Below, one piece after another: positions 1 through 64,000 of a stretch of 64,000 bases of DNA; positions within the stretch are counted from its first letter, which is position 1; each line of letters begins with the position of its first letter. Origin of the DNA: a virus. Made by a program: the position numbers and the translations under genes. The DNA lies in IMG/VR virus record IMGVR_UViG_3300017963_000257, positions 1 to 64,000 of that record. The stretch is one strand, 5' to 3'. The notes under the pieces are model-generated. The model made no database searches. It was not told the DNA's origin and was given only the letters and a program-made list of their open reading frames with translations.

Positions 1-484
1 CCCAGCACACCCACAGCACACCACACCCCTGAGCCTATACCATGCCATAGGATATCAACAGGATACATCGTCATGGCCTTGTGACACACCCAGGGTATGG
101 GATAACCGACTGATAAGCTGGACAATAGGACAATGCAAGAGAGAGATATCTATAGAGGGGAGGGGGAGGGGACAGGAATTGATGACGGCCACTATCATGC
201 AATCATAATGGGTATATGACCATACCCACTAATGGGTATATCGACATACCCACTTTGACACGATCAGCGAGCCTACTTTATACCCTATAAAGTCATCGGC
301 TTGGTTTATTTATGTTGTGATATCAATAGCTTGACCCCCCCCTCCGCTTGTTTGGGAAGCCCGGGGGGGCCTTGCCGTCGCCGGGTACTAACCACAATTT
401 TTTATCCTGAAATTCCGATATCTAGGGAGCCGAAATCGAGGAAACCGATAGGCGAAAAAAGTTAAAATAGGGCAGATTTTTTTC
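1..484. other. Left non-coding region
   Basis: No convincing gene is seen. The first 30 bases are a CA/CCA-rich degenerate repeat. A purine-rich run lies around 138-176. Two tandem palindromic units lie at 207-254. A C8/G7 inverted repeat at 335-369 could form a hairpin but has no T-run after it. The region leads into a strong promoter at 485-514, so it most likely holds regulatory sites for the small-gene operon that follows. This is inference from position and repeats. Confidence 0.5.
207..254. repeat. Two tandem 24-bp palindromic units, operator-like
   Basis: Two directly adjacent 24-bp units (207-230 and 231-254) differ at only a few bases. Each contains the inverted pair GGGTAT / ATACCC. 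Related GGGTAT and TACCCTAT sequences occur nearby at about 93 and 281. Tandem dyads about 230 bp upstream of a strong promoter look like binding sites for a dimeric regulator. Which protein binds is unknown. Confidence 0.55.
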
Positions 485-514
485 TTGACGTTTTATTTCT
501 GCTGTGCCTATAAT
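485..514 (+). promoter_or_regulatory. Sigma70-type promoter
   Basis: TTGACG (485-490) and a perfect TATAAT (509-514) are separated by 18 bp. Transcription would start near 521 and read rightward into the array of small genes beginning at 568. This is the strongest promoter match on the plus strand in the left part of the window. Confidence 0.75.
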
Positions 515-567
515 GCACATAAAAAACCTGTTTTGTGTTTGGTAAGGCCAGAAAGATGTGACGAGAT

Positions 568-696
568 ATGGGTATTATCCTGGATTTTTTGATGAGCTGG
601 TGGGGGCTTGTGATTTTGGTTTTAATTTGTGTTTTCGGGGTGATTTACTGTGAGTGGTACAGCTGGAAACATTATGGAGATACCTGGAGGATGTGA
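568..696 (+). CDS. Small single-pass membrane protein (42 aa)
   Basis: The reading starts MGIILDFLMSWWGLV and consists mostly of one hydrophobic segment (about residues 4-28) followed by a short polar tail rich in Trp and Tyr. It is the first gene after the promoter at 485-514 and ends seven bases before the next start. The ribosome site is weak. It belongs to the run of tiny membrane proteins typical of the early region of this phage. Function is not recognised. Confidence 0.45.
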   Translation: MGIILDFLMSWWGLVILVLICVFGVIYCEWYSWKHYGDTWRM

Positions 697-702
697 ATAA
701 AT

Positions 703-951
703 ATGGATACTGCGTACACATATGGGAAGAGTGTTGTTGGGTTCTGGAATAGAGATACTGACAGTCAGCTTTGGCTTTCTATTGTATCACTGCGATTAGC
801 CAGGCTGATTTATCGAAAGGGAAAAAATTGGAGGAATCCTGTTGCTTTTTATCAACCGCCCATAAGGGTTGACGGGTATTTATTGATCGGGTTTGCCCCA
901 AGCATAAACCGGCACATTGCGATTAAGGAGGATCGATATGGACACAGGTGA
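703..951 (+). CDS. Hypothetical protein (82 aa)
   Basis: Starts at ATG 703 with a GGAGG-type site at 686-690. It has a basic, aromatic-rich soluble sequence with no recognisable domain. It overlaps the next gene by 14 bases, which suggests translational coupling in the same operon. Function unknown. Confidence 0.5.
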   Translation: MDTAYTYGKSVVGFWNRDTDSQLWLSIVSLRLARLIYRKGKNWRNPVAFYQPPIRVDGYLLIGFAPSINRHIAIKEDRYGHR

Positions 952-1144
952 AGGAAGGTTTGAGCGGTTTGAGGCTCTTGATGGTGGAGATTTTGCAGAC
1001 AGAGTAAATCAATTAAGGCGGCAATACCCGAAGTCAAGGGGTATCTTCCAGGTGGGTGAAGTTGTGATGGTTAAAGGGAGCAGGCTTCAGGTGGAACGGA
1101 TCAATAATGACCGAATCATTTTTAAGCTGCTTCCGGTAGAGTGA
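938..1144 (+). CDS. Hypothetical protein (68 aa)
   Basis: ATG 938 is preferred over the in-frame TTG at 917 because AAGGAGG lies at 925-930. The C-terminal part (GEVVMVKGSRLQVERINNDR) looks like a small beta-rich domain with a surface-exposed Gly-Ser turn, a pattern common in short phage proteins. No family is recognised. It overlaps the gene before it. Confidence 0.6.
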   Translation: MDTGEGRFERFEALDGGDFADRVNQLRRQYPKSRGIFQVGEVVMVKGSRLQVERINNDRIIFKLLPVE

Positions 1145-1193
1145 TTTATTTTCTCTCGTGACGCCGGAAGGCGGCACAGGGCAGGAGGAAAAT

Positions 1194-1424
1194 ATGGCCA
1201 AAAAGAAAGCTGCTGTTACAACATGGAAGCCCTGGGATGATTTCAAGGAAGAACCAGAGAGGCTTCCGATAGAAGCGCCCCCATGTCCAGAATGCAGGTA
1301 CTGGAATCCCGTCAGGATATACATGGGTGCCCAGTATGAAGGGGTCAGGTTGTGCCATTGTCGTTCCCATTCTTTAGAGATGGAAAGTGACTTCTCCTGT
1401 TTTAGGGAGAAATGGACCGGGTGA
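1194..1424 (+). CDS. Small zinc-ribbon-like protein (76 aa)
   Basis: ATG 1194 follows a strong GCAGGAGG site; the upstream in-frame GTG at 1158 has none. The middle contains CPEC, a later CHC and another Cys (SCF), which could bind one zinc ion, although spacing is irregular. Basic N-terminus (MAKKKAA). Possibly a small nucleic-acid-binding or adaptor protein; this is inference. Confidence 0.55.
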   Translation: MAKKKAAVTTWKPWDDFKEEPERLPIEAPPCPECRYWNPVRIYMGAQYEGVRLCHCRSHSLEMESDFSCFREKWTG

Positions 1425-1441
1425 TAAGGAGGTGAAGAAGC

Positions 1442-1726
1442 ATGAAGAAGGTTTTTGGGGTAATTATCCTGGCCGTTCTTTTCTGCAGCTCTGTATGTAT
1501 CGCAGGGGAAGTTGGTTTTTATAATTTCAAAACCAGGAGTTATGAGTTTGTAGACATTGATGTTATCAATGATTTTTCCCCATATATACCCCAATGGGAT
1601 TCGGCACAGGCTATATACCAGATTTATCTTTACATGGGGAAGAAACCGATGGAGGCAGCACTGAAGACGTTATTGGATGTTGAAGAGGCGTATGAAGTTT
1701 GGAGGTACCAAATCTTAGAACCATGA
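1442..1726 (+). CDS. Exported hypothetical protein (94 aa)
   Basis: The first about 21 residues form a Sec signal peptide: basic start MKK, hydrophobic core, and a likely cleavage after CIAG. The mature part is aromatic-rich and has no recognised domain. A strong AAGGAGGTGAAG site precedes the start. It is predicted to act in the periplasm. Its neighbour at 1740 is also exported, so the two form an exported pair in the early operon. Confidence 0.6.
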   Translation: MKKVFGVIILAVLFCSSVCIAGEVGFYNFKTRSYEFVDIDVINDFSPYIPQWDSAQAIYQIYLYMGKKPMEAALKTLLDVEEAYEVWRYQILEP

Positions 1727-1739
1727 AGAGGGGGTTGTG

Positions 1740-2054
1740 ATGAGATTGATAATTACAGCTTTTTTAGTGTTTCTTTTCTGTTTTACTGGAGCGAGTGCGG
1801 TTGCGGATGAACAGGATGAACAGAAGACGCCTATGTATCGGGTGACGATCTCCGTCACGTACAATGCGGTGAGCGGGGACGATGCTGTGAGGATTGCCCG
1901 GGAGGCCGTAAAGACTCACGAGGGCGCGTGTGATGTGGATGTCCGGATTAAGAAGGGGCAAGAACCTGGAGGCATCACTTTCAGTGATAGTGATTATGAT
2001 ACTGGTGGGCGCAGCATCTTGTTAGGCCGACCGGCCACCCTTGAAGCTCGGTGA
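1740..2054 (+). CDS. Exported hypothetical protein (104 aa)
   Basis: Signal peptide at residues 1-22 with likely cleavage after ASA. The mature part resembles a small alpha/beta domain: YRVTISVTYNAVSGDDAVRI looks like one beta strand plus helix. GTG 1737 is an alternative start. Last gene before the 440-base gap that holds the palindrome array. Function unknown. Confidence 0.55.
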   Translation: MRLIITAFLVFLFCFTGASAVADEQDEQKTPMYRVTISVTYNAVSGDDAVRIAREAVKTHEGACDVDVRIKKGQEPGGITFSDSDYDTGGRSILLGRPATLEAR

Positions 2055-2168
2055 TAAAGCCAAATGGGATACGAGCGAGGGCAGAGTGACCGTTTCCCCA
2101 GGGCTTAAGGCCACAGGCAAAATGTGCGAAAAATGGTCCTTAGTATATATGTATATAGAAAATGAAAT

Positions 2169-2280
2169 ATAGGTAAAGAAATTTTACCTATTTCGACGAT
2201 TGCCCGGAAATATAGGTAAAAAAACTTTACCTATTGAGAAATATAGGTAAAAAAACTTTACGTAAAGAAATTTTACCTAT
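2169..2280. repeat. Array of four 23-bp palindromes (two fused)
   Basis: Within the non-coding stretch 2055-2493, the arms ATAGGTAAA and TTTACCTAT, separated by five bases, occur at 2169-2191 and 2212-2234. A 38-bp fused version at 2243-2280 shares an inner arm between two units. The spacers alternate between GAAAT and AAAAC. Such palindrome clusters usually bind a dimeric protein (repressor, partition or replication protein). On RNA they would fold as hairpins. No gene is seen in the rest of this gap. Confidence 0.7.
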
Positions 2281-2493
2281 ATTGCGGATCGTGAGTTAAA
2301 TCAATAAGTTATGTCATGTAAAAATACTTGGTAATACTTGGTCTTAAGCAGTTTTAAAGAGCTAAAGCAAAGTGACTAATGTATGACATTTAACTAGGAT
2401 GGGTAGAGGGAGTTAGATAAACCCAAAGTAAGGCTTAATTCATTTTTCTACAGGGTAACTTACAGTAAAACCCTCCAGAAAGGCTGAAAATCC

Positions 2494-2745
2494 ATGAAAG
2501 ACAAAGACGGAAACCAGCTTTCTATAGAAAATCTTCACCAGATGGTCGTTGGGGAAGGCGATCTCGCCATAATGCCTGAGGGATGTATGGGAGGGGGAGA
2601 TGGCAGGCCGAAAAAGCCGGGAAGGTCGTTTTGTTATGTCTGCTATAAGTCATTGCCGCGTGAGATGCAGAGCGATCTGTACCGTCATGTGGGGGATGGA
2701 TATGGTGAGGCTTACGATAAGGCCGTTGAATGGCTGGAGGGATAA
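2494..2745 (+). CDS. Hypothetical protein (83 aa)
   Basis: Starts MKDKDGNQLS with a modest AAAGG site. It contains one CYVCYKSLP segment and a Gly-rich loop (GCMGGGDGRPKKPGR), then an acidic amphipathic C-terminal helix. First gene after the palindrome array. No family recognised. Confidence 0.5.
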   Translation: MKDKDGNQLSIENLHQMVVGEGDLAIMPEGCMGGGDGRPKKPGRSFCYVCYKSLPREMQSDLYRHVGDGYGEAYDKAVEWLEG

Positions 2746-2770
2746 TGGCATGAAAGGATGAGGTCGCGGG

Positions 2771-2953
2771 ATGAAACTTTTTCTTATTATCTCAATTCTG
2801 ATTTTATACCTAATACTGATAGCGTGTTTATTCCAGCTGTTTTGGTTACTGTTTATTGCGATTGGCATGGCGTTTATTGGAGCCCCGATATGGGCTATTT
2901 GGGAATATCGATTTAATCCAGATCAACCTACGCACAGTTGGATGGATTTTTAA
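2771..2953 (+). CDS. Membrane protein, two hydrophobic segments (60 aa)
   Basis: About residues 3-45 are almost wholly hydrophobic and can form two membrane helices; the C-terminus is polar. Its size and location match the other mini-membrane proteins of this early operon. No family recognised. Confidence 0.5.
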   Translation: MKLFLIISILILYLILIACLFQLFWLLFIAIGMAFIGAPIWAIWEYRFNPDQPTHSWMDF

Positions 2954-2986
2954 GGCAATGACGGTCCTCCTAAAATGAGCGGCGAT

Positions 2987-3049
2987 ACTCCCCCCGCACC
3001 GCCTGGGGGTAAGGGCCTGCCCCTGTAGCGCAAAATAGGGGGAGTTTTT
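2987..3049 (+). terminator. Possible rho-independent terminator
   Basis: ACTCCCCC (2987-2994) can pair with GGGGGAGT (3038-3045), with further GC-rich pairing inside, followed by TTTT. The long internal segment makes it an imperfect terminator. It separates two groups of small genes. Confidence 0.4.
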
Positions 3050-3073
3050 AATCATCAATGTGGAGATGTGTGT

Positions 3074-3244
3074 ATGGAAACGACACTGGAGGTTCTAACC
3101 ACTTTATGTTTTGCGAACACGGTTCTTGTGGGGGTCACCATTTGGTCGAGGACATTGCTGAAGGACGGTGTTAGCTCATTTTTACTTTTTGCGTTTGCCC
3201 TCAATGCGGCCGCCTTCGCTTCCTTGATGGGATGGTTGAAATGA
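3074..3244 (+). CDS. Small membrane protein (56 aa)
   Basis: The reading METTLEVLTTLCFANTVLVG continues into two hydrophobic stretches (about residues 8-25 and 36-54) separated by a basic loop. It ends in a TGA overlapping the region of the next start. First of four consecutive mini-membrane genes (3074-3706). Function unknown. Confidence 0.45.
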   Translation: METTLEVLTTLCFANTVLVGVTIWSRTLLKDGVSSFLLFAFALNAAAFASLMGWLK

Positions 3245-3269
3245 ACGAAATACGAGTTCAAGGAGAGAG

Positions 3270-3377
3270 ATGGAAACTTGCATGAATTGGTTATGGTTTT
3301 TTGGTGGCATGGGGATAGCTTTACTTATCATTTTAGTCATACATTTGGCCAGTATGGATGACAATAGCGGATGTTAA
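3270..3377 (+). CDS. Small membrane protein (35 aa)
   Basis: AAGGAGAG at 3260-3267 precedes ATG 3270. One hydrophobic helix covers about residues 6-27 and is followed by a short acidic tail. The next gene starts inside its last codons, so translation is likely coupled. No family recognised. Confidence 0.45.
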   Translation: METCMNWLWFFGGMGIALLIILVIHLASMDDNSGC

Positions 3378-3547
3378 AACTTCCCAAACCTGTATGGACA
3401 TTACTGTGGAGCCTCTTCAGCCTGTGCGTTGTCGTTATTTTCGTTTTATGGTTCATCCCAAAGGTTATTGTATTTCGATTTTACAGGAAAAAGGCACGAC
3501 GTAAACAGTTTGAAAGATCGATTCGCAAACTGGTATCGCTTAACTGA
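3371..3547 (+). CDS. Small membrane protein with basic tail (58 aa)
   Basis: A hydrophobic helix (about residues 9-35) is followed by a strongly basic tail (FYRKKARRKQFERSIRK). This pattern favours insertion with the tail in the cytoplasm. It overlaps the previous stop by 7 bases. Such a layout is seen in small holin-like or membrane regulator proteins, but the role here is unknown. Confidence 0.5.
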   Translation: MLKLPKPVWTLLWSLFSLCVVVIFVLWFIPKVIVFRFYRKKARRKQFERSIRKLVSLN

Positions 3548-3556
3548 GGGGAAGAT

Positions 3557-3706
3557 ATGATCCGTGAACTCGGATCCATAATCGCAAGCGCGGCCATGTT
3601 GGTTGTGGCCATAATGGCCTGGGTGATTATTCGGCTAAGCCAATTTCTTTTTTCAGGAGACTTCCGTGAACCATCAAAGCGCAACTCCATACGAGATATT
3701 TCGTAA
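3557..3706 (+). CDS. Small membrane protein (49 aa)
   Basis: Preceded by GAGGGGAAG. One hydrophobic helix at about residues 8-30, then a polar basic tail. Fourth in the series of mini-membrane proteins. Not recognised. Confidence 0.45.
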   Translation: MIRELGSIIASAAMLVVAIMAWVIIRLSQFLFSGDFREPSKRNSIRDIS

Positions 3707-3740
3707 AAACTTCGTAAGGGCAAAGTAAATAGTCCGCATT

Positions 3741-3866
3741 ATGGAGCAGGCCACTTGCTATATCGGGATCGAGTCTACACAGGAAGAAATTGACCGCGAG
3801 ATAGCACGGCAATGGGCCAAGGAAAATAAAAAGGGGGTGAATAATCTGTGGCAGAAACAGACTTGA
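3741..3866 (+). CDS. Hypothetical short protein (41 aa)
   Basis: The reading MEQATCYIGIESTQEEIDRE is mostly charged and helical. It overlaps the next gene by 19 bases. No good ribosome site is visible, so this call is weak. Confidence 0.35.
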   Translation: MEQATCYIGIESTQEEIDREIARQWAKENKKGVNNLWQKQT

Positions 3867-4114
3867 AGACCGCTATTCAAAAAATCTGGAAGGCGATAAA
3901 CGATCTGGATAAAGCCGACGTTCAAACAACGGCTTTGGCGCATACAATCATCACGCTGTTGATCGAGAAAGGGTTCACTACCCAAAAGCAGATCGTGGAA
4001 TTCCTTCCTTCCAGTTTTGAAAAGGCAAAAGAAATGAGGAAGGATATTTCCCAAGAGACAGTTTCCGTATTGGACGCCGATTCTGCCTGGGAATTCTTTA
4101 AAACGGTGCAATAA
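3848..4114 (+). CDS. Hypothetical helical protein (88 aa)
   Basis: GTG start with an AAGGGGGTGA site. An all-helical soluble sequence. Residues 7-50 share a pattern with the next gene (an I-Q-x-x-W/L-x-A-I-x-x-L-D start, then L-x-H and an E-x-x-T-Q-I motif), so the two look like tandem paralogues. The stop and next start share TAATG. Function unknown. Confidence 0.6.
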   Translation: MAETDLKTAIQKIWKAINDLDKADVQTTALAHTIITLLIEKGFTTQKQIVEFLPSSFEKAKEMRKDISQETVSVLDADSAWEFFKTVQ

Positions 4115-4338
4115 TGACTGAAATAGATAAGATTCAAACTGCCCTGGACAACCTCGATCGCCAGGACCTGAACAATCTTGCCCTTCTCCACGATATCGCG
4201 GCCGTTATGGTTATCACAAAAATGGTGACCCTGGAAGAAATGACCACACAAATTGCGGAGAGCCTTGCTTTTGTTATGGACAAGAGAAAGAAGGTTCATG
4301 ATGCCATGGGGAATAAACCGGCAGGGGTGGTGCAGTAG
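4114..4338 (+). CDS. Hypothetical helical protein, paralogue of preceding gene (74 aa)
   Basis: Starts within the stop codon of the gene before it (TAATG). Similar length, helical layout and motif order to that gene, consistent with duplication and divergence. No known family. Confidence 0.6.
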   Translation: MTEIDKIQTALDNLDRQDLNNLALLHDIAAVMVITKMVTLEEMTTQIAESLAFVMDKRKKVHDAMGNKPAGVVQ

Positions 4339-4538
4339 TGGAGGACGAAGATCTATCCATCTTGGAACGCTTCAGGCTTGAATCCATGCCGAACCAGGAC
4401 GAGGTGGATCGGGAGTTCTGCAGAAAACGCTGTTGTGCATGGCTGGGCGCCGAGCATGGATGCAGCACCGTATGGAACCCGGGGTTGAGGAAGGGGAAAT
4501 GCCTTTGGACTTACGAGGAGTTGAAAGGGAAAGCCTGA
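4338..4538 (+). CDS. Cys-rich hypothetical protein (66 aa)
   Basis: GTG start overlapping the previous stop by one base. Five Cys residues are clustered (C-x3-CC in FCRKRCCAW, then GCSTVW and GKCLWTY), suggesting a metal or Fe-S site, or disulfides if exported. No signal peptide, so metal binding is more likely. Not recognised. Confidence 0.5.
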   Translation: MEDEDLSILERFRLESMPNQDEVDREFCRKRCCAWLGAEHGCSTVWNPGLRKGKCLWTYEELKGKA

Positions 4539-4672
4539 TGGCGAATAATTCGTTACTCGAAGGCCAAGATCTTGGGAGTATTATAAAGAGAATCCTAAAA
4601 CATTTCTATGATGAACTCTGTATGTACTCGGTTTCCTATTGGCAAGCTTGGGATCCAGCTGATAGACGATAA
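4538..4672 (+). CDS. Hypothetical short protein (44 aa)
   Basis: Begins in a TGATG overlap with the previous stop. It reads MANNSLLEGQDLGSIIKRIL and has an amphipathic helix followed by an aromatic segment. A second reading frame starts inside it at 4608. No function assigned. Confidence 0.4.
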   Translation: MANNSLLEGQDLGSIIKRILKHFYDELCMYSVSYWQAWDPADRR

Positions 4673-4739
4673 ACTCGATGGAAATCGCTATTCAAGCGAT
4701 GGAACCGTGAAACGGATTATCAGGAAGGCAACTGAATGA
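4608..4739 (+). CDS. Hypothetical overlapping short protein (43 aa)
   Basis: Reads MMNSVCTRFPIGKLGIQLID and ends with a basic helix. It overlaps the gene at 4538 by 65 bases and forms an ATGA junction with the next gene. The ATGA coupling supports it, but there is no clear ribosome site. Confidence 0.3.
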   Translation: MMNSVCTRFPIGKLGIQLIDDKLDGNRYSSDGTVKRIIRKATE

Positions 4740-5038
4740 TCGCCTATAGTAGCGACACCACTTATACCGGAACATACAGCAGTGGTCCTTACGATAATGA
4801 TGTTGCCGTTTTTTATTCCGCTGCCGATGCATTCCACGACTTCGCAGAAGAAATGAAAAAGCTTTTGGCCCTCAGGTATCAGTCATGGTACAGATTTACT
4901 TTTTGGTTTGATATTAGACTGGGGAGGGAACCCATTTCCCCGCCCAAGTTCTTTCTGGCTTTTGCGAAACCATTTCTGGTCTATCGCATGATGCGATGCA
5001 ACCGACATGGTATCGGTTTGAGAACTCGAATCAAATAG
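4736..5038 (+). CDS. Hypothetical protein (100 aa)
   Basis: ATG in an ATGA overlap, preceded by CAGGAAGG. The N-terminal third is Tyr/Ser/Thr-rich; the rest is aromatic and basic. No domain recognised. Confidence 0.45.
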   Translation: MIAYSSDTTYTGTYSSGPYDNDVAVFYSAADAFHDFAEEMKKLLALRYQSWYRFTFWFDIRLGREPISPPKFFLAFAKPFLVYRMMRCNRHGIGLRTRIK

Positions 5039-5050
5039 GAGATAAAGATT

Positions 5051-5257
5051 ATGCCAAGACAGCAACCACCACCTTTTGATCCATCCCAGGCAACTCCGGC
5101 AATTTGCCTCGATTGCAACGGGGAATTCTTTGATAAGGCCTACCGGGTCGCAATAGTGAGCGTTTTAGCCCCCGGCAACGCAACGGGGAAGAACATCGTC
5201 CTCGAATATCCCGTTTATCTATGCCATAAATGCGGGAAAGAACTCCAAAAACCATGA
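5051..5257 (+). CDS. Phage zinc-ribbon protein (68 aa)
   Basis: CLDC near the N-terminus and CHKC near the C-terminus form a four-Cys zinc ribbon around a beta-rich core. This matches the general layout of a widespread group of short phage zinc-ribbon proteins that start with a Pro-rich MPRQQPPPFDPSQ-type sequence. The exact role is unknown. It sits next to a winged-helix-like protein. Confidence 0.65.
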   Translation: MPRQQPPPFDPSQATPAICLDCNGEFFDKAYRVAIVSVLAPGNATGKNIVLEYPVYLCHKCGKELQKP

Positions 5258-5278
5258 TAAAACCTGTGGGCATCCAGT

Positions 5279-5638
5279 GTGGCGATAAAACGCTTTTCGG
5301 ATACGCAACATATTCAGATTGATTATGGTCTTCTTCACAGCGAAGCCTGGCAAAGCCTTTCGAGGTCTGCCAGAGACTTTTACGTTCAGCTCAAGGCGCG
5401 GCGGAACCTGAAGGACTCCCGCGGAAAGATTATCAACCGTGATGATGATTACATTAAATTCAGCCATACAGATTCATACGGAATGTCAAAGCCGACATTC
5501 AGGAAGGCCGCGGACGAATTGATTAAGAAAGGGTTTATCGAAATAGTGGAGTGCGGCCATTTCCCAGCGATAAGGCCTAAGTACGCATTGAGTGAAATGT
5601 GGAGATGGGATGATGAGGACGATTTCGTGATGGATTGA
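5279..5638 (+). CDS. Winged-helix-like DNA-binding protein (119 aa)
   Basis: GTG start. Residues about 15-100 read like a replication-initiator-type winged helix: the helix LSRSARDFYVQLKARRN is followed by a MSKPTFRKAADELIKKGF recognition helix and wing. An acidic tail ends the protein. It may act as a regulator or replication accessory factor. Last gene of the left operon; a terminator follows directly. Confidence 0.55.
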   Translation: MAIKRFSDTQHIQIDYGLLHSEAWQSLSRSARDFYVQLKARRNLKDSRGKIINRDDDYIKFSHTDSYGMSKPTFRKAADELIKKGFIEIVECGHFPAIRPKYALSEMWRWDDEDDFVMD

Positions 5639-5639
5639 G

Positions 5640-5672
5640 AAAGCCCACCAGCTATTTGCCAGTGGGCTTTTG
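5640..5672 (+). terminator. Rho-independent terminator
   Basis: AAGCCCAC (5641-5648) pairs with GTGGGCTTT (5662-5670), ending in TTTT. It closes the left small-gene operon, just before the packaging module. Confidence 0.75.
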
Positions 5673-5765
5673 AAAAGGAAAACAGTAAGGTTACAGGATG
5701 ACTCTAATTTAAACCATTGGTATCGGAATGTCAAGAAGAAAATTACATGAGGGGGTTTTAATATT

Positions 5766-6320
5766 ATGGCTGTTGACCAGTCAAAGGTCGGTCGAGATCT
5801 GAAAACGCAAGTCGGGACCGTTATGGGTATGCAGGCGCGGTACATCGCCCATGTCCAGGAATGCAAAGGTGAAAAGTGCCCCCTTTATGATCAGTGTACT
5901 TACAAGAAAAAAATGGGGCCCTGCAAGGTTATTCACAACTTCTTATCCTCTCTCTATCGTGATTGGGTGGATCCAGATAACGGCATAGGCGATATCATTG
6001 TCCAGTCTCAACTGGACAGACTTGGCCTTCTGGTCATTCCTCTGTATCATATGTATATCCGAATGCTTTTGGAAACTTTTTCAGTTGACAGCACAGACTA
6101 TGAGGACAGCAAGGGAAGGATTCACACGCGACCGCAATTTATAGAAATGCCCAAACTGATTCGAGAGATCAGGGCCGAGCTTAAGGATATTGGCTTGGAC
6201 AAGCTCTGGAACCAGAAATTCGGAAGGAAAAAGCCACTGCCTGCAGGAAAAAGCATGGATGATCTCATGCGAGACGGGCAGGGCTATGAGGCGGCCCAGG
6301 GCTGGGATGAAAATTCCTAA
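5766..6320 (+). CDS. Candidate terminase small subunit (184 aa)
   Basis: Assigned from position: it directly precedes the large terminase, separated only by a structured RNA element. Residues 33-53 contain four Cys (C33, C38, C44, C53) that could bind zinc. The rest is helical (LIREIRAELKDIGLDKLW) with a basic C-terminal segment. Small terminases bind packaging DNA and recruit the large subunit. The sequence alone does not prove membership, so this may be another packaging accessory protein. Confidence 0.5.
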   Translation: MAVDQSKVGRDLKTQVGTVMGMQARYIAHVQECKGEKCPLYDQCTYKKKMGPCKVIHNFLSSLYRDWVDPDNGIGDIIVQSQLDRLGLLVIPLYHMYIRMLLETFSVDSTDYEDSKGRIHTRPQFIEMPKLIREIRAELKDIGLDKLWNQKFGRKKPLPAGKSMDDLMRDGQGYEAAQGWDENS

Positions 6321-6324
6321 TGCT

Positions 6325-6522
6325 TTTGTTGTGCGATAGAAGGAGGATGCATTCAGGCGAGTAACTAAGGTGAAAGCCCCTCCGGTTGGACCTCAATGAG
6401 AGGTACGCTTCATGGAAATAGCATAGATCCATGCAGGGCAAGGCTACCCAATAATAGCCGCTTGTAGAAGCCGCTTAGGGAGCGGGAGTGGTGTGGGGGA
6501 AAACCACGTATCGCACAACAAA
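6325..6522 (+). ncRNA. Structured RNA element between terminase genes
   Basis: The element is closed by a perfect 14-bp inverted pair (6325-6338 with 6509-6522). Inside are ACCTC/GAGGT (6390-6404), CATGGA/TCCATG (6411-6433), GGCTA/TAGCC (6442-6459), GCTT/AAGC closing a GTAG tetraloop (6460-6471), CCGCT/AGCGG (6471-6485) and GTGG/CCAC (6493-6507). GGG (6436-6438) could also pair with CCC (6447-6449) as a pseudoknot. No protein is encoded. Size and multi-helix layout resemble HEARO/omega-type RNAs or another compact phage RNA class. Its location suggests either an inserted element or a role in packaging or terminase expression. Class assignment is a guess; the structure itself is clear. Confidence 0.65.
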
Positions 6523-6540
6523 TCAATTTGAAGGGAATGT

Positions 6541-8394
6541 ATGAATAGCAACGACTACATCTACAAGCATAAGCCGGAATATACAAACGGTGCCGAAGGG
6601 TTTATCTTATGGGCTGAAGATAACGCCTATATTGAGGTCGTCCCCTTTGATTCCACGGCAAAGAAGTGGGTGTCACTTAGGGACCTGCCGGACGACCTTC
6701 ACCCTGAAACAGGCAAGTCGTACAAGCAAATGTGGGAGGCCCAGAAAGAAATTATCCGTGAAGCCCTTAGAATGGAAAAAGGCCAATTTGTTTACCGCCT
6801 GTTAGTTTTTTGCTGGCCTCGCGGAGAGGGTAAGTCGCTCCTGGTATGCCTGATAAAGCTTTGGAGGTTTTGCGTTTTTCAGAGGCAGAAGATACTTTGT
6901 GGCGCCAACAGTAAAGACCAGGTTACTTTTGTCCACTATGATATCATGAAAGATATCATAAAAAACTCGCCAAAGCTCATAAATCTGATAGGGCTGAAGA
7001 ATGTGAAGAAACAGGCTATTACCCTAACAGACAGATACGATAGCATCCAGTCGGAAATCAAGCCTATATCATCCCACACCGGACTTCTCTCCAATATCAA
7101 TGCCTACACCTTCAGCGATCTGTTTAAAATGGTCAAGTCAACGTTTTTTACAGAGCTGGATGGATCGACGCGGTGGATCCCGAATGCCATGGGAGCGATC
7201 GATTCAACCGTGTCGCCAAAGAATCATATCCTCCACAACCTATACGAGTCGTATATTAAAGGCGAAGACCCAACTCTTTTCTTTTCGTACCGATTTAGCA
7301 AAGAAGGGGACCCGGCAGATTATTGGAACCCAAATGCGACAGTTGCCCAACTCAATGGGTTTAGAGTCAAATTTCCGTTCGGTGATTTTGAGAAGTTCTT
7401 TCTTAATCTATGGGAGTCCGCCGAAGAAAAGTTCTTTAAACCCGAGACAATCGAGGCGATGCATTATCTGGGGGTTGACAGGGCCATCAACGTTCACAAT
7501 ACCCTTATTGAGCTAATCAATGAAAAGACGAAACTGGAAGAGACGAAAGCTGAATTCGCAGAGCGGGGTATCGAGGCTAATGTCGAAAACCAGATTCAGG
7601 TGATCAAGAAGAAGCTTTGGCATATCGAGGACATTTTTCGGTTGCGAACGGATCAGAACAGGCCAAGGATTCCGGAGCCTACTGACGTTGAAACGTTGAG
7701 CAATATTTATGATACCGATTGGGCGATCATGGGCTCCATAGACCGTGCTGATCCAACGGAAGGAAAAAGAACGTCTGCAAGGACTATCGTATCGGCCATT
7801 ATGAAAGGGCTGATTGGAAGCAGGAGAAATCCGCTGATAGCAGCAGAGGGAGAAATCCCGGCGTACCTGTATATTCTTCTGTATCTTGATGATGTGGAAG
7901 ATCACAGCTTAGAGGGGATTAAAAATAGATTTCAAGTGATCCATGACACTTTTGGTGGGTTGGATATCCTTGGGGGAGAACGATGGGGCGTTTGGGATCT
8001 CGCGCCATGGTGCGAAGAACGAGGAATAAAGCTCCAAATATGGAGCCCAAATTATTCTCAGCAGAAGGCGATGTTTTCGGAGCTTTTCAACGCTGCGAAA
8101 TTTGGGCAATTCAAGGCCCCACCATTGGCAGTACCAGGTTACAAGAAGGATGATATCCTCATAGAAGAAGCGACGGAATTCATTCATCAGCCCCCAGCGC
8201 CTGGAAAGAAGGCGGGATGGTTCGGAAGTCCGGAGAAGAACATAAAGGGTGGCGTACAGGACGATTCCATTTTTACAATAGGCGGCGGAATGTACGCCGG
8301 CCGCGAGTTAACGGTGGTCGATTTCCGAGAGAGAAAGGGTAAAATGGATTTCGGAACATTTTTCCCGGCAGAGGGGTTATTGGGGAAATATTGA
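6541..8394 (+). CDS. Terminase large subunit
   Basis: The ATPase-nuclease motor that cuts concatemeric DNA and pumps it into the prohead through the portal. The Walker A-like segment PRGEGKS (R94-S99) lies in the N-terminal ATPase domain, followed by ELDGS and AIDST segments of the motor core. The C-terminal half contains Asp-rich motifs (MGSIDRADPT, LYLDDVED) expected of the RNase-H-fold nuclease. 617 residues is normal for the family. GAAGGGA precedes ATG 6541. A terminator and then the portal gene follow. Confidence 0.88.
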   Translation: MNSNDYIYKHKPEYTNGAEGFILWAEDNAYIEVVPFDSTAKKWVSLRDLPDDLHPETGKSYKQMWEAQKEIIREALRMEKGQFVYRLLVFCWPRGEGKSLLVCLIKLWRFCVFQRQKILCGANSKDQVTFVHYDIMKDIIKNSPKLINLIGLKNVKKQAITLTDRYDSIQSEIKPISSHTGLLSNINAYTFSDLFKMVKSTFFTELDGSTRWIPNAMGAIDSTVSPKNHILHNLYESYIKGEDPTLFFSYRFSKEGDPADYWNPNATVAQLNGFRVKFPFGDFEKFFLNLWESAEEKFFKPETIEAMHYLGVDRAINVHNTLIELINEKTKLEETKAEFAERGIEANVENQIQVIKKKLWHIEDIFRLRTDQNRPRIPEPTDVETLSNIYDTDWAIMGSIDRADPTEGKRTSARTIVSAIMKGLIGSRRNPLIAAEGEIPAYLYILLYLDDVEDHSLEGIKNRFQVIHDTFGGLDILGGERWGVWDLAPWCEERGIKLQIWSPNYSQQKAMFSELFNAAKFGQFKAPPLAVPGYKKDDILIEEATEFIHQPPAPGKKAGWFGSPEKNIKGGVQDDSIFTIGGGMYAGRELTVVDFRERKGKMDFGTFFPAEGLLGKY

Positions 8395-8428
8395 CCTGTA
8401 TTGTGCATCTCAGGAACAAAATGACATC

Positions 8429-8455
8429 AAAGTGGCCTTTTAGGTCACTTTTTTA
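8429..8455 (+). terminator. Rho-independent terminator
   Basis: AAGTGGCC (8430-8437) pairs with GGTCACTT (8443-8450; one G-U pair) across a TTTTA loop and runs into TTTTTT. A TTGACA at 8456-8461 follows at once, with only a poor -10, so a promoter for the portal gene is possible but not secure. Confidence 0.7.
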
Positions 8456-8546
8456 TTGACAAACCAATTTTTTTAGCATTTCATGATACATATATGTCTC
8501 ATTGAGGCACTTTTGTACCGTTGATACAGATGTGTTTCACAAGAGG

Positions 8547-10142
8547 ATGTCCCATGAAATGCCGGAAAATTCAAAGATACAGCTAACGGAAGAGAATTGG
8601 GCTGAAGCTCAGTTCGCCCATCCGTGGCAATACGCACCTCCTTCAGCAATTGAGGGGGCTCGGGATACTGACGGCTTTCCGGTAGTTGGATCCACATCAA
8701 AAGACGGCTCTGTAATCAGCAGGGAATACCTCCACGCACATATCTGGAACAAATTCCATTCAAATCCTCATGTCAACACCTCCACTCGCGGCCTTGTGGG
8801 CCGCCTTACCGGCCAAGGTTTCGCAACCGTATCGGACATCCCGGAAATAGACGCAGTCATTGACGAAACCGAAACGGACTATCGCAACAGGCTGTACGAT
8901 TATTGGCCAAAATATGTGACCCGGACATTTATCAGCGGCGAGCTACATCTTTGTTTTACCTGCCATAAGGACGGGTTTATTGAGATTGATTTCATAGACC
9001 CCGATGTAATCGACGGGGAGAACGAGTATGGGATTCTCTTCCATCCACGCAAAACCAGGATGCCCCTTGTTTATTGCATTAAGGACACGGAGAACGACAT
9101 TGAGGAACATGTCCCGTCCATTTATATGGCGCGATATCCTGAACTATACCGGGTAGCCAAGACTCTTAACGGTTTCAGTTCCAAAATGCTGGATCCCTGC
9201 AGGACCAGGGCGAAGGCCTTTAAGTCCGTAGGGGGATTCAATCGATTCATCGTGTCATGGGATCTGGGTCTTATCACAAAGCGCAGCACGTCACACCTGC
9301 AAACCATCCTCCAATGGCTGAACCACTGGGAAAACCTCAAGATGTATGAGATTGATCACAAGAAATCAAGTGGCGCATACGTCTGGGTAATCCGATTTAC
9401 CGATGTTAAAAGCTGGCTTACCTGGCTGACCCTTACAGACGAGCAGAAACAGAAAACCGGGATAGGCGCAGTGAAAACGCCGGGGTCAACCTTGGTCGTT
9501 GGCCCGAATATGGAAGTGAAGGCCGAGTTTCCGAATCTTCCAAGGATCAGCGACGGCGATACGGACATCATGCAGATGATCTCTTCAGGTTTGAATGAGC
9601 CCCAGGACATTACGACCGGAAGGGCGTCGGGGCCATTTGCAAGCGTAAAGGCGTCCCGGGGCCCCCTTAGCGATCGGGTATCAGACGAGATTGTTGCCTT
9701 TGAAAGATGGCTCAGGTGGGACTTCTGGGGAAACATCTTCTTTCTGAAATCAGAAATTGCGGGGTTTCCGAAGACCTTTACCGTTGAAGAGGCGATTGAT
9801 TTTGACAAGAACCAGGAACCGATTTTCAAGGAAATTCAAAAAAAGCCGGAGAGATGTATCGAGACAACCTTCCCGGTGTCCCAGATAGAAAACATTGAGA
9901 GTATGGCGAAGGCGATGTTGGGCGTTAAGCATGGCAGTTTGAACGATACGGCAGGCATTCCGAACGAAGACATCCTGAAGAGGTTAGGATTCAGAGGATA
10001 CAAGCGGCTGAGGCTTAAAAAAGCGACGGAAGACAAACGGTTCCCCAAGACGATTTTGGCGGTGGACCAGGAAGCACACCAAGAATCAACCGAAGCCGAA
10101 CCCCCGAAAAAAGGGAAGAAGGCTTCACAACAGGATCAATAA
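8547..10142 (+). CDS. Portal protein
   Basis: Assigned as the dodecameric portal vertex through which DNA is packaged. Support: about 530 residues, placement between large terminase and protease/scaffold, and a portal-like layout with an N-terminal alpha/beta part, a long helical middle and a charged Pro/Lys-rich C-terminal tail (PKKGKKASQQ). AAGAGG at 8541-8546 abuts ATG 8547; ATG 8559 has more typical spacing and is an equally good start. An upstream TTG at 8502 has less support. Confidence 0.75.
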   Translation: MSHEMPENSKIQLTEENWAEAQFAHPWQYAPPSAIEGARDTDGFPVVGSTSKDGSVISREYLHAHIWNKFHSNPHVNTSTRGLVGRLTGQGFATVSDIPEIDAVIDETETDYRNRLYDYWPKYVTRTFISGELHLCFTCHKDGFIEIDFIDPDVIDGENEYGILFHPRKTRMPLVYCIKDTENDIEEHVPSIYMARYPELYRVAKTLNGFSSKMLDPCRTRAKAFKSVGGFNRFIVSWDLGLITKRSTSHLQTILQWLNHWENLKMYEIDHKKSSGAYVWVIRFTDVKSWLTWLTLTDEQKQKTGIGAVKTPGSTLVVGPNMEVKAEFPNLPRISDGDTDIMQMISSGLNEPQDITTGRASGPFASVKASRGPLSDRVSDEIVAFERWLRWDFWGNIFFLKSEIAGFPKTFTVEEAIDFDKNQEPIFKEIQKKPERCIETTFPVSQIENIESMAKAMLGVKHGSLNDTAGIPNEDILKRLGFRGYKRLRLKKATEDKRFPKTILAVDQEAHQESTEAEPPKKGKKASQQDQ

Positions 10143-10211
10143 CGCCAGGGTGATCCTCCCAACAACCGGACCCTGTTTCGACGGTAGGCCAGCCTGAAAA
10201 AACGGGGAGTG

Positions 10212-10266
10212 AGCGAAAGGGCAGAATAGTGGGCCGCCCACACCTACTACTCTGCCCTTCGCTTTT
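10212..10266 (+). terminator. Strong hairpin, likely terminator
   Basis: A 13-14-bp stem (10212-10225 with 10251-10263, one bulge) is followed by TTTT. Its high GC arm is near symmetrical, so it could also protect mRNA ends. It lies between the portal and protease genes. Confidence 0.7.
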
Positions 10267-10286
10267 CCGGGACAGGGGAATAAGCG

Positions 10287-11807
10287 ATGAGCACAAATTT
10301 TGATATTGCGGCCCACGATGAGTTCTTTGGGGTTACACCAGAAGAACGCGAATCTTTCGCTACGAAAGATGATCGCAAAAAGCCGGGCGGATCCAATGCT
10401 GGCACTTACAAAAAGGGACCGTTCTGCGGACCAAGCGGCGGGGCCCCAAAAGGCACATACCCGGTGGATACCCGAAAAAGGGCCATTGCCGCCATTGCTT
10501 ATGCGCGTCACGCACCTAACCCTGCGGGAATTAAAAAGTGTGTTTGCAGACATTGGCCGGACTTGCCGGCCTGCAAGACCAGCAAGAAAAAGGAGAAGCA
10601 GTCCATGGAAGTTGAAATGAAGGTCCCGAAGTCAGCCCTTCATTTTATGGATCATGAGGGGTTCGCAAGAGCTGTAAGCCGTGGCGACGAGGAAGGGTTC
10701 CAGATGGTTGCGTACAGCGGAGGGATAATCCCAAAGCATTGGTATTGGGGTGATCTCCTGATTGACCTGTCTGGAATGAAGTTTCCGAAATCAACCTATC
10801 CCATTCTCGAATCCCACGATACCAACCGTAAAATCGCATTTGCAAAAAAGCCAGACATTTCCATGGGGGCGATTGAGTTCAATTCGGCGCAATTTGTTGA
10901 CACTCCTGTCAGCGAAGAATTCCGAAAGCTATCGAAATTAGGCTTCCCCTATGAGGCAAGTATATACGCAATGCCAACAGCAGTCGAAAGAATTGAGGCC
11001 GGTGAATCCGGAGAGGCTAACGGCCTTACCGTGAAGGGCCCGGCGTCAATATGGCGGAAATCAGTATTCAAGGAAGCCTCTGTTTGTGTCTTTGGGTACG
11101 ACTCGAATACTCGGTCAACCGCTTTTGCGGATGAAGACGTTGATCTTACCGTCGAATCGGTCGGCGGTTTCCACAAAGAACAGGCCCAGAAGGGGGCCAC
11201 CAAAAAGGAGGTGAAGGTAATGCCGAACACCATTGAGGAACTCAAAGCCGAAAGCCCGGATTTGTATCAGGAAATCAGGGATGAGGCCGAGCGGGATCTT
11301 AAAGCCTCCTTCGAAGCCGTTAAGAAAGGCCTCGAAGACCAGGTTGCGGATCTCAAGGACCAACTTCAGCAAAAGGACGTGGAGAAGGAACAGTTGGAGG
11401 AGCGGATTCTGAAGTTGGAAAAGTCGGATTACATCCGCACGGAACAGGAGAAGCGCAACCGGATTGACAGTGCGGCCGACCGTATCTGGACCAGGGCACT
11501 TTCTGCGTGTGACATTCCTGAACACATGCACGAGAAGGTTCAGAAGATGGTCAAGGCCGATGCGTTTGTCAAGGACGGAGCACTGGATGAGGAAGTCTTC
11601 AGCCAAGCCGTCCAGGCGGAAATTGAGGAATGGGAAGGCAAGGGCATGACCGTATCCGTTCTGGGTACGGGCTTCAGTGGAGACAAGGACGGTCACGAAA
11701 CTGATCCTGACGCCAAAACTGCCAAGCAAATGGAAGAGGAAGACGACGCCTGGGTCAAGGAGATGCAAGCTCTCGGTGGCCAGGCAGAGGAAGGAGGTGA
11801 AGCGTAA
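10287..11807 (+). CDS. Head maturation protease fused to scaffold (506 aa)
   Basis: Three parts are visible. Residues 1-100 are basic, with a Gly/Pro-rich segment and a helix ending in a Cys/His patch. Residues about 105-300 are a compact alpha/beta part consistent with a prohead protease (segments ILESHD and YEASIYAMP may carry His/Ser residues of the active site). Residues 312-506 are a charged coiled coil typical of a scaffold. The protein would shape the prohead and cut head proteins. An internal ATG at 11220 with a strong ribosome site should also yield the scaffold alone. The next gene overlaps the stop. Confidence 0.7.
   Translation: MSTNFDIAAHDEFFGVTPEERESFATKDDRKKPGGSNAGTYKKGPFCGPSGGAPKGTYPVDTRKRAIAAIAYARHAPNPAGIKKCVCRHWPDLPACKTSKKKEKQSMEVEMKVPKSALHFMDHEGFARAVSRGDEEGFQMVAYSGGIIPKHWYWGDLLIDLSGMKFPKSTYPILESHDTNRKIAFAKKPDISMGAIEFNSAQFVDTPVSEEFRKLSKLGFPYEASIYAMPTAVERIEAGESGEANGLTVKGPASIWRKSVFKEASVCVFGYDSNTRSTAFADEDVDLTVESVGGFHKEQAQKGATKKEVKVMPNTIEELKAESPDLYQEIRDEAERDLKASFEAVKKGLEDQVADLKDQLQQKDVEKEQLEERILKLEKSDYIRTEQEKRNRIDSAADRIWTRALSACDIPEHMHEKVQKMVKADAFVKDGALDEEVFSQAVQAEIEEWEGKGMTVSVLGTGFSGDKDGHETDPDAKTAKQMEEEDDAWVKEMQALGGQAEEGGEA
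11220..11807 (+). CDS. Scaffolding protein from internal in-frame start (195 aa)
   Basis: AAGGAGGTGA (11205-11214) lies five bases before an in-frame ATG at codon 312 of the protease gene. The product, beginning MPNTIEELKAESPDLYQEIR, is a long charged coiled coil with an acidic C-terminus, typical of scaffolds. The arrangement parallels lambda C/Nu3, where the scaffold is made from an internal start of the protease gene. Confidence 0.65.
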   Translation: MPNTIEELKAESPDLYQEIRDEAERDLKASFEAVKKGLEDQVADLKDQLQQKDVEKEQLEERILKLEKSDYIRTEQEKRNRIDSAADRIWTRALSACDIPEHMHEKVQKMVKADAFVKDGALDEEVFSQAVQAEIEEWEGKGMTVSVLGTGFSGDKDGHETDPDAKTAKQMEEEDDAWVKEMQALGGQAEEGGEA

Positions 11808-12502
11808 TGTACGGATCTCAGCCTTATGGAACTGTGTTGACGGGCGCAACTGATCTTCGCGCCCTGTTTAAAAGCCCCCCGGAGCAGGCAAGGATCAAGG
11901 ACATCTCCATCCCTGCCGGGTATGGTGTGATCCCTGCCGGTACCGCAATGGGGATCATTACGGAGTCCACGAATCGGGCAGGAATGTACGTCCCGTATGT
12001 GTGTGCCGATAACGGCCTGTCCGCTGGGTTGACCACCTACCCTGGACTTGCATACCTGACAGCAGACGTTTCTGCAAGCACAACGATCTATATGACCATG
12101 GATGACAGCTACAAGTTCGCGGTGGGGGACCATCTGGGTGGTGGTGACAGCACCTATGATGGCGCTTCAGGTATTGACTGCGGGGCCATTTCGTCCATTG
12201 ATCGAACCACGTATTCGCACATTGCGGCGATTGTGGTTGCGAATACGATTACAGCCTTGACCATGACCCTTGGTGCGTGCGTGTGGATCCAAACCAAAAC
12301 GGCAGCCCCATTTGTTCAAGCGAAGGGATTCCTTGCTGGCGCGGTTGATACCGGAACGGGCGAGAATGCAAAAGGCGGTCAGGGCAACTTGGTATTTGGA
12401 AACGCTGAACTTTATGAGGGAGCCTTGTACGGCTATGACGCTGAGGTTTTAGCTGACCTCAGTGGCGCAGCTGACATGGGCACGACCATCTATCTGCCGT
12501 AA
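11807..12502 (+). CDS. Head decoration protein, lambda D-like (231 aa)
   Basis: The small beta-rich, Gly/Thr-rich sequence and its position between scaffold and major capsid fit a capsid-stabilising decoration protein. It overlaps the previous stop by one base and follows a strong GGAGGTGA site. It is longer than lambda gpD (about 110 residues), so it may carry an extra displayed domain. Identity comes mainly from gene order. Confidence 0.6.
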   Translation: MYGSQPYGTVLTGATDLRALFKSPPEQARIKDISIPAGYGVIPAGTAMGIITESTNRAGMYVPYVCADNGLSAGLTTYPGLAYLTADVSASTTIYMTMDDSYKFAVGDHLGGGDSTYDGASGIDCGAISSIDRTTYSHIAAIVVANTITALTMTLGACVWIQTKTAAPFVQAKGFLAGAVDTGTGENAKGGQGNLVFGNAELYEGALYGYDAEVLADLSGAADMGTTIYLP

Positions 12503-12523
12503 ACTGGAAGGAGGTGAAGCAGA

Positions 12524-13747
12524 ATGACCATTCGAGCAAGTGATTTTCCTGATCTTCGACTTTCAAGACTTCAGAAACTCATCGAAACGTGGCAAACGCC
12601 TCCTTCGCTGTTTCTCTTGAAGTTGTTCGGTCAGGACAACTGGGAGTCTGACAACATCAAATGGGAAACCCAGATCGGAAACCGGGGTTTGACGCCTTTC
12701 GTAGCGCCCGGGTCTCCGTCCCCGACCACAGCCCCTATGGGCGTTGGCGCCGGGGCGGCCTTTGCGGCTTTCTGGAAGGAAAAGATTCCGTTCGGTGAGG
12801 AGTTTTTGAACAACCTTCGTGAGCCTGGAACGACCGCCAAGTACATGACGGCCAAGAAACGTATTGCCAAGGAAACCCAATCCCTGAAGAACCGTTCGGA
12901 GCGGCGCAGGGAATGGATGTTCGCAAAGATGATGTGCGGGGCCTCATTCACCTATTCGGTGATGAACGGCTTGAAATACACCATCGATTACAATGTCCCA
13001 TCTGACAACGTGGTCACCCTTGCGGCGGCCGATCAATGGGATGACGGTGCGAACGCGAACATCGTTGAGGACATCTTTGATGCCCGAAATGCGATGCGGA
13101 AGGCGAACGGCGGGATCATCGATTACGCCATCTTCACGACCGACGTTTTGAAGTACATGATTCTGGACACATCGATCCAGAACCTTCTCACGAAATCGGC
13201 CTTTGGAGACGGTGACCTTTTTACAAGGTCCGCACAAACCCTCGGCGCCCTCCTGAACATCAAGAACATGGTCGTTTACGATGAAACGTACCAGATAAGG
13301 TCATGGTTGACTGCGGTGGTGACTGCCGATTCGACCACCACGATCAGCGTGGACGATGCGACGGACTTCGAGGCCGGAGATACACTGTCCTTCTATGATG
13401 TGTCCGCTCGCACCAAGGAAGCGGAGACCATCTCAAGCGTAGACGTGCAGGCCGGTACCGTCACGGTTTCATCGGCGCCATCGACTTCCTACAAGTCGCA
13501 GGAAGATTACGTTTACACGAACAAAAACTACATTCCAACGGACAAATTCGTGATGTTCTGCTCTACCGTTGAGGACAACAAAATCGCTGAATTTGCCAAT
13601 GCACCGTTCGACCTGGATAGGCATTACGGCCTGAAGGTGGATAGCCATGTGGAATGGGATCCGGACGCTATTGTCGTTCGAGTCCAGAACAAGGGAATCC
13701 CGGTACTTTATCAGGAAGACGCCCTCTACATCCTGGATGTGGCTTAA
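12524..13747 (+). CDS. Major capsid protein, gpE-like (407 aa)
   Basis: Forms the icosahedral shell. The sequence has the lambda gpE-type layout: an N-terminal arm with FFLL-like hydrophobics, a helical spine (RERREWMFAKMM region) and the conserved end with HYGLKVDSHVEWDPDAIVVR-type strands. At 407 residues it exceeds lambda gpE (about 341); the excess is a Thr/Asp-rich beta insertion at about residues 265-325 that could be displayed on the shell. An AAGGAGGTGAAG site precedes it. Confidence 0.8.
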   Translation: MTIRASDFPDLRLSRLQKLIETWQTPPSLFLLKLFGQDNWESDNIKWETQIGNRGLTPFVAPGSPSPTTAPMGVGAGAAFAAFWKEKIPFGEEFLNNLREPGTTAKYMTAKKRIAKETQSLKNRSERRREWMFAKMMCGASFTYSVMNGLKYTIDYNVPSDNVVTLAAADQWDDGANANIVEDIFDARNAMRKANGGIIDYAIFTTDVLKYMILDTSIQNLLTKSAFGDGDLFTRSAQTLGALLNIKNMVVYDETYQIRSWLTAVVTADSTTTISVDDATDFEAGDTLSFYDVSARTKEAETISSVDVQAGTVTVSSAPSTSYKSQEDYVYTNKNYIPTDKFVMFCSTVEDNKIAEFANAPFDLDRHYGLKVDSHVEWDPDAIVVRVQNKGIPVLYQEDALYILDVA

Positions 13748-13779
13748 CGCCCCTCCGGGGAGAAAGGAGGTGATTTCCG

Positions 13780-14259
13780 ATGGCAAAATCGAGAAAGTAC
13801 AAGGGACCAAATCCAAATCCAGGGTTTGCAAAGCAGGTAAACGAAGTCGTTGAACCCACGCTGAAAGCTGTTTTCTCCGGTGAGATTACCAATACGATAC
13901 GCGGTTATCCTCTGGGTGCTGCCAAGTATGCCGGTAATGTGTCGGATGTTTGGATGTCGGCTTTGGCAAGCGGGAAAGATGATTCCAACACGCTGCAGGT
14001 GGCCCTTGATGTAAAGATCAATGGCACAACCTGCCTGACAACCCAGCCGGTCATTGCACATGTATCCGGTGAAGCGTCAACAAACAAAACAACCAAAGAA
14101 AGTGGTGATACGGGTATCACCCAGGCGGCTCTCAGTTCGTCAAAGAGTTACTCGCCGGGCGATATGTTCACCTGCGATCTGGTGCTAACCAGAACTTCTA
14201 CGCCAACGACTGAGATGTCGAATGTTGCTGTGGTTGTGGATCTGGAACCCAGCAACTAA
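13780..14259 (+). CDS. Candidate head fibre or decoration protein (159 aa)
   Basis: A basic N-terminus (MAKSRKYKG) is followed by a beta-rich Thr/Ser domain reminiscent of immunoglobulin-like decoration domains. An AAAGGAGGTGA site precedes it. Its place just after the capsid gene suggests a virion surface protein. Family not firmly recognised. Confidence 0.5.
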   Translation: MAKSRKYKGPNPNPGFAKQVNEVVEPTLKAVFSGEITNTIRGYPLGAAKYAGNVSDVWMSALASGKDDSNTLQVALDVKINGTTCLTTQPVIAHVSGEASTNKTTKESGDTGITQAALSSSKSYSPGDMFTCDLVLTRTSTPTTEMSNVAVVVDLEPSN

Positions 14260-14293
14260 TCCCACAATCCTCTAAATTGCGAGGAAACGAATC

Positions 14294-14482
14294 ATGGCTA
14301 TCCGATTGAATGTCTTTTGTAATGGACAGGTTGCGCAGAACCGCAACTATTTGGATAAGTTTGACCGAGTGAAATGGAACCCGGGAGCCGTCAAACGTGA
14401 CGCTCTCGGGATTCCTATTTCTTATGGTCGGAAAGATATGCCGATGAGGGAGGTGGGAAAGGATGCCGACTTACAGAAATGA
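14294..14482 (+). CDS. Hypothetical small head-module protein (62 aa)
   Basis: A short basic protein with no domain that I recognise. It overlaps the next gene by 20 bases, suggesting coupling. Confidence 0.5.
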   Translation: MAIRLNVFCNGQVAQNRNYLDKFDRVKWNPGAVKRDALGIPISYGRKDMPMREVGKDADLQK

Positions 14483-14894
14483 TTCAACGACAACTACGTA
14501 CCGTATCCGGGACATAGACGGAAACCCCCAGAATGTCATTCCAGGGCACACCGTTCAGACGTTCGCAAGAACCGTTCCGGACGATTTCACGAAAACAAGC
14601 GATTCGCCTTATTGCGAGCGCAAAATATATGCGAGTGGCGAGGATGTGTTCACTGAAGCTGTTTGCCCGAAGGGCCACTTCAACACCAGTGTGAGCGGAG
14701 AGTTTACGGGGACCGTCCGACTGGAAAGATCATTCGATGGGTTTGCCACAGCCAAGACAATGGATACGTTCACATATCCGCTTGAGGATGACTACAACGA
14801 CGAGGACCCAAACGCACAGTACAGACTGGGTGCCAGAGCCAATGAAATCACGGCCGGGTGCGTTACTGTTGTATTGAGCCTCCCAGAAAGATAG
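14463..14894 (+). CDS. Candidate virion surface protein (143 aa)
   Basis: A beta-rich, Thr-rich sequence with two sandwich-like halves (residues about 8-45 and 60-140) and no signal peptide. A GGGAGGTGGG site precedes the start inside the previous gene. Co-directional with the head genes and immediately before the exported fibres. Function inferred only from context. Confidence 0.45.
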   Translation: MPTYRNDSTTTTYRIRDIDGNPQNVIPGHTVQTFARTVPDDFTKTSDSPYCERKIYASGEDVFTEAVCPKGHFNTSVSGEFTGTVRLERSFDGFATAKTMDTFTYPLEDDYNDEDPNAQYRLGARANEITAGCVTVVLSLPER

Positions 14895-14906
14895 GAGGGC
14901 AAGAGG

Positions 14907-16913
14907 ATGAAAAGGCTCTTTTCGACCATCATATTTTTCACAATCCTTGCGATTGCCGGGCAGGTTTTCGCAGAACGCCCATCTTTTATCAGAAACAGGG
15001 ATACCCCGCAAACGTATGCTGGTGAAGCCGGGAAGGTCCCTGTTGTCAAGAGCACTGAGGACGGGCTTGAGTTTACGGGTGGGCCTACTTGGACATCGTT
15101 ATCTCTCGACCATAACACTGAAACACTTACCGGAGATAAAACCTTTGCGACAACCGATGTCCCAGTGCATTTTCTTGATCCAGGCGGGGCAGATAGAAAC
15201 ATAAACCTCTTTGCTGAAACAGCTGGTAAAGACAGACAGTTCATTATCATTAATACTGCTGACGGCTCTGGAGAAGATCTTACCGTCAAGGACGATACAC
15301 CATCCACCCTTGGCATTATCGGCCCCAAAATGGGGGCGCTGGTTTCCTGCGATGGAACGTATTGGAAGATGGTGTCATTCGTCACAGGCGATGGCACAAC
15401 TCTCTATATTGACGGGGTAGCCGGAACAATTACGGTCAACGGTGCAACCATAGCAGGTGGGACCAATACCTTCTCAATCACCAATGGAACCGCCTCCCTG
15501 GATGTTGCGGCGGCGGCGGTTGTGGACATCGACAAGTCCCTGACCGTGGACGGTCAGAAGACCACGATTACAGGGGTAACTCAGGCAAACACCCTTACCC
15601 TGAACGAATCTTTTGCTGTCGGGGATGGATACAGTGGAACCCTGACGTTCTCGGGGTCTGGCAAGACGTTGACGGTGGAGGATACATCTGCTGTCAATCA
15701 AGACCTGACCACAGATGCTTCCCCAACATTCGTTACCATAGACCCCACAGGCGTAACCGACAATAACATCCCCAAGGTAGCGAGTGGCGCAGCGGGGTTT
15801 GCCGACTCCCCCCTGAGCACAGACGGAACCACAGTCTCAGCGACCGGACCTATCGCTTCCGGTGCTTCCCCAACCCCTACTACCAACTTCAAAGATAACG
15901 ACTGCGAAGATGGCGATGTCAATGCCAAGATTTATGGCAATCTGTCAGATCCATCGGCTGGTGCACAATATATGGATATGTTCTGGCAAGCCCAGATCAA
16001 TGGCATACTTACTACCTTCATGGCTTTTGATGCATCCGGTTCATATTTGTATTCGGTGTACGGTATTGGAATTGGAACAACAACCCCTGACACCCTGTTA
16101 GAAGTCAGTGAGGACAGTGCTGATTCGGAAGTAACCATATCGGCGTATCATGACACAGAAGCTACATCACCAACATTGGTTACAAGAAAAGCCGAAGGTA
16201 CGGAAGCCTCTCATGCCACTCCGGTAGATGATAACGCCGTTTTGGGCACATGGAAAATGCAAGCCTACGATGGAGATTCATGGGCCAATGGCGCATACAT
16301 TCAGGCTCGTGTGGACGGTACGCCAGCCGATGGTGATATGCCGACTGAGGTTGTGATTGCGACAAGTGCCTCTGGTTCTGAAACCCCAACAGAGCGGCTT
16401 ACAATCGACCCTGCTGGTTTAGTGAAAGTCACCACTGCAAACATAACTGCCGGATCTGGCTCTGGAGTAACGGTTAACAGCACGGGAAATCTTAATTCGC
16501 ATCTCTACAAAGTTACGACCACTTATGCTGCCTACTCGGATACGGATACCACCAAGGGGATTGTTATTGCTACCCTTCCGGCCAAGACCAAGATTATCGG
16601 ATTTTATGCAGACACGACTGCGGCGTACACTGGTGGTACTGTGTCAGCGGCCACGCTGGAAGTCGGAATCACGGCAGAGGGAGCAGCAGAGATATTAGCT
16701 GCTCACGATGTCCTTTCCGGCGCTGTCACGAAAGGTTTGGCAGATGCCGACATGGGTACAGGCATGACAAGGGCTGCGGCTATACAGGGCGGTTATCTGC
16801 CAAGCTGGACAGGAACCACTGAGATTTATGCAACGATTGACACGACAGACGGGAACACCAACGCTTTAACGGCAGGATCAACGACTTTTTATGTCGAGAC
16901 TGAAAGATATTAA
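14907..16913 (+). CDS. Exported fibre-like protein (668 aa)
   Basis: Residues 1-22 form a Sec signal peptide (MKRLFSTIIFFTILAIAGQV, cleavage near FAE). The mature protein is a long series of Thr/Gly/Asp-rich beta segments typical of trimeric fibres and adhesins, with an Ala-rich beta-sandwich C-terminus. The middle segment FFAETAGKDRQFIIINTADG-like resembles repeated fibre modules. It is probably a head fibre or host-surface adhesin. A cleavable signal peptide is unusual for a virion protein. AGGAGGGCAAGAGG precedes the start. Confidence 0.55.
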   Translation: MKRLFSTIIFFTILAIAGQVFAERPSFIRNRDTPQTYAGEAGKVPVVKSTEDGLEFTGGPTWTSLSLDHNTETLTGDKTFATTDVPVHFLDPGGADRNINLFAETAGKDRQFIIINTADGSGEDLTVKDDTPSTLGIIGPKMGALVSCDGTYWKMVSFVTGDGTTLYIDGVAGTITVNGATIAGGTNTFSITNGTASLDVAAAAVVDIDKSLTVDGQKTTITGVTQANTLTLNESFAVGDGYSGTLTFSGSGKTLTVEDTSAVNQDLTTDASPTFVTIDPTGVTDNNIPKVASGAAGFADSPLSTDGTTVSATGPIASGASPTPTTNFKDNDCEDGDVNAKIYGNLSDPSAGAQYMDMFWQAQINGILTTFMAFDASGSYLYSVYGIGIGTTTPDTLLEVSEDSADSEVTISAYHDTEATSPTLVTRKAEGTEASHATPVDDNAVLGTWKMQAYDGDSWANGAYIQARVDGTPADGDMPTEVVIATSASGSETPTERLTIDPAGLVKVTTANITAGSGSGVTVNSTGNLNSHLYKVTTTYAAYSDTDTTKGIVIATLPAKTKIIGFYADTTAAYTGGTVSAATLEVGITAEGAAEILAAHDVLSGAVTKGLADADMGTGMTRAAAIQGGYLPSWTGTTEIYATIDTTDGNTNALTAGSTTFYVETERY

Positions 16914-16916
16914 GCC

Positions 16917-18371
16917 ATGAAAAAATATCTCATAGCAATAGCCGTCCTGCTCTTCTCTGCTACATGGGCATGGGCGGGTATAGAAGCACCTGTAGACCAC
17001 TGGCCGCTGACTCAAGATTGGATGGAATCGAGTACGGTTGTCTCAGACGTAGGCACAGGTGGCAATCATGGGACGCTGGTGAATGCGCCGGTTGTGGGGG
17101 CCACTTATACAACTTTTGATGGTGTAAATCAAAATGTAGTTGCTGCATCAGTTTTTGGGGATGTTGATTTCAAGGCAACGGCATTTTCCATATCGATGTG
17201 GCTCAATCAGGATTGTTCTGATGGCGATTATAGCATGTTTGTTAATTTTGGGTGTGCAACTGGTACAAACTTCAGAATAATAGCGGTTATCAATAGTAAA
17301 ACCTACATTAAGTTTATATTCCATCGGGCAGACAATAATACGCTTGGCCGTATTGCTATTGAGGGATTAAACACTTTTACCTGCGGATCGTTGCATCATG
17401 TTGTCATCACACATAACGGTGGGGCACCAAGCACCACAAACACGAAGATTTACATGGATAATGTCGATGTTACAAATACGACAGGCGTTGGGACTTTTGA
17501 TGCCTATCAGGTAAATGCCATCAAAATATCATACGGCGATGCCAATGGTTTCACCGGCTTCATCTCCGATGGTCGCATCTACCCCCACGCCCTATCCGCT
17601 GACGATGTAGCCGCCCTGTACGCTCTTGGGCGAAATTCATTACCGGCAAGCGGGGGGAATACTGTGGAGGGCGTAACCACAAGCCTCGTCCAGTTCGACG
17701 ACCAGACCGCCTACATTGACGCTGCGGGGGATGGCGGGGAGTTTTTGTGGTTGCCAGACACAGACTTGAGCCAGTACTCTTCCCACACGCCACGGTATAA
17801 AGTCGTAGTCTATGATGTGACCAACGACAAGTACCTCATTGGCTATGCCGGTGCTGCTGGGGGCGGGGAGGCTCTGGGTGGAGATTTACTTGCTGGTTGG
17901 AATTTAACGGTGGGATGGACTGAATCAGCAGCAATAATAAACGATGCTGATACTTTCACTACCTTGGGTGCAGGTGCAATTTATAAAAATGCAAACGTAC
18001 TTTCTGCGAAAGAATTATATAAAATTTCCACAGTTGGTGCGAGTACAGCATCGACAGTGAATTGGTATGCCATGTATTATGGAGTTGGAATTTATTTAAT
18101 ATCAAGCGGCGTTACTGGGTCAGATTACCATACCGGATTGGCAAATTACACAAAACTATATATTAAAAACATGTCTGCCGGAGTAACTGATATAACTTCA
18201 ATGACTCTCAAGCGTGTCACCGACTGCGCCACAACCGGACTCCACATCTATGATGCAGCCACGGGCGGCTCACGGGGTTGGGCGTCTGCCGAGTCGGGTT
18301 TTGACTACAATGCAACCAATCTGCGGGTGATGATTTACCCCGCTGGCACGGGAAACGCAGTGAGTTTTTAA
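16917..18371 (+). CDS. Exported LamG/concanavalin-like protein (484 aa)
   Basis: Signal peptide at 1-20 (MKKYLIAIAVLLFSATWAWA). Residues about 40-225 read as a laminin-G/concanavalin-like lectin sandwich: FKATAFSISMWLNQDCSDGD, the LHHVVITHNGGAPSTTN segment and FISDGRIYPHALSADDVAAL are characteristic of that fold. The rest is beta-rich. Carbohydrate binding at the surface is likely. It follows the other exported fibre by three bases, so the two are made together. Confidence 0.6.
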   Translation: MKKYLIAIAVLLFSATWAWAGIEAPVDHWPLTQDWMESSTVVSDVGTGGNHGTLVNAPVVGATYTTFDGVNQNVVAASVFGDVDFKATAFSISMWLNQDCSDGDYSMFVNFGCATGTNFRIIAVINSKTYIKFIFHRADNNTLGRIAIEGLNTFTCGSLHHVVITHNGGAPSTTNTKIYMDNVDVTNTTGVGTFDAYQVNAIKISYGDANGFTGFISDGRIYPHALSADDVAALYALGRNSLPASGGNTVEGVTTSLVQFDDQTAYIDAAGDGGEFLWLPDTDLSQYSSHTPRYKVVVYDVTNDKYLIGYAGAAGGGEALGGDLLAGWNLTVGWTESAAIINDADTFTTLGAGAIYKNANVLSAKELYKISTVGASTASTVNWYAMYYGVGIYLISSGVTGSDYHTGLANYTKLYIKNMSAGVTDITSMTLKRVTDCATTGLHIYDAATGGSRGWASAESGFDYNATNLRVMIYPAGTGNAVSF

Positions 18372-18396
18372 CCCATCAAAAATAGAAAGGGGAGCT

Positions 18397-18816
18397 ATGA
18401 GAGTACAACTTTTAACGTCGATTAAGGCGAGGATATCACAAGGAGAAGGAGAGGAACGCCAACTGCTATCAAAGACGTGGCCGAGAGATAAAATATTTGA
18501 CGATGCAAATGAATCCATCCCAGAGCCCATTCTTGAGCTGGTAAATTTAAAGGATCCATCCGTAATGGTATTGGGTGATCTTGGCAGTAACTCTCCCAAT
18601 GCTGAAAATGATCGTTTGAAGGCAGAGCTTGCACAGGCCCTGAAGATCATCGATGATCTTGAGAAAAAACTGGAAGCTGATGTTGAGGCTAAACCCAAAG
18701 AGTTTCCATGCCCTGTCAGTGGTTGCGATAAGGTCCTGCGGACACAGCAAGGCCTGAACAGTCACTTGACGCAGATGCACCCTGATTTCAAGTGGGACGG
18801 GCCTGAAGGAGATTAG
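18397..18816 (+). CDS. C2H2 zinc-finger head-module protein (139 aa)
   Basis: Residues about 75-92 form a coiled-coil helix. The C-terminus carries a classical C2H2 finger: C-x4-C (CPVSGC), then the LRTQQGLNSH helix and a final H (H-x4-H). Such fingers bind nucleic acid or protein. GGGAG precedes the ATG. Stop and next start abut exactly. It may bridge DNA or connector proteins; the role is not established. Confidence 0.6.
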   Translation: MRVQLLTSIKARISQGEGEERQLLSKTWPRDKIFDDANESIPEPILELVNLKDPSVMVLGDLGSNSPNAENDRLKAELAQALKIIDDLEKKLEADVEAKPKEFPCPVSGCDKVLRTQQGLNSHLTQMHPDFKWDGPEGD

Positions 18817-19275
18817 ATGACCGAAGCTGAACTCATTGCCAGGGTTACGCGGGAAATCATGGGCCTATCGGACAGCTTTGATTCCGACAACTATGCCGAT
18901 GCCGTTGATATGGCCGAAGCCGAAACAGGGTTCACGTGCCCTGTTACTTCTTCTTTCCAGATTATGTGGCTGATCCAAAGAACCAAGCGAGCACTGTTCT
19001 TTATGTTGACTTCTGGCGCTTCCAAGAAGGTCCGATTCGAAGATGTCCACCGCCAGCAAGAGTTTGAAAACCTGCGCAAGCTTATTAAGGACATGGATGA
19101 TGATTTTGAAAGGGCCAAGAAGGACAGCGTATATGAGTTTGCTGGGGTTTCGGCCGTCCATATTTTCGGGACCAAGATTGACGCTGGCTTCCAGTATGAG
19201 GACAGAACTGGCGCCGAGGCTACTTACCGGGACGATAATAAGGTAATCGTGAGTCCCAGTGATGGGGAGTCATGA
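18817..19275 (+). CDS. Candidate head-tail connector (152 aa)
   Basis: A helical N-terminal part (AELIARVTREIMG) and a middle of amphipathic helices match the size and order of gp6/gp7-type connectors that cap the portal. A PD-rich tail follows. No domain is certain, so the call rests on position between head and head-completion genes. Confidence 0.5.
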   Translation: MTEAELIARVTREIMGLSDSFDSDNYADAVDMAEAETGFTCPVTSSFQIMWLIQRTKRALFFMLTSGASKKVRFEDVHRQQEFENLRKLIKDMDDDFERAKKDSVYEFAGVSAVHIFGTKIDAGFQYEDRTGAEATYRDDNKVIVSPSDGES

Positions 19276-19360
19276 CCGCCCACAACCGAGATCTTTTGTT
19301 GTGGTAACAACCGTTAACGAGCAACTAACCCTTTAGCTTCTTCCATGAGGGAAGGGCTTC

Positions 19361-19981
19361 ATGACAATCGGATCAGAGATCACGAGTATGCTGGCAGGTG
19401 TGGGGGCGGCGTACACGATTGTACGCGATGCCGGAAACATATCCGGTGAATACGCGACTTACCGCCATACTTCCCAGGCCACAAAGCCGATCACGCTGGA
19501 GCATTTCAAGAGGGCCAGGATAGCATATAACACCTCCGCTGAGGCTGGGGATGTCATCGAGTTTGACGTGAGTACCGAACGGTTTCTCGTCACAAATATG
19601 CTCCCAAAGATATTTGAAGGAAACCTGGCGTGGTACGATTCCATCCTCTATAAGTGCAATGTCAACAGCGGCGAACTCATGCGGCCAAGCGGTGAAGTGA
19701 GAGACCCCAACACTTACCTGAAGGAGACACAGTGGCAAAGCGTCAAGGATAACTGTGATGCAATGCAGGTGGCGGCCCTATACGGAAACGAGCTGGAGGA
19801 TGAACAAGAGCTGGCCCTGTTGGGCCTATCCAAAAATGAGGTCTATCTGCCTCATTCATATGGGGCTCAAGTGCTCGACCGGTGGAAACCTGCATCCGGA
19901 GAATACTACCAGGTGAGCATAGTGGAAACGCGCCGGTTTCCTAATATAGACGTGTTAACCGTGGAGGAAGATCATAGATAA
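19361..19981 (+). CDS. Candidate head-completion/neck protein (206 aa)
   Basis: Beta-rich with helical ends, no membrane segment. It follows the connector candidate and precedes the sugar cargo; the tail-completion gene resumes at 34144. This is the expected place for a stopper or neck protein. A GGGAAGGG site precedes ATG 19361. Identity is not proven by motif. Confidence 0.5.
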   Translation: MTIGSEITSMLAGVGAAYTIVRDAGNISGEYATYRHTSQATKPITLEHFKRARIAYNTSAEAGDVIEFDVSTERFLVTNMLPKIFEGNLAWYDSILYKCNVNSGELMRPSGEVRDPNTYLKETQWQSVKDNCDAMQVAALYGNELEDEQELALLGLSKNEVYLPHSYGAQVLDRWKPASGEYYQVSIVETRRFPNIDVLTVEEDHR

Positions 19982-20000
19982 ACACCCATTGGAGGTGAAA

Positions 20001-22052
20001 GTGAAAAAGAAAGTTCTATTCGTGGGCCTGCATCCACATAGCGGTATAGGGAATGGAAATATGATGTCCGCTATTACATCCCAGGTGGATACCGAAAAGT
20101 ATGAGTTCTCCTGCTTTTGTGCCGAAAACGTCGATCCAATCGGAATTGCTTTCGACCCTCTCCCCTATACCCTTATAGGCGCTACATCACGAAACGATTA
20201 CTGGGGCAAGGCACGTCTGATAAGCCTTCTCCAGCGATTGGACCTGGACATTGTGTGTTTTGTTGGGATCGATATCTGGCAGTATTATGAAATTTGGAAG
20301 AACATTATCCAATTACGTGATTCCAGAAAATTTAAGATCGTATATATCTTCCCATACGATGTGCAAATGATCAGGTTGGATTGGGTCAAGTGGATAAACG
20401 ATTGCGATATGCCGTGTGTTTACTCCCAATACGGGTTTGACACACTGAAAGATCATGTTCCGAACCTGCGGTACTTTCGGCCTCCGCTTCTGAACAGCGA
20501 GAAATTCATGAGGCTTGAAAACCGGAATGCGGTGAGAAAAACACTTTTTCCAACGGTTCCGAGTGACAACCTGGTCTTTGGATATGTTGGCGTGAACTGC
20601 GTAAGGAAGGCCCCGGAGCGATTGCTGAAGGCGTTTACCGAAGCTAAAAAGCAATATCCGAAGATGAATCTTTACATGCATACAAGGATTGACGGGTATC
20701 ACAACTTGAGGCAACTCGCCAAGGATTTTGGGGCGCGGTCTGGTGATTTGATCGTGAAGGTTCCGGGGACGTACAATATAGACAAAATGGTTGGTCTGTA
20801 TAATGCCATGGACTGCTTGGTAAACTGCTCGATGCAAGAAGGGCTATCGTGGACCCCACTGGAAGCCATGCTGTGCGAAACGCCTTGCATTCTGACGGAT
20901 ACGACAGCTCAAACGGAGTTGGGACTGGGCGTTGCCGAAATGGTGCCATGCAACGACGATGCCTTTGTCCCCATGGTAACGGAAGGGGGAGAGTCTGAAA
21001 TCGAGGCGAAGGCACCCCGCGTTGCGGATATCAGGAGGGCCATATTGAGGGTTGCCAGGGATCCTGAGTTGAGAAAGGGCATGGCCGAAAGGGGGCTTGA
21101 GAGGGCCAAAGAATGGGTTGCCGGCGTTGACGATATCAACGATGTTTTCAGCGACATTGTGAACCAAAAACCAAAGCCGAAAATACAGAAGGTGTTGTTC
21201 GCCCAGCATTCATCGGCCGGAGATGTCCTCATGACAACCCAGTGCCTTAAGGGGATTAAAGAGAGACATCCCAACATGAAGTTGACCTACATGACCCAGT
21301 CTATTTACACCGATATCGTTGAGGGAAATCCGTACATAGACGAAATCATTGACTGGGATTACCAGCTGTTGAACAGGTATCAGGTTGTTTACTCCCCTCA
21401 TGAGGATCACATTCTGCCGGGCGGTTTCAATAATCTGGATGTCAAACTTTACTCCATGTACCCGTATTTCTGCAAGGTGGAGGCGGATGAGATATTTATC
21501 AAGCCTGAAATGCCAGACCTGAAGATGTTTGGAGATTTATTCTGGAAAGCCGATCCAGACAGAGATGTTGGAGCATATGGATATAACGATTTCATCGTAG
21601 TACACACAACCGGAGGAAGCCGGATGTACCGATCGTATCCTCACATGGATATTGTCCTGAAGGGGATCGGTCTTCCAATCGTCCAGTTAGGCGGTGCCTC
21701 AGATATCAGGTGTAAATCAGATCTGGATCTGTGTGGAAAACTGACCTTTAGGGAGAGTGCATGGGTCATGAAGCACGCTAAGGCTGCCGTTGTGATTGAC
21801 AGCTTTCTGTCCCATTTGGCCGGTGCTGTTGGGACCGATGCCGTATGTCTGTATGGCCCGGCGCCTGCGAGAGTGGTTGGCCCCAGGGCGCAGTACGGAG
21901 CCAGGATCATCAATCTTCAACCGGATATGCTGGCCGTGTGCAAAACCATGAGTCACTGTTGGGGAACCAACCCGCAATGCACTTCGCCATGCATCCACTC
22001 AATCTCACCGTTGAAAGTGAGAAAAGCTTTGGAGGAACTATTAAATGGTTAA
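20001..22052 (+). CDS. Fused GT4-GT9 glycosyltransferase (about 683 aa)
   Basis: GTG 20001 follows GGAGGTGA; an upstream TTG is in frame. The N-terminal half (about 1-390) is a GT-B retaining glycosyltransferase with the E-x7-E motif at E280/E288 (EGLSWTPLE). The C-terminal half (about 393-683) looks like a heptosyltransferase-type GT9 domain, opening with the SSAGDVLMT motif and ending with a Cys-rich patch (CTSPC). The protein could transfer two different sugars in a row. First gene of the cargo and likely to act on nucleotide sugars and a surface or virion glycan. Confidence 0.8.
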   Translation: MKKKVLFVGLHPHSGIGNGNMMSAITSQVDTEKYEFSCFCAENVDPIGIAFDPLPYTLIGATSRNDYWGKARLISLLQRLDLDIVCFVGIDIWQYYEIWKNIIQLRDSRKFKIVYIFPYDVQMIRLDWVKWINDCDMPCVYSQYGFDTLKDHVPNLRYFRPPLLNSEKFMRLENRNAVRKTLFPTVPSDNLVFGYVGVNCVRKAPERLLKAFTEAKKQYPKMNLYMHTRIDGYHNLRQLAKDFGARSGDLIVKVPGTYNIDKMVGLYNAMDCLVNCSMQEGLSWTPLEAMLCETPCILTDTTAQTELGLGVAEMVPCNDDAFVPMVTEGGESEIEAKAPRVADIRRAILRVARDPELRKGMAERGLERAKEWVAGVDDINDVFSDIVNQKPKPKIQKVLFAQHSSAGDVLMTTQCLKGIKERHPNMKLTYMTQSIYTDIVEGNPYIDEIIDWDYQLLNRYQVVYSPHEDHILPGGFNNLDVKLYSMYPYFCKVEADEIFIKPEMPDLKMFGDLFWKADPDRDVGAYGYNDFIVVHTTGGSRMYRSYPHMDIVLKGIGLPIVQLGGASDIRCKSDLDLCGKLTFRESAWVMKHAKAAVVIDSFLSHLAGAVGTDAVCLYGPAPARVVGPRAQYGARIINLQPDMLAVCKTMSHCWGTNPQCTSPCIHSISPLKVRKALEELLNG

Positions 22053-22254
22053 TTGGAAAGATTACAATAATATCTGGCTTGGTGACAGCGAAGTAGGCCA
22101 GGCAGAAGCCAAGAAAGCACTCTCAGAACTGATTGAGAGGTGTAAGATCGTAAGAATTTCATCCAAAGATGATTTTGCCCCAAACCCAATTGAACCCCAC
22201 ACGAAGTTTACGGGGAAACGTTACGTCTTTTTGGAGGTACTGGAACCATGCTGA
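22045..22254 (+). CDS. Hypothetical protein in sugar cargo (69 aa)
   Basis: Overlaps the neighbours by 8 and 7 bases. Short, charged, no metal site or membrane segment. Function unknown; probably co-made with the flanking glycosyltransferases. Confidence 0.55.
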   Translation: MVNWKDYNNIWLGDSEVGQAEAKKALSELIERCKIVRISSKDDFAPNPIEPHTKFTGKRYVFLEVLEPC

Positions 22255-22988
22255 TTGGAATGAAGGGACTCGATGAGGAAAAAATGGTCAAGCCCGTCAT
22301 TGGGGACATCCATGACGAGCCATGGGTAAGCCGGATCATTGTGATCGATGGTTGGAGTTCAGACGATACCGTCATTGAATTGAAGGAGTTCCCAAAAGTC
22401 GAGGTTTATTCCCACAAGTGGGAGAAATGGTTTCATGCCCAGGAGATCATTCAGTCGAATATCCTGCTCCAGTATATTCCTCTTGGGGAGATCTTTTTCA
22501 TCCTTGATTTTGACGAACAGTGCTCTCCTGAACTGAAGGTGTTGCTTGCCGATATCGACAAAAACGGTATGCCGGACGATGTGGACTGCGTTCATGTATC
22601 CCGGAAATCCTATGAGCTTATGAGGTTCGATGATTCACCGTTTGCTATGCCCGACCCTGATACCGGATTCTGGATCAAGTCTCACCAGATTGGCCAGTAC
22701 CCCGATTTTCAACTCAGGATTATTCGGCGGAAACTGGGGATGCAATGGGTCAACTCCCCTCATCATGTCATGTGGGGGTTTGAGGAGGGCCTATGGACCA
22801 ACAGGAACATCGAGGCTGACCTGATACACTACCATGGCAAAGAGGATGCCAGGGACAGATACGGCATTGAGCGTCAATGGCTGAGACATCAAGCCCGAAG
22901 GAAGGAATTGGGCCTGGAGGCAGATGTTTTCGAGTGCGATCCAAAACCAGAGATGGCCCGGTACGCTGATCCGGAGTATTGGAGGTAA
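22248..22988 (+). CDS. GT2-like glycosyltransferase (246 aa)
   Basis: A GT-A fold is suggested by the IVIDGWSSDDTVI nucleotide-sugar loop and the FILDFDE D-x-D motif (metal and sugar-nucleotide binding). A His-rich C-terminal region and long helix follow. Acceptor unknown. Starts inside the previous gene. Confidence 0.7.
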   Translation: MLIGMKGLDEEKMVKPVIGDIHDEPWVSRIIVIDGWSSDDTVIELKEFPKVEVYSHKWEKWFHAQEIIQSNILLQYIPLGEIFFILDFDEQCSPELKVLLADIDKNGMPDDVDCVHVSRKSYELMRFDDSPFAMPDPDTGFWIKSHQIGQYPDFQLRIIRRKLGMQWVNSPHHVMWGFEEGLWTNRNIEADLIHYHGKEDARDRYGIERQWLRHQARRKELGLEADVFECDPKPEMARYADPEYWR

Positions 22989-22992
22989 TCCT

Positions 22993-23184
22993 ATGAAATT
23001 TGCAACCGGAGGTGTTGTCCCTGAAGTTGATAAGGCCGAAATACTCCAATCCATCATATTGGAACGAGGGACTGTTTTTGTTCCAAGGTCTACCCTGTCT
23101 AAATATGGGGAGGTGTTCCTCAAGAAACTCAATGGTGGAGACCCTGAAATTGTTGTGATTGATGAGGAAGGAAACGCTAAATGA
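22993..23184 (+). CDS. Small protein with tape-measure-like tail motif (63 aa)
   Basis: GGAGGT precedes ATG 22993. The sequence FATGGVVP ... LERGTVFVPRSTLSKYGEVFL ... LN matches the pattern LERGEYVINKDAVRAYG..L..LN found near the C-terminus of this phage's own tape measure (41500-41600). It seems to be a stand-alone copy of that motif. Role unknown. Confidence 0.6.
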   Translation: MKFATGGVVPEVDKAEILQSIILERGTVFVPRSTLSKYGEVFLKKLNGGDPEIVVIDEEGNAK

Positions 23185-24035
23185 AGCCCATTTATGAAAT
23201 GTATATCTGCAACATCGACATTACGAACTACTGCAATATCGGGTGTATCTATTGTTCGAGGCATATCCGACACGTCCGGAAAGATCAGCGGTATCACATG
23301 AGCCTTGGGGATTTCAGGAAGGCCCTCGAATCCCTGGTGGATTGGCCCGGGCAGATCGGAATCAGCGGCGGGGAACCGACCCTGCACCCTGAATTCGATG
23401 GAATCTGCGAGATCATACGGCAATTCCCGCGGCCTGCAGGAAAGCAATACCAGCTTTTTACCGCGTGCGGTCCCCGATATGAGAAATTCAAAGAGATGTG
23501 CAGGGGCACCTTCTGCTGTATCCACGAAAATCCGCATGATGATATGCAGAAGGAAATATGTCTACATCAGCCCTCCCTCGTATCAGTTGGGGATGTTGTC
23601 AAAAGCAAAGTCCTCCAGGAGAAGCTGATCGATGACTGCTGGGTGCAGGCGAATTGGGCACCCATTGTGAACTCGAAAGGCGCTTTCTTCTGCGAAATAG
23701 CCGGGGCGTTCGACATCATCCTCGATGGTCCAGGGGGATGGCCAGTTGAGCCCGGATGGTGGAACAAGACGCCGGATGAGTTTAGGGATCAGAGAGACCG
23801 GTATTGCCACAAATGCGGTATGCCCGTCCCGCTGAAAAGGCAACTTTTAAATGACGATATGGAGTGGATCTCGGAAGGCCTATTGAGCGAGTTCGAAGAC
23901 AAAGGATTACCCGGTACAAAGAGGATGAGGCCGTTTGCAAGAACCCTCATGAACAGGGAGATTGAAAAGAACAGGGAGACCTGGGACCCCGGCAACTATC
24001 GTCAGGATTTGAGAAAAGACAAGTGGCAAACATGA
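23181..24035 (+). CDS. Radical SAM enzyme with C-terminal Cys site (284 aa)
   Basis: C18-x3-C22-x2-C25 (CNIGCIYC) is the canonical cluster-binding motif, followed by GGEPTLHPEF, the SAM-binding GGE motif. Later Cys (CEIAG, CHKCG) may hold an additional Fe-S cluster as in SPASM-like enzymes. Such proteins use radical chemistry to modify a peptide or sugar. Located between sugar and methyltransferase genes; the substrate is unknown. It overlaps the previous gene by 4 bases. Confidence 0.75.
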   Translation: MKPIYEMYICNIDITNYCNIGCIYCSRHIRHVRKDQRYHMSLGDFRKALESLVDWPGQIGISGGEPTLHPEFDGICEIIRQFPRPAGKQYQLFTACGPRYEKFKEMCRGTFCCIHENPHDDMQKEICLHQPSLVSVGDVVKSKVLQEKLIDDCWVQANWAPIVNSKGAFFCEIAGAFDIILDGPGGWPVEPGWWNKTPDEFRDQRDRYCHKCGMPVPLKRQLLNDDMEWISEGLLSEFEDKGLPGTKRMRPFARTLMNREIEKNRETWDPGNYRQDLRKDKWQT

Positions 24036-24559
24036 GAAAGAACTTTTACGAGGTGTTCGGGTACACAAACCCCATGGAATGCATGACGCTACAAAGATTC
24101 GGCTTAAACGGATCGTGCCTTGAGATTGGGGCGTTCTACGGGAAGTCCACGGTGGCCATGGCGGAGGTGGCCATGATCGTCTATACAGTGGATACCTTTA
24201 AGTCGGATAAGATGGGAGAACGACAACTGGATGTTATAACGACCTACGACCAATTCATCCAGAACATTAAGGGTTACGACAATATCGTTATTGTGGAAGG
24301 TATGTCCTATGACGTTGTTCCAAAGATCCAATTGAAGTTTGACCTTGTGTTCTTGGATGGGCTTCACACATATGAAAACACGGCCATGGATATCAGGATA
24401 TGCTGGCCGAAACTAAAGCGCGGTGGAACAATGGCCCTTCACGACTATGGGTTCTATAAACACCCCGGGTGCAAAGAAGCGTTCAATGAGCTGCTCGGGG
24501 AACCAGAGGGAATCCAAGACACGGTAGCGTGGGTTACCAAAAGGAGAACGTCCCTGTGA
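24032..24559 (+). CDS. Class I SAM methyltransferase (175 aa)
   Basis: CLEIGAFYGKSTVAMAEVA is the glycine-rich SAM-binding motif I, VDTF motif II, and LVFLDGLHTYENT the metal/catalytic Asp-His region seen in Methyltransf_24-type enzymes (O-methylation of sugars or catechols). ATG 24032 forms an ATGA overlap with the previous stop. Probably methylates a sugar of the same glycan. Confidence 0.7.
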   Translation: MRKNFYEVFGYTNPMECMTLQRFGLNGSCLEIGAFYGKSTVAMAEVAMIVYTVDTFKSDKMGERQLDVITTYDQFIQNIKGYDNIVIVEGMSYDVVPKIQLKFDLVFLDGLHTYENTAMDIRICWPKLKRGGTMALHDYGFYKHPGCKEAFNELLGEPEGIQDTVAWVTKRRTSL

Positions 24560-25296
24560 AAATCTCAGTTATAACGGCATGGGGAAGCGAACCGCAGTTA
24601 GCACCCTACTTCTGCAGGCACTATGCCTATGCCGATGAGATTCTTGTCCTAATGGGACCAGGGGAATGTGAGGAAACAATCGAGATCCTATCGAAGTTCC
24701 CGAATACGCACTATCGTCTGATCGAATATCCCGATGGTAAATGGGATATGTACCGCAAACAGAAAGAGTTGTCGTGGGCGGCGCATAACGAAGCTCAGGG
24801 GGAGTGGGTTATTCTGGTGGATGCCGATGAATTCGTGTTTCCGATGGCCGGAGATAAGATCCCCATAATTGATCCGCGAGTGTTCCTTGGGATGGTCAAT
24901 GATGGAAACGTTCTGTGCGCGTTCATGTGGCACGTTTACCGGAATGTCGAAGACACGGATTTGGATCCTGAAAGGGCGCCGCTGTTTCAACGGCGGCATG
25001 GTGATCCAGAGATAGAGCATCATTACATCAAACCGATTGTGGTTAAGCCAAATGAGAGCCATATCGAATGGCACATCGGAGCCCATAGATATTTTGATAA
25101 CGAACACCTTAAAGTGTCGAGCAAGCGATTCGCGGGAGTTCACTGGCACTGGGCCGATGCTGACATAGCCATTGCGAGACATAATATGACGGCAGGTAGG
25201 ATAATCTCTAAGCAGCAATGGTTGACCGATCCAATAGACGAAAACGTTATCCGTGCAAGGTGTGACGCACACAGGAACGATCCGAGGTTGTTCTGA
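24556..25296 (+). CDS. GT2-like glycosyltransferase (246 aa)
   Basis: GTG start overlapping the previous stop, with an AAGGAG site. VKISVITAWGSEP starts a GT-A fold and ILVDADEFVF provides the D-x-D motif. A His/Trp-rich C-terminal part (HWHWADADIA) is present. Likely transfers a sugar; acceptor unknown. Confidence 0.7.
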   Translation: MKISVITAWGSEPQLAPYFCRHYAYADEILVLMGPGECEETIEILSKFPNTHYRLIEYPDGKWDMYRKQKELSWAAHNEAQGEWVILVDADEFVFPMAGDKIPIIDPRVFLGMVNDGNVLCAFMWHVYRNVEDTDLDPERAPLFQRRHGDPEIEHHYIKPIVVKPNESHIEWHIGAHRYFDNEHLKVSSKRFAGVHWHWADADIAIARHNMTAGRIISKQQWLTDPIDENVIRARCDAHRNDPRLF

Positions 25297-25297
25297 C

Positions 25298-25774
25298 ATG
25301 AAATTAGATTATAGCGTAAAATGCACAAATGACGAATGTGATTGGGATGGAAATTCGAGCGATTGTAAAGGCCTTGATAATCGTAACTGCCCAAAATGTA
25401 ATTCCATTGTTAAAGAACAGACAGAGAAAGAGGCTATACCATGGAGAAAGCAAGGCCTATGGATAGAACCAGATACGCTTTTAGAGTCCTCCTGCATCAT
25501 AATATGGGCGCAAAGAATTGATATTAAAACCGGCTCTTTCATGCCATGGACAGAAATAGCATGCATGCCAATAAGCGAAGAAGCTTTAAAGATAATCAAA
25601 AAAAGTGCTGTGGCTGGAACCTATATTACTTGCGAACGCCCCTGGAGAGATCACTGGGGAATTTGCCATCATGAATGGGTGGAGACAAAACAAGATGTGT
25701 TCAAATGCACAAAATGCGGAGTGTTTTGTGAGGATGCTATTGTTGTGAAAAAAATAAAAGAGTATTTGGAGTGA
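25298..25774 (+). CDS. Zinc-ribbon protein (158 aa)
   Basis: An N-terminal C-x4-C (CTNDECDW) with CPKC forms a zinc ribbon, and a second CTKC pair is near the C-terminus. Between them lies a beta-rich domain. It starts right after the preceding stop. Role in the cargo unknown; may bind another cargo protein. Confidence 0.55.
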   Translation: MKLDYSVKCTNDECDWDGNSSDCKGLDNRNCPKCNSIVKEQTEKEAIPWRKQGLWIEPDTLLESSCIIIWAQRIDIKTGSFMPWTEIACMPISEEALKIIKKSAVAGTYITCERPWRDHWGICHHEWVETKQDVFKCTKCGVFCEDAIVVKKIKEYLE

Positions 25775-25781
25775 AGATTGA

Positions 25782-26306
25782 ATGATCGAACAGCTTTACA
25801 AAGAACGTTGCGAAAAAGTAACGGACATTAACCAGCACCTCCCCCTTTTAAGGGAGCTGGCAGAATCCGTCAATCATGTGACGGAGTTTGGCGTCAGGTT
25901 CGGCAACTCAACCGTTGCATTAGCCGCGGCCCAGCCAATGATGCTGGTATCCTATGATATCGAACCGATTCCGAAAGACCTTGAGGCTAAGATCGTGGCG
26001 GGGATGCCAAGGTTTGGATTCCGGTTTATCCAGGCAAACGTGCTTGAGGTTGAGATTGAGCCAACAGACATGCTGTTTATCGACAGCCACCACACGTACA
26101 AACAGCTCAAAGAGGAATTGAGGCTTCATTCTGGAAAGGTGGCCAAGATCATTGCGTTGCACGACACGGAATTTTTCGCAAAGGTCGGACAGGACGGATC
26201 AACCCCAGGCCTGTGGCAGGCGGTAGAGGAATTCATGGCTGGAGGTAAATTTACCAACATGGACCATTACAGCAACAACAACGGCTTAACGGTGCTTTGG
26301 CGATGA
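25782..26306 (+). CDS. Class I SAM methyltransferase (174 aa)
   Basis: VTEFGVRFGNSTVAL is the SAM-binding loop; MLFIDSHHTYKQLKEELRLH carries the Asp/His pair, and IIALHDTEFF the late motif, as in the gene at 24032. Paralogous to it in layout. Probably a sugar O-methyltransferase. Confidence 0.65.
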   Translation: MIEQLYKERCEKVTDINQHLPLLRELAESVNHVTEFGVRFGNSTVALAAAQPMMLVSYDIEPIPKDLEAKIVAGMPRFGFRFIQANVLEVEIEPTDMLFIDSHHTYKQLKEELRLHSGKVAKIIALHDTEFFAKVGQDGSTPGLWQAVEEFMAGGKFTNMDHYSNNNGLTVLWR

Positions 26307-26977
26307 AACTGATTGAAGCGGCACAACAGAGAGAGAAAGGTCAGATCCTCAGATGGACACATTATTTTGAGGCCTATGACTTCCACTTTCAAGGACTGAA
26401 GCCCAAGAGACTCCTTGAGATTGGCGTCATGGGTGGAGGGTCCCTATGGATGTGGAAACGGTACTTCCCGGGTGCGGAAATCGTTGGGGTTGATATCGAT
26501 GAGAAGTGCCGGCAATGGGAGGATGAGGTCAAGGGGGTCAAGGTTTTTGTCGGTGATCAGGGTGACGTCGGTTTCTTGAAGAATCTTAACGAAATTGTTG
26601 GCCCGTTCGACATCATTATTGACGATGGAAGTCACAAGATGGACGACCAGCAAACCTCATTGGCTTTACTATTCCCCACTATGCCGGATGGAGGAATTTA
26701 TGTAATAGAAGATCTCCATACGTCTTATTGGCCTACTTGGGGAGGGTCTGTCATTGGTGGTAACACGACTCTTTCATTCCTAAAAAACATTATTGGATTT
26801 ATCCATAACTGGGCAAAAAGATCACACGAAGCCCAAACTTCCAATGACTACCTTGTCCCGGATAATTACTGGGAAAAGAACGTATCCTCCATGCACTTTT
26901 ACGATTCCATCTGTTTCATCTACAAGACTGGCCATGGCCAGAACAAGCTGGGCGAGGGAGGGGAATGGCATGGGTAA
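26303..26977 (+). CDS. CmcI-like class I SAM methyltransferase (224 aa)
   Basis: ATG 26303 in an ATGA overlap. LLEIGVMGGGSLWMWKRYFP is motif I, IVGVDID motif II, IIIDDGSHKMDDQ the metal-binding Asp/His segment, IYVIEDLHTSYW a late motif. The pattern resembles cephalosporin-hydroxylase/macrocin O-methyltransferase relatives, which act on sugars. Third methyltransferase of the cargo. Confidence 0.7.
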   Translation: MKLIEAAQQREKGQILRWTHYFEAYDFHFQGLKPKRLLEIGVMGGGSLWMWKRYFPGAEIVGVDIDEKCRQWEDEVKGVKVFVGDQGDVGFLKNLNEIVGPFDIIIDDGSHKMDDQQTSLALLFPTMPDGGIYVIEDLHTSYWPTWGGSVIGGNTTLSFLKNIIGFIHNWAKRSHEAQTSNDYLVPDNYWEKNVSSMHFYDSICFIYKTGHGQNKLGEGGEWHG

Positions 26978-27542
26978 TCCATTTATAGAGGTCGTTATCC
27001 CGTATGAGCCCTGCAAGAACGCTGGGAAAGCGTACAACCGGGCGATGGAACATGCATCTGACTGGGTTCTTATTTTGGATCATGACTTATTTCTGTGCAA
27101 CCCAAACTGGTACGAAGCGGCCCTTGACGCCGTAATGAAGATTGGACATAGGGCCGGGTGGATCTCTGCGGTTACAAACAGGACCCCTTGTGGAGTTCAA
27201 AAATCTTCCGGGTGCCCGGAAGGAAACGACAATCTGATTGACCATATCAGATGGGCCGAAAAAGTGTGGCGGCAGCACGGAAGTTCCACTATTCGCCATG
27301 ATGGCCTTGGGTACACCGGATTTTGGATTCTGACCCACAAAGAGGCCTGGTCAAAGGTTGGTGGGTTTCCCGAAACCAAAGGTTTTCACGTAGATGGGGA
27401 TTACTGCAAGGCCCTTTGTAATGCGGGGTACGAGTTTCATGTAATGCCAGGGGTTTACGTCTATCATTTGATGGACCGAAAGAACGAAGTCTGGAAATGG
27501 AATCACTGGAAAAACTACGGGGTTGATTGGAGTGTGCTGTAA
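26970..27542 (+). CDS. GT2-like glycosyltransferase, short (190 aa)
   Basis: GGGAGGGG precedes ATG 26970. IEVVIPYEPCKNAGKAYNRA opens a GT-A fold and WVLILDHDLFLCNP holds the D-x-D. Short for the family. A later FHVDGDYCKALCNAGYEF segment may hold the acid/base residue. Confidence 0.6.
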   Translation: MGNPFIEVVIPYEPCKNAGKAYNRAMEHASDWVLILDHDLFLCNPNWYEAALDAVMKIGHRAGWISAVTNRTPCGVQKSSGCPEGNDNLIDHIRWAEKVWRQHGSSTIRHDGLGYTGFWILTHKEAWSKVGGFPETKGFHVDGDYCKALCNAGYEFHVMPGVYVYHLMDRKNEVWKWNHWKNYGVDWSVL

Positions 27543-27568
27543 TGCTTGTGGCATGAGGAGGCGATCTT

Positions 27569-27850
27569 ATGTTTTGGATATGTAAAATGTGCGGCCGGTC
27601 AGTACGGCAGGAGAAAAAACCGAAATGCTGTTATGCGGATTGCATGGATAGCATTGAGAATATCAGCGATGAGGACGCCGGGAAGATGGGGCTCTTTATC
27701 CCTGAGGGTGAGAGGTTCGAGTTTCCGGGTGATGTCCGATGGGATCCGGATACCGGCAAGAGAATCGAGGCCCCGCTGGATTATGCGCAGGGGCAGTTCT
27801 ACACCCAGCGGGAGTTCCAAGAATCCATAATGGAAAGGGTGAGGGCATGA
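27569..27850 (+). CDS. Small zinc-ribbon protein (93 aa)
   Basis: GAGGAGGCGAT precedes ATG 27569. WICKMCGRSV and KPKCCYADC give a four-Cys zinc ribbon at the N-terminus; the rest is charged. Similar short zinc-ribbon genes are scattered through the window. Function unknown. Confidence 0.55.
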   Translation: MFWICKMCGRSVRQEKKPKCCYADCMDSIENISDEDAGKMGLFIPEGERFEFPGDVRWDPDTGKRIEAPLDYAQGQFYTQREFQESIMERVRA

Positions 27851-28065
27851 TCTCTGATGTTTTACAAGAACTTTTCGAAATGAAGGCTGGAAACAAAGAG
27901 ATGGCCTTTTTCTACGATCCAGAGAGTGAAGACTGGGAGTGCCATTTTGGAAATACAAGCGAATTTGTAATGCTTGGTGAGGCATCGGGTGAATTTATAA
28001 CTTCAGGCAAAAGTTTGCTGGAAGCTGCCGTCAATATGAAGTTTCTTTTGAAAGGATCAGCATGA
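27847..28065 (+). CDS. Hypothetical protein (72 aa)
   Basis: Starts in an ATGA overlap with the gene before and ends inside the next start. Acidic, with an aromatic segment MAFFYDPESEDWECHFG and a C-terminal helix. Not recognised. Confidence 0.5.
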   Translation: MISDVLQELFEMKAGNKEMAFFYDPESEDWECHFGNTSEFVMLGEASGEFITSGKSLLEAAVNMKFLLKGSA

Positions 28066-28901
28066 TCTCAATCGCCATAAACCTCGATACTCGCCCCGGT
28101 TTCCTTGAGCAAAAGACCGAGCAGGGGACCATGCTCAACGGGACCCGATCTCTCGATTTCTTCACCGATGGGATCTTGAATAAGGTACGGTTCTTTGAGG
28201 GTCACGACATTGAGGTGACCGTGTTCATTGATGTCCATGACCCATTGCCAACTGAAACAGAAGAATGGCTTTTGACGCAGCATTTCAGAGGACTGATCAA
28301 TAACTTGGTATTCAACAAGCACACAGAACAGTATCTTGGAGAATTTTTTCCAAAATTCAATGACCTCAATTTTCTGAATGCCATGATCCTAACAAGAGGT
28401 GACTACCTCGTGCATTTCGATGGAGATATGGCGGCCTTCATTAAGGACAGGAATGTCATCAAAGAGTGGCTATCCTGGCTTGACAGTGGCCGATTCGATT
28501 TCATCTGCTATCCAAGCCAGTATTCCCCGGCGCCTGCAGTGGATGGCCGGTACAAATCGTACTGGTGGAGCAGCACTCGTTTTTTCATCTGCAAGAGGGA
28601 ATTCATTGATTACACAGAAATCATTAAATGTTTAAGAAGTTCAGAGTACCTGTATGGAAAGTACGGCACTGAAAATGAACCACGTAACCCATGGCTTGAA
28701 CACGTGCTCGGGATGATGGCTGGAGGACAGGAAAGAGTCTTCTATCCCCCGATTCAATCAAAAAGGTACCTGATGTTTTCATGGTCGAGATACTTTTCTG
28801 GAGTTTTAGCGAAGCTGAATGAATGGCCTTACGAAAAGGTCGTTGAGTATGTTGGCGGGATTAGCTATCCATGCGATGTTTCAGCAAAGGAGATGAGATG
28901 A
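28062..28901 (+). CDS. GT-A-type glycosyltransferase-like protein (279 aa)
   Basis: VTVFIDVHDP and YLVHFDGDMAAF carry Asp-rich motifs of a GT-A nucleotide-sugar site; the C-terminal half is rich in Trp and Tyr and has a conserved-looking WWSSTRFFICKREF segment. Overlaps both neighbours. Likely transfers a sugar to a glycan intermediate. Confidence 0.6.
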   Translation: MISIAINLDTRPGFLEQKTEQGTMLNGTRSLDFFTDGILNKVRFFEGHDIEVTVFIDVHDPLPTETEEWLLTQHFRGLINNLVFNKHTEQYLGEFFPKFNDLNFLNAMILTRGDYLVHFDGDMAAFIKDRNVIKEWLSWLDSGRFDFICYPSQYSPAPAVDGRYKSYWWSSTRFFICKREFIDYTEIIKCLRSSEYLYGKYGTENEPRNPWLEHVLGMMAGGQERVFYPPIQSKRYLMFSWSRYFSGVLAKLNEWPYEKVVEYVGGISYPCDVSAKEMR

Positions 28902-29974
28902 AAATAGCACTCACAGGGAATGTCTTCCCGTTCGGAATCGGCCATGCTTATGGTGGCGAAAGAATCCTCGGGTATCTGGCCAAAGGGTTGGTCCGGTTGG
29001 GCCATGAGGTTTATCTATTCGCAAGGGAAGGAACCAATGTTCCAGAAGCGACAGATTACATCCCGGTAGGGCCCCTGACCAATGCGTATGATGTCCACTT
29101 TGAGGCGGCCAAGGAGTATTTTGAAAAAGCCGGGTTTGAACCTGATATTTATTTCTGCGGATACTTCGGGGAGGGCTGGTATCCGGAAACGCAAGAGCGA
29201 TGGCCATACTGTGAACTCACATGGAATGTCTGGTGTCATGCGGCGTGGCAGCTACAACAGGTCCCGTTTAACGTGGTGTCGTACTCCTGCGTTCTGCAGT
29301 CAGATTTCAGGGTGCAGGGGATTGAAACCACGATGATCCACTATGGGATACCGCGAGACCTGTATGCTTTTCAGCCAGACAAGGATGACTATGCCTGCTG
29401 GATCGGCAAGCTGGAGGGGGGAAAGGCTCCGCGTATCGGGATTGAACTGGCCAAGGCTGCTGGCGTTAAGCTGGCAATCATGGGACCGCCGTATAACACA
29501 GGCACATTCTGGAACGAGGTTTGCCCTTTCATCGATAACGAGAACATATTCTGGGTGCGCGGTGTTGATGACGGTATGAAGTACGAAATCATGAGCAAGG
29601 CCAAATGTTTGATCTACACGAATGACAACACATGGAAGGAGCATTTTGGGATCATTATGGCCGAGGCCCTGGCCATGGGAACCCCGGTTGTGGCTATGAA
29701 CCGGATCAATCAGGACTGTTCGGTTGTGGTAGACAAAATCATCGACCACGGAAAGCACGGATTCATCCTCAATTATGGGGACTCCACCAATCTCCAGGAG
29801 ATCCTCGACACCGGCGTACCCCTGATCAACCGGATTCACGAGATCGACCCTGCGGATTGCCGGGAACAGTTTGAGAAAAGGTTCACGGCCGAGCTGATGT
29901 CCAGGCGTTATGAATGGCTGTTTGAACGAATTGCACAGGGCGAACGATTTACCAGCGTGGAGGTGCCGTTTTGA
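28898..29974 (+). CDS. GT4-type glycosyltransferase (358 aa)
   Basis: A GT-B fold: MKIALTGNVFPFGIGHAYGG is the N-terminal Rossmann loop; EHFGIIMAE fits the E-x7-E retaining motif and ALAMGTPVVAMN the following sugar-nucleotide binding strand. ATG 28898 in an ATGA overlap with AAGGAGATGAG before it. Likely uses a nucleotide-sugar donor. Confidence 0.75.
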   Translation: MKIALTGNVFPFGIGHAYGGERILGYLAKGLVRLGHEVYLFAREGTNVPEATDYIPVGPLTNAYDVHFEAAKEYFEKAGFEPDIYFCGYFGEGWYPETQERWPYCELTWNVWCHAAWQLQQVPFNVVSYSCVLQSDFRVQGIETTMIHYGIPRDLYAFQPDKDDYACWIGKLEGGKAPRIGIELAKAAGVKLAIMGPPYNTGTFWNEVCPFIDNENIFWVRGVDDGMKYEIMSKAKCLIYTNDNTWKEHFGIIMAEALAMGTPVVAMNRINQDCSVVVDKIIDHGKHGFILNYGDSTNLQEILDTGVPLINRIHEIDPADCREQFEKRFTAELMSRRYEWLFERIAQGERFTSVEVPF

Positions 29975-30189
29975 AATTGAATCATTTCATTTGTCCATCG
30001 TGTGGACACGATTTTTATGCAGAGGGGAGTTGCTCAAAATGTGATGCGTGCCAACGAGTATTTTATTTGTCCGAATCTGTAGCAAGCCGGAAAATAAACT
30101 TATCCATAGAGCGCGGATGTCAAGTTGACCCATGCTTACTGATCGATCCAGACTTCTTTAGGGAAGGGACAACGGGGGGAACACCTTGA
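29971..30189 (+). CDS. Small zinc-ribbon protein (72 aa)
   Basis: TTG start overlapping the previous stop (TTGA). CPSCG and CSKCDAC give a two-pair Cys zinc ribbon at the N-terminus. Not recognised beyond that. Confidence 0.5.
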   Translation: MKLNHFICPSCGHDFYAEGSCSKCDACQRVFYLSESVASRKINLSIERGCQVDPCLLIDPDFFREGTTGGTP

Positions 30190-30899
30190 TCTACGATGCC
30201 CAAATAGAAACCCGGCCGGACGGTGACATGAGGGTACTCAAGTACCTTGAGGGTAACGGGTATTACAACTGCATTGACTTTGGAGGCGTCCAGAGGCCTT
30301 GGGCGGCCAGGCACGTGACAACCTATGTTGACCTGACAAAGCCAGAGGACTGGGAAAAACGGTTTCCGGATATGTACGATAACTATCCTGAGATATGGAA
30401 ATCGAAGGTCGTCAATGCAGACATTGACCGTAGCGATACCTGGAGCCAGCTTGGAGAATACGATTTTGCCATCAGCACCCACACACTGGAACATCTTGCG
30501 AATCCCAGTGAGTTCCTACGGAGACTGCCGAGGGTGGCCAGCCGGGGATACATCGCCATCCCCAATAAGGTGTTTGAACTTGGCCGTGGACGCGAGATGA
30601 CGGAGGAAGGCCTTACCCGTTGTGGGCTGATCGGGTTTTACAGGGGGGCCATGCCCCACAGGTGGATCTTTACGATCAAAGAAAATGTCCTATGGATATT
30701 CCCGAAGCTCGGATCCCTTGATCTGGTTGAGTTTCCATTCGAGGATGAGCTGCGGCACTACAAGCCGATAAAAGACGGGCAGCTGGGATTTATGTGGGAG
30801 AAGGATATCCCGTTCAGGTATGTGACGGACAAAGACATTGTTCCGAATCCCCAACGTGCAATCGAATTCTACAAGGAGCATTTAAATGAGGGTTTATAA
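30186..30899 (+). CDS. Class I SAM methyltransferase (237 aa)
   Basis: TTG start overlapping the previous gene. NCIDFGGVQRPWAAR looks like a modified SAM-binding loop, and FAISTHTLEHLANPSEFLRR is the hallmark motif IV of Methyltransf_11-type enzymes. The fourth methyltransferase in the cargo. Substrate not known. Confidence 0.65.
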   Translation: MIYDAQIETRPDGDMRVLKYLEGNGYYNCIDFGGVQRPWAARHVTTYVDLTKPEDWEKRFPDMYDNYPEIWKSKVVNADIDRSDTWSQLGEYDFAISTHTLEHLANPSEFLRRLPRVASRGYIAIPNKVFELGRGREMTEEGLTRCGLIGFYRGAMPHRWIFTIKENVLWIFPKLGSLDLVEFPFEDELRHYKPIKDGQLGFMWEKDIPFRYVTDKDIVPNPQRAIEFYKEHLNEGL

Positions 30900-31668
30900 C
30901 ATCGTATTGACGTCCCAACCGAATGTTGGCGACAAGATGGCCAGCCCACTTGATTATTTCAAGTTCCCAGTGCCTGCTGAAAAAATCGATACGTCCAGTG
31001 GCATGAGCTTCTTGAATGATCAGTTCATCATATACGGAGGCGGGGGCCTCATTCACCTTCCAGCGGCAGATTACAACGGAGGGGTGATGGAATACCTTGA
31101 GGACATTTGCACACTATCGCGCTGGATGGTGTCGTGGGGAGTTGGTCATAATATTCACCACATCCGGGAGATAGAGTACCCGAAATCATTTGTAACGAAG
31201 TTCGCACTTCATGGCGTGAGGGATATGTATCAGGCCCTGCCCTGGGTTCCCTGTGCCAGTTGCATGAGCCATTTATTTGATTGGGAGTATCCCATAACCA
31301 GGAAAATCATGGCTGCAGGCCACCATCTTGATTCCTATGAAAGCCTGGATGGCTTGCCAAAAATGGAGCATACCCAAGTAACGCCAGCCGAGGCCGTGAA
31401 GGAACTTGCGTCGGCAGAAACAGTCATAACCAACTCGTATCATGGCGCCTACTGGGCGGCCCTGCTTGGCAGAAAGGTGATTGTTTTCGATCCGATGTCG
31501 TCAAAGTTTTTTGCCATGCCATCCAGTATCGTCATTGCGTCACCGACTACGTGGATGACGAAGATTCCCCACGAAAACAAGATTTTGCTTGATCTATGCA
31601 GGAGAGTAAACACTGAATATTACAACAAGGTTTTAGGCTTTTTAGAGGAGGTAAAAAATGAAAGATAA
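30886..31668 (+). CDS. Polysaccharide pyruvyltransferase-like protein (260 aa)
   Basis: NVGDKMAS (family N-terminal loop), FIIYGGGGLIHLP and TNSYHGAYWAALLGRKVI are the family's signature segments. Known members attach pyruvate ketals to polysaccharide sugars from phosphoenolpyruvate. At 260 residues it is shorter than many members. It overlaps the previous gene by 14 bases. Confidence 0.7.
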   Translation: MRVYNIVLTSQPNVGDKMASPLDYFKFPVPAEKIDTSSGMSFLNDQFIIYGGGGLIHLPAADYNGGVMEYLEDICTLSRWMVSWGVGHNIHHIREIEYPKSFVTKFALHGVRDMYQALPWVPCASCMSHLFDWEYPITRKIMAAGHHLDSYESLDGLPKMEHTQVTPAEAVKELASAETVITNSYHGAYWAALLGRKVIVFDPMSSKFFAMPSSIVIASPTTWMTKIPHENKILLDLCRRVNTEYYNKVLGFLEEVKNER

Positions 31669-32416
31669 ACTGATACTTGGATGCGGGATTGGAAGATGCG
31701 GGACTAGCTTTTTGTCCTACTTCATGTTTCTGAATCCACGTATTGCCGTATGGGACGGCCCCGGTATGGGGGAATTGTTCGAACGGATAAACAGGTCTCA
31801 GGGGAAGCTACTCCTTTCGGACCTTCATTCCGTGTGGGGCGATGAATATCAAGAGTCCACTCATGGCAACACATGGTACGGTGCCAGCCAGTTCGAAGCG
31901 TACTACAATAAACGGATCAAGGAGCGACGGGACGGGGATACATATTTCATATCCCACGTCATGGGGGAAAGATGGTATTCGGTTTATAGGGACAGCTTCG
32001 ACTGCGACCTCTTCGTGATCTATTGCGGCCGGGATATGGTCGAGCATTACCGGTCTTTCAAGAAATGGTACTACGTTGAGGGATGGAATGCGGAGGCCTA
32101 CCTGGATCGAATCAGGGGATCCCTGATTGAAATGGACAAAATCCTCAGTGCCGGCATCCCCGTAACGGCCATTAATGTGGCCGACTACACGTTGCCGGAT
32201 CTAAGGAAGAGAATGGGCAACGTCATGAAAAAGGTCGGCCTGTCTCTCAGTGCGGAGCAGACAAACTTCATGAGGTACAGAAGGAAGCTTGGTCCCTCGA
32301 AACCTGATGTCAATCACCAGGCCGACGATGAGCTTTTTTCCGAGTTGAAAAAGGTTAAGGACTTTGAGGTATTGAAGGCAAAATACGATGCTCTGAGGAC
32401 CAAATATGAAGCCTGA
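31658..32416 (+). CDS. Sulfotransferase-like protein (252 aa)
   Basis: GCGIGRCGTSFLSYFM is a 5'-phosphosulfate-binding loop of the PAPS-dependent sulfotransferase type; VIYCGRDMVEHYRSFKKW resembles the 3'-phosphate-binding region with Arg and Ser. A charged C-terminal coil follows. Would sulfate a sugar or lipid. A GAGGAGGTAAA site precedes the ATG. Confidence 0.6.
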   Translation: MKDKLILGCGIGRCGTSFLSYFMFLNPRIAVWDGPGMGELFERINRSQGKLLLSDLHSVWGDEYQESTHGNTWYGASQFEAYYNKRIKERRDGDTYFISHVMGERWYSVYRDSFDCDLFVIYCGRDMVEHYRSFKKWYYVEGWNAEAYLDRIRGSLIEMDKILSAGIPVTAINVADYTLPDLRKRMGNVMKKVGLSLSAEQTNFMRYRRKLGPSKPDVNHQADDELFSELKKVKDFEVLKAKYDALRTKYEA

Positions 32417-33581
32417 CATTACATTGATCTTTCCGTCGAGCCCGTTTCTCTTGAATCAGGCGGTGTTCCCTCCGCTGGGAATACTGTACCTGTCGGCCTA
32501 TCTCAAGGCGCACGGCCTGTCCGTCCAGTGTCTTGATATGGGCCTTGGACATACACCAGACATGGCCGAGTCTGAAACAATAGGAATTTCGCTGACAACC
32601 CCGCAGAGATTCGAGGCGTTTAGGTTGGCGAAGCATTTCAAGAGTCAAGGGAAGAGAACTATTGCTGGTGGCCCTCACGCAACCCATATGGCATGGGAGT
32701 GTCATGAGAATGGGTTTGATTACGTCATTCCGGGCTACGCTGAAAGGCTGCTGACGGAGTTTCTTTCGGTTGATAGCACACCGATCGATGTTTACCCTGA
32801 CCGCTATGCGCTGCCCATAGGCGATTACCGCTACGAGATTGACGGTAAACCGGCTACACCGATCATGACGTCACGCGGATGTCCCTACCATTGCAGTTAT
32901 TGCGGGAAGATTAATAGCGAATTTTACCTTCAGAGCGCCGAAAGAACCGTTGCTGAGATCAACCAGATCTATGACAAATTCGGGTTTGAGGCCTTCATGA
33001 TTTATGACGACGTGTTCATTGCCAGCAAAAAGCGGTTGGCCAAGATGGTCAACATGATCGGGGATAGAAGATACACGTTCCGGTCGTTTGCCAGGAGCAA
33101 CCTTCTGGATGACAAGACGTGTTCGATGCTCAAAAAGCTGGGGATGGTAGAGGTCGGCATTGGGATTGAGAGTGGATCCGACGAGGTGCTGCAGCTTAAC
33201 ATGAAGGGAACGACGCGCAAGATGAATACGAGGGCCGTGGAGAGGCTCCACAGGCACGGAATCAGGGCCAAAGCCTTTCTGATTGTGGGTCTCCCAGGGG
33301 AAACCACGGAAACGATCACCGAAACCGCGGACTGGATCGAAGAGGCTCAACCCGATGATATTGACATTTCAGTATTTCAGCCGATGCCGGGCTCACGGAT
33401 ATTCGCAGAACCCGAGAAGTGGGGGATCCATTTTACGTACAATGGAAAACCAGGATGGTACAAGGGGACCCCCGGGATGTACGAAGCGAATGTGTATGTA
33501 GGCGATCTGACCGGAGAAGAGATTGTCCAGTGGAGGGACCTGCTGGAAAAAGAATTCAAGAAACCGGAGTTATTGAGATGA
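32406..33581 (+). CDS. B12-binding-type radical SAM protein (391 aa)
   Basis: Residues 1-130 look like the cobalamin-binding Rossmann half (PPLGILYLSAYLKAHGLSV, AGGPHATHMAWE), but the classical D-x-H-x-x-G motif is not clear. The radical-SAM half carries CPYHCSYCGK (C-x3-C-x2-C), FMIYDDVFI and GIGIESGSDEVLQLNMKGTT. Relatives methylate or rearrange sugars and lipids. Overlaps the sulfotransferase gene by 11 bases. Confidence 0.75.
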   Translation: MKPDITLIFPSSPFLLNQAVFPPLGILYLSAYLKAHGLSVQCLDMGLGHTPDMAESETIGISLTTPQRFEAFRLAKHFKSQGKRTIAGGPHATHMAWECHENGFDYVIPGYAERLLTEFLSVDSTPIDVYPDRYALPIGDYRYEIDGKPATPIMTSRGCPYHCSYCGKINSEFYLQSAERTVAEINQIYDKFGFEAFMIYDDVFIASKKRLAKMVNMIGDRRYTFRSFARSNLLDDKTCSMLKKLGMVEVGIGIESGSDEVLQLNMKGTTRKMNTRAVERLHRHGIRAKAFLIVGLPGETTETITETADWIEEAQPDDIDISVFQPMPGSRIFAEPEKWGIHFTYNGKPGWYKGTPGMYEANVYVGDLTGEEIVQWRDLLEKEFKKPELLR

Positions 33582-33793
33582 TAAGGTGGTTTTGTAATCA
33601 TTGTGGTCATGAAAATATCGAAAAGGGTGAAAGCCCTGCCAAAGATGCCGAGTGCAAGAATTGCCATCAACCGATAGGCGACGTAATGCGCGTGTTTTGG
33701 TGGTACAGGCCGAACGAACCTGATCCAAGGTTTACGACGGGTAACGTAAGTTATTTTCAGGAACGACAAAATGCTGACCCTTTTTGTTGTTAA
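33578..33793 (+). CDS. Zinc-ribbon protein (71 aa)
   Basis: ATGA overlap with the radical-SAM gene. CNHCGHEN and CKNCHQPIG form a zinc ribbon; CC ends the protein. The tail overlaps the next gene by 23 bases. Role unknown. Confidence 0.5.
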   Translation: MIRWFCNHCGHENIEKGESPAKDAECKNCHQPIGDVMRVFWWYRPNEPDPRFTTGNVSYFQERQNADPFCC

Positions 33794-34163
33794 AAGTTGC
33801 GCTGACGAGAAAGATCCAGGTCCGACAGTGAGTTCATTCGATGGTCTGGTGAATGAAATCTATTTCGTTCCCAACATCCAGGCAATCAATGAACATACCG
33901 TGAAGAACGAATGGTACGCCGTGATTCATGACGATGAGCATATTGACGAACCGCTCATGGAAGGCCTCAAGGTCTTTATCAAAGAGAGCCCGGCCGATGC
34001 CTTGGTACTGCTGAAGAAGGACGGCGACGGTAAATATTCCAGGTGTCCGAGGTTGTTCAGGCGAAACGTAATAATCAGGAAGGATACCCTGTTGCCGGAT
34101 CAGGTAGGAGTAACTTTCGATACCGTATTGAATGGGTTTGTCCATGATAACAGTCACGTTTGA
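33771..34163 (+). CDS. Short GT2-like protein (130 aa)
   Basis: WYAVIHDDEHIDEPL has Asp/Glu resembling the D-x-D region of GT2 proteins; the protein is too short to be a complete enzyme and may be a truncated or accessory form. Last member of the cargo; it overlaps the tail-completion gene by about 20 bases. Confidence 0.45.
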   Translation: MLTLFVVKSCADEKDPGPTVSSFDGLVNEIYFVPNIQAINEHTVKNEWYAVIHDDEHIDEPLMEGLKVFIKESPADALVLLKKDGDGKYSRCPRLFRRNVIIRKDTLLPDQVGVTFDTVLNGFVHDNSHV

Positions 34164-34662
34164 CCAGAAAGATTTATCCAGGTGGCTGTCTGCTTTGATG
34201 AAAGTCGAAGCGTCTGCAAGGACCTTTGGCTTGGATGAAATGCAGAGACGGTGTGCCATAGACTATTACCAACTCGTGGTGAAGAATATTTTTAAGAGGC
34301 ACTTCCCGAGGCCGGCATATAGCAAGCGCTATCGGAGCTGGAAGTATGAGTATGGCTGGATGGGATACCCGTCCCCCTGGAGATTGAGGGGTGATTTGGT
34401 GAACAGCCTGAGGGCATTCAAGAACCCAAGGGGCGGTTGGATTGGCGGTGTACCATTTGGAGCAACTGACTCAGGCGGAAAATCGTGGTTCGGGAAAGGA
34501 CGCAAGGGCCCGGTAGCAGGTAGCAAGAAAATTGCAATGTACGGATCCGTTGAAGAGGCCAGGCGACCGATCTTTAAGCCTTCCGCCGAAGAATACGCTG
34601 GCGCTGGATGGAAAAAGAGAGGGCTGGAAGCGGTTGCCGAAATGAGAAAGGCTTGGAGGTGA
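34144..34662 (+). CDS. Tail completion protein, HK97 gp10-like (172 aa)
   Basis: The opening ITVTFDQKDLSRW and the segment RPAYSKRYRSWKYEYGWMG, with repeated Gly/Trp/Arg in a basic middle part, resemble tail-completion (gp10-like) proteins that join tail to head. ATG 34144 is favoured over 34132; no ribosome site decides. This is where the morphogenesis genes resume after the cargo. Confidence 0.6.
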   Translation: MITVTFDQKDLSRWLSALMKVEASARTFGLDEMQRRCAIDYYQLVVKNIFKRHFPRPAYSKRYRSWKYEYGWMGYPSPWRLRGDLVNSLRAFKNPRGGWIGGVPFGATDSGGKSWFGKGRKGPVAGSKKIAMYGSVEEARRPIFKPSAEEYAGAGWKKRGLEAVAEMRKAWR

Positions 34663-34663
34663 T

Positions 34664-34879
34664 ATGCAGGTACTTGAAATAGCCCCGAAGGACATCCACG
34701 TTACAATTGATCTGTCCGCTACTGAGGTAAGGGCATTGGAGATGGCCATAGGTAATGCCAAGATTGATTATGACGGGAAAGAGCACCCCGAAATGGTGGG
34801 GGCTGTTAAGGTCATAAAGGATTTTTTCAGCCTACTGAAAGAGGTGTCGGATGGATTACCTAAGCATCCAACAGCGTAA
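34664..34879 (+). CDS. Hypothetical tail-module protein (71 aa)
   Basis: GGAGGTGAT precedes ATG 34664. Acidic, alpha-helical, no motif. Overlaps the next gene by 29 bases. Confidence 0.55.
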   Translation: MQVLEIAPKDIHVTIDLSATEVRALEMAIGNAKIDYDGKEHPEMVGAVKVIKDFFSLLKEVSDGLPKHPTA

Positions 34880-35045
34880 GGCTGCCCTGGACGATCTTAT
34901 CTATCGGGAGGTCCGGCGTTTTGAAAAGGATACCGGTGAAGTCGTGTCAGAAGTTCGTGTGACCCATTTAGACAACAGGTGTACCAGCGTTTCTGTCCAC
35001 ACGCAATTATGGTCATTAGGAGAACAATATCGTGACAGATCTTGA
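34851..35045 (+). CDS. Hypothetical tail-module protein (64 aa)
   Basis: Short, charged, helical sequence overlapping both neighbours. No recognised family. Confidence 0.5.
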   Translation: MDYLSIQQRKAALDDLIYREVRRFEKDTGEVVSEVRVTHLDNRCTSVSVHTQLWSLGEQYRDRS

Positions 35046-35511
35046 TGCTACTGCAAAAAAGGCGAACGTTAAGGATAGTTTGAAAAAGTATTTTGTTGAT
35101 AACCTTGAGACAACAGAAGGCCTGAACCTTACGTTCGATAAGTACCTCTCAACCCCGAAGGTGCAGGGGCATGAGGTTGATAGATGGGTGGGCTTGAGGT
35201 TTGGCAGCACAGAAATGAGTGTCATGGGGCATCAAATGCTCGATATTTATAACTGTACCAGGTCGGACGCGGAGGGATTCAAGCTGGCTCAGCAACGTGA
35301 CAAGATCTTTAAATATTTGACAGACAGTTCTCAGACAGACGGAATGGCCAGGATACCTTTTTACAGAAGCCGGGCGGATGGAAACTGGACGCTTTTGGCT
35401 GGAGGATTTGTTGTCCAGAAGCCTGTTATTGAATCTGACGAGATCGACGCGGACGATGGGACCAAATTTCAAATTTTGACAGTAACCCTAAGATTTTCAA
35501 GCAAGGTGTAA
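35032..35511 (+). CDS. Tail terminator candidate (159 aa)
   Basis: GTG start. Mixed alpha/beta with the LNLTFDKYLSTPKVQG opening and an ILTVTLRFSSKV end strand, consistent in size and order with lambda U-type tail-terminator proteins. Assigned mainly by position between tail completion and major tail gene. Confidence 0.5.
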   Translation: MTDLDATAKKANVKDSLKKYFVDNLETTEGLNLTFDKYLSTPKVQGHEVDRWVGLRFGSTEMSVMGHQMLDIYNCTRSDAEGFKLAQQRDKIFKYLTDSSQTDGMARIPFYRSRADGNWTLLAGGFVVQKPVIESDEIDADDGTKFQILTVTLRFSSKV

Positions 35512-35514
35512 AAA

Positions 35515-35886
35515 ATGGGAGATGAAGAACAAAACTATTCAGTGATTGTTGTGAATTGCCAAAAGTGTGGACTCCCGCTTATCCAGCGGTTGCCGAACGG
35601 CTTGTGGAAATTCAAGTGGGGCATTGCCAAGCAGTTCAATTCGGACACGGGTAAGGTATCCGTAGATCCAGAGGCATGGGCCCCAATTGAGATGCTTATC
35701 AAGGGCAGTATCAGGATGAAGTGTTTTAGAAAAAAGTGTGCCCACTGGAACGATCTGTTTTTTATGCCAAACCCGAAAGACGGGATCACCGAGGGCATCG
35801 CAAAAGATGCGACTGCGATAAGTGTTTTGTCGGACAAAATTGCTAAGATAGCAAAGCAAATCGTCGATCAATCAGCGTTACGCTGA
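35515..35886 (+). CDS. Com-like zinc-finger protein (123 aa)
   Basis: CQKCG near residue 15 and CFRKKC near residue 65 form a four-Cys zinc site in the general style of small phage zinc proteins. A helical C-terminal tail (SDKIAKIAKQIVDQ) follows. Function here unknown; it could regulate tail-gene translation. Confidence 0.5.
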   Translation: MGDEEQNYSVIVVNCQKCGLPLIQRLPNGLWKFKWGIAKQFNSDTGKVSVDPEAWAPIEMLIKGSIRMKCFRKKCAHWNDLFFMPNPKDGITEGIAKDATAISVLSDKIAKIAKQIVDQSALR

Positions 35887-35887
35887 C

Positions 35888-35940
35888 CCTTTCAATCGGT
35901 CTATCCGAAAAATAGCCTTTCAATCGGTCTATCCGAAAAA
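35888..35940. repeat. Two 25-bp direct repeats before major tail gene
   Basis: Identical 25-bp copies (35888-35912 and 35916-35940; period 28 bp), beginning CCTTTCAATCGGTC and ending TCCGAAAAA. They lie upstream of the palindrome and ribosome site of the major tail gene and may be a late regulatory site or a recombination remnant. Confidence 0.7.
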
Positions 35941-35971
35941 ACTCCGACAATATTTTTTCGAAGAAATCGTG

Positions 35972-35989
35972 TGTGGATTTTAATCCACA
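35972..35989. promoter_or_regulatory. Perfect 18-bp palindrome at ribosome site
   Basis: TGTGGATT-TT-AATCCACA lies immediately before AAAGGAGGTG and ATG 36005. It would fold as a short hairpin 5' of the strongest ribosome site in the tail module, consistent with an mRNA-stabilising or processing hairpin for a very abundant protein. Confidence 0.55.
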
Positions 35990-36004
35990 GAAAGGAGGTG
36001 CCAC

Positions 36005-36589
36005 ATGGCACGTTATGGACCGATTGCAACTGATACCAGCACTGTAGCCCTTGGCCTTGCCCAGGTCCGTGTTGGTAGCTCATCTGATTACATCACTTCT
36101 CCCGGGGCGGCCCTCAGCTCTACGGATTCCATTGGTTCCCTTGCGAATACCAAATTCACGGGGAATACCGACTGGTACAAGCTGGAGGGTGGATTCCCTC
36201 TGATCGAGGAATTTACGACCCCGATCCGAGAGGGCGCCATGCTTGAGTGCGCGTTCAGGGAAATCACACCTGAAAACCTGTCGATTGCCCACGGAATAGA
36301 CGTGAGCAGCGGGTCGTATGAGGTGCATTCCGGTGAAGTGGTGCTCGGTGGAAGAACCGCGCCCGAGTATGTTCGGATGGAGGCGGTTTACACGTACCCC
36401 AATGGGAGCAACACCATGACCATCATCTTCCCGAGGGCTCAGGTATCCGCGAATGTGGAGATCGACCTGCAGGCTGAAGATGCGGCCGCTGTTCCCATCA
36501 CCTTTGAATCCAAAAACGCTTCGAGCGATGTGTCTGGCGGAGACGCCGTTTGGGACGATAAACCCCTCGGTCATATCATCTGGGCGTAA
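36005..36589 (+). CDS. Major tail protein (194 aa)
   Basis: The tube subunit that polymerises around the tape measure. The all-beta, Gly/Thr-rich sequence with EEFTTPIREGAMLE-type strands, size near 200 residues, AAAGGAGGTG ribosome site and position before the chaperone frameshift gene all fit. No other candidate nearby. Confidence 0.75.
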   Translation: MARYGPIATDTSTVALGLAQVRVGSSSDYITSPGAALSSTDSIGSLANTKFTGNTDWYKLEGGFPLIEEFTTPIREGAMLECAFREITPENLSIAHGIDVSSGSYEVHSGEVVLGGRTAPEYVRMEAVYTYPNGSNTMTIIFPRAQVSANVEIDLQAEDAAAVPITFESKNASSDVSGGDAVWDDKPLGHIIWA

Positions 36590-36598
36590 AACCAATCT

Positions 36599-36620
36599 GC
36601 GGGGCCTTAACCGGCCCCGC
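36599..36620. other. GC-rich hairpin after major tail gene
   Basis: GCGGGGCC pairs with GGCCCCGC over a 6-base loop. It is followed by an A-run on the plus strand, not T, so it is not a typical rightward terminator; it may be an attenuator or mRNA end-protecting stem downstream of the major tail gene. Confidence 0.5.
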
Positions 36621-36640
36621 TAGAAAAAAGGAGAATGAAA

Positions 36641-37135
36641 ATGTCGGAGCAAGAAAGATTAAATCCACAGGTTGCGGAAATCGATGTCGGTATCCGCAAC
36701 CTACGGAAAGTCAAAGTGTACCCGTTGTCCATGGCAGACGAAATGAAAATGACAAAGATGATCAGCGATTCCATAAAGGAACGGTTTGGTGGCGAAGTAG
36801 AAGCTGAAAATATCACAATGATTGAGATGGTTGACTTCATTCTCGATATGCTGAAGGAGAACTTGCCGAAAATCCTTACGCTATCAACAGATGAGGATGG
36901 CGATGACCTCATGGGCGAATTGTCCAACCTTCAGGCGGCTGAAATAGCAGAGAAAATTTATGAAACGAATTTTGAACAAGTAACAAAAAACTTCAAGAGC
37001 CTCTTCGGGAAAATCACGAGTCTATTTCTTTCGGGGAGGCCGTCACCGCCGTCTGTGAGCGATACGCCGGATACCGGCTCGACGACTTCTACAGAAAATC
37101 CTGGAGAGAAGGAGGCGCCACCCTCGGACAGCTGA
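36641..37135 (+). CDS. Tail assembly chaperone G (164 aa)
   Basis: ATG 36641 has an optimally spaced GGAG. Mostly helical, then a Pro/Ser/Thr-rich tail when read without a shift. In lambda the equivalent gpG binds the tape measure during tail assembly. A AAA AAC heptamer at 36985-36991 lets a fraction of ribosomes slip into the -1 frame to make the longer GT form. Confidence 0.7.
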   Translation: MSEQERLNPQVAEIDVGIRNLRKVKVYPLSMADEMKMTKMISDSIKERFGGEVEAENITMIEMVDFILDMLKENLPKILTLSTDEDGDDLMGELSNLQAAEIAEKIYETNFEQVTKNFKSLFGKITSLFLSGRPSPPSVSDTPDTGSTTSTENPGEKEAPPSDS

Positions 37136-37431
37136 TTGCCATGTTTGAGCATTCGGAAAAGCGGCTTGGGGACATGATGAAATTTCAGGCGGCGATCCAT
37201 GGTGCTGAGATTAACGATGATGAGCTTTTCGACGGGGGCAGGACTACCGAATCCGAAACGGTCAAGCCAAGGAAGGACAAGGGAAGTGGCATATTCAAGT
37301 TTGGCGATCCCGCAGATTATGAGCATCTGCCGATGGAGGAGCGCGAAAGGTTAACGCAGCAGATGATGGGCCAGCACAAAAGATGGGAAAAGTATAAAAA
37401 GCCCATGGGGAGAGGGGTAGGAAATGGCTGA
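36641..37431 (+). CDS. Tail assembly chaperone GT, -1 frameshift product (263 aa)
   Basis: The -1 frame opens after a stop at 36973-36975 and runs to 37431. It contains the conserved-looking segment EAVTAVCERYAGYRLDDFYR and then the region starting MFEHSEKRLGDMMKFQ. Slippage on A AAA AAC (36985) would join the chaperone to this domain. The total length and the overlap with the tape-measure start at 37424 fit the lambda GT pattern. Confidence 0.7.
36985..36991 (+). promoter_or_regulatory. Slippery heptamer A AAA AAC for -1 frameshifting
   Basis: In the zero frame the codons are AAA AAC. Slipping back one base keeps both tRNAs paired and continues with CTT CAA in the -1 frame. The site lies inside the only window in which the -1 frame is open toward the downstream domain. 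Confidence 0.7.
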
Positions 37432-40400
37432 TGACAGTATGTTGACTCTTGGGACGTTGTTTAAGGGTAAAATTGATTCTACCTTTATGACGGCAACTCG
37501 CCGGTTGAGCACTCTCATCACTGAGCTTAACAAATCTATGGCTGGCCTTACGAAAACGACGGGCATAACCACGTCTGCCATGAAATCCCTCGGCAGCGAA
37601 ACAACTTCCTACCAAAAAGTGATGGGCAATGCCGTTGAGGAACAGAGTAAATACCGTCAAGGGCTCGCCAGGATGACCGAGCTTTTCGGAAAACAGGGAA
37701 CGGCTCTCAAATTAGCGAAGCAAGCCACTGACAAGGCGGAAAAGAGCATCCAATCCCATGCGGCTGCAATTCGCAATAATAATGTCCTTGGCGAACGCGC
37801 CAATGTAATCGCCAACCTGTATGCCAAAAACGCGGACAGGGCTGCACTGGCCAACCTTCAAAGATTTGCTGCTGAAAATAAAGTTTCAAAGTCTGTCTCA
37901 AGCGTTTCAACTCAAACTGCCAATGCTACCATGGCAACCAAAAAAGCATCGACAGAGTACCAGGGTTTCAATAAGCAACTTTCAAGGATTCACGGTGGAC
38001 TTGAACGAGTTAAGGCCGCCTTTAAAGTCACTGCAAGTTACGGCATTGCTGCAACAGCAATTTATAGCGTGATAAGTGCTTTTAAGACCGGTGCTCAAGC
38101 CATTGTTGATTACGATCAATCACTGAAAAACCTTCAAGCAATTACTGGTGCCACTGACGCTGAAGTTCTTGCCATGGGGACCACCATAAAAAACGTAGCA
38201 AGGACAACTAAATTTTCAACATCAGAAGTTGCAGAGGGGATGGTTCTATTGGGCCAGGCAGGGTTTAACGCTGGCGAATCGATGAATGCCATGCAGGCAA
38301 CCGCCGATCTCGCAACCGGAACCTTGTCTGATATGAAACTTACCACAGACCTTCTCACGACAACCATTAGGGCGTTCAGCCTTAATACGATTGAGTCCGG
38401 GCGTGTTGCCGATGTCATGGCCAATGCCATTAATAAATCCAAGCTCACCATTGACAAGTTAAGAATATCTTTTAACTACATAGGCGCTACGGCTGCACAG
38501 GCTGGACTGGCACTTGAAGAAACGGCTGCGTCTATGATGGTATTAGCCAATAATGGCTTACGGGCAAGTACGATTGGTACTGGAATGAGGCAGGTGTTGT
38601 CACGGCTATTAAGCCCAAATAAGAAACTTCGTGAAGCATATGAATCCCATGGTATTGCATTAGATCAAATAAATCCCAAAACGGTTGGATATCAAACCGC
38701 CCTTAAAAACCTTGCCTCTATTCTCTTTAATACGGAGACAAAAAGCGTAAATATGACAAAAGCCTTTGAACTGTTCGGGCTTAGAGGCGCACAGGCCGCC
38801 GCCATTTTAGTAAAGGGGTTTATGTCAGGGGAATTCAACTCTGCCCTAAAAAATGTGTTTCAGGTTGGAACCGCCGCAAGCATGGCTGCTACACAGGCTG
38901 AAGGGTTAGGAGTTAAATTCAAGAACCTTGCAGATAGAGCCAAATTAGTCGCCGTTGAGTTTGGAGATGCAGGCGTAACTGGCATAATGAATACGTTTCT
39001 TGATGTACTCAAAGGTATCACTATTGGCTTGGAGACATTTGCGTCAAGCACGATAGGTGCTGTGATTGTAAAAGTTACATTACTGACGAGTGCTTTTGCT
39101 GCCCTTTCTGGAGTGTTTAAAATCTTAAGAAGTGCGATAGTAAGCCTTACGGTTGTTCGCATGGCTGTGTCCAATTTCGAACTTCTTACAACTGGTACGG
39201 CAGCGTTTACATCTGTTCTGACGGGGAAATTGATACCGGGAGTTGCTGGCCTTACCGGAGTAATTGGTAAATTGCGGGCGGCCCTTACTGTGCTGTGGGC
39301 TATGATAATGTCTCACCCAATTTTGGCATTAGTCGCAGGGGTTGCTACATTGCTTCTGGCCCTCAATGAGTGGATAGGCCAAAACGCAAAAATAGCCAAA
39401 CAGCTGGAGGTTCAATCTGTAGAACTTGGAAAAGCGTCAGAGAGTATAGGCCTTTATGCAAAGTCCTTGGCTGCGTTAGAAAAAGGTTCAGACGCATATA
39501 ACGCAACGCTTCAACGATTTATAAACGCTCATCCGGAAGCTACGAAAGAAATAATGCGAATGACGGGAGCTGTTGATCTTTCAACTCTATCCGTTGAGCA
39601 ACTTACGCGAGCAATGAAGGCTCTCGCAACTTCAAGGGCTTGGGATTCTTTTAAAAAAGCAGGCGAAGCTGTAGAGCAATTCAAAAAGTCGTTGGAGCGC
39701 GAAACATTTATGTGGTTTGCAAGGTGGCTTGTTGCGTCTGCCGAAACTGCATCTGAATTTGAAGCAAAACTAAGAGGCCTTAATGATGCCCAAATGCAAC
39801 AGATCCAATCCCTAAAACAACTTGTAACTCTCGGGGCAATAACCTTAGAGGATGCGCTAAAAAGGATTGATACCCTTGGATTGGAGGTGAATGCAGCAAA
39901 ACAAGCTAAAGAAGCGTTTAAGCAATATTTTGAGCAGATGAAGCTGTCATCTAAGGACGCTGCAGATGCCGTAAAAATATCATGGGAGGATCTTCCATCA
40001 AAGTTTAAGGAGCTTTACGATAAGCTTGATGCAGCAAGAAGATCGGATATGGTTAAGGCTATCGCAGGCATAAACAAGAAGATCGCAGCTCATAGAAAAA
40101 TGTGTAAGGACATGGGGCTTGGGTATGCAGATACGGAAGCTCAAATAGCTGCAATACGTGAAAAGGGTTACCAGAAATTTGTAGAAGACTTGGACAAGAA
40201 AACAAAGGAGGAAAAAAAGGCAGCCAAAGAGCGTGTAAAGAATGAAAAGTGGGTATGGGACCAGATCCATGAATTGGATGAAAAAAAGGAGGAACTCGAT
40301 AAGTCCAGGCGTCAAAGGTATATGAAGGATGACAAAAAGCTCAAAGACGATATTGTTGAAGCCGAGAAAGAGTTGAACGATGCGCTCGATGCCCTTGATA

Positions 40401-42160
40401 AGGCTCAGGGAGAAGAACAGACGCGAAGGGCCAGGGAGCGTGTTGAGAGGGCAATCAAGGAATGGGATAAGATCAGGGATGCAGCTCAATCTGCAAATGA
40501 AAGTATTAGAAAAGACTCAGCCAAGACCGCAACCGCTATTTCAAGTATGTGGAACGCTTCGTCTGAGAGCGTGCAGGAGTCTGGCAAGGTCACTATGAAA
40601 ATTACCAGCACCGTTGCAGACGATGCTACCAGAAAGCACAAGAAGGCTGCGAATGCTTATAAAGATGCTTGGGATGAGGCTTATGACAGGGTGAAGAAGA
40701 AGTTGGAGGAGTTTGCAAAGAAAATTGGAGAGACAGATGCGGCAGCAACCAAGAAAAAGGATTATAATATTAGCACGGAGAGTGCTCAACAAAGTGTTAA
40801 AGCAATAAAGGAACAAGTAGATGGGTTAACCGAAAGGGTGACGAAATCCCACCAGTTAAACCTCAATCCGTGGCCTTTCATCCAAGCGGTTTCTCTTGCG
40901 ATAGATTATGTTGATAGACTTATTAGACGAATTGCTGCAATACCCAGAAGTATCACTATTAAAGTGAATTACGAGGGTACGGGCTCAACGACAAAGCCTC
41001 TCACTGAAAAGATTAAAGAGATTAACGAGGCCATGAAATCGACCCAAGACCTGGCCGGAGAAGGCGCAGAGTTCTTGGTTGACTTTCAGGGTAAGGGGTC
41101 AACCCAAAAGCCGTTGACTGAAAAGTTCAAGGACATGGCGGCGGTTATCAAGAAATATGCTAACGATTGGAAGCTCGGTGCCCAAGAGCTTGCCGCTGCA
41201 TTGACCAATATGTCTGAAGCCTTTGGTGAGAAAACTGAATATATGGTTATTGAATACAGTCACAATCTTCAAAAATATCGCAAGATTTACAAGGCTATTC
41301 TTAATGAGTGGACCGGTGACATTGAACGGTGGGCACTTGTAACGGCCCAAAAAGTAGGCGTAATAAGTGATACGCTTAATGCCTATCTAAGGCAGTCGAG
41401 GAATGCATTTTTTGGGAACAGGAGCACTGATATTTTTGTCCCTGATTGGGCTAAAGCTCAAACCGGAGGCCAGATCTCCGGCTACGGTGGCGGGGATACC
41501 GTACCAGCCATGCTGGAGCGTGGGGAGTACGTCATAAATAAGGACGCTGTCAGAGCGTATGGGACAGGCCTATTCGACTCTCTTAACTCAATGGTCGCAA
41601 GGTTTGCAAGCGGTGGTTCGGTGCAAAAGCTGGCAACTGGTGGCATAACAGGCGTTTTGCAAGGAATAAGCACACATGAATGGAAACCTAATGGCTGGGG
41701 CATGCGGCCAAAGTCTCAAAGCGATTATGCCAAAGAATGGTGGGAGTCGTTTAAGGAGTCAACAGAGACCGCGCAAGAGAATATTTTGGCATGGCTGATA
41801 GGTAACGCTCGCCTGTCTGGCGGACCGAAAAAAGAATACACCCTCAAAAATTATAAGAAAATGCTGGAACGGATGGAGGGGCTTGGCGTTACAGAGAAGC
41901 ATCTTGAGAGTGTAATGAAGCATTGGGTGACGTATCTGGCAAAGCAAAGTCAGAATAAGTTCTTTTATTCTGGTGGAGGTCGAGTGGGACCTTCAGCCCG
42001 TAGATTTCAGTCCGGTGGACCGGTAACAGCAAGTGGCCCCACATACAACATCACGATAGCCCCACAGTTTATGACCGGAGACAAAAACAGCATAAAACAA
42101 GCCGCAGCGGCATTGAGAAGCGAGCTTGCGAATATTGACCATCGTTACGGAGCACACTAA
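37424..42160 (+). CDS. Tape measure protein (1,578 aa)
   Basis: Sets tail length (about 1.5 A per residue predicts a tail near 235 nm) and is ejected with DNA. Residues about 190-420 match the TP901-type tape-measure core (AIVDYDQSLKNLQAITGATD). Long coiled-coil and charged segments follow (about 850-1100). The C-terminus has Gly-rich repeats (ATGG/ASGG/QSGG) and the motif LERGEYVINKDAVRAYG. Overlaps the GT frame by 8 bases. Confidence 0.9.
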   Translation: MADDSMLTLGTLFKGKIDSTFMTATRRLSTLITELNKSMAGLTKTTGITTSAMKSLGSETTSYQKVMGNAVEEQSKYRQGLARMTELFGKQGTALKLAKQATDKAEKSIQSHAAAIRNNNVLGERANVIANLYAKNADRAALANLQRFAAENKVSKSVSSVSTQTANATMATKKASTEYQGFNKQLSRIHGGLERVKAAFKVTASYGIAATAIYSVISAFKTGAQAIVDYDQSLKNLQAITGATDAEVLAMGTTIKNVARTTKFSTSEVAEGMVLLGQAGFNAGESMNAMQATADLATGTLSDMKLTTDLLTTTIRAFSLNTIESGRVADVMANAINKSKLTIDKLRISFNYIGATAAQAGLALEETAASMMVLANNGLRASTIGTGMRQVLSRLLSPNKKLREAYESHGIALDQINPKTVGYQTALKNLASILFNTETKSVNMTKAFELFGLRGAQAAAILVKGFMSGEFNSALKNVFQVGTAASMAATQAEGLGVKFKNLADRAKLVAVEFGDAGVTGIMNTFLDVLKGITIGLETFASSTIGAVIVKVTLLTSAFAALSGVFKILRSAIVSLTVVRMAVSNFELLTTGTAAFTSVLTGKLIPGVAGLTGVIGKLRAALTVLWAMIMSHPILALVAGVATLLLALNEWIGQNAKIAKQLEVQSVELGKASESIGLYAKSLAALEKGSDAYNATLQRFINAHPEATKEIMRMTGAVDLSTLSVEQLTRAMKALATSRAWDSFKKAGEAVEQFKKSLERETFMWFARWLVASAETASEFEAKLRGLNDAQMQQIQSLKQLVTLGAITLEDALKRIDTLGLEVNAAKQAKEAFKQYFEQMKLSSKDAADAVKISWEDLPSKFKELYDKLDAARRSDMVKAIAGINKKIAAHRKMCKDMGLGYADTEAQIAAIREKGYQKFVEDLDKKTKEEKKAAKERVKNEKWVWDQIHELDEKKEELDKSRRQRYMKDDKKLKDDIVEAEKELNDALDALDKAQGEEQTRRARERVERAIKEWDKIRDAAQSANESIRKDSAKTATAISSMWNASSESVQESGKVTMKITSTVADDATRKHKKAANAYKDAWDEAYDRVKKKLEEFAKKIGETDAAATKKKDYNISTESAQQSVKAIKEQVDGLTERVTKSHQLNLNPWPFIQAVSLAIDYVDRLIRRIAAIPRSITIKVNYEGTGSTTKPLTEKIKEINEAMKSTQDLAGEGAEFLVDFQGKGSTQKPLTEKFKDMAAVIKKYANDWKLGAQELAAALTNMSEAFGEKTEYMVIEYSHNLQKYRKIYKAILNEWTGDIERWALVTAQKVGVISDTLNAYLRQSRNAFFGNRSTDIFVPDWAKAQTGGQISGYGGGDTVPAMLERGEYVINKDAVRAYGTGLFDSLNSMVARFASGGSVQKLATGGITGVLQGISTHEWKPNGWGMRPKSQSDYAKEWWESFKESTETAQENILAWLIGNARLSGGPKKEYTLKNYKKMLERMEGLGVTEKHLESVMKHWVTYLAKQSQNKFFYSGGGRVGPSARRFQSGGPVTASGPTYNITIAPQFMTGDKNSIKQAAAALRSELANIDHRYGAH

Positions 42161-42900
42161 TGTCGCAAATAAAACTTTATACTCGGAACATTCTGGAAGA
42201 TGGAACGGTAACGGTAACCGGTGACGCCGATACCGGGTACCCAGAATCAAGGCTGTACGATCGTGATATTTCATTTTTCTGGAAATACACTGCTGTTGGG
42301 GCAATCGAGATCCATGTTGACCAAGGGGCTACAACCAATGAATCCGTGGATGCATTGTTTATCCCGAAGCATAATTTTAGTGGAGAGGACATGACATGGC
42401 AGTACTCGGATGATGATGCTGGATGGACTCCCGCTGTGGCAGGATGGAACCAGGGAGACAATAACGCCATAGAGAAGCTTTTGTCTTCAGCGGTAACTGC
42501 AAGGTACTGGAAAATAACCGTGTCCTCCATGAGCAACCCTCAGTGTTCCGAGATCTTCATGAGCTACGGGTATGCTTTCAACTTTACATTTACGAATACT
42601 CCAGTATTCGGCGGCCAACCCAATGTCGTATGGACCGAAACAGTAGGAGGGCTTGAAAGGTCAACCAAGCTGGGGAATGAGCGTCGAACCAGGGCATACA
42701 CGGTATTTCTGCGAGAAGCAGAGAGTGAGTTGACCAACTGGAGGGCGGCCATGGCTGATCTCGATGAATATTCCCTCCCGTTCTATTTTAAGGATCATGA
42801 GGCCAATTATTTCATGGCACGATTACTGGAACGCCCTCCAGAGCCGTACATGACCGAAGGGCATCTTGAGGTATCTATAAGCGTTATCGAGAAGCTGTAA
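42160..42900 (+). CDS. Distal tail or tip protein, discoidin-like (246 aa)
   Basis: Overlaps the tape-measure stop by one base. The first about 150 residues look like a galactose-binding (discoidin-like) sandwich (DALFIPKHNFSG, WKITVSSMSNP), suggesting sugar contact at the tail tip. Assigned by order after the tape measure. Confidence 0.55.
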   Translation: MSQIKLYTRNILEDGTVTVTGDADTGYPESRLYDRDISFFWKYTAVGAIEIHVDQGATTNESVDALFIPKHNFSGEDMTWQYSDDDAGWTPAVAGWNQGDNNAIEKLLSSAVTARYWKITVSSMSNPQCSEIFMSYGYAFNFTFTNTPVFGGQPNVVWTETVGGLERSTKLGNERRTRAYTVFLREAESELTNWRAAMADLDEYSLPFYFKDHEANYFMARLLERPPEPYMTEGHLEVSISVIEKL

Positions 42901-42913
42901 GGAGGGGGAGATA

Positions 42914-43402
42914 ATGTCCACACCATTTAGTTTCGCAACATTGTTGAAAAATTCTTACCACATTGGAATGGCCAAAACCGCTGCATTGGCCGGAAGTAGT
43001 ACTCAGGCAGACTATTACCCGCAGTGGCAAGGAGAAGATATAACGAACCCGAGTGATCAAGCCTATTTTTTCGCAGTAATTGCTCCGGGACATACAGGCG
43101 TAACCTCAGAAATAGAATATTTCTTCAATGTTCTCTGGCAAGATATCGGTAACGTTGCTTCTGAACCGGATAGTTATATATGGGAAATAAAACCTTACGG
43201 TGGTGCTTGGGCAACATTCCTTGATGTTCCAAGTCCATCATTTACCATAGCTAATACGTCTTATCATAATGGTATTTACACAACGGCCGCGGCACTTCCT
43301 GCGCTACTTAGGCTGTCTGTTACAGCGGCAGCAGGCACAGTTGCTGCACGAATAGGTGGCGATTATATCTGTTCAGTTAACTGTTTTGGAACGATATCAT
43401 GA
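42914..43402 (+). CDS. Tail-tip hypothetical protein (162 aa)
   Basis: Beta-rich, no signal peptide, overlapping the next gene by 4 bases. Co-directional with tail-tip genes. Not recognised. Confidence 0.5.
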   Translation: MSTPFSFATLLKNSYHIGMAKTAALAGSSTQADYYPQWQGEDITNPSDQAYFFAVIAPGHTGVTSEIEYFFNVLWQDIGNVASEPDSYIWEIKPYGGAWATFLDVPSPSFTIANTSYHNGIYTTAAALPALLRLSVTAAAGTVAARIGGDYICSVNCFGTIS

Positions 43403-46122
43403 AAAACCTGGTAACATCTTTCAATGAAAACGCCATTGACAGATCTCGTGTTTCGCCTATCAATCTATTTAAGGTCGAATTGACGGGCCTGACCCTCTCT
43501 CTTTGTGACCGAGGGTGGGGAACTGGTGAGAGTTACTGCCGATATGACGCTCAGTTGTATGAACCCCTTGTCGTGTCCTGGGAAGATAACATGGGGGACA
43601 TCAACCCGTCAAGCTTGATCACATCCCCTGGGAGCATGACAATTGTTCTCGACAACAATATGACCGTTGGAGGCCAAGATAACATTGCAAAGCTGGCTAC
43701 GGTCTATGACTTCTATTATGCAACCGTTACACATTCGTTGATATTCGAGGAAGCTCAAACGCCAAGGCTGCTTGCGGAGGATGGTGGATTTATTCTTCTT
43801 GAGTCTGGAGAATATCTACTGCTTGAAAGTGGCCAGAAAAAGATTGATCTGTTCAAGGGCAGCATAGAGGAGGTTCAAAACCTTTTATCTTCTCAAGTCA
43901 CACTGACCTGCTCTGGATATGAACTACAGATTCTCAACAAGTTTTCTCACGAAATAATAGATGAAACCAACTTTCCTTATGCGGACCCGGATGCCATTGG
44001 CAAGATGTTACCGCTGACCTGGGGTCGCGTTAGAAAAGTTCCGTTTAGGCCCATAGACGTTGGAGGGCTATCGACGTTATCCGCAGACCTGACTGCTTCA
44101 GCCACGTCTGTCCAAATTTCAGACACAACAAAATTCTCCGATTCAGGGACGATCCTCATTGATTCAGAGGAGATCCCATACACCAATAAGAGCGAGGGTA
44201 CATTATGGGGGCTTACAAGACCGTCTGGAGCAGTAGTCCATAATAAGGGTGCCATGGTTGGAGAAGTCAAGTCAGAGTATGTTTATGCCATAGGCAACGC
44301 AATAAACGCTTTTAAAGCTGTTTACGTTGAGAACATAAAGCAAGACGAATCGTTATATACTGTGTACACAGGGCAGTCTGGGGATGAACACGGGACGTAC
44401 ACCGGAAGGGCTGTAATTGCATTCAGTGAATGGCCACAGATTAAACGAGAGGTGAACCTGACCACTGCCGCAGACTATGATATGTTCCGCGAGGCAACGA
44501 ATGTTCCAATAGGAAGGGTTAAGTCGCTAGACCACAATGGCCTTATCCTGGATTATGATGATTCCACAACGATAACATTTCAGTCTGAACCTTCCGGCAA
44601 CCACTCAAATATTTACGTAGAATACGAGTTTGAGTTCAGGCATTTTGGAACGGTATCTGAAAACTGGGATTTCTATCTTGACGGCACCCTTATCGCCAGT
44701 TGGCAGGACGAAGAGTTCACGCAGTTTGTGACATCTCCATTACGAGTTGCCAAAAGCTCATGGCCTGTTTCAGCCACAAAGACCACAACCTACCGAGGGG
44801 CCGGGATGAACGGAACGGCCTTTATGGTCACGTCTGCAAAGGTGTACGCTGATTCGGACGAAGACGATTTGCATATAAGAGGATCTGGAATTACCAAAGA
44901 TTCCAGCAATGTCCCGCTTGGTGCAATTACATCTGAGACTGCCGTTGGAACAGGAACAAGCTTGACATTCCCCGCGGCACCAGATGGAAACCTGTCTGAC
45001 GTTGAAATATCAATAAGTTGGGAACTGGAAACCTGGGGGGATTGGATCTTACCGGGTAACCAGGCATTCCATGTATCCATCGATGATATCAATGTGGCTT
45101 GTATTAACGAAGACGGAACTATCACGGCCCTCATGCCGTCCACCTTCACGGTTCTCAAAAGTTCATGGCAGACATCCATTACGAAAACAGCGTCAATACT
45201 TGATTCCTTTAGGCAGGGATTCGCCCTTACTATAACGTCGGCTACACAGTCCTGCCATACGGACGATTACTCAGAGGTTGTTAATCTATCCGGGAACTCC
45301 ATGGCTGATTCTATCATTGGAGGAGAGGTTTCCGCAGACCTTTATGGGTATCAGGATGATTCAGACGGTACCTATACGGGCACACCGGATCAGCTTATTG
45401 AAAGACCCAACAGAATCCTAAAGCATCTTCTCATGGAACATTGTTCCTCCACGTCTGGAGAGATCCATTCACCTTCGCATGGTGCTGTAGAAGCGTTCTT
45501 CGAGCAGCAGGATTATAAGTTGGGGGTAGTCATAACAGAAAGGCCAAATGTCCCAGACGTTATATCGGAGATTGCGTTTGAATCAAAATGTATCCAGTTC
45601 TGGGAGGCTGGAGAACATCATCTCGTTCATGTGCCATCGGGTGAAATACCAATAGATAAAACATTGACCAAGCAGCATGTTGACAAGGATAGCCCAAGCA
45701 TTGAGTTTACCCCGAGGATTGATCTACTGAATACATTTAACGCCAAGTATGATCTTGATTGGGCGAACAATGAGTTCTTAACATCTGTTGTCGATTTAGA
45801 CGAAATAAGCGTTGGTAAATATGGGACCCTCGAAAAAAATGTTGCAGAGTATCCTTATGTCAGTGGACAGAATATGGCAACGGATATTTTGAGATGGCAG
45901 AAAGATTGTTGTTCCGAGGTTAGACTGATTGCTGAATTTCAAGGAGGATATCCCCTTTCCGAGCTTGAGCGCGGTGATGTAATCGCTTTCGATGTTGACA
46001 ATTATCCAGAGCTTGATACTGCTTTGGGCAAGATCGTCCCATCTACCAAAAAGTTTAGAGTTTTAGGAGTTAAGAATACGAGTACAACGAAAACTATTAA
46101 AGCGTTGGAAACGATCTCATAG
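43399..46122 (+). CDS. Tail-tip/baseplate hub protein (907 aa)
   Basis: Long structural protein with an N-terminal beta domain, the motif ILLESGEYLLLESGQ, a Gly/Asp-rich middle and a C-terminal part rich in beta strands. Residues about 370-480 and 490-610 are two related modules (ITFQSEPSGN / LTFPAAPDGN; later KSSW), indicating internal duplication. Likely host contact or hub. It follows the order tape measure, distal tail, hub. Confidence 0.6.
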   Translation: MKNLVTSFNENAIDRSRVSPINLFKVELTGLTLSLCDRGWGTGESYCRYDAQLYEPLVVSWEDNMGDINPSSLITSPGSMTIVLDNNMTVGGQDNIAKLATVYDFYYATVTHSLIFEEAQTPRLLAEDGGFILLESGEYLLLESGQKKIDLFKGSIEEVQNLLSSQVTLTCSGYELQILNKFSHEIIDETNFPYADPDAIGKMLPLTWGRVRKVPFRPIDVGGLSTLSADLTASATSVQISDTTKFSDSGTILIDSEEIPYTNKSEGTLWGLTRPSGAVVHNKGAMVGEVKSEYVYAIGNAINAFKAVYVENIKQDESLYTVYTGQSGDEHGTYTGRAVIAFSEWPQIKREVNLTTAADYDMFREATNVPIGRVKSLDHNGLILDYDDSTTITFQSEPSGNHSNIYVEYEFEFRHFGTVSENWDFYLDGTLIASWQDEEFTQFVTSPLRVAKSSWPVSATKTTTYRGAGMNGTAFMVTSAKVYADSDEDDLHIRGSGITKDSSNVPLGAITSETAVGTGTSLTFPAAPDGNLSDVEISISWELETWGDWILPGNQAFHVSIDDINVACINEDGTITALMPSTFTVLKSSWQTSITKTASILDSFRQGFALTITSATQSCHTDDYSEVVNLSGNSMADSIIGGEVSADLYGYQDDSDGTYTGTPDQLIERPNRILKHLLMEHCSSTSGEIHSPSHGAVEAFFEQQDYKLGVVITERPNVPDVISEIAFESKCIQFWEAGEHHLVHVPSGEIPIDKTLTKQHVDKDSPSIEFTPRIDLLNTFNAKYDLDWANNEFLTSVVDLDEISVGKYGTLEKNVAEYPYVSGQNMATDILRWQKDCCSEVRLIAEFQGGYPLSELERGDVIAFDVDNYPELDTALGKIVPSTKKFRVLGVKNTSTTKTIKALETIS

Positions 46123-46132
46123 GAGGTAAAAC

Positions 46133-47446
46133 ATGAAAAAGGTATCCTTTCTTTCAATCTTTTGGATGATTGCTTTCGTAGGGTGTGCATATGCAGACTC
46201 CACTATCAGCAATCTGGATGAACTGACCGCAGCAGATTCCGCAGACGAAATGATTATCGTTGATGATTCCGCTGGAGCCACAAAAAAGATCACCAAGGCA
46301 AACTTGTTTGCATCTCCAGATCCTATAGGGAGCACTACGCCAAGCACTGGAGCTTTTACGACAGTCGGTATCGGGACAACGACCGTCCCTCACGGTGGAG
46401 TAGGTGCTGCTAAGCTGGCAATTGATGGAGCCTCTCCTCAAAACATACAGATATCAACCACCACTGATGATTATCCAATATTCCAATTTCGGGCATCTGC
46501 TCACGACGGTGCATCAATAGGCTTGGATTGTTATTTTGATGGATCATGGAAATCATCTGATGCTGGATCGAACTTTCTTCTTTTAAAGGCAAGCGATACG
46601 TTTACCACTTATTACGATTCCGGTGTAGCGCAAGGTGGGGCGGTCACATGGAACACGGGTATTTCGCTTGATACATCAGGGAAGTTAGGCATTGGAACGT
46701 CCACGGTCCCCCACGGCGGGGTAGGTGCTGCTCAAGTTGCTATTGACGGGGCAACACCATTTCTGCAAATAACAACCACAGCGGATAATTACCCGGTCTT
46801 AGGTTTTCGTCCGGCAGCCCACGATGCCGTTGGATTATTGTTTGACTGTTATCATGATGGTGCGTGGAAATCGTCTGATGCTGGATCGAACTTTCTATTA
46901 CTGAAAAGTAGTGATTTGTTAACTTTCTACTATGATGCAGCAGTGGCCCAAGGGGGCGCAATAGGATGGAACACGGGAATTACACTGAATGCATCGGGGA
47001 TTGTATTTATGCCAGCCGTGGCGGTCCATGATTTAGCGGGTGACGATAACGAAACAGCCCTTTATATCGACCCTGACGATGGGGAGATGGGGTACAATTC
47101 CTCTATCGCTGCATCAAAAATCAATATCCAAAATCTCACAGACTCAAGTTGGATTTATGCCCTAACACCCCGTAAATATAATCGACGTGTCAAATTATCA
47201 GACGCACACTGGGACGAATCGGGCGAAGTCAGAAAGTTTGTCCCCGCAAAATACTCTAATACGGAGTTCACCCAGGCTACCGAAATGGGTCTGATTGCAG
47301 AAGAGGTCTATGGGGTCAAACCGGAATTGACGTTCTCAGTGGACGGGAAATTGATGGGTGTGAACCTTGAAAAACTCATTGTACCCATATTGGTAGAAAT
47401 GCAAAAGCTGAAGGCTGAAATCGAACAACTAAAAGCACAGAAGTAA
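46133..47446 (+). CDS. Exported tail fibre with S74-type chaperone (437 aa)
   Basis: GGAGG precedes the ATG. MKKVSFLSIFWMIAFVGC is a Sec signal peptide, possibly a lipobox. Two tandem modules of about 93 residues start IGTTTVPHGG and IGTSTVPHGG. The C-terminus (residues about 330-437) is an intramolecular chaperone of the Peptidase_S74 type: MGLIAEEVYGVKPELTF, then a trimerising coiled coil. Such chaperones self-cleave after fibre folding. Confidence 0.65.
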   Translation: MKKVSFLSIFWMIAFVGCAYADSTISNLDELTAADSADEMIIVDDSAGATKKITKANLFASPDPIGSTTPSTGAFTTVGIGTTTVPHGGVGAAKLAIDGASPQNIQISTTTDDYPIFQFRASAHDGASIGLDCYFDGSWKSSDAGSNFLLLKASDTFTTYYDSGVAQGGAVTWNTGISLDTSGKLGIGTSTVPHGGVGAAQVAIDGATPFLQITTTADNYPVLGFRPAAHDAVGLLFDCYHDGAWKSSDAGSNFLLLKSSDLLTFYYDAAVAQGGAIGWNTGITLNASGIVFMPAVAVHDLAGDDNETALYIDPDDGEMGYNSSIAASKINIQNLTDSSWIYALTPRKYNRRVKLSDAHWDESGEVRKFVPAKYSNTEFTQATEMGLIAEEVYGVKPELTFSVDGKLMGVNLEKLIVPILVEMQKLKAEIEQLKAQK

Positions 47447-47513
47447 AAGAGAGGTAACCACGAGGTCTTTTGTATGGACGGGGTAAAATGGCGGGGAAAA
47501 GAGGAGGTCTCTC

Positions 47514-47942
47514 ATGTCTCATATCGATCCCACACTAATTGAAGCTGGATTGGTTCTCGGAAGTTTTATAGGCGGTGCCTTGGGAGGTATTTTGGGGGGG
47601 TACAAACTGTCTGCCAGAAAAAATAATGGAAGGGTTCATGCCTCTTCAGAACTCACGCTTGTACGAAATGAGATAGAGGGATTAAGGAAAGCCATTGAGA
47701 ATATCCCGGTTATTGAAAGGTCGAAAAAAACCTCCGGTGCCTTACACATATCAGAGGAAGGCCTTCAAAAGCATGACGATCTAAGAACCCTCTTGACCGA
47801 AAAGTATATAACAATAGACACGCATACCCTGCTTTGCGAAAGAACGGCTGCCAAGTTTGAAAAGGGCATTGCTGACGCCCTGAAAAATAATAATACGGAA
47901 CTGCTCAAAATTCTAAAGGATAATGGTGTTGTCCCCCAATGA
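47514..47942 (+). CDS. Candidate holin/membrane-anchored protein (142 aa)
   Basis: One Gly-rich membrane helix (about residues 10-30, LVLGSFIGGALGGILGGY) followed by a soluble coiled-coil C-terminus. Could be a holin or a spanin-like protein. First gene after the fibre; forms a cassette with the genes to 49278. Confidence 0.5.
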   Translation: MSHIDPTLIEAGLVLGSFIGGALGGILGGYKLSARKNNGRVHASSELTLVRNEIEGLRKAIENIPVIERSKKTSGALHISEEGLQKHDDLRTLLTEKYITIDTHTLLCERTAAKFEKGIADALKNNNTELLKILKDNGVVPQ

Positions 47943-48175
47943 GCACCAAGGAAATCGAACAAAAAGAGGCTGAGAACGGGACGCTTTCCATACAGCACAT
48001 CCTTCGTAACGGGCTTTATTCGATGCGCAAGACTCTGAATGACGCCAGGAAAGCCATTGATGAAACGGATCAACGGGTCGAGTGCATGATGGAAAGCCTT
48101 CAGCTACTGGTAGATGAGGAAAGGAGGCGCCGGGGAATTGGTACCGATCAAGAAGGCCAAGGAACCGAGGTCTGA
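47939..48175 (+). CDS. Hypothetical helical protein (78 aa)
   Basis: Overlaps the previous stop by 4 bases (ATGA). A charged helix throughout, no membrane segment. Probably works with the flanking genes; not recognised. Confidence 0.5.
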   Translation: MSTKEIEQKEAENGTLSIQHILRNGLYSMRKTLNDARKAIDETDQRVECMMESLQLLVDEERRRRGIGTDQEGQGTEV

Positions 48176-48323
48176 ATCGGTCAAGTGCCAATGTGGTGGT
48201 ACTTATCGCCAGGTGTATGCTGTATCCGGAACTCTTTATGAGTGTGATCAGTGCGGCGACCGGATCCAGACCCTGGCCGAAGTGCGAAAAGGAAAAACTC
48301 CGGATATGATTTGGTTTGGATGA
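48138..48323 (+). CDS. Zinc-ribbon protein (61 aa)
   Basis: TTG 48138 has AAGGAGG ten bases upstream; the in-frame ATG 48114 is an alternative. CQCGG and CDQCGDR form a four-Cys zinc ribbon. Overlaps the previous gene. Role unknown. Confidence 0.5.
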   Translation: MVPIKKAKEPRSESVKCQCGGTYRQVYAVSGTLYECDQCGDRIQTLAEVRKGKTPDMIWFG

Positions 48324-48343
48324 CACACGGTAACAACCCAAAC

Positions 48344-48407
48344 TGTGCTCCCGCCAGTGAATGACGCCCACGATGACGGTGGGGGAAGGTGAGAAACGGG
48401 GAGCACA
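48344..48407 (+). ncRNA. Structured mRNA leader
   Basis: TGTGCTCCCG (48344-48353) pairs with CGGGGAGCACA (48397-48407, one bulge); inside is CCCAC/GTGGG. The structure sits just before the AAAGGAG of the gene at 48429 and may control its translation or be a partial terminator. Confidence 0.4.
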
Positions 48408-48428
48408 ACAACGAAAGGAGAAAGAGCA

Positions 48429-48677
48429 ATGGGATTTTCATCAATGTTTAAATATTTCGGGCTTGCGATGGAAGTGGCAGAAGAGGCCGCTGAAGTGCTG
48501 GTAAAGGTTAAGGGGGTAACCGCAGATGATTCCCCTGGTGGCGAGGAAATCACGGATGAAGAGATGAAAGCTCTCGTCGAGTCTCTTGACGAAAATTTTT
48601 CGAACGTCGTGACGACGATCTGTAGGGAATGCGGGCTTCCTGTTAAATCCGTTTCCGTAAAAGTTGACATGGAATGA
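48429..48677 (+). CDS. Hypothetical acidic protein (82 aa)
   Basis: AAAGGAG precedes ATG 48429. Acidic, mostly helical, two Cys (CRECG). No recognised domain; location in the lysis-like cassette. Confidence 0.5.
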   Translation: MGFSSMFKYFGLAMEVAEEAAEVLVKVKGVTADDSPGGEEITDEEMKALVESLDENFSNVVTTICRECGLPVKSVSVKVDME

Positions 48678-48688
48678 CATGATTTGAC

Positions 48689-48874
48689 ATGGAATGGATC
48701 GCCCTAAATTGGTGGTGGATTTCGCCCATTGCAATACCAATCGTATTGGGTGGGCTGAAGTACACCGCCAAGAAAACAAAATGGGTGTGGGATGACAAGG
48801 TAATTACCCTACTCGCTGGTGTATGGGATATGTCCAGAGGTTTGCAGCCAAGAAATATCACAGGTAAAAAATGA
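48689..48874 (+). CDS. Holin-like small membrane protein (61 aa)
   Basis: One clear hydrophobic segment (WWISPIAIPIVLGGLKY) and a shorter one, followed by a basic tail (RNITGKK). Compact and placed immediately before a phospholipase-like gene with a 4-base overlap, consistent with a pore-forming holin. Function inferred from context. Confidence 0.5.
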   Translation: MEWIALNWWWISPIAIPIVLGGLKYTAKKTKWVWDDKVITLLAGVWDMSRGLQPRNITGKK

Positions 48875-49278
48875 AGCTTCCCGAAATCAATGAAATCGTT
48901 ACGACCGACCATGCCCTTGAATTGTGCCGACACTTTGGTCTGGATTACCTAGTGGACCGAATCGAGGCTGATCCAGATCAATTCAAGAGCTGGAAATTTG
49001 ACGGCTGTTCGTGCCTGCCCGATAAGGTGATGGGCCTGTTTACCGGTTGCGATTGGCGGGATATCACTTATAAGTGCTGCCTACCGCATGACCTGTGCTA
49101 TGCCTATGGTGATCCGGGAAACGACGCCGAACGCGAACGGGTCGATAAGCAGTTTTGTGCCGATCTGATTGCCAAGGCAAAGATGATCCCTTGCATCGCC
49201 AATACGTTTATGATGGCTGTTCGTTATGGCGGGGCTGAAGAATTTGGCCTGTCGTTTTCCTGGGGCTTTGCAAGATAG
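48871..49278 (+). CDS. Phospholipase A2-like protein (135 aa)
   Basis: CCLPHDLC (C69-C76, with H73-D74) matches the PLA2 active-site signature CC-x2-H-x2-C. An upstream DGCSCLPD could provide the calcium loop and VDKQFCADL resembles the second catalytic Asp region. Members hydrolyse the sn-2 bond of phospholipids with calcium. Overlaps the membrane gene before it; a terminator follows. No muramidase-like endolysin is visible nearby, so this may be a lysis enzyme. It carries no signal peptide. Confidence 0.65.
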   Translation: MKLPEINEIVTTDHALELCRHFGLDYLVDRIEADPDQFKSWKFDGCSCLPDKVMGLFTGCDWRDITYKCCLPHDLCYAYGDPGNDAERERVDKQFCADLIAKAKMIPCIANTFMMAVRYGGAEEFGLSFSWGFAR

Positions 49279-49323
49279 GGCGCGATCTGGGGGGATCGGT
49301 CAGTCACCGAGCCCCCCTATCGC
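49279..49323. terminator. Bidirectional terminator between convergent operons
   Basis: TCGGT/ACCGA (49296-49300 with 49106-type mate at 49306-49310) sits on GGGGGG/CCCCCC (49289-49294 with 49312-49317), with weaker pairing outside. It separates the rightward phospholipase gene from the leftward RecT gene, with 45 bases between stops. No long T-run on either strand. Confidence 0.6.
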
Positions 49324-50907
49324 CTATTGTTCGGTTAGCGCTGCGTCCATGTCCTGCAGGACGAGATCGAATTCGTCCGGGGGGACGTCATTGATTTCGG
49401 CGTACTTCCCCTTTCGTAAAACCTGGAGAAACTTTGCCTCGCCCAACTGCTCTTTGTATTGCAGCATTGCAGACTGGAACGCCGCTTTCATTCGGTTTTG
49501 CTGCTCTTTCTCTTTGAGCTTAGGGTCGTCCTCGTCTTCCCCATCATCCATGCCTTGGAACAGGTTGGATCCTATCTGTCCCTCGTTCTGGGGAGGCGGT
49601 TCTTCTTCGGTTTGAGGCGGTTCTGCCTGCCCGGTAGAGTCTTGGGGCGGTGGGGCGCTGGCACGAGGCTTATACCCGGGCTGGCCCTCGGCTCGATAAC
49701 CCGCTCCCATGACACGGCGCCACTTGTCAAAGAAGAAATCTTTGTCCTCTGGGGATAGGCCATCAATCTCACCACGATGCTTCTCTTCCCATGCTTTCAG
49801 ACCCGTTTTCTTGAGGCCTCCAATATCATCCTTCAGGGTTTTCTGCTCTTCTTGAGGCGGGGTAGATCCACCCTCCCCCTTTGGCGGATAGTTGGTTGCC
49901 TCCCATTCCTTAAACGCCTTCGTGAATGCCTGCGGATCTCCCAGCGCATCATCCATGATCTCGCTTTCCGCCCTGCCATACTCTTCCGTGCATGCAGAAA
50001 TGAACTTGTCCACATGCTCCTTCGAAAGGTTCTCGGCCTGGATCAACTTGGAAAACTCTTCGCCCATATCCGGTGGCTGTGGGGGTTCGGTAAGGTCTGC
50101 AGGACCGCCTCCCAAGGCTCCACTTAGGAACGGGTTGAAGCCGCCCCCTGTCTGCCCCATATCAGTTTCATTGTCGAAGGAAACTGCCTTCATGAACTCG
50201 ATTGATGCCGGGACCATCTTGGATGAATGCTTGAGCACGGTCTTTAGGTTCATATCCTCCGGCCATACCAGCCACGGAGAGTCCTCGTTTTTATATTTGA
50301 TTGCGTTTTGGTACGCTTGGGACCGGTCACGTCTCTTGTGAATGTCATCGATGAACATGAATTCGGGGTGCTTGGTACCGTCCTTGAGGACCCACACACA
50401 ATAAGCCCCGAATATTTCACCGCTGGCACCACTTTTTCTCTTTTCACGGTCGAGGTACCACGGCCTATGAATGATCTCCCGCTCGGTGCCATATTTAATG
50501 TCGAATTCATCGTTTTCGTAAACGTTGAACCCATACACGTCAGAAATGGTACCGGTTCGCCTGGCTAAATCGATCAGGCCCTGATAGCCTAACTGGAACT
50601 GGCATTCGAGAACCTTTTGCCATCTCCCCCCTATCTGCTTGTTGTTGTTGTACGGAATGAGATATGCCCGTCCCAGTACGGGTTCCGTTCCGAGCTGGGC
50701 CGCCTGCATTATCGCCCCAAAGATGCTCTCTCGGGTGCAATCGAGGATGCGCGGGTTTTTTAATGCCGTCGTAAACACGATCCTGAGCAACCGTTCTGCG
50801 TCCATCCATTTAGGCATGGCAGCCTCAAATTGTTTCTGTTTGGCGAACAGTTCCTCCCTCAACGAAATTGCCTTTTGCTGTACCACTGTTAGTTGCTGTG
50901 TTGCCAT
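49324..50907 (-). CDS. recT: RecT-like single-strand annealing protein with long tail (527 aa)
   Basis: Residues about 1-250 show the RecT pattern: N-terminal helical region, AAQLGTEPVLGRAYLIPYNN, QFQLGYQGLIDLARRTG and the ERYNNKPEFMFIDDIHKRRDRSQAYQ-type segment. It binds single-stranded DNA and anneals complementary strands. The 270-residue C-terminus is acidic and Pro/Gln-rich, and such a long extension is unusual. Works with the nuclease at 51821. Last gene of the minus-strand operon. Confidence 0.8.
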   Translation of the reverse strand: MATQQLTVVQQKAISLREELFAKQKQFEAAMPKWMDAERLLRIVFTTALKNPRILDCTRESIFGAIMQAAQLGTEPVLGRAYLIPYNNNKQIGGRWQKVLECQFQLGYQGLIDLARRTGTISDVYGFNVYENDEFDIKYGTEREIIHRPWYLDREKRKSGASGEIFGAYCVWVLKDGTKHPEFMFIDDIHKRRDRSQAYQNAIKYKNEDSPWLVWPEDMNLKTVLKHSSKMVPASIEFMKAVSFDNETDMGQTGGGFNPFLSGALGGGPADLTEPPQPPDMGEEFSKLIQAENLSKEHVDKFISACTEEYGRAESEIMDDALGDPQAFTKAFKEWEATNYPPKGEGGSTPPQEEQKTLKDDIGGLKKTGLKAWEEKHRGEIDGLSPEDKDFFFDKWRRVMGAGYRAEGQPGYKPRASAPPPQDSTGQAEPPQTEEEPPPQNEGQIGSNLFQGMDDGEDEDDPKLKEKEQQNRMKAAFQSAMLQYKEQLGEAKFLQVLRKGKYAEINDVPPDEFDLVLQDMDAALTEQ

Positions 50908-50919
50908 AAAATCTCCTTT

Positions 50920-51627
50920 CTATGCCCTCAACTTACTTTTCGGAACTTCCTTGATATCCAACCCAGGCTGTGGGTTCCTAAGCCCAGCATCCACAGCCTC
51001 TTGGATTTTCTTTGGGTCCGGGGAACACAAAACCCTATCAACCTTGTCTGGATTAGTGATCTCTGCAACCCATACCATTTCGATGCTCAAGCTGCTTCCT
51101 GATTCCGTGCGCGTTTGGAGTTTCTCTTTTTGTTCAACGGGTACCTGTGGAAGTGTAACCTTTTCGACGCCAGCCGCTTCTGCCTGAGCGTTAAGCTCCG
51201 CCTGCCTCTTTTCCGCAAGTCTTCTTTGTTTTTTCTCTTCTTCCCGTTTCTTCAATAATTTATTGTAGGCAAACGCCTCTGTTTTTTTCCGAAAAATGTC
51301 AACCGCTTCTTCCGCAGGCTGAGAGAACGCTTTTGCGAAAGAAATCAACTTCGTCCTATAATCGTTGTGCGGCCGGAGTTTTTTGTCCTTCAGGCTCGTA
51401 ACGGCCTTCGATAGCGCCCTCGCCTGCCCCATCATCGTAACGGCTTCAGCATTGGTAGCATCGTCTACCACCTCAAAAGCTGTGGCAATTTCTTTCATGG
51501 CCAAAATCTTTTTGCGATATGGCTCAAACTCCCGCTTGGCCGCATCCACGTCAAACGGCCTGATCCTTACGGGAAGATCCTCCGGTTCCTTACTCTTGGA
51601 TTGACCTGGTGCATAATTGAACGCCAT
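50920..51627 (-). CDS. Hypothetical coiled-coil protein of recombination operon (235 aa)
   Basis: GGGAGG precedes tandem ATGs (51630/51627). A long Lys/Glu-rich coiled coil (residues about 95-165) is followed by a small alpha/beta end. Placed between nuclease and RecT genes, where phages often carry DUF1351-like partners; assignment is by context only. Confidence 0.55.
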   Translation of the reverse strand: MAFNYAPGQSKSKEPEDLPVRIRPFDVDAAKREFEPYRKKILAMKEIATAFEVVDDATNAEAVTMMGQARALSKAVTSLKDKKLRPHNDYRTKLISFAKAFSQPAEEAVDIFRKKTEAFAYNKLLKKREEEKKQRRLAEKRQAELNAQAEAAGVEKVTLPQVPVEQKEKLQTRTESGSSLSIEMVWVAEITNPDKVDRVLCSPDPKKIQEAVDAGLRNPQPGLDIKEVPKSKLRA

Positions 51628-51805
51628 CATACCTCCCTTCTGTGCCCTGGGTAACCTGCTGCAATACCATCTGTTCCTGGTCTTCCGGAACGTCGTTCAT
51701 GCTTCGAAATCCAAGGGACCTCAGTTTCGTCTTATAGGACATTGGGTTTTGCCGGTACGCCTCCATCATATCATTGAGAAAGTAAAATCGTCGGTTCCAA
51801 GTCAT
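51590..51805 (-). CDS. Hypothetical protein (71 aa)
   Basis: Starts at ATG 51805 (MTWNRRFYFLND). Aromatic and charged; overlaps the start of the next gene by 38 bases. AAAGG lies about 13 bases upstream. Not recognised. Confidence 0.45.
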   Translation of the reverse strand: MTWNRRFYFLNDMMEAYRQNPMSYKTKLRSLGFRSMNDVPEDQEQMVLQQVTQGTEGRYDGVQLCTRSIQE

Positions 51806-51820
51806 GTCCAGTCATACCTT

Positions 51821-52399
51821 TCAGGGTTGATTGAAAAAATTATGCGCGATTAACGCCCCATAGAAAGCCGCCCAGTAGGCGATCCGGTTTTCCGTGAACT
51901 CATCGAATCTCGCTATTTTGCCCTCAGGGCTCAAGCGTAAGGCCCCTATGCGGTCAACCTTCGGGATCTTATACTTGGGGTCCTCCTTTAACAGGTTCTC
52001 GTATCCGGCCATCTGAGCGCCCCAGGGCTTGCGATGAAGGGCGGCCGGCGTCTTCCAGTCTGGAAGAATGATCCCCCCAAGTTTATTGGACCTGATGCAA
52101 AGATCGGGATGCCCACAGTAACAGAGATCGTGATCCTCCAGCTCCTGCTCGACCAGAATCACATCGTCAACGAACATCTCGATCCACAGCCTTGCGGACT
52201 CAACGTATCCGGCATATTCCGCAGGTGGAGAAGGCGCCCACTTTCCCAGTAGGATGGCCGCGTTATGGGCATGTACGATCCTTCCCCTCTCCGCGGCCTT
52301 CTCCAAATTCCATGGGGGGACCTGGTCATACCCAGAATACGGAGATAGGATCTGCGTGACCGACGGATAGTCACTATCCTTGTGGTACTTTCCTGACAT
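51821..52399 (-). CDS. PD-(D/E)XK nuclease, exonuclease partner of RecT (192 aa)
   Basis: ATG 52399 is preceded by GGAGAG. CGHPDLC (D99) and ILPDWKTP (D114, K116) give the catalytic core; VEQE near residue 85 adds a Glu. An AQMAGYE segment resembles the Q motif of RecB-family nucleases. It would resect double-stranded DNA to produce tails for RecT. Overlaps the KTSC gene by 26 bases. Confidence 0.75.
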   Translation of the reverse strand: MSGKYHKDSDYPSVTQILSPYSGYDQVPPWNLEKAAERGRIVHAHNAAILLGKWAPSPPAEYAGYVESARLWIEMFVDDVILVEQELEDHDLCYCGHPDLCIRSNKLGGIILPDWKTPAALHRKPWGAQMAGYENLLKEDPKYKIPKVDRIGALRLSPEGKIARFDEFTENRIAYWAAFYGALIAHNFFNQP

Positions 52400-52604
52400 T
52401 CTCTCCGTAAACCTTCTTGATGCTGCTATGGAAATGGGATCCGATCGAGGGGGCTCCCCGCAAAACCTCATATTCCTCAACCGGTACGTCCGGGTATTCA
52501 TAATCATTCGACCCTTTATGGAATCGAATCCTTAGGGTGCGAGTTTCTTGGTCGTATCCAATATGGCTGATCATACTGGACTCGACTGACTTCATGTGGA
52601 TCAT
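52374..52604 (-). CDS. KTSC-domain protein (76 aa)
   Basis: The sequence SSMISHIGYDQETRTLRIRF, NDYEYPDVP, GSHFHSSIKKVYG follows the KTSC-domain pattern: a small alpha/beta domain often found next to phage recombination genes. AAAGGAGG precedes it; the promoter at 52636-52663 drives it. Confidence 0.8.
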   Translation of the reverse strand: MIHMKSVESSMISHIGYDQETRTLRIRFHKGSNDYEYPDVPVEEYEVLRGAPSIGSHFHSSIKKVYGENVRKVPQG

Positions 52605-52635
52605 GGTTGCCTCCTTTCTTGGTTTTTGAGGCCTT

Positions 52636-52663
52636 ATTATGCACTTTTATTTGTGACTGTCAA
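52636..52663 (-). promoter_or_regulatory. Promoter of recombination operon
   Basis: Read on the minus strand: TTGACA (52658-52663), 16-bp spacer, CATAAT (52636-52641), about 32 bases before the KTSC start. Several repeated GTGC-containing boxes overlap the -35 and -10, compatible with repressor binding. Confidence 0.75.
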
Positions 52664-52684
52664 GCACTTTTTTGTGTCGGGCAC

Positions 52685-52717
52685 AAAAAAACCAGGAAAC
52701 CGATGGGTGCCTGGCTC
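52685..52717 (-). terminator. Rho-independent terminator of repressor gene
   Basis: On the minus strand AGCCAGG pairs with CCTGGTT (one G-U pair), then TTTTTT. It lies between the minus-strand repressor and the recombination-operon promoter, stopping read-through. Confidence 0.65.
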
Positions 52718-52789
52718 TTTGTGAAAACAGGAGAATTGGTTCGGTTATTTTTTAGGGGATTGGTGGCAACGGCGGGGATTGTTCGATGT

Positions 52790-53230
52790 TTAGGAGGCGC
52801 TTTCCTGTACCATTTTTTTTCGGGGTCCCTTACCTATGCCCAATTTCAATACGGCATACTCAAGGCATCTCTGAAGAAACCCAAGGTCCTTATCGTCCCC
52901 ATCGTTTGCCACGAGATTTGCGGTTAAGATTACCTGCTCCAGATACGGAAATCGTTGCCGTGCGGCCTCTTCAAGGCCGATGGCATGATACGCCTGCCCC
53001 ATGCTCGGGCAGCCCAGCAATAGGTCAGGTAAGGTGATTTGCGGGTATGCGTTCATGATACTTTCCAGGTCCTCCAGGGTGATCGGCGTAGTCCCCACTT
53101 CCTTTTTTGTATAGCCCGTTCTCTGAAGCCCCATGGCCGCGGCAAAATCGTCTTGGTTGACCTTTAACACTTTTCGAATGCGGTACAGGTTCTTCCTTAC
53201 GCATTGCGGCAAATTTGCTTTATCTTGCAT
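52790..53230 (-). CDS. XRE-type regulator, repressor candidate (146 aa)
   Basis: The start at 53230 has GGAGG eight bases before it; an upstream in-frame ATG would add 23 residues. Residues about 10-60 form a helix-turn-helix (VRKNLYRIRKVLKVNQDDFAAAMG), then a long helical C-terminal part ending in KGPRKK. Divergent from the XRE gene at 53324; together they probably decide lysogeny versus lysis. Confidence 0.65.
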   Translation of the reverse strand: MQDKANLPQCVRKNLYRIRKVLKVNQDDFAAAMGLQRTGYTKKEVGTTPITLEDLESIMNAYPQITLPDLLLGCPSMGQAYHAIGLEEAARQRFPYLEQVILTANLVANDGDDKDLGFLQRCLEYAVLKLGIGKGPRKKMVQESAS

Positions 53231-53286
53231 GGTTACGTCCTCCGTCAAATTATTCAACATTTTTTTACTGGGGCCACATTTTGTGC

Positions 53287-53315
53287 TTGACAGGCCCATT
53301 TTTTTAAATTATGAT
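53287..53315 (+). promoter_or_regulatory. Promoter giving a leaderless transcript
   Basis: TTGACA (53287-53292), 17-bp spacer, TATGAT (53310-53315). The predicted start near 53322 is one or two bases before ATG 53324, and no ribosome site precedes it. Confidence 0.7.
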
Positions 53316-53323
53316 CCTTTTCC

Positions 53324-53539
53324 ATGAAACTAAGAGCCTCACGACACAAACGAGATCGACCTACCGCGGTGTGGATGCGGGATGCCCGGCGAAGACTGGG
53401 GCTTACCCAACAGGAACTCGCGGATAGGGTGGGAAAGAAACGAGATAATATTGCAAAATATGAGACGGGGGCAAGCAACGCACCGGGTGAGGTTGTTATC
53501 GCCGTCGAAAAGCTTTTAAAGCTCGATCTCCATATTTAA
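53324..53539 (+). CDS. XRE-type helix-turn-helix regulator (71 aa)
   Basis: RRRLGLTQQELADRVGKKRDNIAKYETG is a textbook XRE helix-turn-helix in a short Cro-like protein. Its promoter places the 5' end at the start codon, so it is probably made from a leaderless mRNA. Partner of the divergent gene at 52790. Confidence 0.75.
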   Translation: MKLRASRHKRDRPTAVWMRDARRRLGLTQQELADRVGKKRDNIAKYETGASNAPGEVVIAVEKLLKLDLHI

Positions 53540-53633
53540 CAAGTCCACGCAATACTATCTTATCTTCGACCCTTTGTCAACAAAATAGTGCGTTATGCGC
53601 ACAAAGTCAAGACGGAGGTGAATAGAATTCATT

Positions 53634-53825
53634 ATGTTTTACAAATTAAAAGACCACCTTACCTCTTTGTTGGCCGTCCAGAAAGATAACGTTTTCCAGA
53701 TGGCCCTCGATCATCCCGAAAGTCTTTGTCGGGATCCGCAATTCTTCGCATGCAAATCAAAAATTGAGTTTTTGGTCGATATCCTCGATGAAGCCGAAAG
53801 GATTGAGGGGACGGCTTCTCTGTAG
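53634..53825 (+). CDS. Hypothetical protein (63 aa)
   Basis: GGAGGTGA lies 12 bases before ATG 53634. Helical, no motif. It sits between the Cro-like gene and the integrase. An inverted pair GTGC/GCAC at about 53588-53602 lies just upstream. Confidence 0.5.
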   Translation: MFYKLKDHLTSLLAVQKDNVFQMALDHPESLCRDPQFFACKSKIEFLVDILDEAERIEGTASL

Positions 53826-53895
53826 GTGTAGCTTGACAATTTCGGACAAGCGTAAATATGATAGTTCCTTTTATCAACCCGTAGGAGGAACTGTC

Positions 53896-55092
53896 ATGAG
53901 CGGAATTATTTGGACTTATCAGCGGTGTCCCAGGTGTGGCGGTAGGTACCCAACCTCAAGGGGCGGGTACCCTATTGTTTGCGATAAATGCAAAACGCAA
54001 CCAACCAAATTTATTATTAAAATTCCGTTCCAAAAAAGAAGGTTGGCAATAAGCCACGATAGGGACGGCCGAACCGTCCATGACTTTAATCGGGCGAACA
54101 ATCTTCTTGGCCAAATCAGGTCGGAAATCCAGACAGGGATATTCGACCCGGAAATCTATAAACAGCAGTCGGCCACTAAGCTTGATCGGTTCTGGGGGTA
54201 TTTCGAAAGTAAATATGAAAAAAGCCCTGGAACCTATGCCAAACTTTCTACCATCCGAGAACACCACTTGGGTTGTCTAGGAAAACATCAGATGCGAGAC
54301 GTCCGAGCATATCATCTGAACGAATGGTGGAGGTGGCTTAGAGAAAAAGAGCTATCACCACATTATTTAAATGATATCCATCAGTGGGTTAAACGATTTT
54401 TTAATGAAGCCTACGAGTTAGACATCATTGAGAAGGTCCCTCATTTTCCAAAAAGAATAGTCGATCCAGTCCAGCATATTGAATGGCTTACCGCGGAGGA
54501 ACAGGAAAGTGTTCTGGATCATTTACCAAAATACGACAGGCCTATATATGAATTTTTATTCATAACAGGGTGTCGTGTTGGAGAAGCTATAGCCCTGCAA
54601 CAAGGCGATATTGATCTCCAAAAGGGAAAAACCGTTATTTCAAAAACCATTAGAAGAGATGGTACCTTTGGGCCAACTAAGGCCAAAAAGCCAAGGCTTA
54701 TTCCGCATTGCGATGATCTCTTAGCTTGCTATGTGGCTGCCAGGAAAATCAGCGGGCTCAAGGGATTCGTTTTTACCAATTGTTGGGGGCGCCATTATTC
54801 AGACGATTATCTGCGGGATAGACTTGGGAAGGCATGTGATGCTGCCGGCATTCCTCGAATCCCCCTGAAAAACGCCACGCGGCATTCGTGGGGGATGCAA
54901 CGGATACAGGATGGATATGACATTTTTACCGTATCCCAAGGTTATGGTCATTCTGATATTAAAATGACACAAAACTACGTGGAAATGCTTACAGCCCAAA
55001 CCGCCAAGCTATATGGGTTGCGACAAAAGCGCGAAAAGCGCAAGTCGGACAAGGTTGTAAATATTGGAAATAACACTGGTAAGTCTGTATAG
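53896..55092 (+). CDS. int: Tyrosine-family integrase (398 aa)
   Basis: TAGGAGGA precedes ATG 53896. Catalytic pattern: R227 (TGCRVGEA), R329-H330 (NATRHSWG, where the usual first His of H-x-x-R is Asn326), H352 (GHSD) and the nucleophile Y361 (QNYVEM). An N-terminal zinc-ribbon-like CPRCG ... CDKC pair is followed by a core-binding helical domain. The stop lies a few bases before the tRNA-Val fragment, the expected attachment site. Confidence 0.85.
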   Translation: MSGIIWTYQRCPRCGGRYPTSRGGYPIVCDKCKTQPTKFIIKIPFQKRRLAISHDRDGRTVHDFNRANNLLGQIRSEIQTGIFDPEIYKQQSATKLDRFWGYFESKYEKSPGTYAKLSTIREHHLGCLGKHQMRDVRAYHLNEWWRWLREKELSPHYLNDIHQWVKRFFNEAYELDIIEKVPHFPKRIVDPVQHIEWLTAEEQESVLDHLPKYDRPIYEFLFITGCRVGEAIALQQGDIDLQKGKTVISKTIRRDGTFGPTKAKKPRLIPHCDDLLACYVAARKISGLKGFVFTNCWGRHYSDDYLRDRLGKACDAAGIPRIPLKNATRHSWGMQRIQDGYDIFTVSQGYGHSDIKMTQNYVEMLTAQTAKLYGLRQKREKRKSDKVVNIGNNTGKSV

Positions 55093-55152
55093 AGGGAGAG
55101 TGCCATCCTCACACGGTGGAAGCCGCGAGTTCAAATCTCGCACCGCCCACCA
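55093..55152 (+). other. attP candidate: 3' part of tRNA-Val(CAC)
   Basis: The anticodon stem CCATC/GGTGG with loop CTCACAC gives anticodon CAC (55110-55112). T arm GCGAG-TTCAAAT-CTCGC (55125-55141), acceptor strand ACCGCCC, discriminator A and CCA (55150-55152) are intact. The 5' acceptor strand GGGCGGT and D-arm are missing, so this is not a working tRNA gene. It begins right after the integrase stop. Confidence 0.8.
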
Positions 55153-55236
55153 CGCAAGAAAAACCAATAGGTTTGGTGATAAATATGAAGTAAGAAATGA
55201 TACAGAAAACAGCGTAAAAAGCGCGACAAAAATGCG

Positions 55237-55280
55237 AAAAGGCTCGGTTCCCAATATGGGTGCCGGGCCTTTTTGTTTTT
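55237..55280 (+). terminator. Rho-independent terminator
   Basis: AAAGGCTCGG pairs with CCGGGCCTTT across an internal CCCA/TGGG stem and runs into TTTTTGTTTTT. It closes transcription from the integrase region. Confidence 0.8.
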
Positions 55281-55294
55281 CGTGAGGGATAGGC

Positions 55295-55726
55295 GTGCAG
55301 TTTCCGTTTAAATATCGAAAGGTGGGCCGGTGCTGGATCTGCCAAACGAACGATGTCGATAAGGATGGATACGCGAGAGGTTCTTTAAATGGATCTTATG
55401 GGCATGCACACAGGTTGGTTTACGAATGGAAACATGGCCGCATCCTATCAAAAGAATTTGTTGTTAGACATAAATGTGACAATCGAATGTGTGTAAATCC
55501 ATCACATCTAAAACTGGGGACACATGCGGATAATGTTGCCGATAGGGTTAAGAGGGGAAGGTCTGCGTTTGGAGAGAAGGCTGGTCGGGCGATACTCTCT
55601 GAGGATCAAGCGAGAAGAATTAAGTACGATCAGGGCCACTCGAAGGCATCTTTGGCAAGACTGTATGGCGTTGACAGGAAAACCATTCGGTTGATTCAGC
55701 AGGGAGTAAATTGGGCGCATATTTAA
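55295..55726 (+). CDS. HNH endonuclease with C-terminal HTH (143 aa)
   Basis: GTG start. HAHRLVYEWKHGRIL and VVRHKCDNRMCVNPSHLKLG are the HNH_3 metal-binding segments, with His, Asn and His in place. ILSEDQARRIKYD and a later GVDRKTIRLIQ helix-turn-helix complete a homing-endonuclease-like design. Could nick DNA to spread itself or assist packaging. Confidence 0.8.
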   Translation: MQFPFKYRKVGRCWICQTNDVDKDGYARGSLNGSYGHAHRLVYEWKHGRILSKEFVVRHKCDNRMCVNPSHLKLGTHADNVADRVKRGRSAFGEKAGRAILSEDQARRIKYDQGHSKASLARLYGVDRKTIRLIQQGVNWAHI

Positions 55727-55745
55727 AGGGTATGGAGGTAAATCT

Positions 55746-56471
55746 GTGGGCGTGATATATGAGCCTAAAGGACGGGCAAGAGAGTACAGTCCCCTCGCGG
55801 TAAACCTATATACCGGGTGCGTGCATGGTTGTAAATACTGCTACGTCCCCGGTGTCTTACGTCAATTCAGGCCAAAATTCCACACCAACGTTAAACCTCG
55901 TAAGAACATCCTAAAAAAACTTGAAAGCGACTGCAAAAAGATGGAGGGGGATCCCCGACAAATTCTCCTCTGCTTTACCTGTGATCCCTATCAACCTGAA
56001 GACCAAGTCGAGAGCATCACCCGAGAAGCCCTCCTGATCCTCGAAAGACACCATATGAACGTGACGGTTCTCACGAAGGGGGGCCGACGGGCAATAAGAG
56101 ATTTTGACATCCTAAGGCAAAATGAGTGGTCATTTGGGACATCCCTGTCATTCTCCAGCAATAGGTTCGTTCGGGAATGGGAACCTGAGCCGTCTGCCAA
56201 TCCACTTGAAAGGATTGAGATTATCAGGGGTGCCTATGAGTCAAATATTGCAACGTGGGTGTCCGTTGAACCGGTGATTTATATTTCTGAGGCACTTGAA
56301 GTGATGGACACCCTTAAGGACATAGTGAACCACTGGAAGATAGGAAAGTTGAACTATTTCCCAGACATAGAGAGGACAATAGACTGGACATTTTTCTTGA
56401 AATCGGCAGAGAGAATTCTGCAGGGCCGGTCCTACTACATCAAGAAAGACTTAGAGGCGTATCGGAAATGA
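55746..56471 (+). CDS. Radical SAM protein, spore-photoproduct-lyase-like (241 aa)
   Basis: GCVHGCKYCYVP has C-x3-C-x2-C; LLCFTCDPYQPEDQ and VTVLTKGGRRAIRD resemble the SplB-related group found in phages (Gp37/Gp68-type). Those relatives act on DNA lesions or bases. Starts at GTG 55746; a 4-base overlap with the next gene. Confidence 0.7.
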   Translation: MGVIYEPKGRAREYSPLAVNLYTGCVHGCKYCYVPGVLRQFRPKFHTNVKPRKNILKKLESDCKKMEGDPRQILLCFTCDPYQPEDQVESITREALLILERHHMNVTVLTKGGRRAIRDFDILRQNEWSFGTSLSFSSNRFVREWEPEPSANPLERIEIIRGAYESNIATWVSVEPVIYISEALEVMDTLKDIVNHWKIGKLNYFPDIERTIDWTFFLKSAERILQGRSYYIKKDLEAYRK

Positions 56472-56782
56472 CCATACTGCAACCGGGCGAAATTATTATT
56501 GGGAAGAGGTTCGTGGAGGGGCTGGAAAAGGCGAGAAGAGAGATAGCAGAAAAAATGATGGCAGAGAGGATGGAACTCTACGCACGTCAGCTCATCTATG
56601 CCGATCGCCCACCGAATATTATTATTCAACTTCACGATAGCCCCCAAGAAAGGTCTTCGGAAGAACCTGTCACCATAACGACTGAAAGTGTTACCTTTTC
56701 AATCGACCCCGTTGCCCTGCGCCTTGGGGAACCTAAACCCTCGTACAAGAGGATCGTCAAGAAAAGAAAGGAAGGAGATTAG
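56468..56782 (+). CDS. Hypothetical protein (104 aa)
   Basis: Begins inside the stop region of the radical-SAM gene. Helical N-terminal half, beta-rich acidic centre, basic tail (KRIVKKRKEG). Not recognised. Confidence 0.5.
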   Translation: MTILQPGEIIIGKRFVEGLEKARREIAEKMMAERMELYARQLIYADRPPNIIIQLHDSPQERSSEEPVTITTESVTFSIDPVALRLGEPKPSYKRIVKKRKEGD

Positions 56783-56783
56783 C

Positions 56784-57089
56784 ATGGGAAAAATACCAAT
56801 CACACTACAGATCCAAGACCCTGAAGGGAATGTGGTTAAGGAAAAGAATATCACGATCTCAACGGACGACACCCTCATCTTTCGATTTACCGATTTTCAT
56901 GTGTATAACAATTTTATAAGAATGGATCCAGAAAGACGGCAAGAGATGTTTGGCACATTTAAAAAGGCCATCGATGAGGGCGGTGGAACACTGGTCTTAC
57001 CCCCTTTCTGCGAACTCCAAGTCTTACACAAGCGAATTGAAGTAGAGGTAGCAGTTTCCCCAGAAGACTGGAAATCAGATAAGAAATAG
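56784..57089 (+). CDS. Hypothetical protein (101 aa)
   Basis: GAAGGAG precedes ATG 56784. A beta-rich opening (KIPITLQIQDPEGNVVKEK) and a compact C-terminal part. Not recognised. Confidence 0.5.
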   Translation: MGKIPITLQIQDPEGNVVKEKNITISTDDTLIFRFTDFHVYNNFIRMDPERRQEMFGTFKKAIDEGGGTLVLPPFCELQVLHKRIEVEVAVSPEDWKSDKK

Positions 57090-57131
57090 GCCCTTGCATG
57101 CGATCTGGAAACTGGGTCCCTATAATTTAGA

Positions 57132-57902
57132 ATGGCGAATCCTCAACTCGAAAATGGTCATATTAAGATTGCCAACGATATTTGGGATGCATTGGCTAAG
57201 ATTCGTATAAGCGGTGAAGAGTGGCAGGTGCTAAATGTCATTCTTCGAAAGACATACGGTTGGAATAAAAAACAGGATCACATATCTCTGTCTCAATTTG
57301 TTTTAGCTACGGGTTTAAAGAAGCCAAATATTGTCCGAGCAAGGCAAAAGTTGTTATCAAAAAAGATAATCGTTATCAAAAAAGATAACCAGTTAAACGT
57401 AATTTACCGGTTTAATAAGGATTTTGATTCATGGAAACCTTTATCAAAAAAGATAACCGTTATCAAAAAAGATAACACATCGTTATCAAAAAAGATACCC
57501 ACAAAAGACACTGTACAAAAGACAAAAAGAAATATATGCGCAAAAACCAAGAAAAATGATGATGTAGATAACAATGAATTTCAAGTTTTCTACGAAGCCT
57601 ACCCCAAAAAGAAATCTAAGGAGGCAGCATTTAGGGCATGGCAGAAAACACGAAAGGATAGACCATCGTTACGAAATCTCTTAAAAATCCTCAAAACTCA
57701 CGTGGGAAGTGAAGATTGGAAAAAAGAAAATGGGAAATACATTCCTTACCCGGCTAGCTGGTTGAATGGGCGCCGGTGGGAGGATGAAGTCGAAACCACA
57801 ATATCGGAAACAACTGTCACCTGTTGTAAAGCCTGCGGCCGCTCAGATTGGATGGAACTGAATGATAGAGGGATTTGCGAGAAATGCCGTTCAAACCAAT
57901 AG
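57132..57902 (+). CDS. Replication initiator, O-like (256 aa)
   Basis: Residues 1-95 match the phage replication protein O domain: ENGHIKIANDIWDALAKIR, GEEWQVLNVILRKTYGWNKK, then a recognition helix (LKKPNIVRARQKLLSKK). It binds iterons and recruits the replisome. The centre is the origin: repeated LSKKI-type peptides are encoded by DNA iterons. The C-terminus holds a CKACG/CEKC zinc pair. No ribosome site is obvious before ATG 57132. Confidence 0.8.
   Translation: MANPQLENGHIKIANDIWDALAKIRISGEEWQVLNVILRKTYGWNKKQDHISLSQFVLATGLKKPNIVRARQKLLSKKIIVIKKDNQLNVIYRFNKDFDSWKPLSKKITVIKKDNTSLSKKIPTKDTVQKTKRNICAKTKKNDDVDNNEFQVFYEAYPKKKSKEAAFRAWQKTRKDRPSLRNLLKILKTHVGSEDWKKENGKYIPYPASWLNGRRWEDEVETTISETTVTCCKACGRSDWMELNDRGICEKCRSNQ
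57353..57499. repeat. ori: Replication origin: five palindromic iterons
   Basis: GTTATCAAAAAAGATAAC or a one-to-two-base variant occurs at 57353-57370, 57372-57389, 57440-57457, 57459-57476 and 57482-57499. The first two and the third-fourth pairs are 19 bp apart; the fifth is 23 bp from the fourth. They lie inside the O-like gene, as in lambda ori. Confidence 0.75.
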
Positions 57903-58150
57903 CAAAGCCTGAAGATTACCCAGAACGCACGCAAAGGCGGCCAAGTGGTTGGGTAACGAAGCATCAGGAAAATAATCTAAAAAGGGCCTTGGGGGATCCG
58001 TTGTGGGAATACCTTGAGGCCCTGGAAAGGAGGAAAAACAAGAAATGCCTGGAAAGATTGTATGGATCGATACGGAAACAGGGGGGACAGATCCTAAAAA
58101 GCATGCTCTCCTTCAAACGGCTGTTGAGATTTTTATCGACGGGGATCTGA
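57884..58150 (+). CDS. Hypothetical protein after O (88 aa)
   Basis: ATG 57884 in the tail of the O-like gene. Basic, Pro-rich, then a helix. Its 3' end overlaps the exonuclease pseudogene by about 106 bases, so the true C-terminus may have been altered by the neighbouring deletion. Placed where lambda P would be, but no helicase-loader motif is seen. Confidence 0.45.
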   Translation: MPFKPIAKPEDYPERTQRRPSGWVTKHQENNLKRALGDPLWEYLEALERRKNKKCLERLYGSIRKQGGQILKSMLSFKRLLRFLSTGI

Positions 58151-58400
58151 AGGAAATACGTAGACCGGTATGATCCCTTGGATAAGTTCGTGTTCGCAGG
58201 ATACAATGCCAGGTTCGACATGGACTTTGTGAGGGCTCTCTTTGAGAAAAGCGGGGATTCGTACTTTGGAAGCTGGTTTTACTCGGCTCCTTTGGATGTG
58301 ATGTCCTTCGTTGCTGAAGCGGTTCATAGCTTCCAGCCACGATGCTATGGAGGATATCCGTGCCACAAGGAAGTTGTACGGAAAACTGAAAGTTTTATGA
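58045..58400 (+). pseudogene. DnaQ-like 3'-5' exonuclease, broken by two deletions
   Basis: ATG 58045 follows AAGGAGG. Exo I motif (WIDTETGGTD) is in one frame and stops at 58171. From about 58154 a second frame reads KYVDRYDPLDKF, then Exo II (NARFDMDF). From about 58338 a third frame gives Exo III (HDAMEDIRATRKLY) and ends at TGA 58398-58400. The spacing between motifs is far below normal, so internal deletions that shifted the frame explain it better than simple point changes. The gene is dead. Confidence 0.75.
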
Positions 58401-58414
58401 GGAAGGGGGTGCGG

Positions 58415-58879
58415 ATGTCACGATACGCTGAGAAAACATCTGTCTCGGTTGAAAAATCCAAGGCTGAAATTGACAAAATACTTCAGCGGTACGGTGCCAG
58501 CCAATTTATTTCAGGATGGGATCAGGAAATGGCTTACATCGGTTTTTATATGGCCGATAGGATGGTCAAGTTCGTTCTACCTCTACCTCCGAAGGATTCC
58601 GATGAATTCATACGCACGCCCGGGAGAAGGACTAAGCGAACTCACGAGAAGGCCTTGGCCGCATGGGAACAGGCCTGCAGGCAGAGATGGAGGGCCTTGT
58701 CATTGGTCATTAAGGCGAAACTGGAGGCGGTTGAAACCGGGATTACCAGTTTTGAAGACGAATTCCTCGCGCATATTATGTTGCCGGATGGACGGACAGC
58801 GGGTGAGTTTCTAAAACCCCAGCTGGATGTGGCATACCAACAGAAGAAAATGCCGAAACTTTTACCATGGGGGAATTAA
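58415..58879 (+). CDS. Hypothetical protein (154 aa)
   Basis: Begins at ATG 58415 with a strong AGGAAGGGGGTG site right after the pseudogene stop. The sequence opens SRYAEKTSVSVEKSKAEIDK and contains FEDEFLAHIMLPDG, a pattern of a phage/plasmid protein family of unknown function. The reading frame is also open upstream into the pseudogene, but that part belongs to the exonuclease remnant. Confidence 0.7.
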   Translation: MSRYAEKTSVSVEKSKAEIDKILQRYGASQFISGWDQEMAYIGFYMADRMVKFVLPLPPKDSDEFIRTPGRRTKRTHEKALAAWEQACRQRWRALSLVIKAKLEAVETGITSFEDEFLAHIMLPDGRTAGEFLKPQLDVAYQQKKMPKLLPWGN

Positions 58880-58884
58880 AAAAT

Positions 58885-58971
58885 ATGGATTGGCCAACTG
58901 CATTTGCTATCGTTGGGGGAGCATGGGCCATTGCGTTTGTGCTGTGGGTGATAATAAAATATGAGAAATAG
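58885..58971 (+). CDS. Tiny membrane protein (28 aa)
   Basis: MDWPTAFAIVGGAWAIAFVL is a single hydrophobic helix, followed by a short basic tail. GGGGGA lies nine bases upstream. One of many mini-membrane proteins in the window. Confidence 0.4.
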   Translation: MDWPTAFAIVGGAWAIAFVLWVIIKYEK

Positions 58972-58976
58972 CGAAC

Positions 58977-59561
58977 ATGATCCTGTCCCTTGACATCGCC
59001 TTCAACAACATCGGTTGGTCGATTTTCCATGATAAGCAAGTGGTGGACCTGGGGGTGATAAGCGCTCCGAAGTCGGGCCGGAAGATCGTATCGGTCGCGG
59101 ATGAACGCGCTGATCGGTGTGCGGCCATGACCGGTATGCTGATGGACTTAATTTTTCAGTATAAAGTTCCGGCGATCATCGGGGAGCTTTCGGCGGCATC
59201 CCAGAACGCAGCGGCTGCGAACATGCTGGGCTGGGCCAATGGGCTCGTGGTTGCCACATGCAGGATCTTGGAATTGCCGGCCGAATGGGTAACTCAACAT
59301 CAGGTGAAGATTGCAACGGTAGGCAGGAAGAACGCAACGAAAGATGAGATTATGGATCGAGTGGCAGGTTATTATGGATGGGAACGGACGGAAAAGGCCG
59401 TCAATATAACGAAGGGAAAGAGGACAGGAAAAACAACGATGAAAGTAACTTATCACGTTTTAGGGAGGAAATACCCGAAGGGCACCTTTGAGGACATTGC
59501 GGATTCAATAGGTGTTTATTGGGCGTCGAAGGATAGGAATTTGGTAAGACTTTATGGTTAG
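58977..59561 (+). CDS. RuvC-like Holliday-junction resolvase (194 aa)
   Basis: ILSLDIAFNNIGWSIF (Asp6), AIIGELSAASQ (Glu) and FEDIADSIGVYW (C-terminal Asp) form the acidic triad of the RNase-H-fold resolvase family. It would resolve recombination or replication joints before packaging. Confidence 0.65.
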   Translation: MILSLDIAFNNIGWSIFHDKQVVDLGVISAPKSGRKIVSVADERADRCAAMTGMLMDLIFQYKVPAIIGELSAASQNAAAANMLGWANGLVVATCRILELPAEWVTQHQVKIATVGRKNATKDEIMDRVAGYYGWERTEKAVNITKGKRTGKTTMKVTYHVLGRKYPKGTFEDIADSIGVYWASKDRNLVRLYG

Positions 59562-59597
59562 GAGAATACATGGAAAGAAAAACTTTTTGTCCAAACG

Positions 59598-59750
59598 ATG
59601 GATTCGGAGTTAGCGTGGATGAAGCCAGCTATTGATGACTTAGGCATTAAATGCGAATGCCCTGGTTGCCATAGGCTAATTTCAATAACCGCATGCCCAA
59701 TTTGTGGGCAAAAAATAACCCCGCGGAAAGGAGACAAGGATGGTAAGTAG
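59598..59750 (+). CDS. Zinc-ribbon protein, probable frameshifted gene (50 aa)
   Basis: CECPGCHR and CPICGQK give a four-Cys zinc ribbon. A good ribosome site (TAGGAGAATAC) instead precedes ATG 59572, which reads MERKTFCPNDGFGVSVDEAS and then meets a stop at 59635-59637. Joining the two frames would give one longer zinc protein, suggesting a frameshift. Overlaps the next gene by 11 bases. Confidence 0.4.
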   Translation: MDSELAWMKPAIDDLGIKCECPGCHRLISITACPICGQKITPRKGDKDGK

Positions 59751-60429
59751 CATCGCAGGAGATTTTTATCGGTTGGAAATTCGTTTTGCTGAAGACTTTT
59801 TGGGGACGGTCCCAAAGAGCAAGGAGGTCTATAAGAAATACATTGCCAGCAAGAAGCCGGACCTCACCGACGATGAGCTTGATGAAGAAGTGAACAGCGT
59901 TCAGGACACAGAAGAAAAGGGGTGGACAGGGTTTCACAAGGATGATAATGGCCTGTTTATCTTTGATTACATGCTAAAGGGATTCATTAAGGCATCCTTC
60001 GAAGTATGCCAGGAGATTGGCGCCATCGATAAGGTGAAGGCATACAGGAAATGGATCGACGAGCTGATCTTCATATGGCCGCGGAAAATCTATTGTGGGC
60101 AGTCTGATCCCGATAGCACCCTTGAGAGACCGTTGAGGGTTATGACAATGCAGGGACCTCGGGTTACGTTAAGCCGTTCAGACACGATGGCCGAGGGGAC
60201 CCGACTCAGGTTTCTCGTTGAGGTGTTGGGGAAAAAGATCAAGTGGGAATCGATTGAGCAGGTGTTCGACTATGGTAGGTATGTGGGGCTGGGACAATGG
60301 CGTGGGAGTGGTGGATTTGGTCGGTTCGAGCTTGAGGATGTAACCCCAATAAACAAAGAATTGGGCATCAAAGCCAAAGCGATGGCAAAGCAAAGCGACG
60401 AACAGTTTTGGCAGTGTTTGGAGCAGTGA
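59740..60429 (+). CDS. Conserved phage hypothetical protein (229 aa)
   Basis: AAAGGAGACAAGG precedes ATG 59740. Mixed alpha/beta. The C-terminal third contains GLGQWRGSGGFGRFELEDV, a Gly-rich segment like that of RAMP-type RNA-binding proteins and also common in phage proteins of unknown function. The role is not known. Last rightward gene before the pentamer tract. Confidence 0.65.
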   Translation: MVSSIAGDFYRLEIRFAEDFLGTVPKSKEVYKKYIASKKPDLTDDELDEEVNSVQDTEEKGWTGFHKDDNGLFIFDYMLKGFIKASFEVCQEIGAIDKVKAYRKWIDELIFIWPRKIYCGQSDPDSTLERPLRVMTMQGPRVTLSRSDTMAEGTRLRFLVEVLGKKIKWESIEQVFDYGRYVGLGQWRGSGGFGRFELEDVTPINKELGIKAKAMAKQSDEQFWQCLEQ

Positions 60430-60780
60430 TGGCAGTGTTTAGCGCCGTTCTGTGGTGGTATTGTTAAGCACAGTGAAGTAGCGGCATGGTTTGGCAGGTC
60501 CCGGCATGGGCACAGTGTAGCATGGTAAGGTTTCGGCAGGGTAGAACCTCGTACCGCGTCGGCAATGTTCCGTGAGGTGGCGTGATGGTGTGGTGAAGCG
60601 CGATAGAGTAACGTGGCGGCATAGTCTCGTTAAGTGCAGTGTCGGCAAAGCAAAGCGGGGTAGCCAAGAGCAATGGTAAAGCACGCTTATCGCATGGTGA
60701 GGTATTGTATCGGCATGGCACAGCATGGTAGGGTCGGTAATGGTAGAGTAAGGCACCGTGTCGTGATGCAGCGGCGCAGC
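60430..60780. repeat. Degenerate pentamer-repeat tract, non-coding
   Basis: About 330 bases read as imperfect five-base units such as cggca, tggca, ggtag, agtga, gtggt. Reading frames through it are low-complexity and not gene-like. It separates the rightward replication block from the leftward recombinase. A similar CA-rich pattern in reverse orientation begins the window (1-30). Confidence 0.65.
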
Positions 60781-61716
60781 TCAGCGGAGTTGAGCGGAGG
60801 CAGCTTCCCAGGCTTTATACACCCTATCCCTGATCATCTTGGGGGTCGGGTGGAGATACCGTTCGCGGATTGTCTCCACCTTGTCCCCCAAGAGAAAGGC
60901 GATGTCCTCAATCCTCATGTTTCCAGTGTAGAACAGGTAGGTGGCCGTGTAATGGCGAAACGTATGAGGTCCTCTACCATCCTTCCCGTTCTTCAGGCCC
61001 AGGTCTTGCAACATCCGTGTGATTTCAGATTTGATCTTGTCGACATTTGGGAAAAGACAGCTTGTTTTATTGTTAATCACACAATGTGTCTTTTTGTATT
61101 CCGCATTTGCCAAAAGTTCGGCCAACAAAACAGCTGTTTTCCTTGAGAAAACAACAGGCCGGGGCTCAGTCTTCCCCTGGATGAAAACACACATTTCGTA
61201 AAGGTGAATATCTTCCATCCTGATCCCCGCTATCTCTCCAACCCTGGCGCCGGTTTCTACCAGTAGGCGCACGACCACTTGAAATTCTAGGGCGCGAGTG
61301 CTTGCAGTCAGGACATTCCCATTGTTAAACCGATATGCAAGACATTTCTCAATGTCTTCCTCTGTGAACCAGCGGTCCAGATGCTTCCTTTTGTTTTCCT
61401 GCCGGTCTTTGTTGGGAATCCGGTAGGTGAACTCCGTTGGATACCCCGCCCACTTCAGGAAAATCTTGGTGCAGTTTAAATACTGCTGTACGGATTTTCC
61501 AGACAGACCTTTGGATTCAAGATATGTTGCGAAGTCGCCAAGGTTGCTTGATACAACCTCAAATTTCTCATGACATATGGCGGCTGGACAGCCCAGCGCC
61601 GGAGATTCTTTCATGAAATTCTCAAGGTGTCCAAGCACATACCCATATAGTTCCCGCGTAGACTTCGCAAGGCCTTTGACTTCAGGTGATTCAAGGTATT
61701 TCTGAATTATGTTCAT
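60781..61716 (-). CDS. Second tyrosine recombinase, Xer-like (311 aa)
   Basis: R158 (ETGARVGE), K182 (GKT), H251-x-x-R254 (HTFRH) and Y287 (RERYLHP) are in the expected order; the usual H/W before the nucleophile is Asp278 (GDKV). An SAM-like N-terminal domain (residues 1-95) is present. Its start overlaps the stop of the fibre gene by 4 bases, so the two are co-translated. Confidence 0.75.
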   Translation of the reverse strand: MNIIQKYLESPEVKGLAKSTRELYGYVLGHLENFMKESPALGCPAAICHEKFEVVSSNLGDFATYLESKGLSGKSVQQYLNCTKIFLKWAGYPTEFTYRIPNKDRQENKRKHLDRWFTEEDIEKCLAYRFNNGNVLTASTRALEFQVVVRLLVETGARVGEIAGIRMEDIHLYEMCVFIQGKTEPRPVVFSRKTAVLLAELLANAEYKKTHCVINNKTSCLFPNVDKIKSEITRMLQDLGLKNGKDGRGPHTFRHYTATYLFYTGNMRIEDIAFLLGDKVETIRERYLHPTPKMIRDRVYKAWEAASAQLR

Positions 61717-62522
61717 GGAACTCTCCTTTTCAATTCCTCGATCTGTTTCTGCTGGGCCTGTATGGCGCCGATCGCCATAGTCAATAACTCGTAGATATCC
61801 ACACGCTTTCCGTCATTGGATAGCACCCACGTTGGCATATCCTCTGCGAGAAAACCCAGCCTCGTGGTACCGTCGCCACCAAATTCTTCTTTGTATTGAT
61901 ACAGGGAAGGAATCATCTTCATGATCATTTCCAACATGACAGGGTTGGCGGATTCATCCAGTTTCTGAATATTCTTTTTGTACTCGCTCGAAGAAGCGTT
62001 TACGAAACTGGTTGCGCCTACCTTCCCGTTGACGTGGAGCTTGTAGTCTGGAAAGCTCTCGCCTATACCGACATTGCCTTGGGTGTCAATTCTGAGGTAT
62101 TCAGTCCCGGGGAGATATCCACCCATGAGGTAAGAAATTGAGAAGTCGTACAGCCCATATGGCTGACCCACAAGCCATGCCTCAGTGCCTTGTTTAATCA
62201 GAAGTCGAGCGCCGTTGATATTCGAGATATTGGTGAATGATGCCATAATGCCGTCTATGGAATCCGGCTTTTCGACCTCTAAGTTGTTAACCGGGTTTTC
62301 AATGGTGCCCATAGGCCCCTGCGGTCCTTCCGGCCCTTCCTCCCCCTGCTCACCTTGTGGCCCCTCTGGCCCTTGGGGGCCTATCAACGTAGCCGTTGTC
62401 TGTGTCGTACCATCTGGGAACTCTATCCCCTGCGGCGTGAGCTTGGTGCTGCCGGCGAAAGCGGTTCCGTGTAACAGTACGATCCATACCACAAAAAATA
62501 ATTGGAAAAGATGGTTTTTCAT
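61713..62522 (-). CDS. Exported collagen-like fibre with S74-type chaperone (269 aa)
   Basis: ATG 62522 with AAAGGAG; TTG 62528 is in frame. A Sec signal peptide (MKNHLFQLFFVVWIVLLH...AFAG) is followed by a short collagen repeat (GPQGPEGPQGEQGEEG) and a beta stem. The C-terminus (EYKKNIQKLDES, LGFLAEDMP, KQIEELKRR) is a Peptidase_S74-type chaperone. It likely forms an exported trimeric fibre. Followed by a recombinase in the same operon. Confidence 0.7.
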   Translation of the reverse strand: MKNHLFQLFFVVWIVLLHGTAFAGSTKLTPQGIEFPDGTTQTTATLIGPQGPEGPQGEQGEEGPEGPQGPMGTIENPVNNLEVEKPDSIDGIMASFTNISNINGARLLIKQGTEAWLVGQPYGLYDFSISYLMGGYLPGTEYLRIDTQGNVGIGESFPDYKLHVNGKVGATSFVNASSSEYKKNIQKLDESANPVMLEMIMKMIPSLYQYKEEFGGDGTTRLGFLAEDMPTWVLSNDGKRVDIYELLTMAIGAIQAQQKQIEELKRRVP

Positions 62523-62534
62523 GGTCAATCTCCT

Positions 62535-62807
62535 TTAAACAACTTCAAACAAGTGGAATATAAGGGTTTCATCCCTCATCTGAAAACTTCCGATGTATTC
62601 GAGTTTACTCGTAAAGCTTTCGATAATCGGATGGCCCGTTCCAGCTAATCTAAAAGCCCTCTTTTCAGGTGGCTCGATATCATCCACCAGACACCACAAT
62701 TGAGGGTTCCCGCGCTGTGTTTGCACGGTCAGACTTTTAGCACCCTTCGGAAGTTCAAGATAAAACTTGTCTATAATCGGAAAATCATACTTAAATACCC
62801 TAATCAT
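62535..62807 (-). CDS. Phage hypothetical protein, DUF7352-like (90 aa)
   Basis: The pattern FKYDFPIIDKFYLELPKGAK, QTQRGNPQLWCLVDDIEPPEKR and GTGHPI resembles a family of short phage proteins of unknown function. Start and stop lie close to the fibre gene. Confidence 0.6.
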   Translation of the reverse strand: MIRVFKYDFPIIDKFYLELPKGAKSLTVQTQRGNPQLWCLVDDIEPPEKRAFRLAGTGHPIIESFTSKLEYIGSFQMRDETLIFHLFEVV

Positions 62808-62836
62808 ATCCTTCTCCTTTTCATGATTTTTTGTGG

Positions 62837-62977
62837 TTATATTCCCGGTGATCCTGGCTCTGGCATATGGGGTCCGGGCGGTTCAGGGTTTGGTGGACTT
62901 GGACTCGGTGGACTTGGGTCCGGCGCACTCACCACAACCATCAGGAATGTTGCCAGAATAATTAAAAGTTTTTTCAT
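62837..62977 (-). CDS. Exported Pro-rich mini-protein (46 aa)
   Basis: AAGGAGG lies before ATG 62977. MKKLLIILATFLMVVVSA is a signal peptide; the mature part is mainly Pro/Ser/Pro repeats (PSPPSPSPPNPEPP). Likely a periplasmic linker or surface peptide. Function unknown. Confidence 0.5.
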   Translation of the reverse strand: MKKLLIILATFLMVVVSAPDPSPPSPSPPNPEPPGPHMPEPGSPGI

Positions 62978-63006
62978 AGTAGTAGCCTCCTTATGGCTGG
63001 GGGGTG

Positions 63007-63225
63007 TTAAATTCTGCGAACCCTCCCGTTTTTGATTCGGACCCTAAAAACAGATGTTTCATAACTAATGTTTCCAGCAGCATCGCTGTATGTTGTGTGA
63101 TCGAGTTTCATGTCGGTTCTATGCGGCTGAATGAGGGCCGTCCCATCGGCCTGAGTTGATGCTACATATACTCCATCGGGTAGCGTCACCTCTCCTAAAA
63201 AATTTTTATGTCCTCGGTATTTCAT
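63007..63225 (-). CDS. Hypothetical protein (72 aa)
   Basis: A beta-rich sequence with GGAGG before the ATG. No domain recognised. Part of the minus-strand accessory operon. Confidence 0.5.
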   Translation of the reverse strand: MKYRGHKNFLGEVTLPDGVYVASTQADGTALIQPHRTDMKLDHTTYSDAAGNISYETSVFRVRIKNGRVRRI

Positions 63226-63239
63226 TTTATCTCCTCCTT

Positions 63240-63689
63240 TCAGTGGAGAACGTTTTTTCTCCCCACATTTTTCGGTACATGCTGGTCATACAATATCTTC
63301 TGCCTTTTCCTCTCGCCCATCCCCGGGAACAGGCATTGCGGATCTATCCCGAAAGCAACGAGCAGGTTTGCCACTTTCAGTTGACACTCCAGACATAGTC
63401 GTGTGGAATCCGGATAATCGAACGGTACCTCATTCCCGTCGATATCAGCATCGCAGAAGTAGCAGCCCTTCGGCTGGGCGTTCCGGTACATCCGGTCGAT
63501 CACTTCGAAGAACGGCGCCTCATCGTACCCGACCTCACCCTCCAGGCCCCGATGAACCTCCCTGACGAAAAGATCCGTGGCGTACTTTGCTATGGCATCC
63601 CGCTCTTCCTTCGTCAGCTTGGCCATGGCATTTACAGCAATCGTGACGTATGCCGGGGTGAGTTCAACGACCTTTGATTTTTGTCCCAT
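63240..63689 (-). CDS. Zinc-ribbon-containing hypothetical protein (149 aa)
   Basis: GAAAGGAAGG precedes ATG 63689; the longer start at 63710 is weaker. Helical N-terminal half, then CYFCDADI and CLECQLK forming a zinc ribbon, and a basic tail. Not recognised. Confidence 0.55.
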   Translation of the reverse strand: MGQKSKVVELTPAYVTIAVNAMAKLTKEERDAIAKYATDLFVREVHRGLEGEVGYDEAPFFEVIDRMYRNAQPKGCYFCDADIDGNEVPFDYPDSTRLCLECQLKVANLLVAFGIDPQCLFPGMGERKRQKILYDQHVPKNVGRKNVLH

Positions 63690-63706
63690 AGGATGACCTT
63701 CCTTTC

Positions 63707-64000
63707 TCATAATCCTAACATATCTAAAGTGTCTGGATTCGCAATCTTGGGGTTTTTGAAATTGAGCAGGTGGTTAAATTCATGGCCGAGGATGGCTTGA
63801 TTCACAACAATCTTGCCACCCACCCGTTTTCCAAAAATGTGTATCTCATTGTTGGTGTTGGCATAGCCAGCAATAGGGGAACCGTAAGCTGCGGCCTTCT
63901 CCCAGTTAAAGTGCTTTCGGTCTCCAACGATAAAGACCTTAACCTTCTCCAACTCGACAACCTCATATACGTCAGGCGTAGTCTCGATGGAGGCGAACCC
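63707..64000 (-). CDS. Metallopeptidase-like protein, 5' end beyond window
   Basis: ILGHEFNHLLNF is an H-E-x-x-H zinc motif near the C-terminus, typical of zincin-type metalloproteases or toxin-like peptidases. The reading stays open to the window edge, so the start is not seen; TTG 63952 is a possible internal start only. Role unknown. Confidence 0.5.
   Translation of the reverse strand, partial: GFASIETTPDVYEVVELEKVKVFIVGDRKHFNWEKAAAYGSPIAGYANTNNEIHIFGKRVGGKIVVNQAILGHEFNHLLNFKNPKIANPDTLDMLGL

Follow-up and report, generated by a model that had tools for sequence, protein, structure and literature searches.

A phospholipase A2-like gene closes the late operon

The window, i.e., the whole stretch of DNA analysed here, comprises bases 1–64,000 of a 73,680-base virus record. 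Its late genes form a rightward run that includes a tail tape measure protein (PhageMin_Tail, E 2e-34), a hub-like protein and a tail-fibre-like protein (46133–47446, + strand; PHROG 1330 "tail", E 3e-5), the last structural gene, followed by five small genes and a phospholipase A2 (PLA2)-like gene (48871–49278, + strand). The latter is the last gene of the run, in agreement with the sequence-only reading, which had placed it at the end of the late operon. A leftward gene, RecT-like by eye (49324–50907, − strand), converges on it from the other side.

The small-gene module past the tail fibre, all of it on the + strand, is opened by a gene for a protein of 142 aa that has one hydrophobic segment, at its N-terminus, and no significant family match (47514–47942). 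Genes for a 78-aa protein (47939–48175), a 69-aa protein with four cysteines that is zinc-ribbon-like by eye (48114–48323) and an 82-aa acidic protein (48429–48677; its resemblance to a 60-aa protein from the lysis module of relatives is non-significant, E 2.6) come next. The fifth gene (48689–48874) codes for a 61-aa protein that, by its hydropathy, is a candidate holin: it has a single hydrophobic segment (peak Kyte–Doolittle value 1.42). No holin family in Pfam, PHROG or NCBIfam matched it. Its stop codon overlaps the start of the PLA2-like gene by 4 bases (ATGA), and the two genes are therefore probably translationally coupled. The earlier claim that a holin-like gene precedes the PLA2-like gene thus stands as far as the hydrophobic segment and the adjoining position are concerned, but with only one such segment and no holin family match the case is weaker than was stated. 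Searches for relatives with the hub protein and with the 61-aa protein found none, and the Pfam matches of neighbouring genes to "Romo1" and "CdaS_N" were weak and all below cut-off. At the left end of the window (592–3706, + strand), successive genes encode small proteins, each with one or two hydrophobic segments, that are possible alternative holins.

The PLA2-like ORF starts with ATG and codes for 135 aa; its boundaries are exactly those given in the sequence-only reading, and the CCLPHDLC signature, described there as intact, occupies residues 69–76. The protein contains D44 at the calcium-loop position, C46, an H73-D74 dyad and a partner aspartate, D92. An alignment of 18 relatives shows no variation at C46, H73, D74 or D92, and D44 is present in 17/18; the invariance of M1 and P4 supports the ATG start. 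Substitutions between the window gene and its relatives are chiefly synonymous (pN 0.17–0.22, pS 0.75–0.85), and it follows that the gene is under purifying selection. The pattern DG[CA]S...HD..Y...[VIA]D..F occurs once, in the window gene, among 0.86 million six-frame residues of the window record and five related phage records, and in none of 40 shuffled genomes. The invariant residues, the pN and pS values and the uniqueness of the pattern relative to shuffled genomes rule out a chance ORF; the gene is real. No secretion signal was found in its product, whose N-terminus, MKLPEINEIVTTDHALELCRHF, has no hydrophobic leader. Nor was a peptidoglycan-hydrolase domain found in it, PF09056 being the sole Pfam match.

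Assignment to the PLA2 superfamily

The PF09056 model (prokaryotic PLA2) matches the window protein with E 8e-4 and 20.4 bits, which is below the curated cut-off of 29.4, and matches 17/18 aligned relatives, the best with E 6e-7. When a profile of the aligned relatives was compared with PDB, the PLA2 chains 8k1w, 4aup and 7ygk ranked top (E 0.007–0.05). In the active-site comparison proposed together with the sequence-only reading, DGCS, HD and the partner Asp of the window family line up with 8k1w and 4aup. A search of NCBIfam and a tblastn search of annotated phages with the window protein returned no match; tblastn against plasmids gave two weak matches, one of them annotated as phospholipase A2.

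With the group XIV secreted PLA2 enzymes covered by PF09056 (Streptomyces SvPLA2, Tuber TbSP1; E 6e-7 to 8e-4), the window protein shares the His-Asp dyad, the Asp next to His and the aligned DGCS loop. Unlike them, it scores below the cut-off, has no secretion signal and has a longer loop between DGCS and HD. Two AlphaFold2 models were of low confidence (mean pLDDT 61 and 69; effective alignment depth about 1.8), and neither Foldseek nor VIA-align gave a usable PLA2 match for them. The second places H73 and D92 on successive helices (62–77 and 85–101), as in PLA2, an arrangement that we do not lean on given the model's low confidence. The earlier claim of a PLA2-like protein with an intact active site is nevertheless supported by PF09056, the invariant H73/D74/D92 and the profile comparisons with PDB chains and with DUF1353 (below). 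These comparisons lend good support to PLA2 ancestry of the window protein, and PLA2 activity appears likely.

Kinship with DUF1353 and the proven phospholipase TtaP

The window family was compared by hhalign with a profile built from 18 phage DUF1353 proteins (A2). The two profiles aligned with a probability of 93.6, E 2e-7 and a score of 46.2, versus scores of at most 16.6 for 30 column shuffles and 12 for the reversed control. PHROG 6098 is matched by both families, both profiles match the same PDB PLA2 chain, and in a Mu-like prophage (L123) a gene of the window subfamily and a DUF1353 gene are three genes apart. The PF07087 (DUF1353) model itself gave no match in the window record (G000) at E up to 1 and matched one of the 18 relatives of the window protein, at E 0.12. 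Judged from the profile comparisons, the window family and DUF1353 share a common ancestor.

TtaP, a DUF1353 member, is a PLA2 by assay and lipid analysis, and its activity requires the partner Asp; the protein has no signal peptide and remains inside the cell (PMC11525133). Deletion of ttaP caused no envelope phenotype, and the authors of the TtaP study mention DUF1353 relatives in prophages (PMC11525133). DUF1353/TtaP and the window protein have in common a length of about 125–150 aa, the lack of a signal peptide, a DG-x-S loop, an HD motif and a downstream Asp. The window protein differs in its CCLPHDLC signature with extra cysteines, its own 135-aa layout and the lack of a PF07087 match, and identity between the two is, by eye, under 25%.

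DUF1353 genes lie beside lysis genes in other phages

Like the window gene, which by its position may belong to a lysis cassette, DUF1353 genes of phages are often found at this location. In 8/16 annotated phages, an endolysin, holin or other wall hydrolase gene lies within four genes of DUF1353, a figure with no matched baseline behind it; by our rough, uncomputed estimate, 15–20% of genes would be expected that near lysis genes. The phages with such neighbours include three Fusobacterium phages, which are not independent of each other, Nitratiruptor NrS-3 (where the holin is recognised by Pfam), Cobetia Carin1, Pseudomonas Cygsa01 and Dulem virus 31. In Bas80, the order is endolysin, endolysin, holin, spanin, DUF1353. 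The remaining eight phages, mostly large or poorly annotated, show no such lysis gene within four genes. DUF1353 proteins fall in PHROG 1158 (e.g., L135: 2926–3267), which is labelled "tail assembly chaperone", yet the family holds a proven PLA2 and its genes are often found in lysis cassettes.

Sister phages and the search for an endolysin

Related phages were found through their terminase. One of them, G003, is syntenic with the window phage over the head and tail genes, and the last genes of its late operon code for two TM proteins and a tail protein, followed by an M15_3 endolysin and DUF1353. In G424 and G428, the end of the late operon consists of a TM protein, an M15-like protein, another TM protein and a lipoprotein, and G427 also has an M15-type protein at the corresponding position. 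The window phage has there a TM protein, small genes, a TM protein and the PLA2-like gene, with no M15 protein. Neither DUF1353 nor the window family was found in 25 further related phage fragments, most of which are partial.

The sequence-only reading had recognised no endolysin near the PLA2-like gene, and the wider search agrees with it. Pfam revealed none in the window phage, where most late genes and the main early genes were scanned, M15_3 had no match across the whole 73.7-kb record, and a home-made M15 profile of relatives found no endolysin in this phage either. Such profile scans miss unusual endolysins. The record is, moreover, incomplete, because a sister contig (G018), which shares 26.5 kb with it at 99.99% identity, continues for another 4.2 kb on the left side. 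This extension carries, by eye, sigma-factor-like and ParB-like genes and no recognisable endolysin. Since the record is incomplete and since G004 and G426 carry their M15-type gene elsewhere than at the late-operon end, an endolysin of the window phage may lie in the missing part. The window phage apart, an endolysin is present in every phage with the window gene or DUF1353 whose lysis module was readable.

The window subfamily is mainly chromosomal

Public collections hold 17 bacterial loci of the window subfamily (57–74% identity), mostly in Desulfobacterota, whereas the phage carriers found there are the window phage and one Mu-like phage (two contigs). The subfamily is patchy, single-copy and mainly chromosomal: matches were found in 45 of the 389 genomes from the class, and in about 25 of these they are close full-length homologues. 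The predominance of Desulfobacterota chromosomes among its members and the place of DUF1353 beside holin and endolysin genes are two points that the window alone does not reveal. The nearest relative of the window copy is a chromosomal gene (74%, L004), and in a tree with low support the window copy does not group with the copies of the Mu-like phages.

Of 12 genomes that have DUF6765 at full length, six carry it within 1.4 kb of their PLA2 gene, an outcome whose probability under uniform placement is about 1e-14; no DUF6765-type gene was seen adjoining the window gene. The DUF6765 protein of L011 bears a weak resemblance to zinc-dependent phospholipase C. Chromosomal PLA2-like genes adjoin a DUF6765 gene in L009, L011, L016, L018, L019, L117 and L119–L121. 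Other upstream neighbours include an N-acetylmuramidase gene (L014; a fragment in L013) and CHAP and metallophosphoesterase genes (L007 and L015). The PLA2-like genes of L001 and of the Mu-like prophage L123 lie in the early/middle region, outside the lysis cassette, next to a GemA-like gene and, in L123, a Mu Gam gene. The endolysins of these Mu-like carriers are an amidase in L123 (above cut-off) and an M15-like protein in L001 (sub-threshold).

A possible role in lysis

In textbook phage lysis, a holin, an endolysin and a spanin act, and many endolysins, which lack a signal peptide, build up in the cytoplasm in folded form. The single reading that we consider most probable, albeit tentatively, is that the window gene codes for a cytoplasmic PLA2 that helps lysis; we favour it because of the DUF1353 parallel and the position in the operon, which are its main carriers. 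On this reading, a small cytoplasmic PLA2 belonging to the group XIV/DUF1353 superfamily would be produced late in infection, from the gene that closes the lysis module, and would, like those endolysins, be stored inside the cell as a folded protein that lacks a signal peptide. Opening of the inner membrane by the candidate holins (48689–48874 and/or 47514–47942) would let it meet phospholipids and calcium. It would then remove fatty acid chains from the phospholipids of the membrane; lysophospholipids and free fatty acids produced in this way would help to rupture the inner or the outer membrane. In doing so, it would assist a separate peptidoglycan-cutting enzyme, none having been recognised in the incomplete record. 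The suggestion of the sequence-only reading that the enzyme may assist lysis is thus backed indirectly, by DUF1353 in the lysis cassettes of many phages and at the late-operon end of G003. Against it are the mostly chromosomal subfamily, the Mu-like copies outside the lysis cassette, the PF09056 score below cut-off and the lack of an envelope phenotype when ttaP was deleted (PMC11525133).

Passenger genes, too, are commonly found where a late operon ends, and the gene may be a host-derived moron or auxiliary gene, a Desulfobacterota chromosomal gene that keeps its host-family job, perhaps membrane-lipid remodelling with DUF6765, and has no special part in lysis. We regard this as a real possibility, though a doubtful one. 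It agrees with the closeness of the window copy to the L004 gene and its separation from the Mu-like copies, with the patchy single-copy distribution on chromosomes and with the DUF6765 association, the L011 protein included; however, the tree support is weak and the window gene lacks a DUF6765-type neighbour. Moreover, the window gene is coupled to a TM gene within the late operon, and its remote homologue DUF1353 occupies the same place in G003. The early/middle location of the Mu-like copies, beside GemA-like and Gam genes, could instead suggest a lipase that alters the infected-cell membrane, e.g., in superinfection exclusion or counter-defence. Since the window gene comes last among the late genes and the Mu-like position may reflect a separate acquisition, such a function is improbable here.

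It is still a little less probable that the PLA2 replaces the endolysin, lysis proceeding through membrane hydrolysis alone. The sequence-only reading had raised this, pointing to the lack of a recognisable endolysin nearby; indeed, none was recognised among the scanned proteins, which cover most of the record, and M15-type proteins are present at the corresponding end in four relatives (G003, G424, G427 and G428). A proposed precedent is the patatin-holin cassette of phage WO, where a phospholipase gene likewise lies by a small holin-like gene near tail genes and no canonical endolysin is recognised (PMC9203015). The WO patatin, however, belongs to an unrelated Ser-Asp fold, no peptidoglycan has been detected in the WO host, and the role of the patatin in lysis is putative too (PMC9203015). 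These data lend the claim no support: in the other carriers of DUF1353 or of the window gene, the readable lysis modules all have an endolysin; the window record lacks some kilobases (G018 has 4.2 kb more at the left end), the M15-type gene lies elsewhere in G004 and G426, and unusual endolysins escape profile scans. Equally improbable is a protein that has the PLA2 fold but no activity, or that cleaves a different ester, with no role at the membrane. The sub-threshold Pfam score and the low-confidence models without a PLA2 match would fit it, but the catalytic triad positions are invariant in the 18 relatives and common to the proven enzyme TtaP (PMC11525133).

If a lysis-helper PLA2 is indeed encoded here, PLA2 in a lysis cassette would add a lipid-directed class to the known lysis enzymes. 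Because a loose PLA2 family is kept beside lysis genes in other viruses, viruses may attack membrane lipids besides the wall at exit. We consider it unlikely, though worth stating, that phages commonly use PLA2 as a separate lysis agent on membrane lipids, with the window gene and DUF1353 as two branches and the window copy perhaps taking over the spanin or even the endolysin step. A prophage-borne PLA2 near the lysis end is also known from streptococci, namely Sla, which, unlike the window protein, is a secreted lysogen toxin with a signal peptide. The link from a Desulfobacterota phage gene through DUF1353 to TtaP turns a widespread phage family, the "tail assembly chaperone" PHROG 1158, into a lysis-lipase hypothesis that can be tested with laboratory phages of E. 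coli, e.g., Bas80.

Other features of the window

Between the head and tail genes (20001–33581), there are sugar-/methyl-transferase-like and radical-SAM-like genes, partly kept in a relative (G001). The − strand at 60781–62522 encodes a tyrosine recombinase and, adjoining it, a second tail-fibre-like protein, which has an S74 chaperone domain and an N-terminus resembling a signal peptide. At the right end of the window (63707–64000, continuing to 64144 in the record), the − strand encodes a lipoprotein-like protein that contains an HEFNH motif and has no Pfam match.
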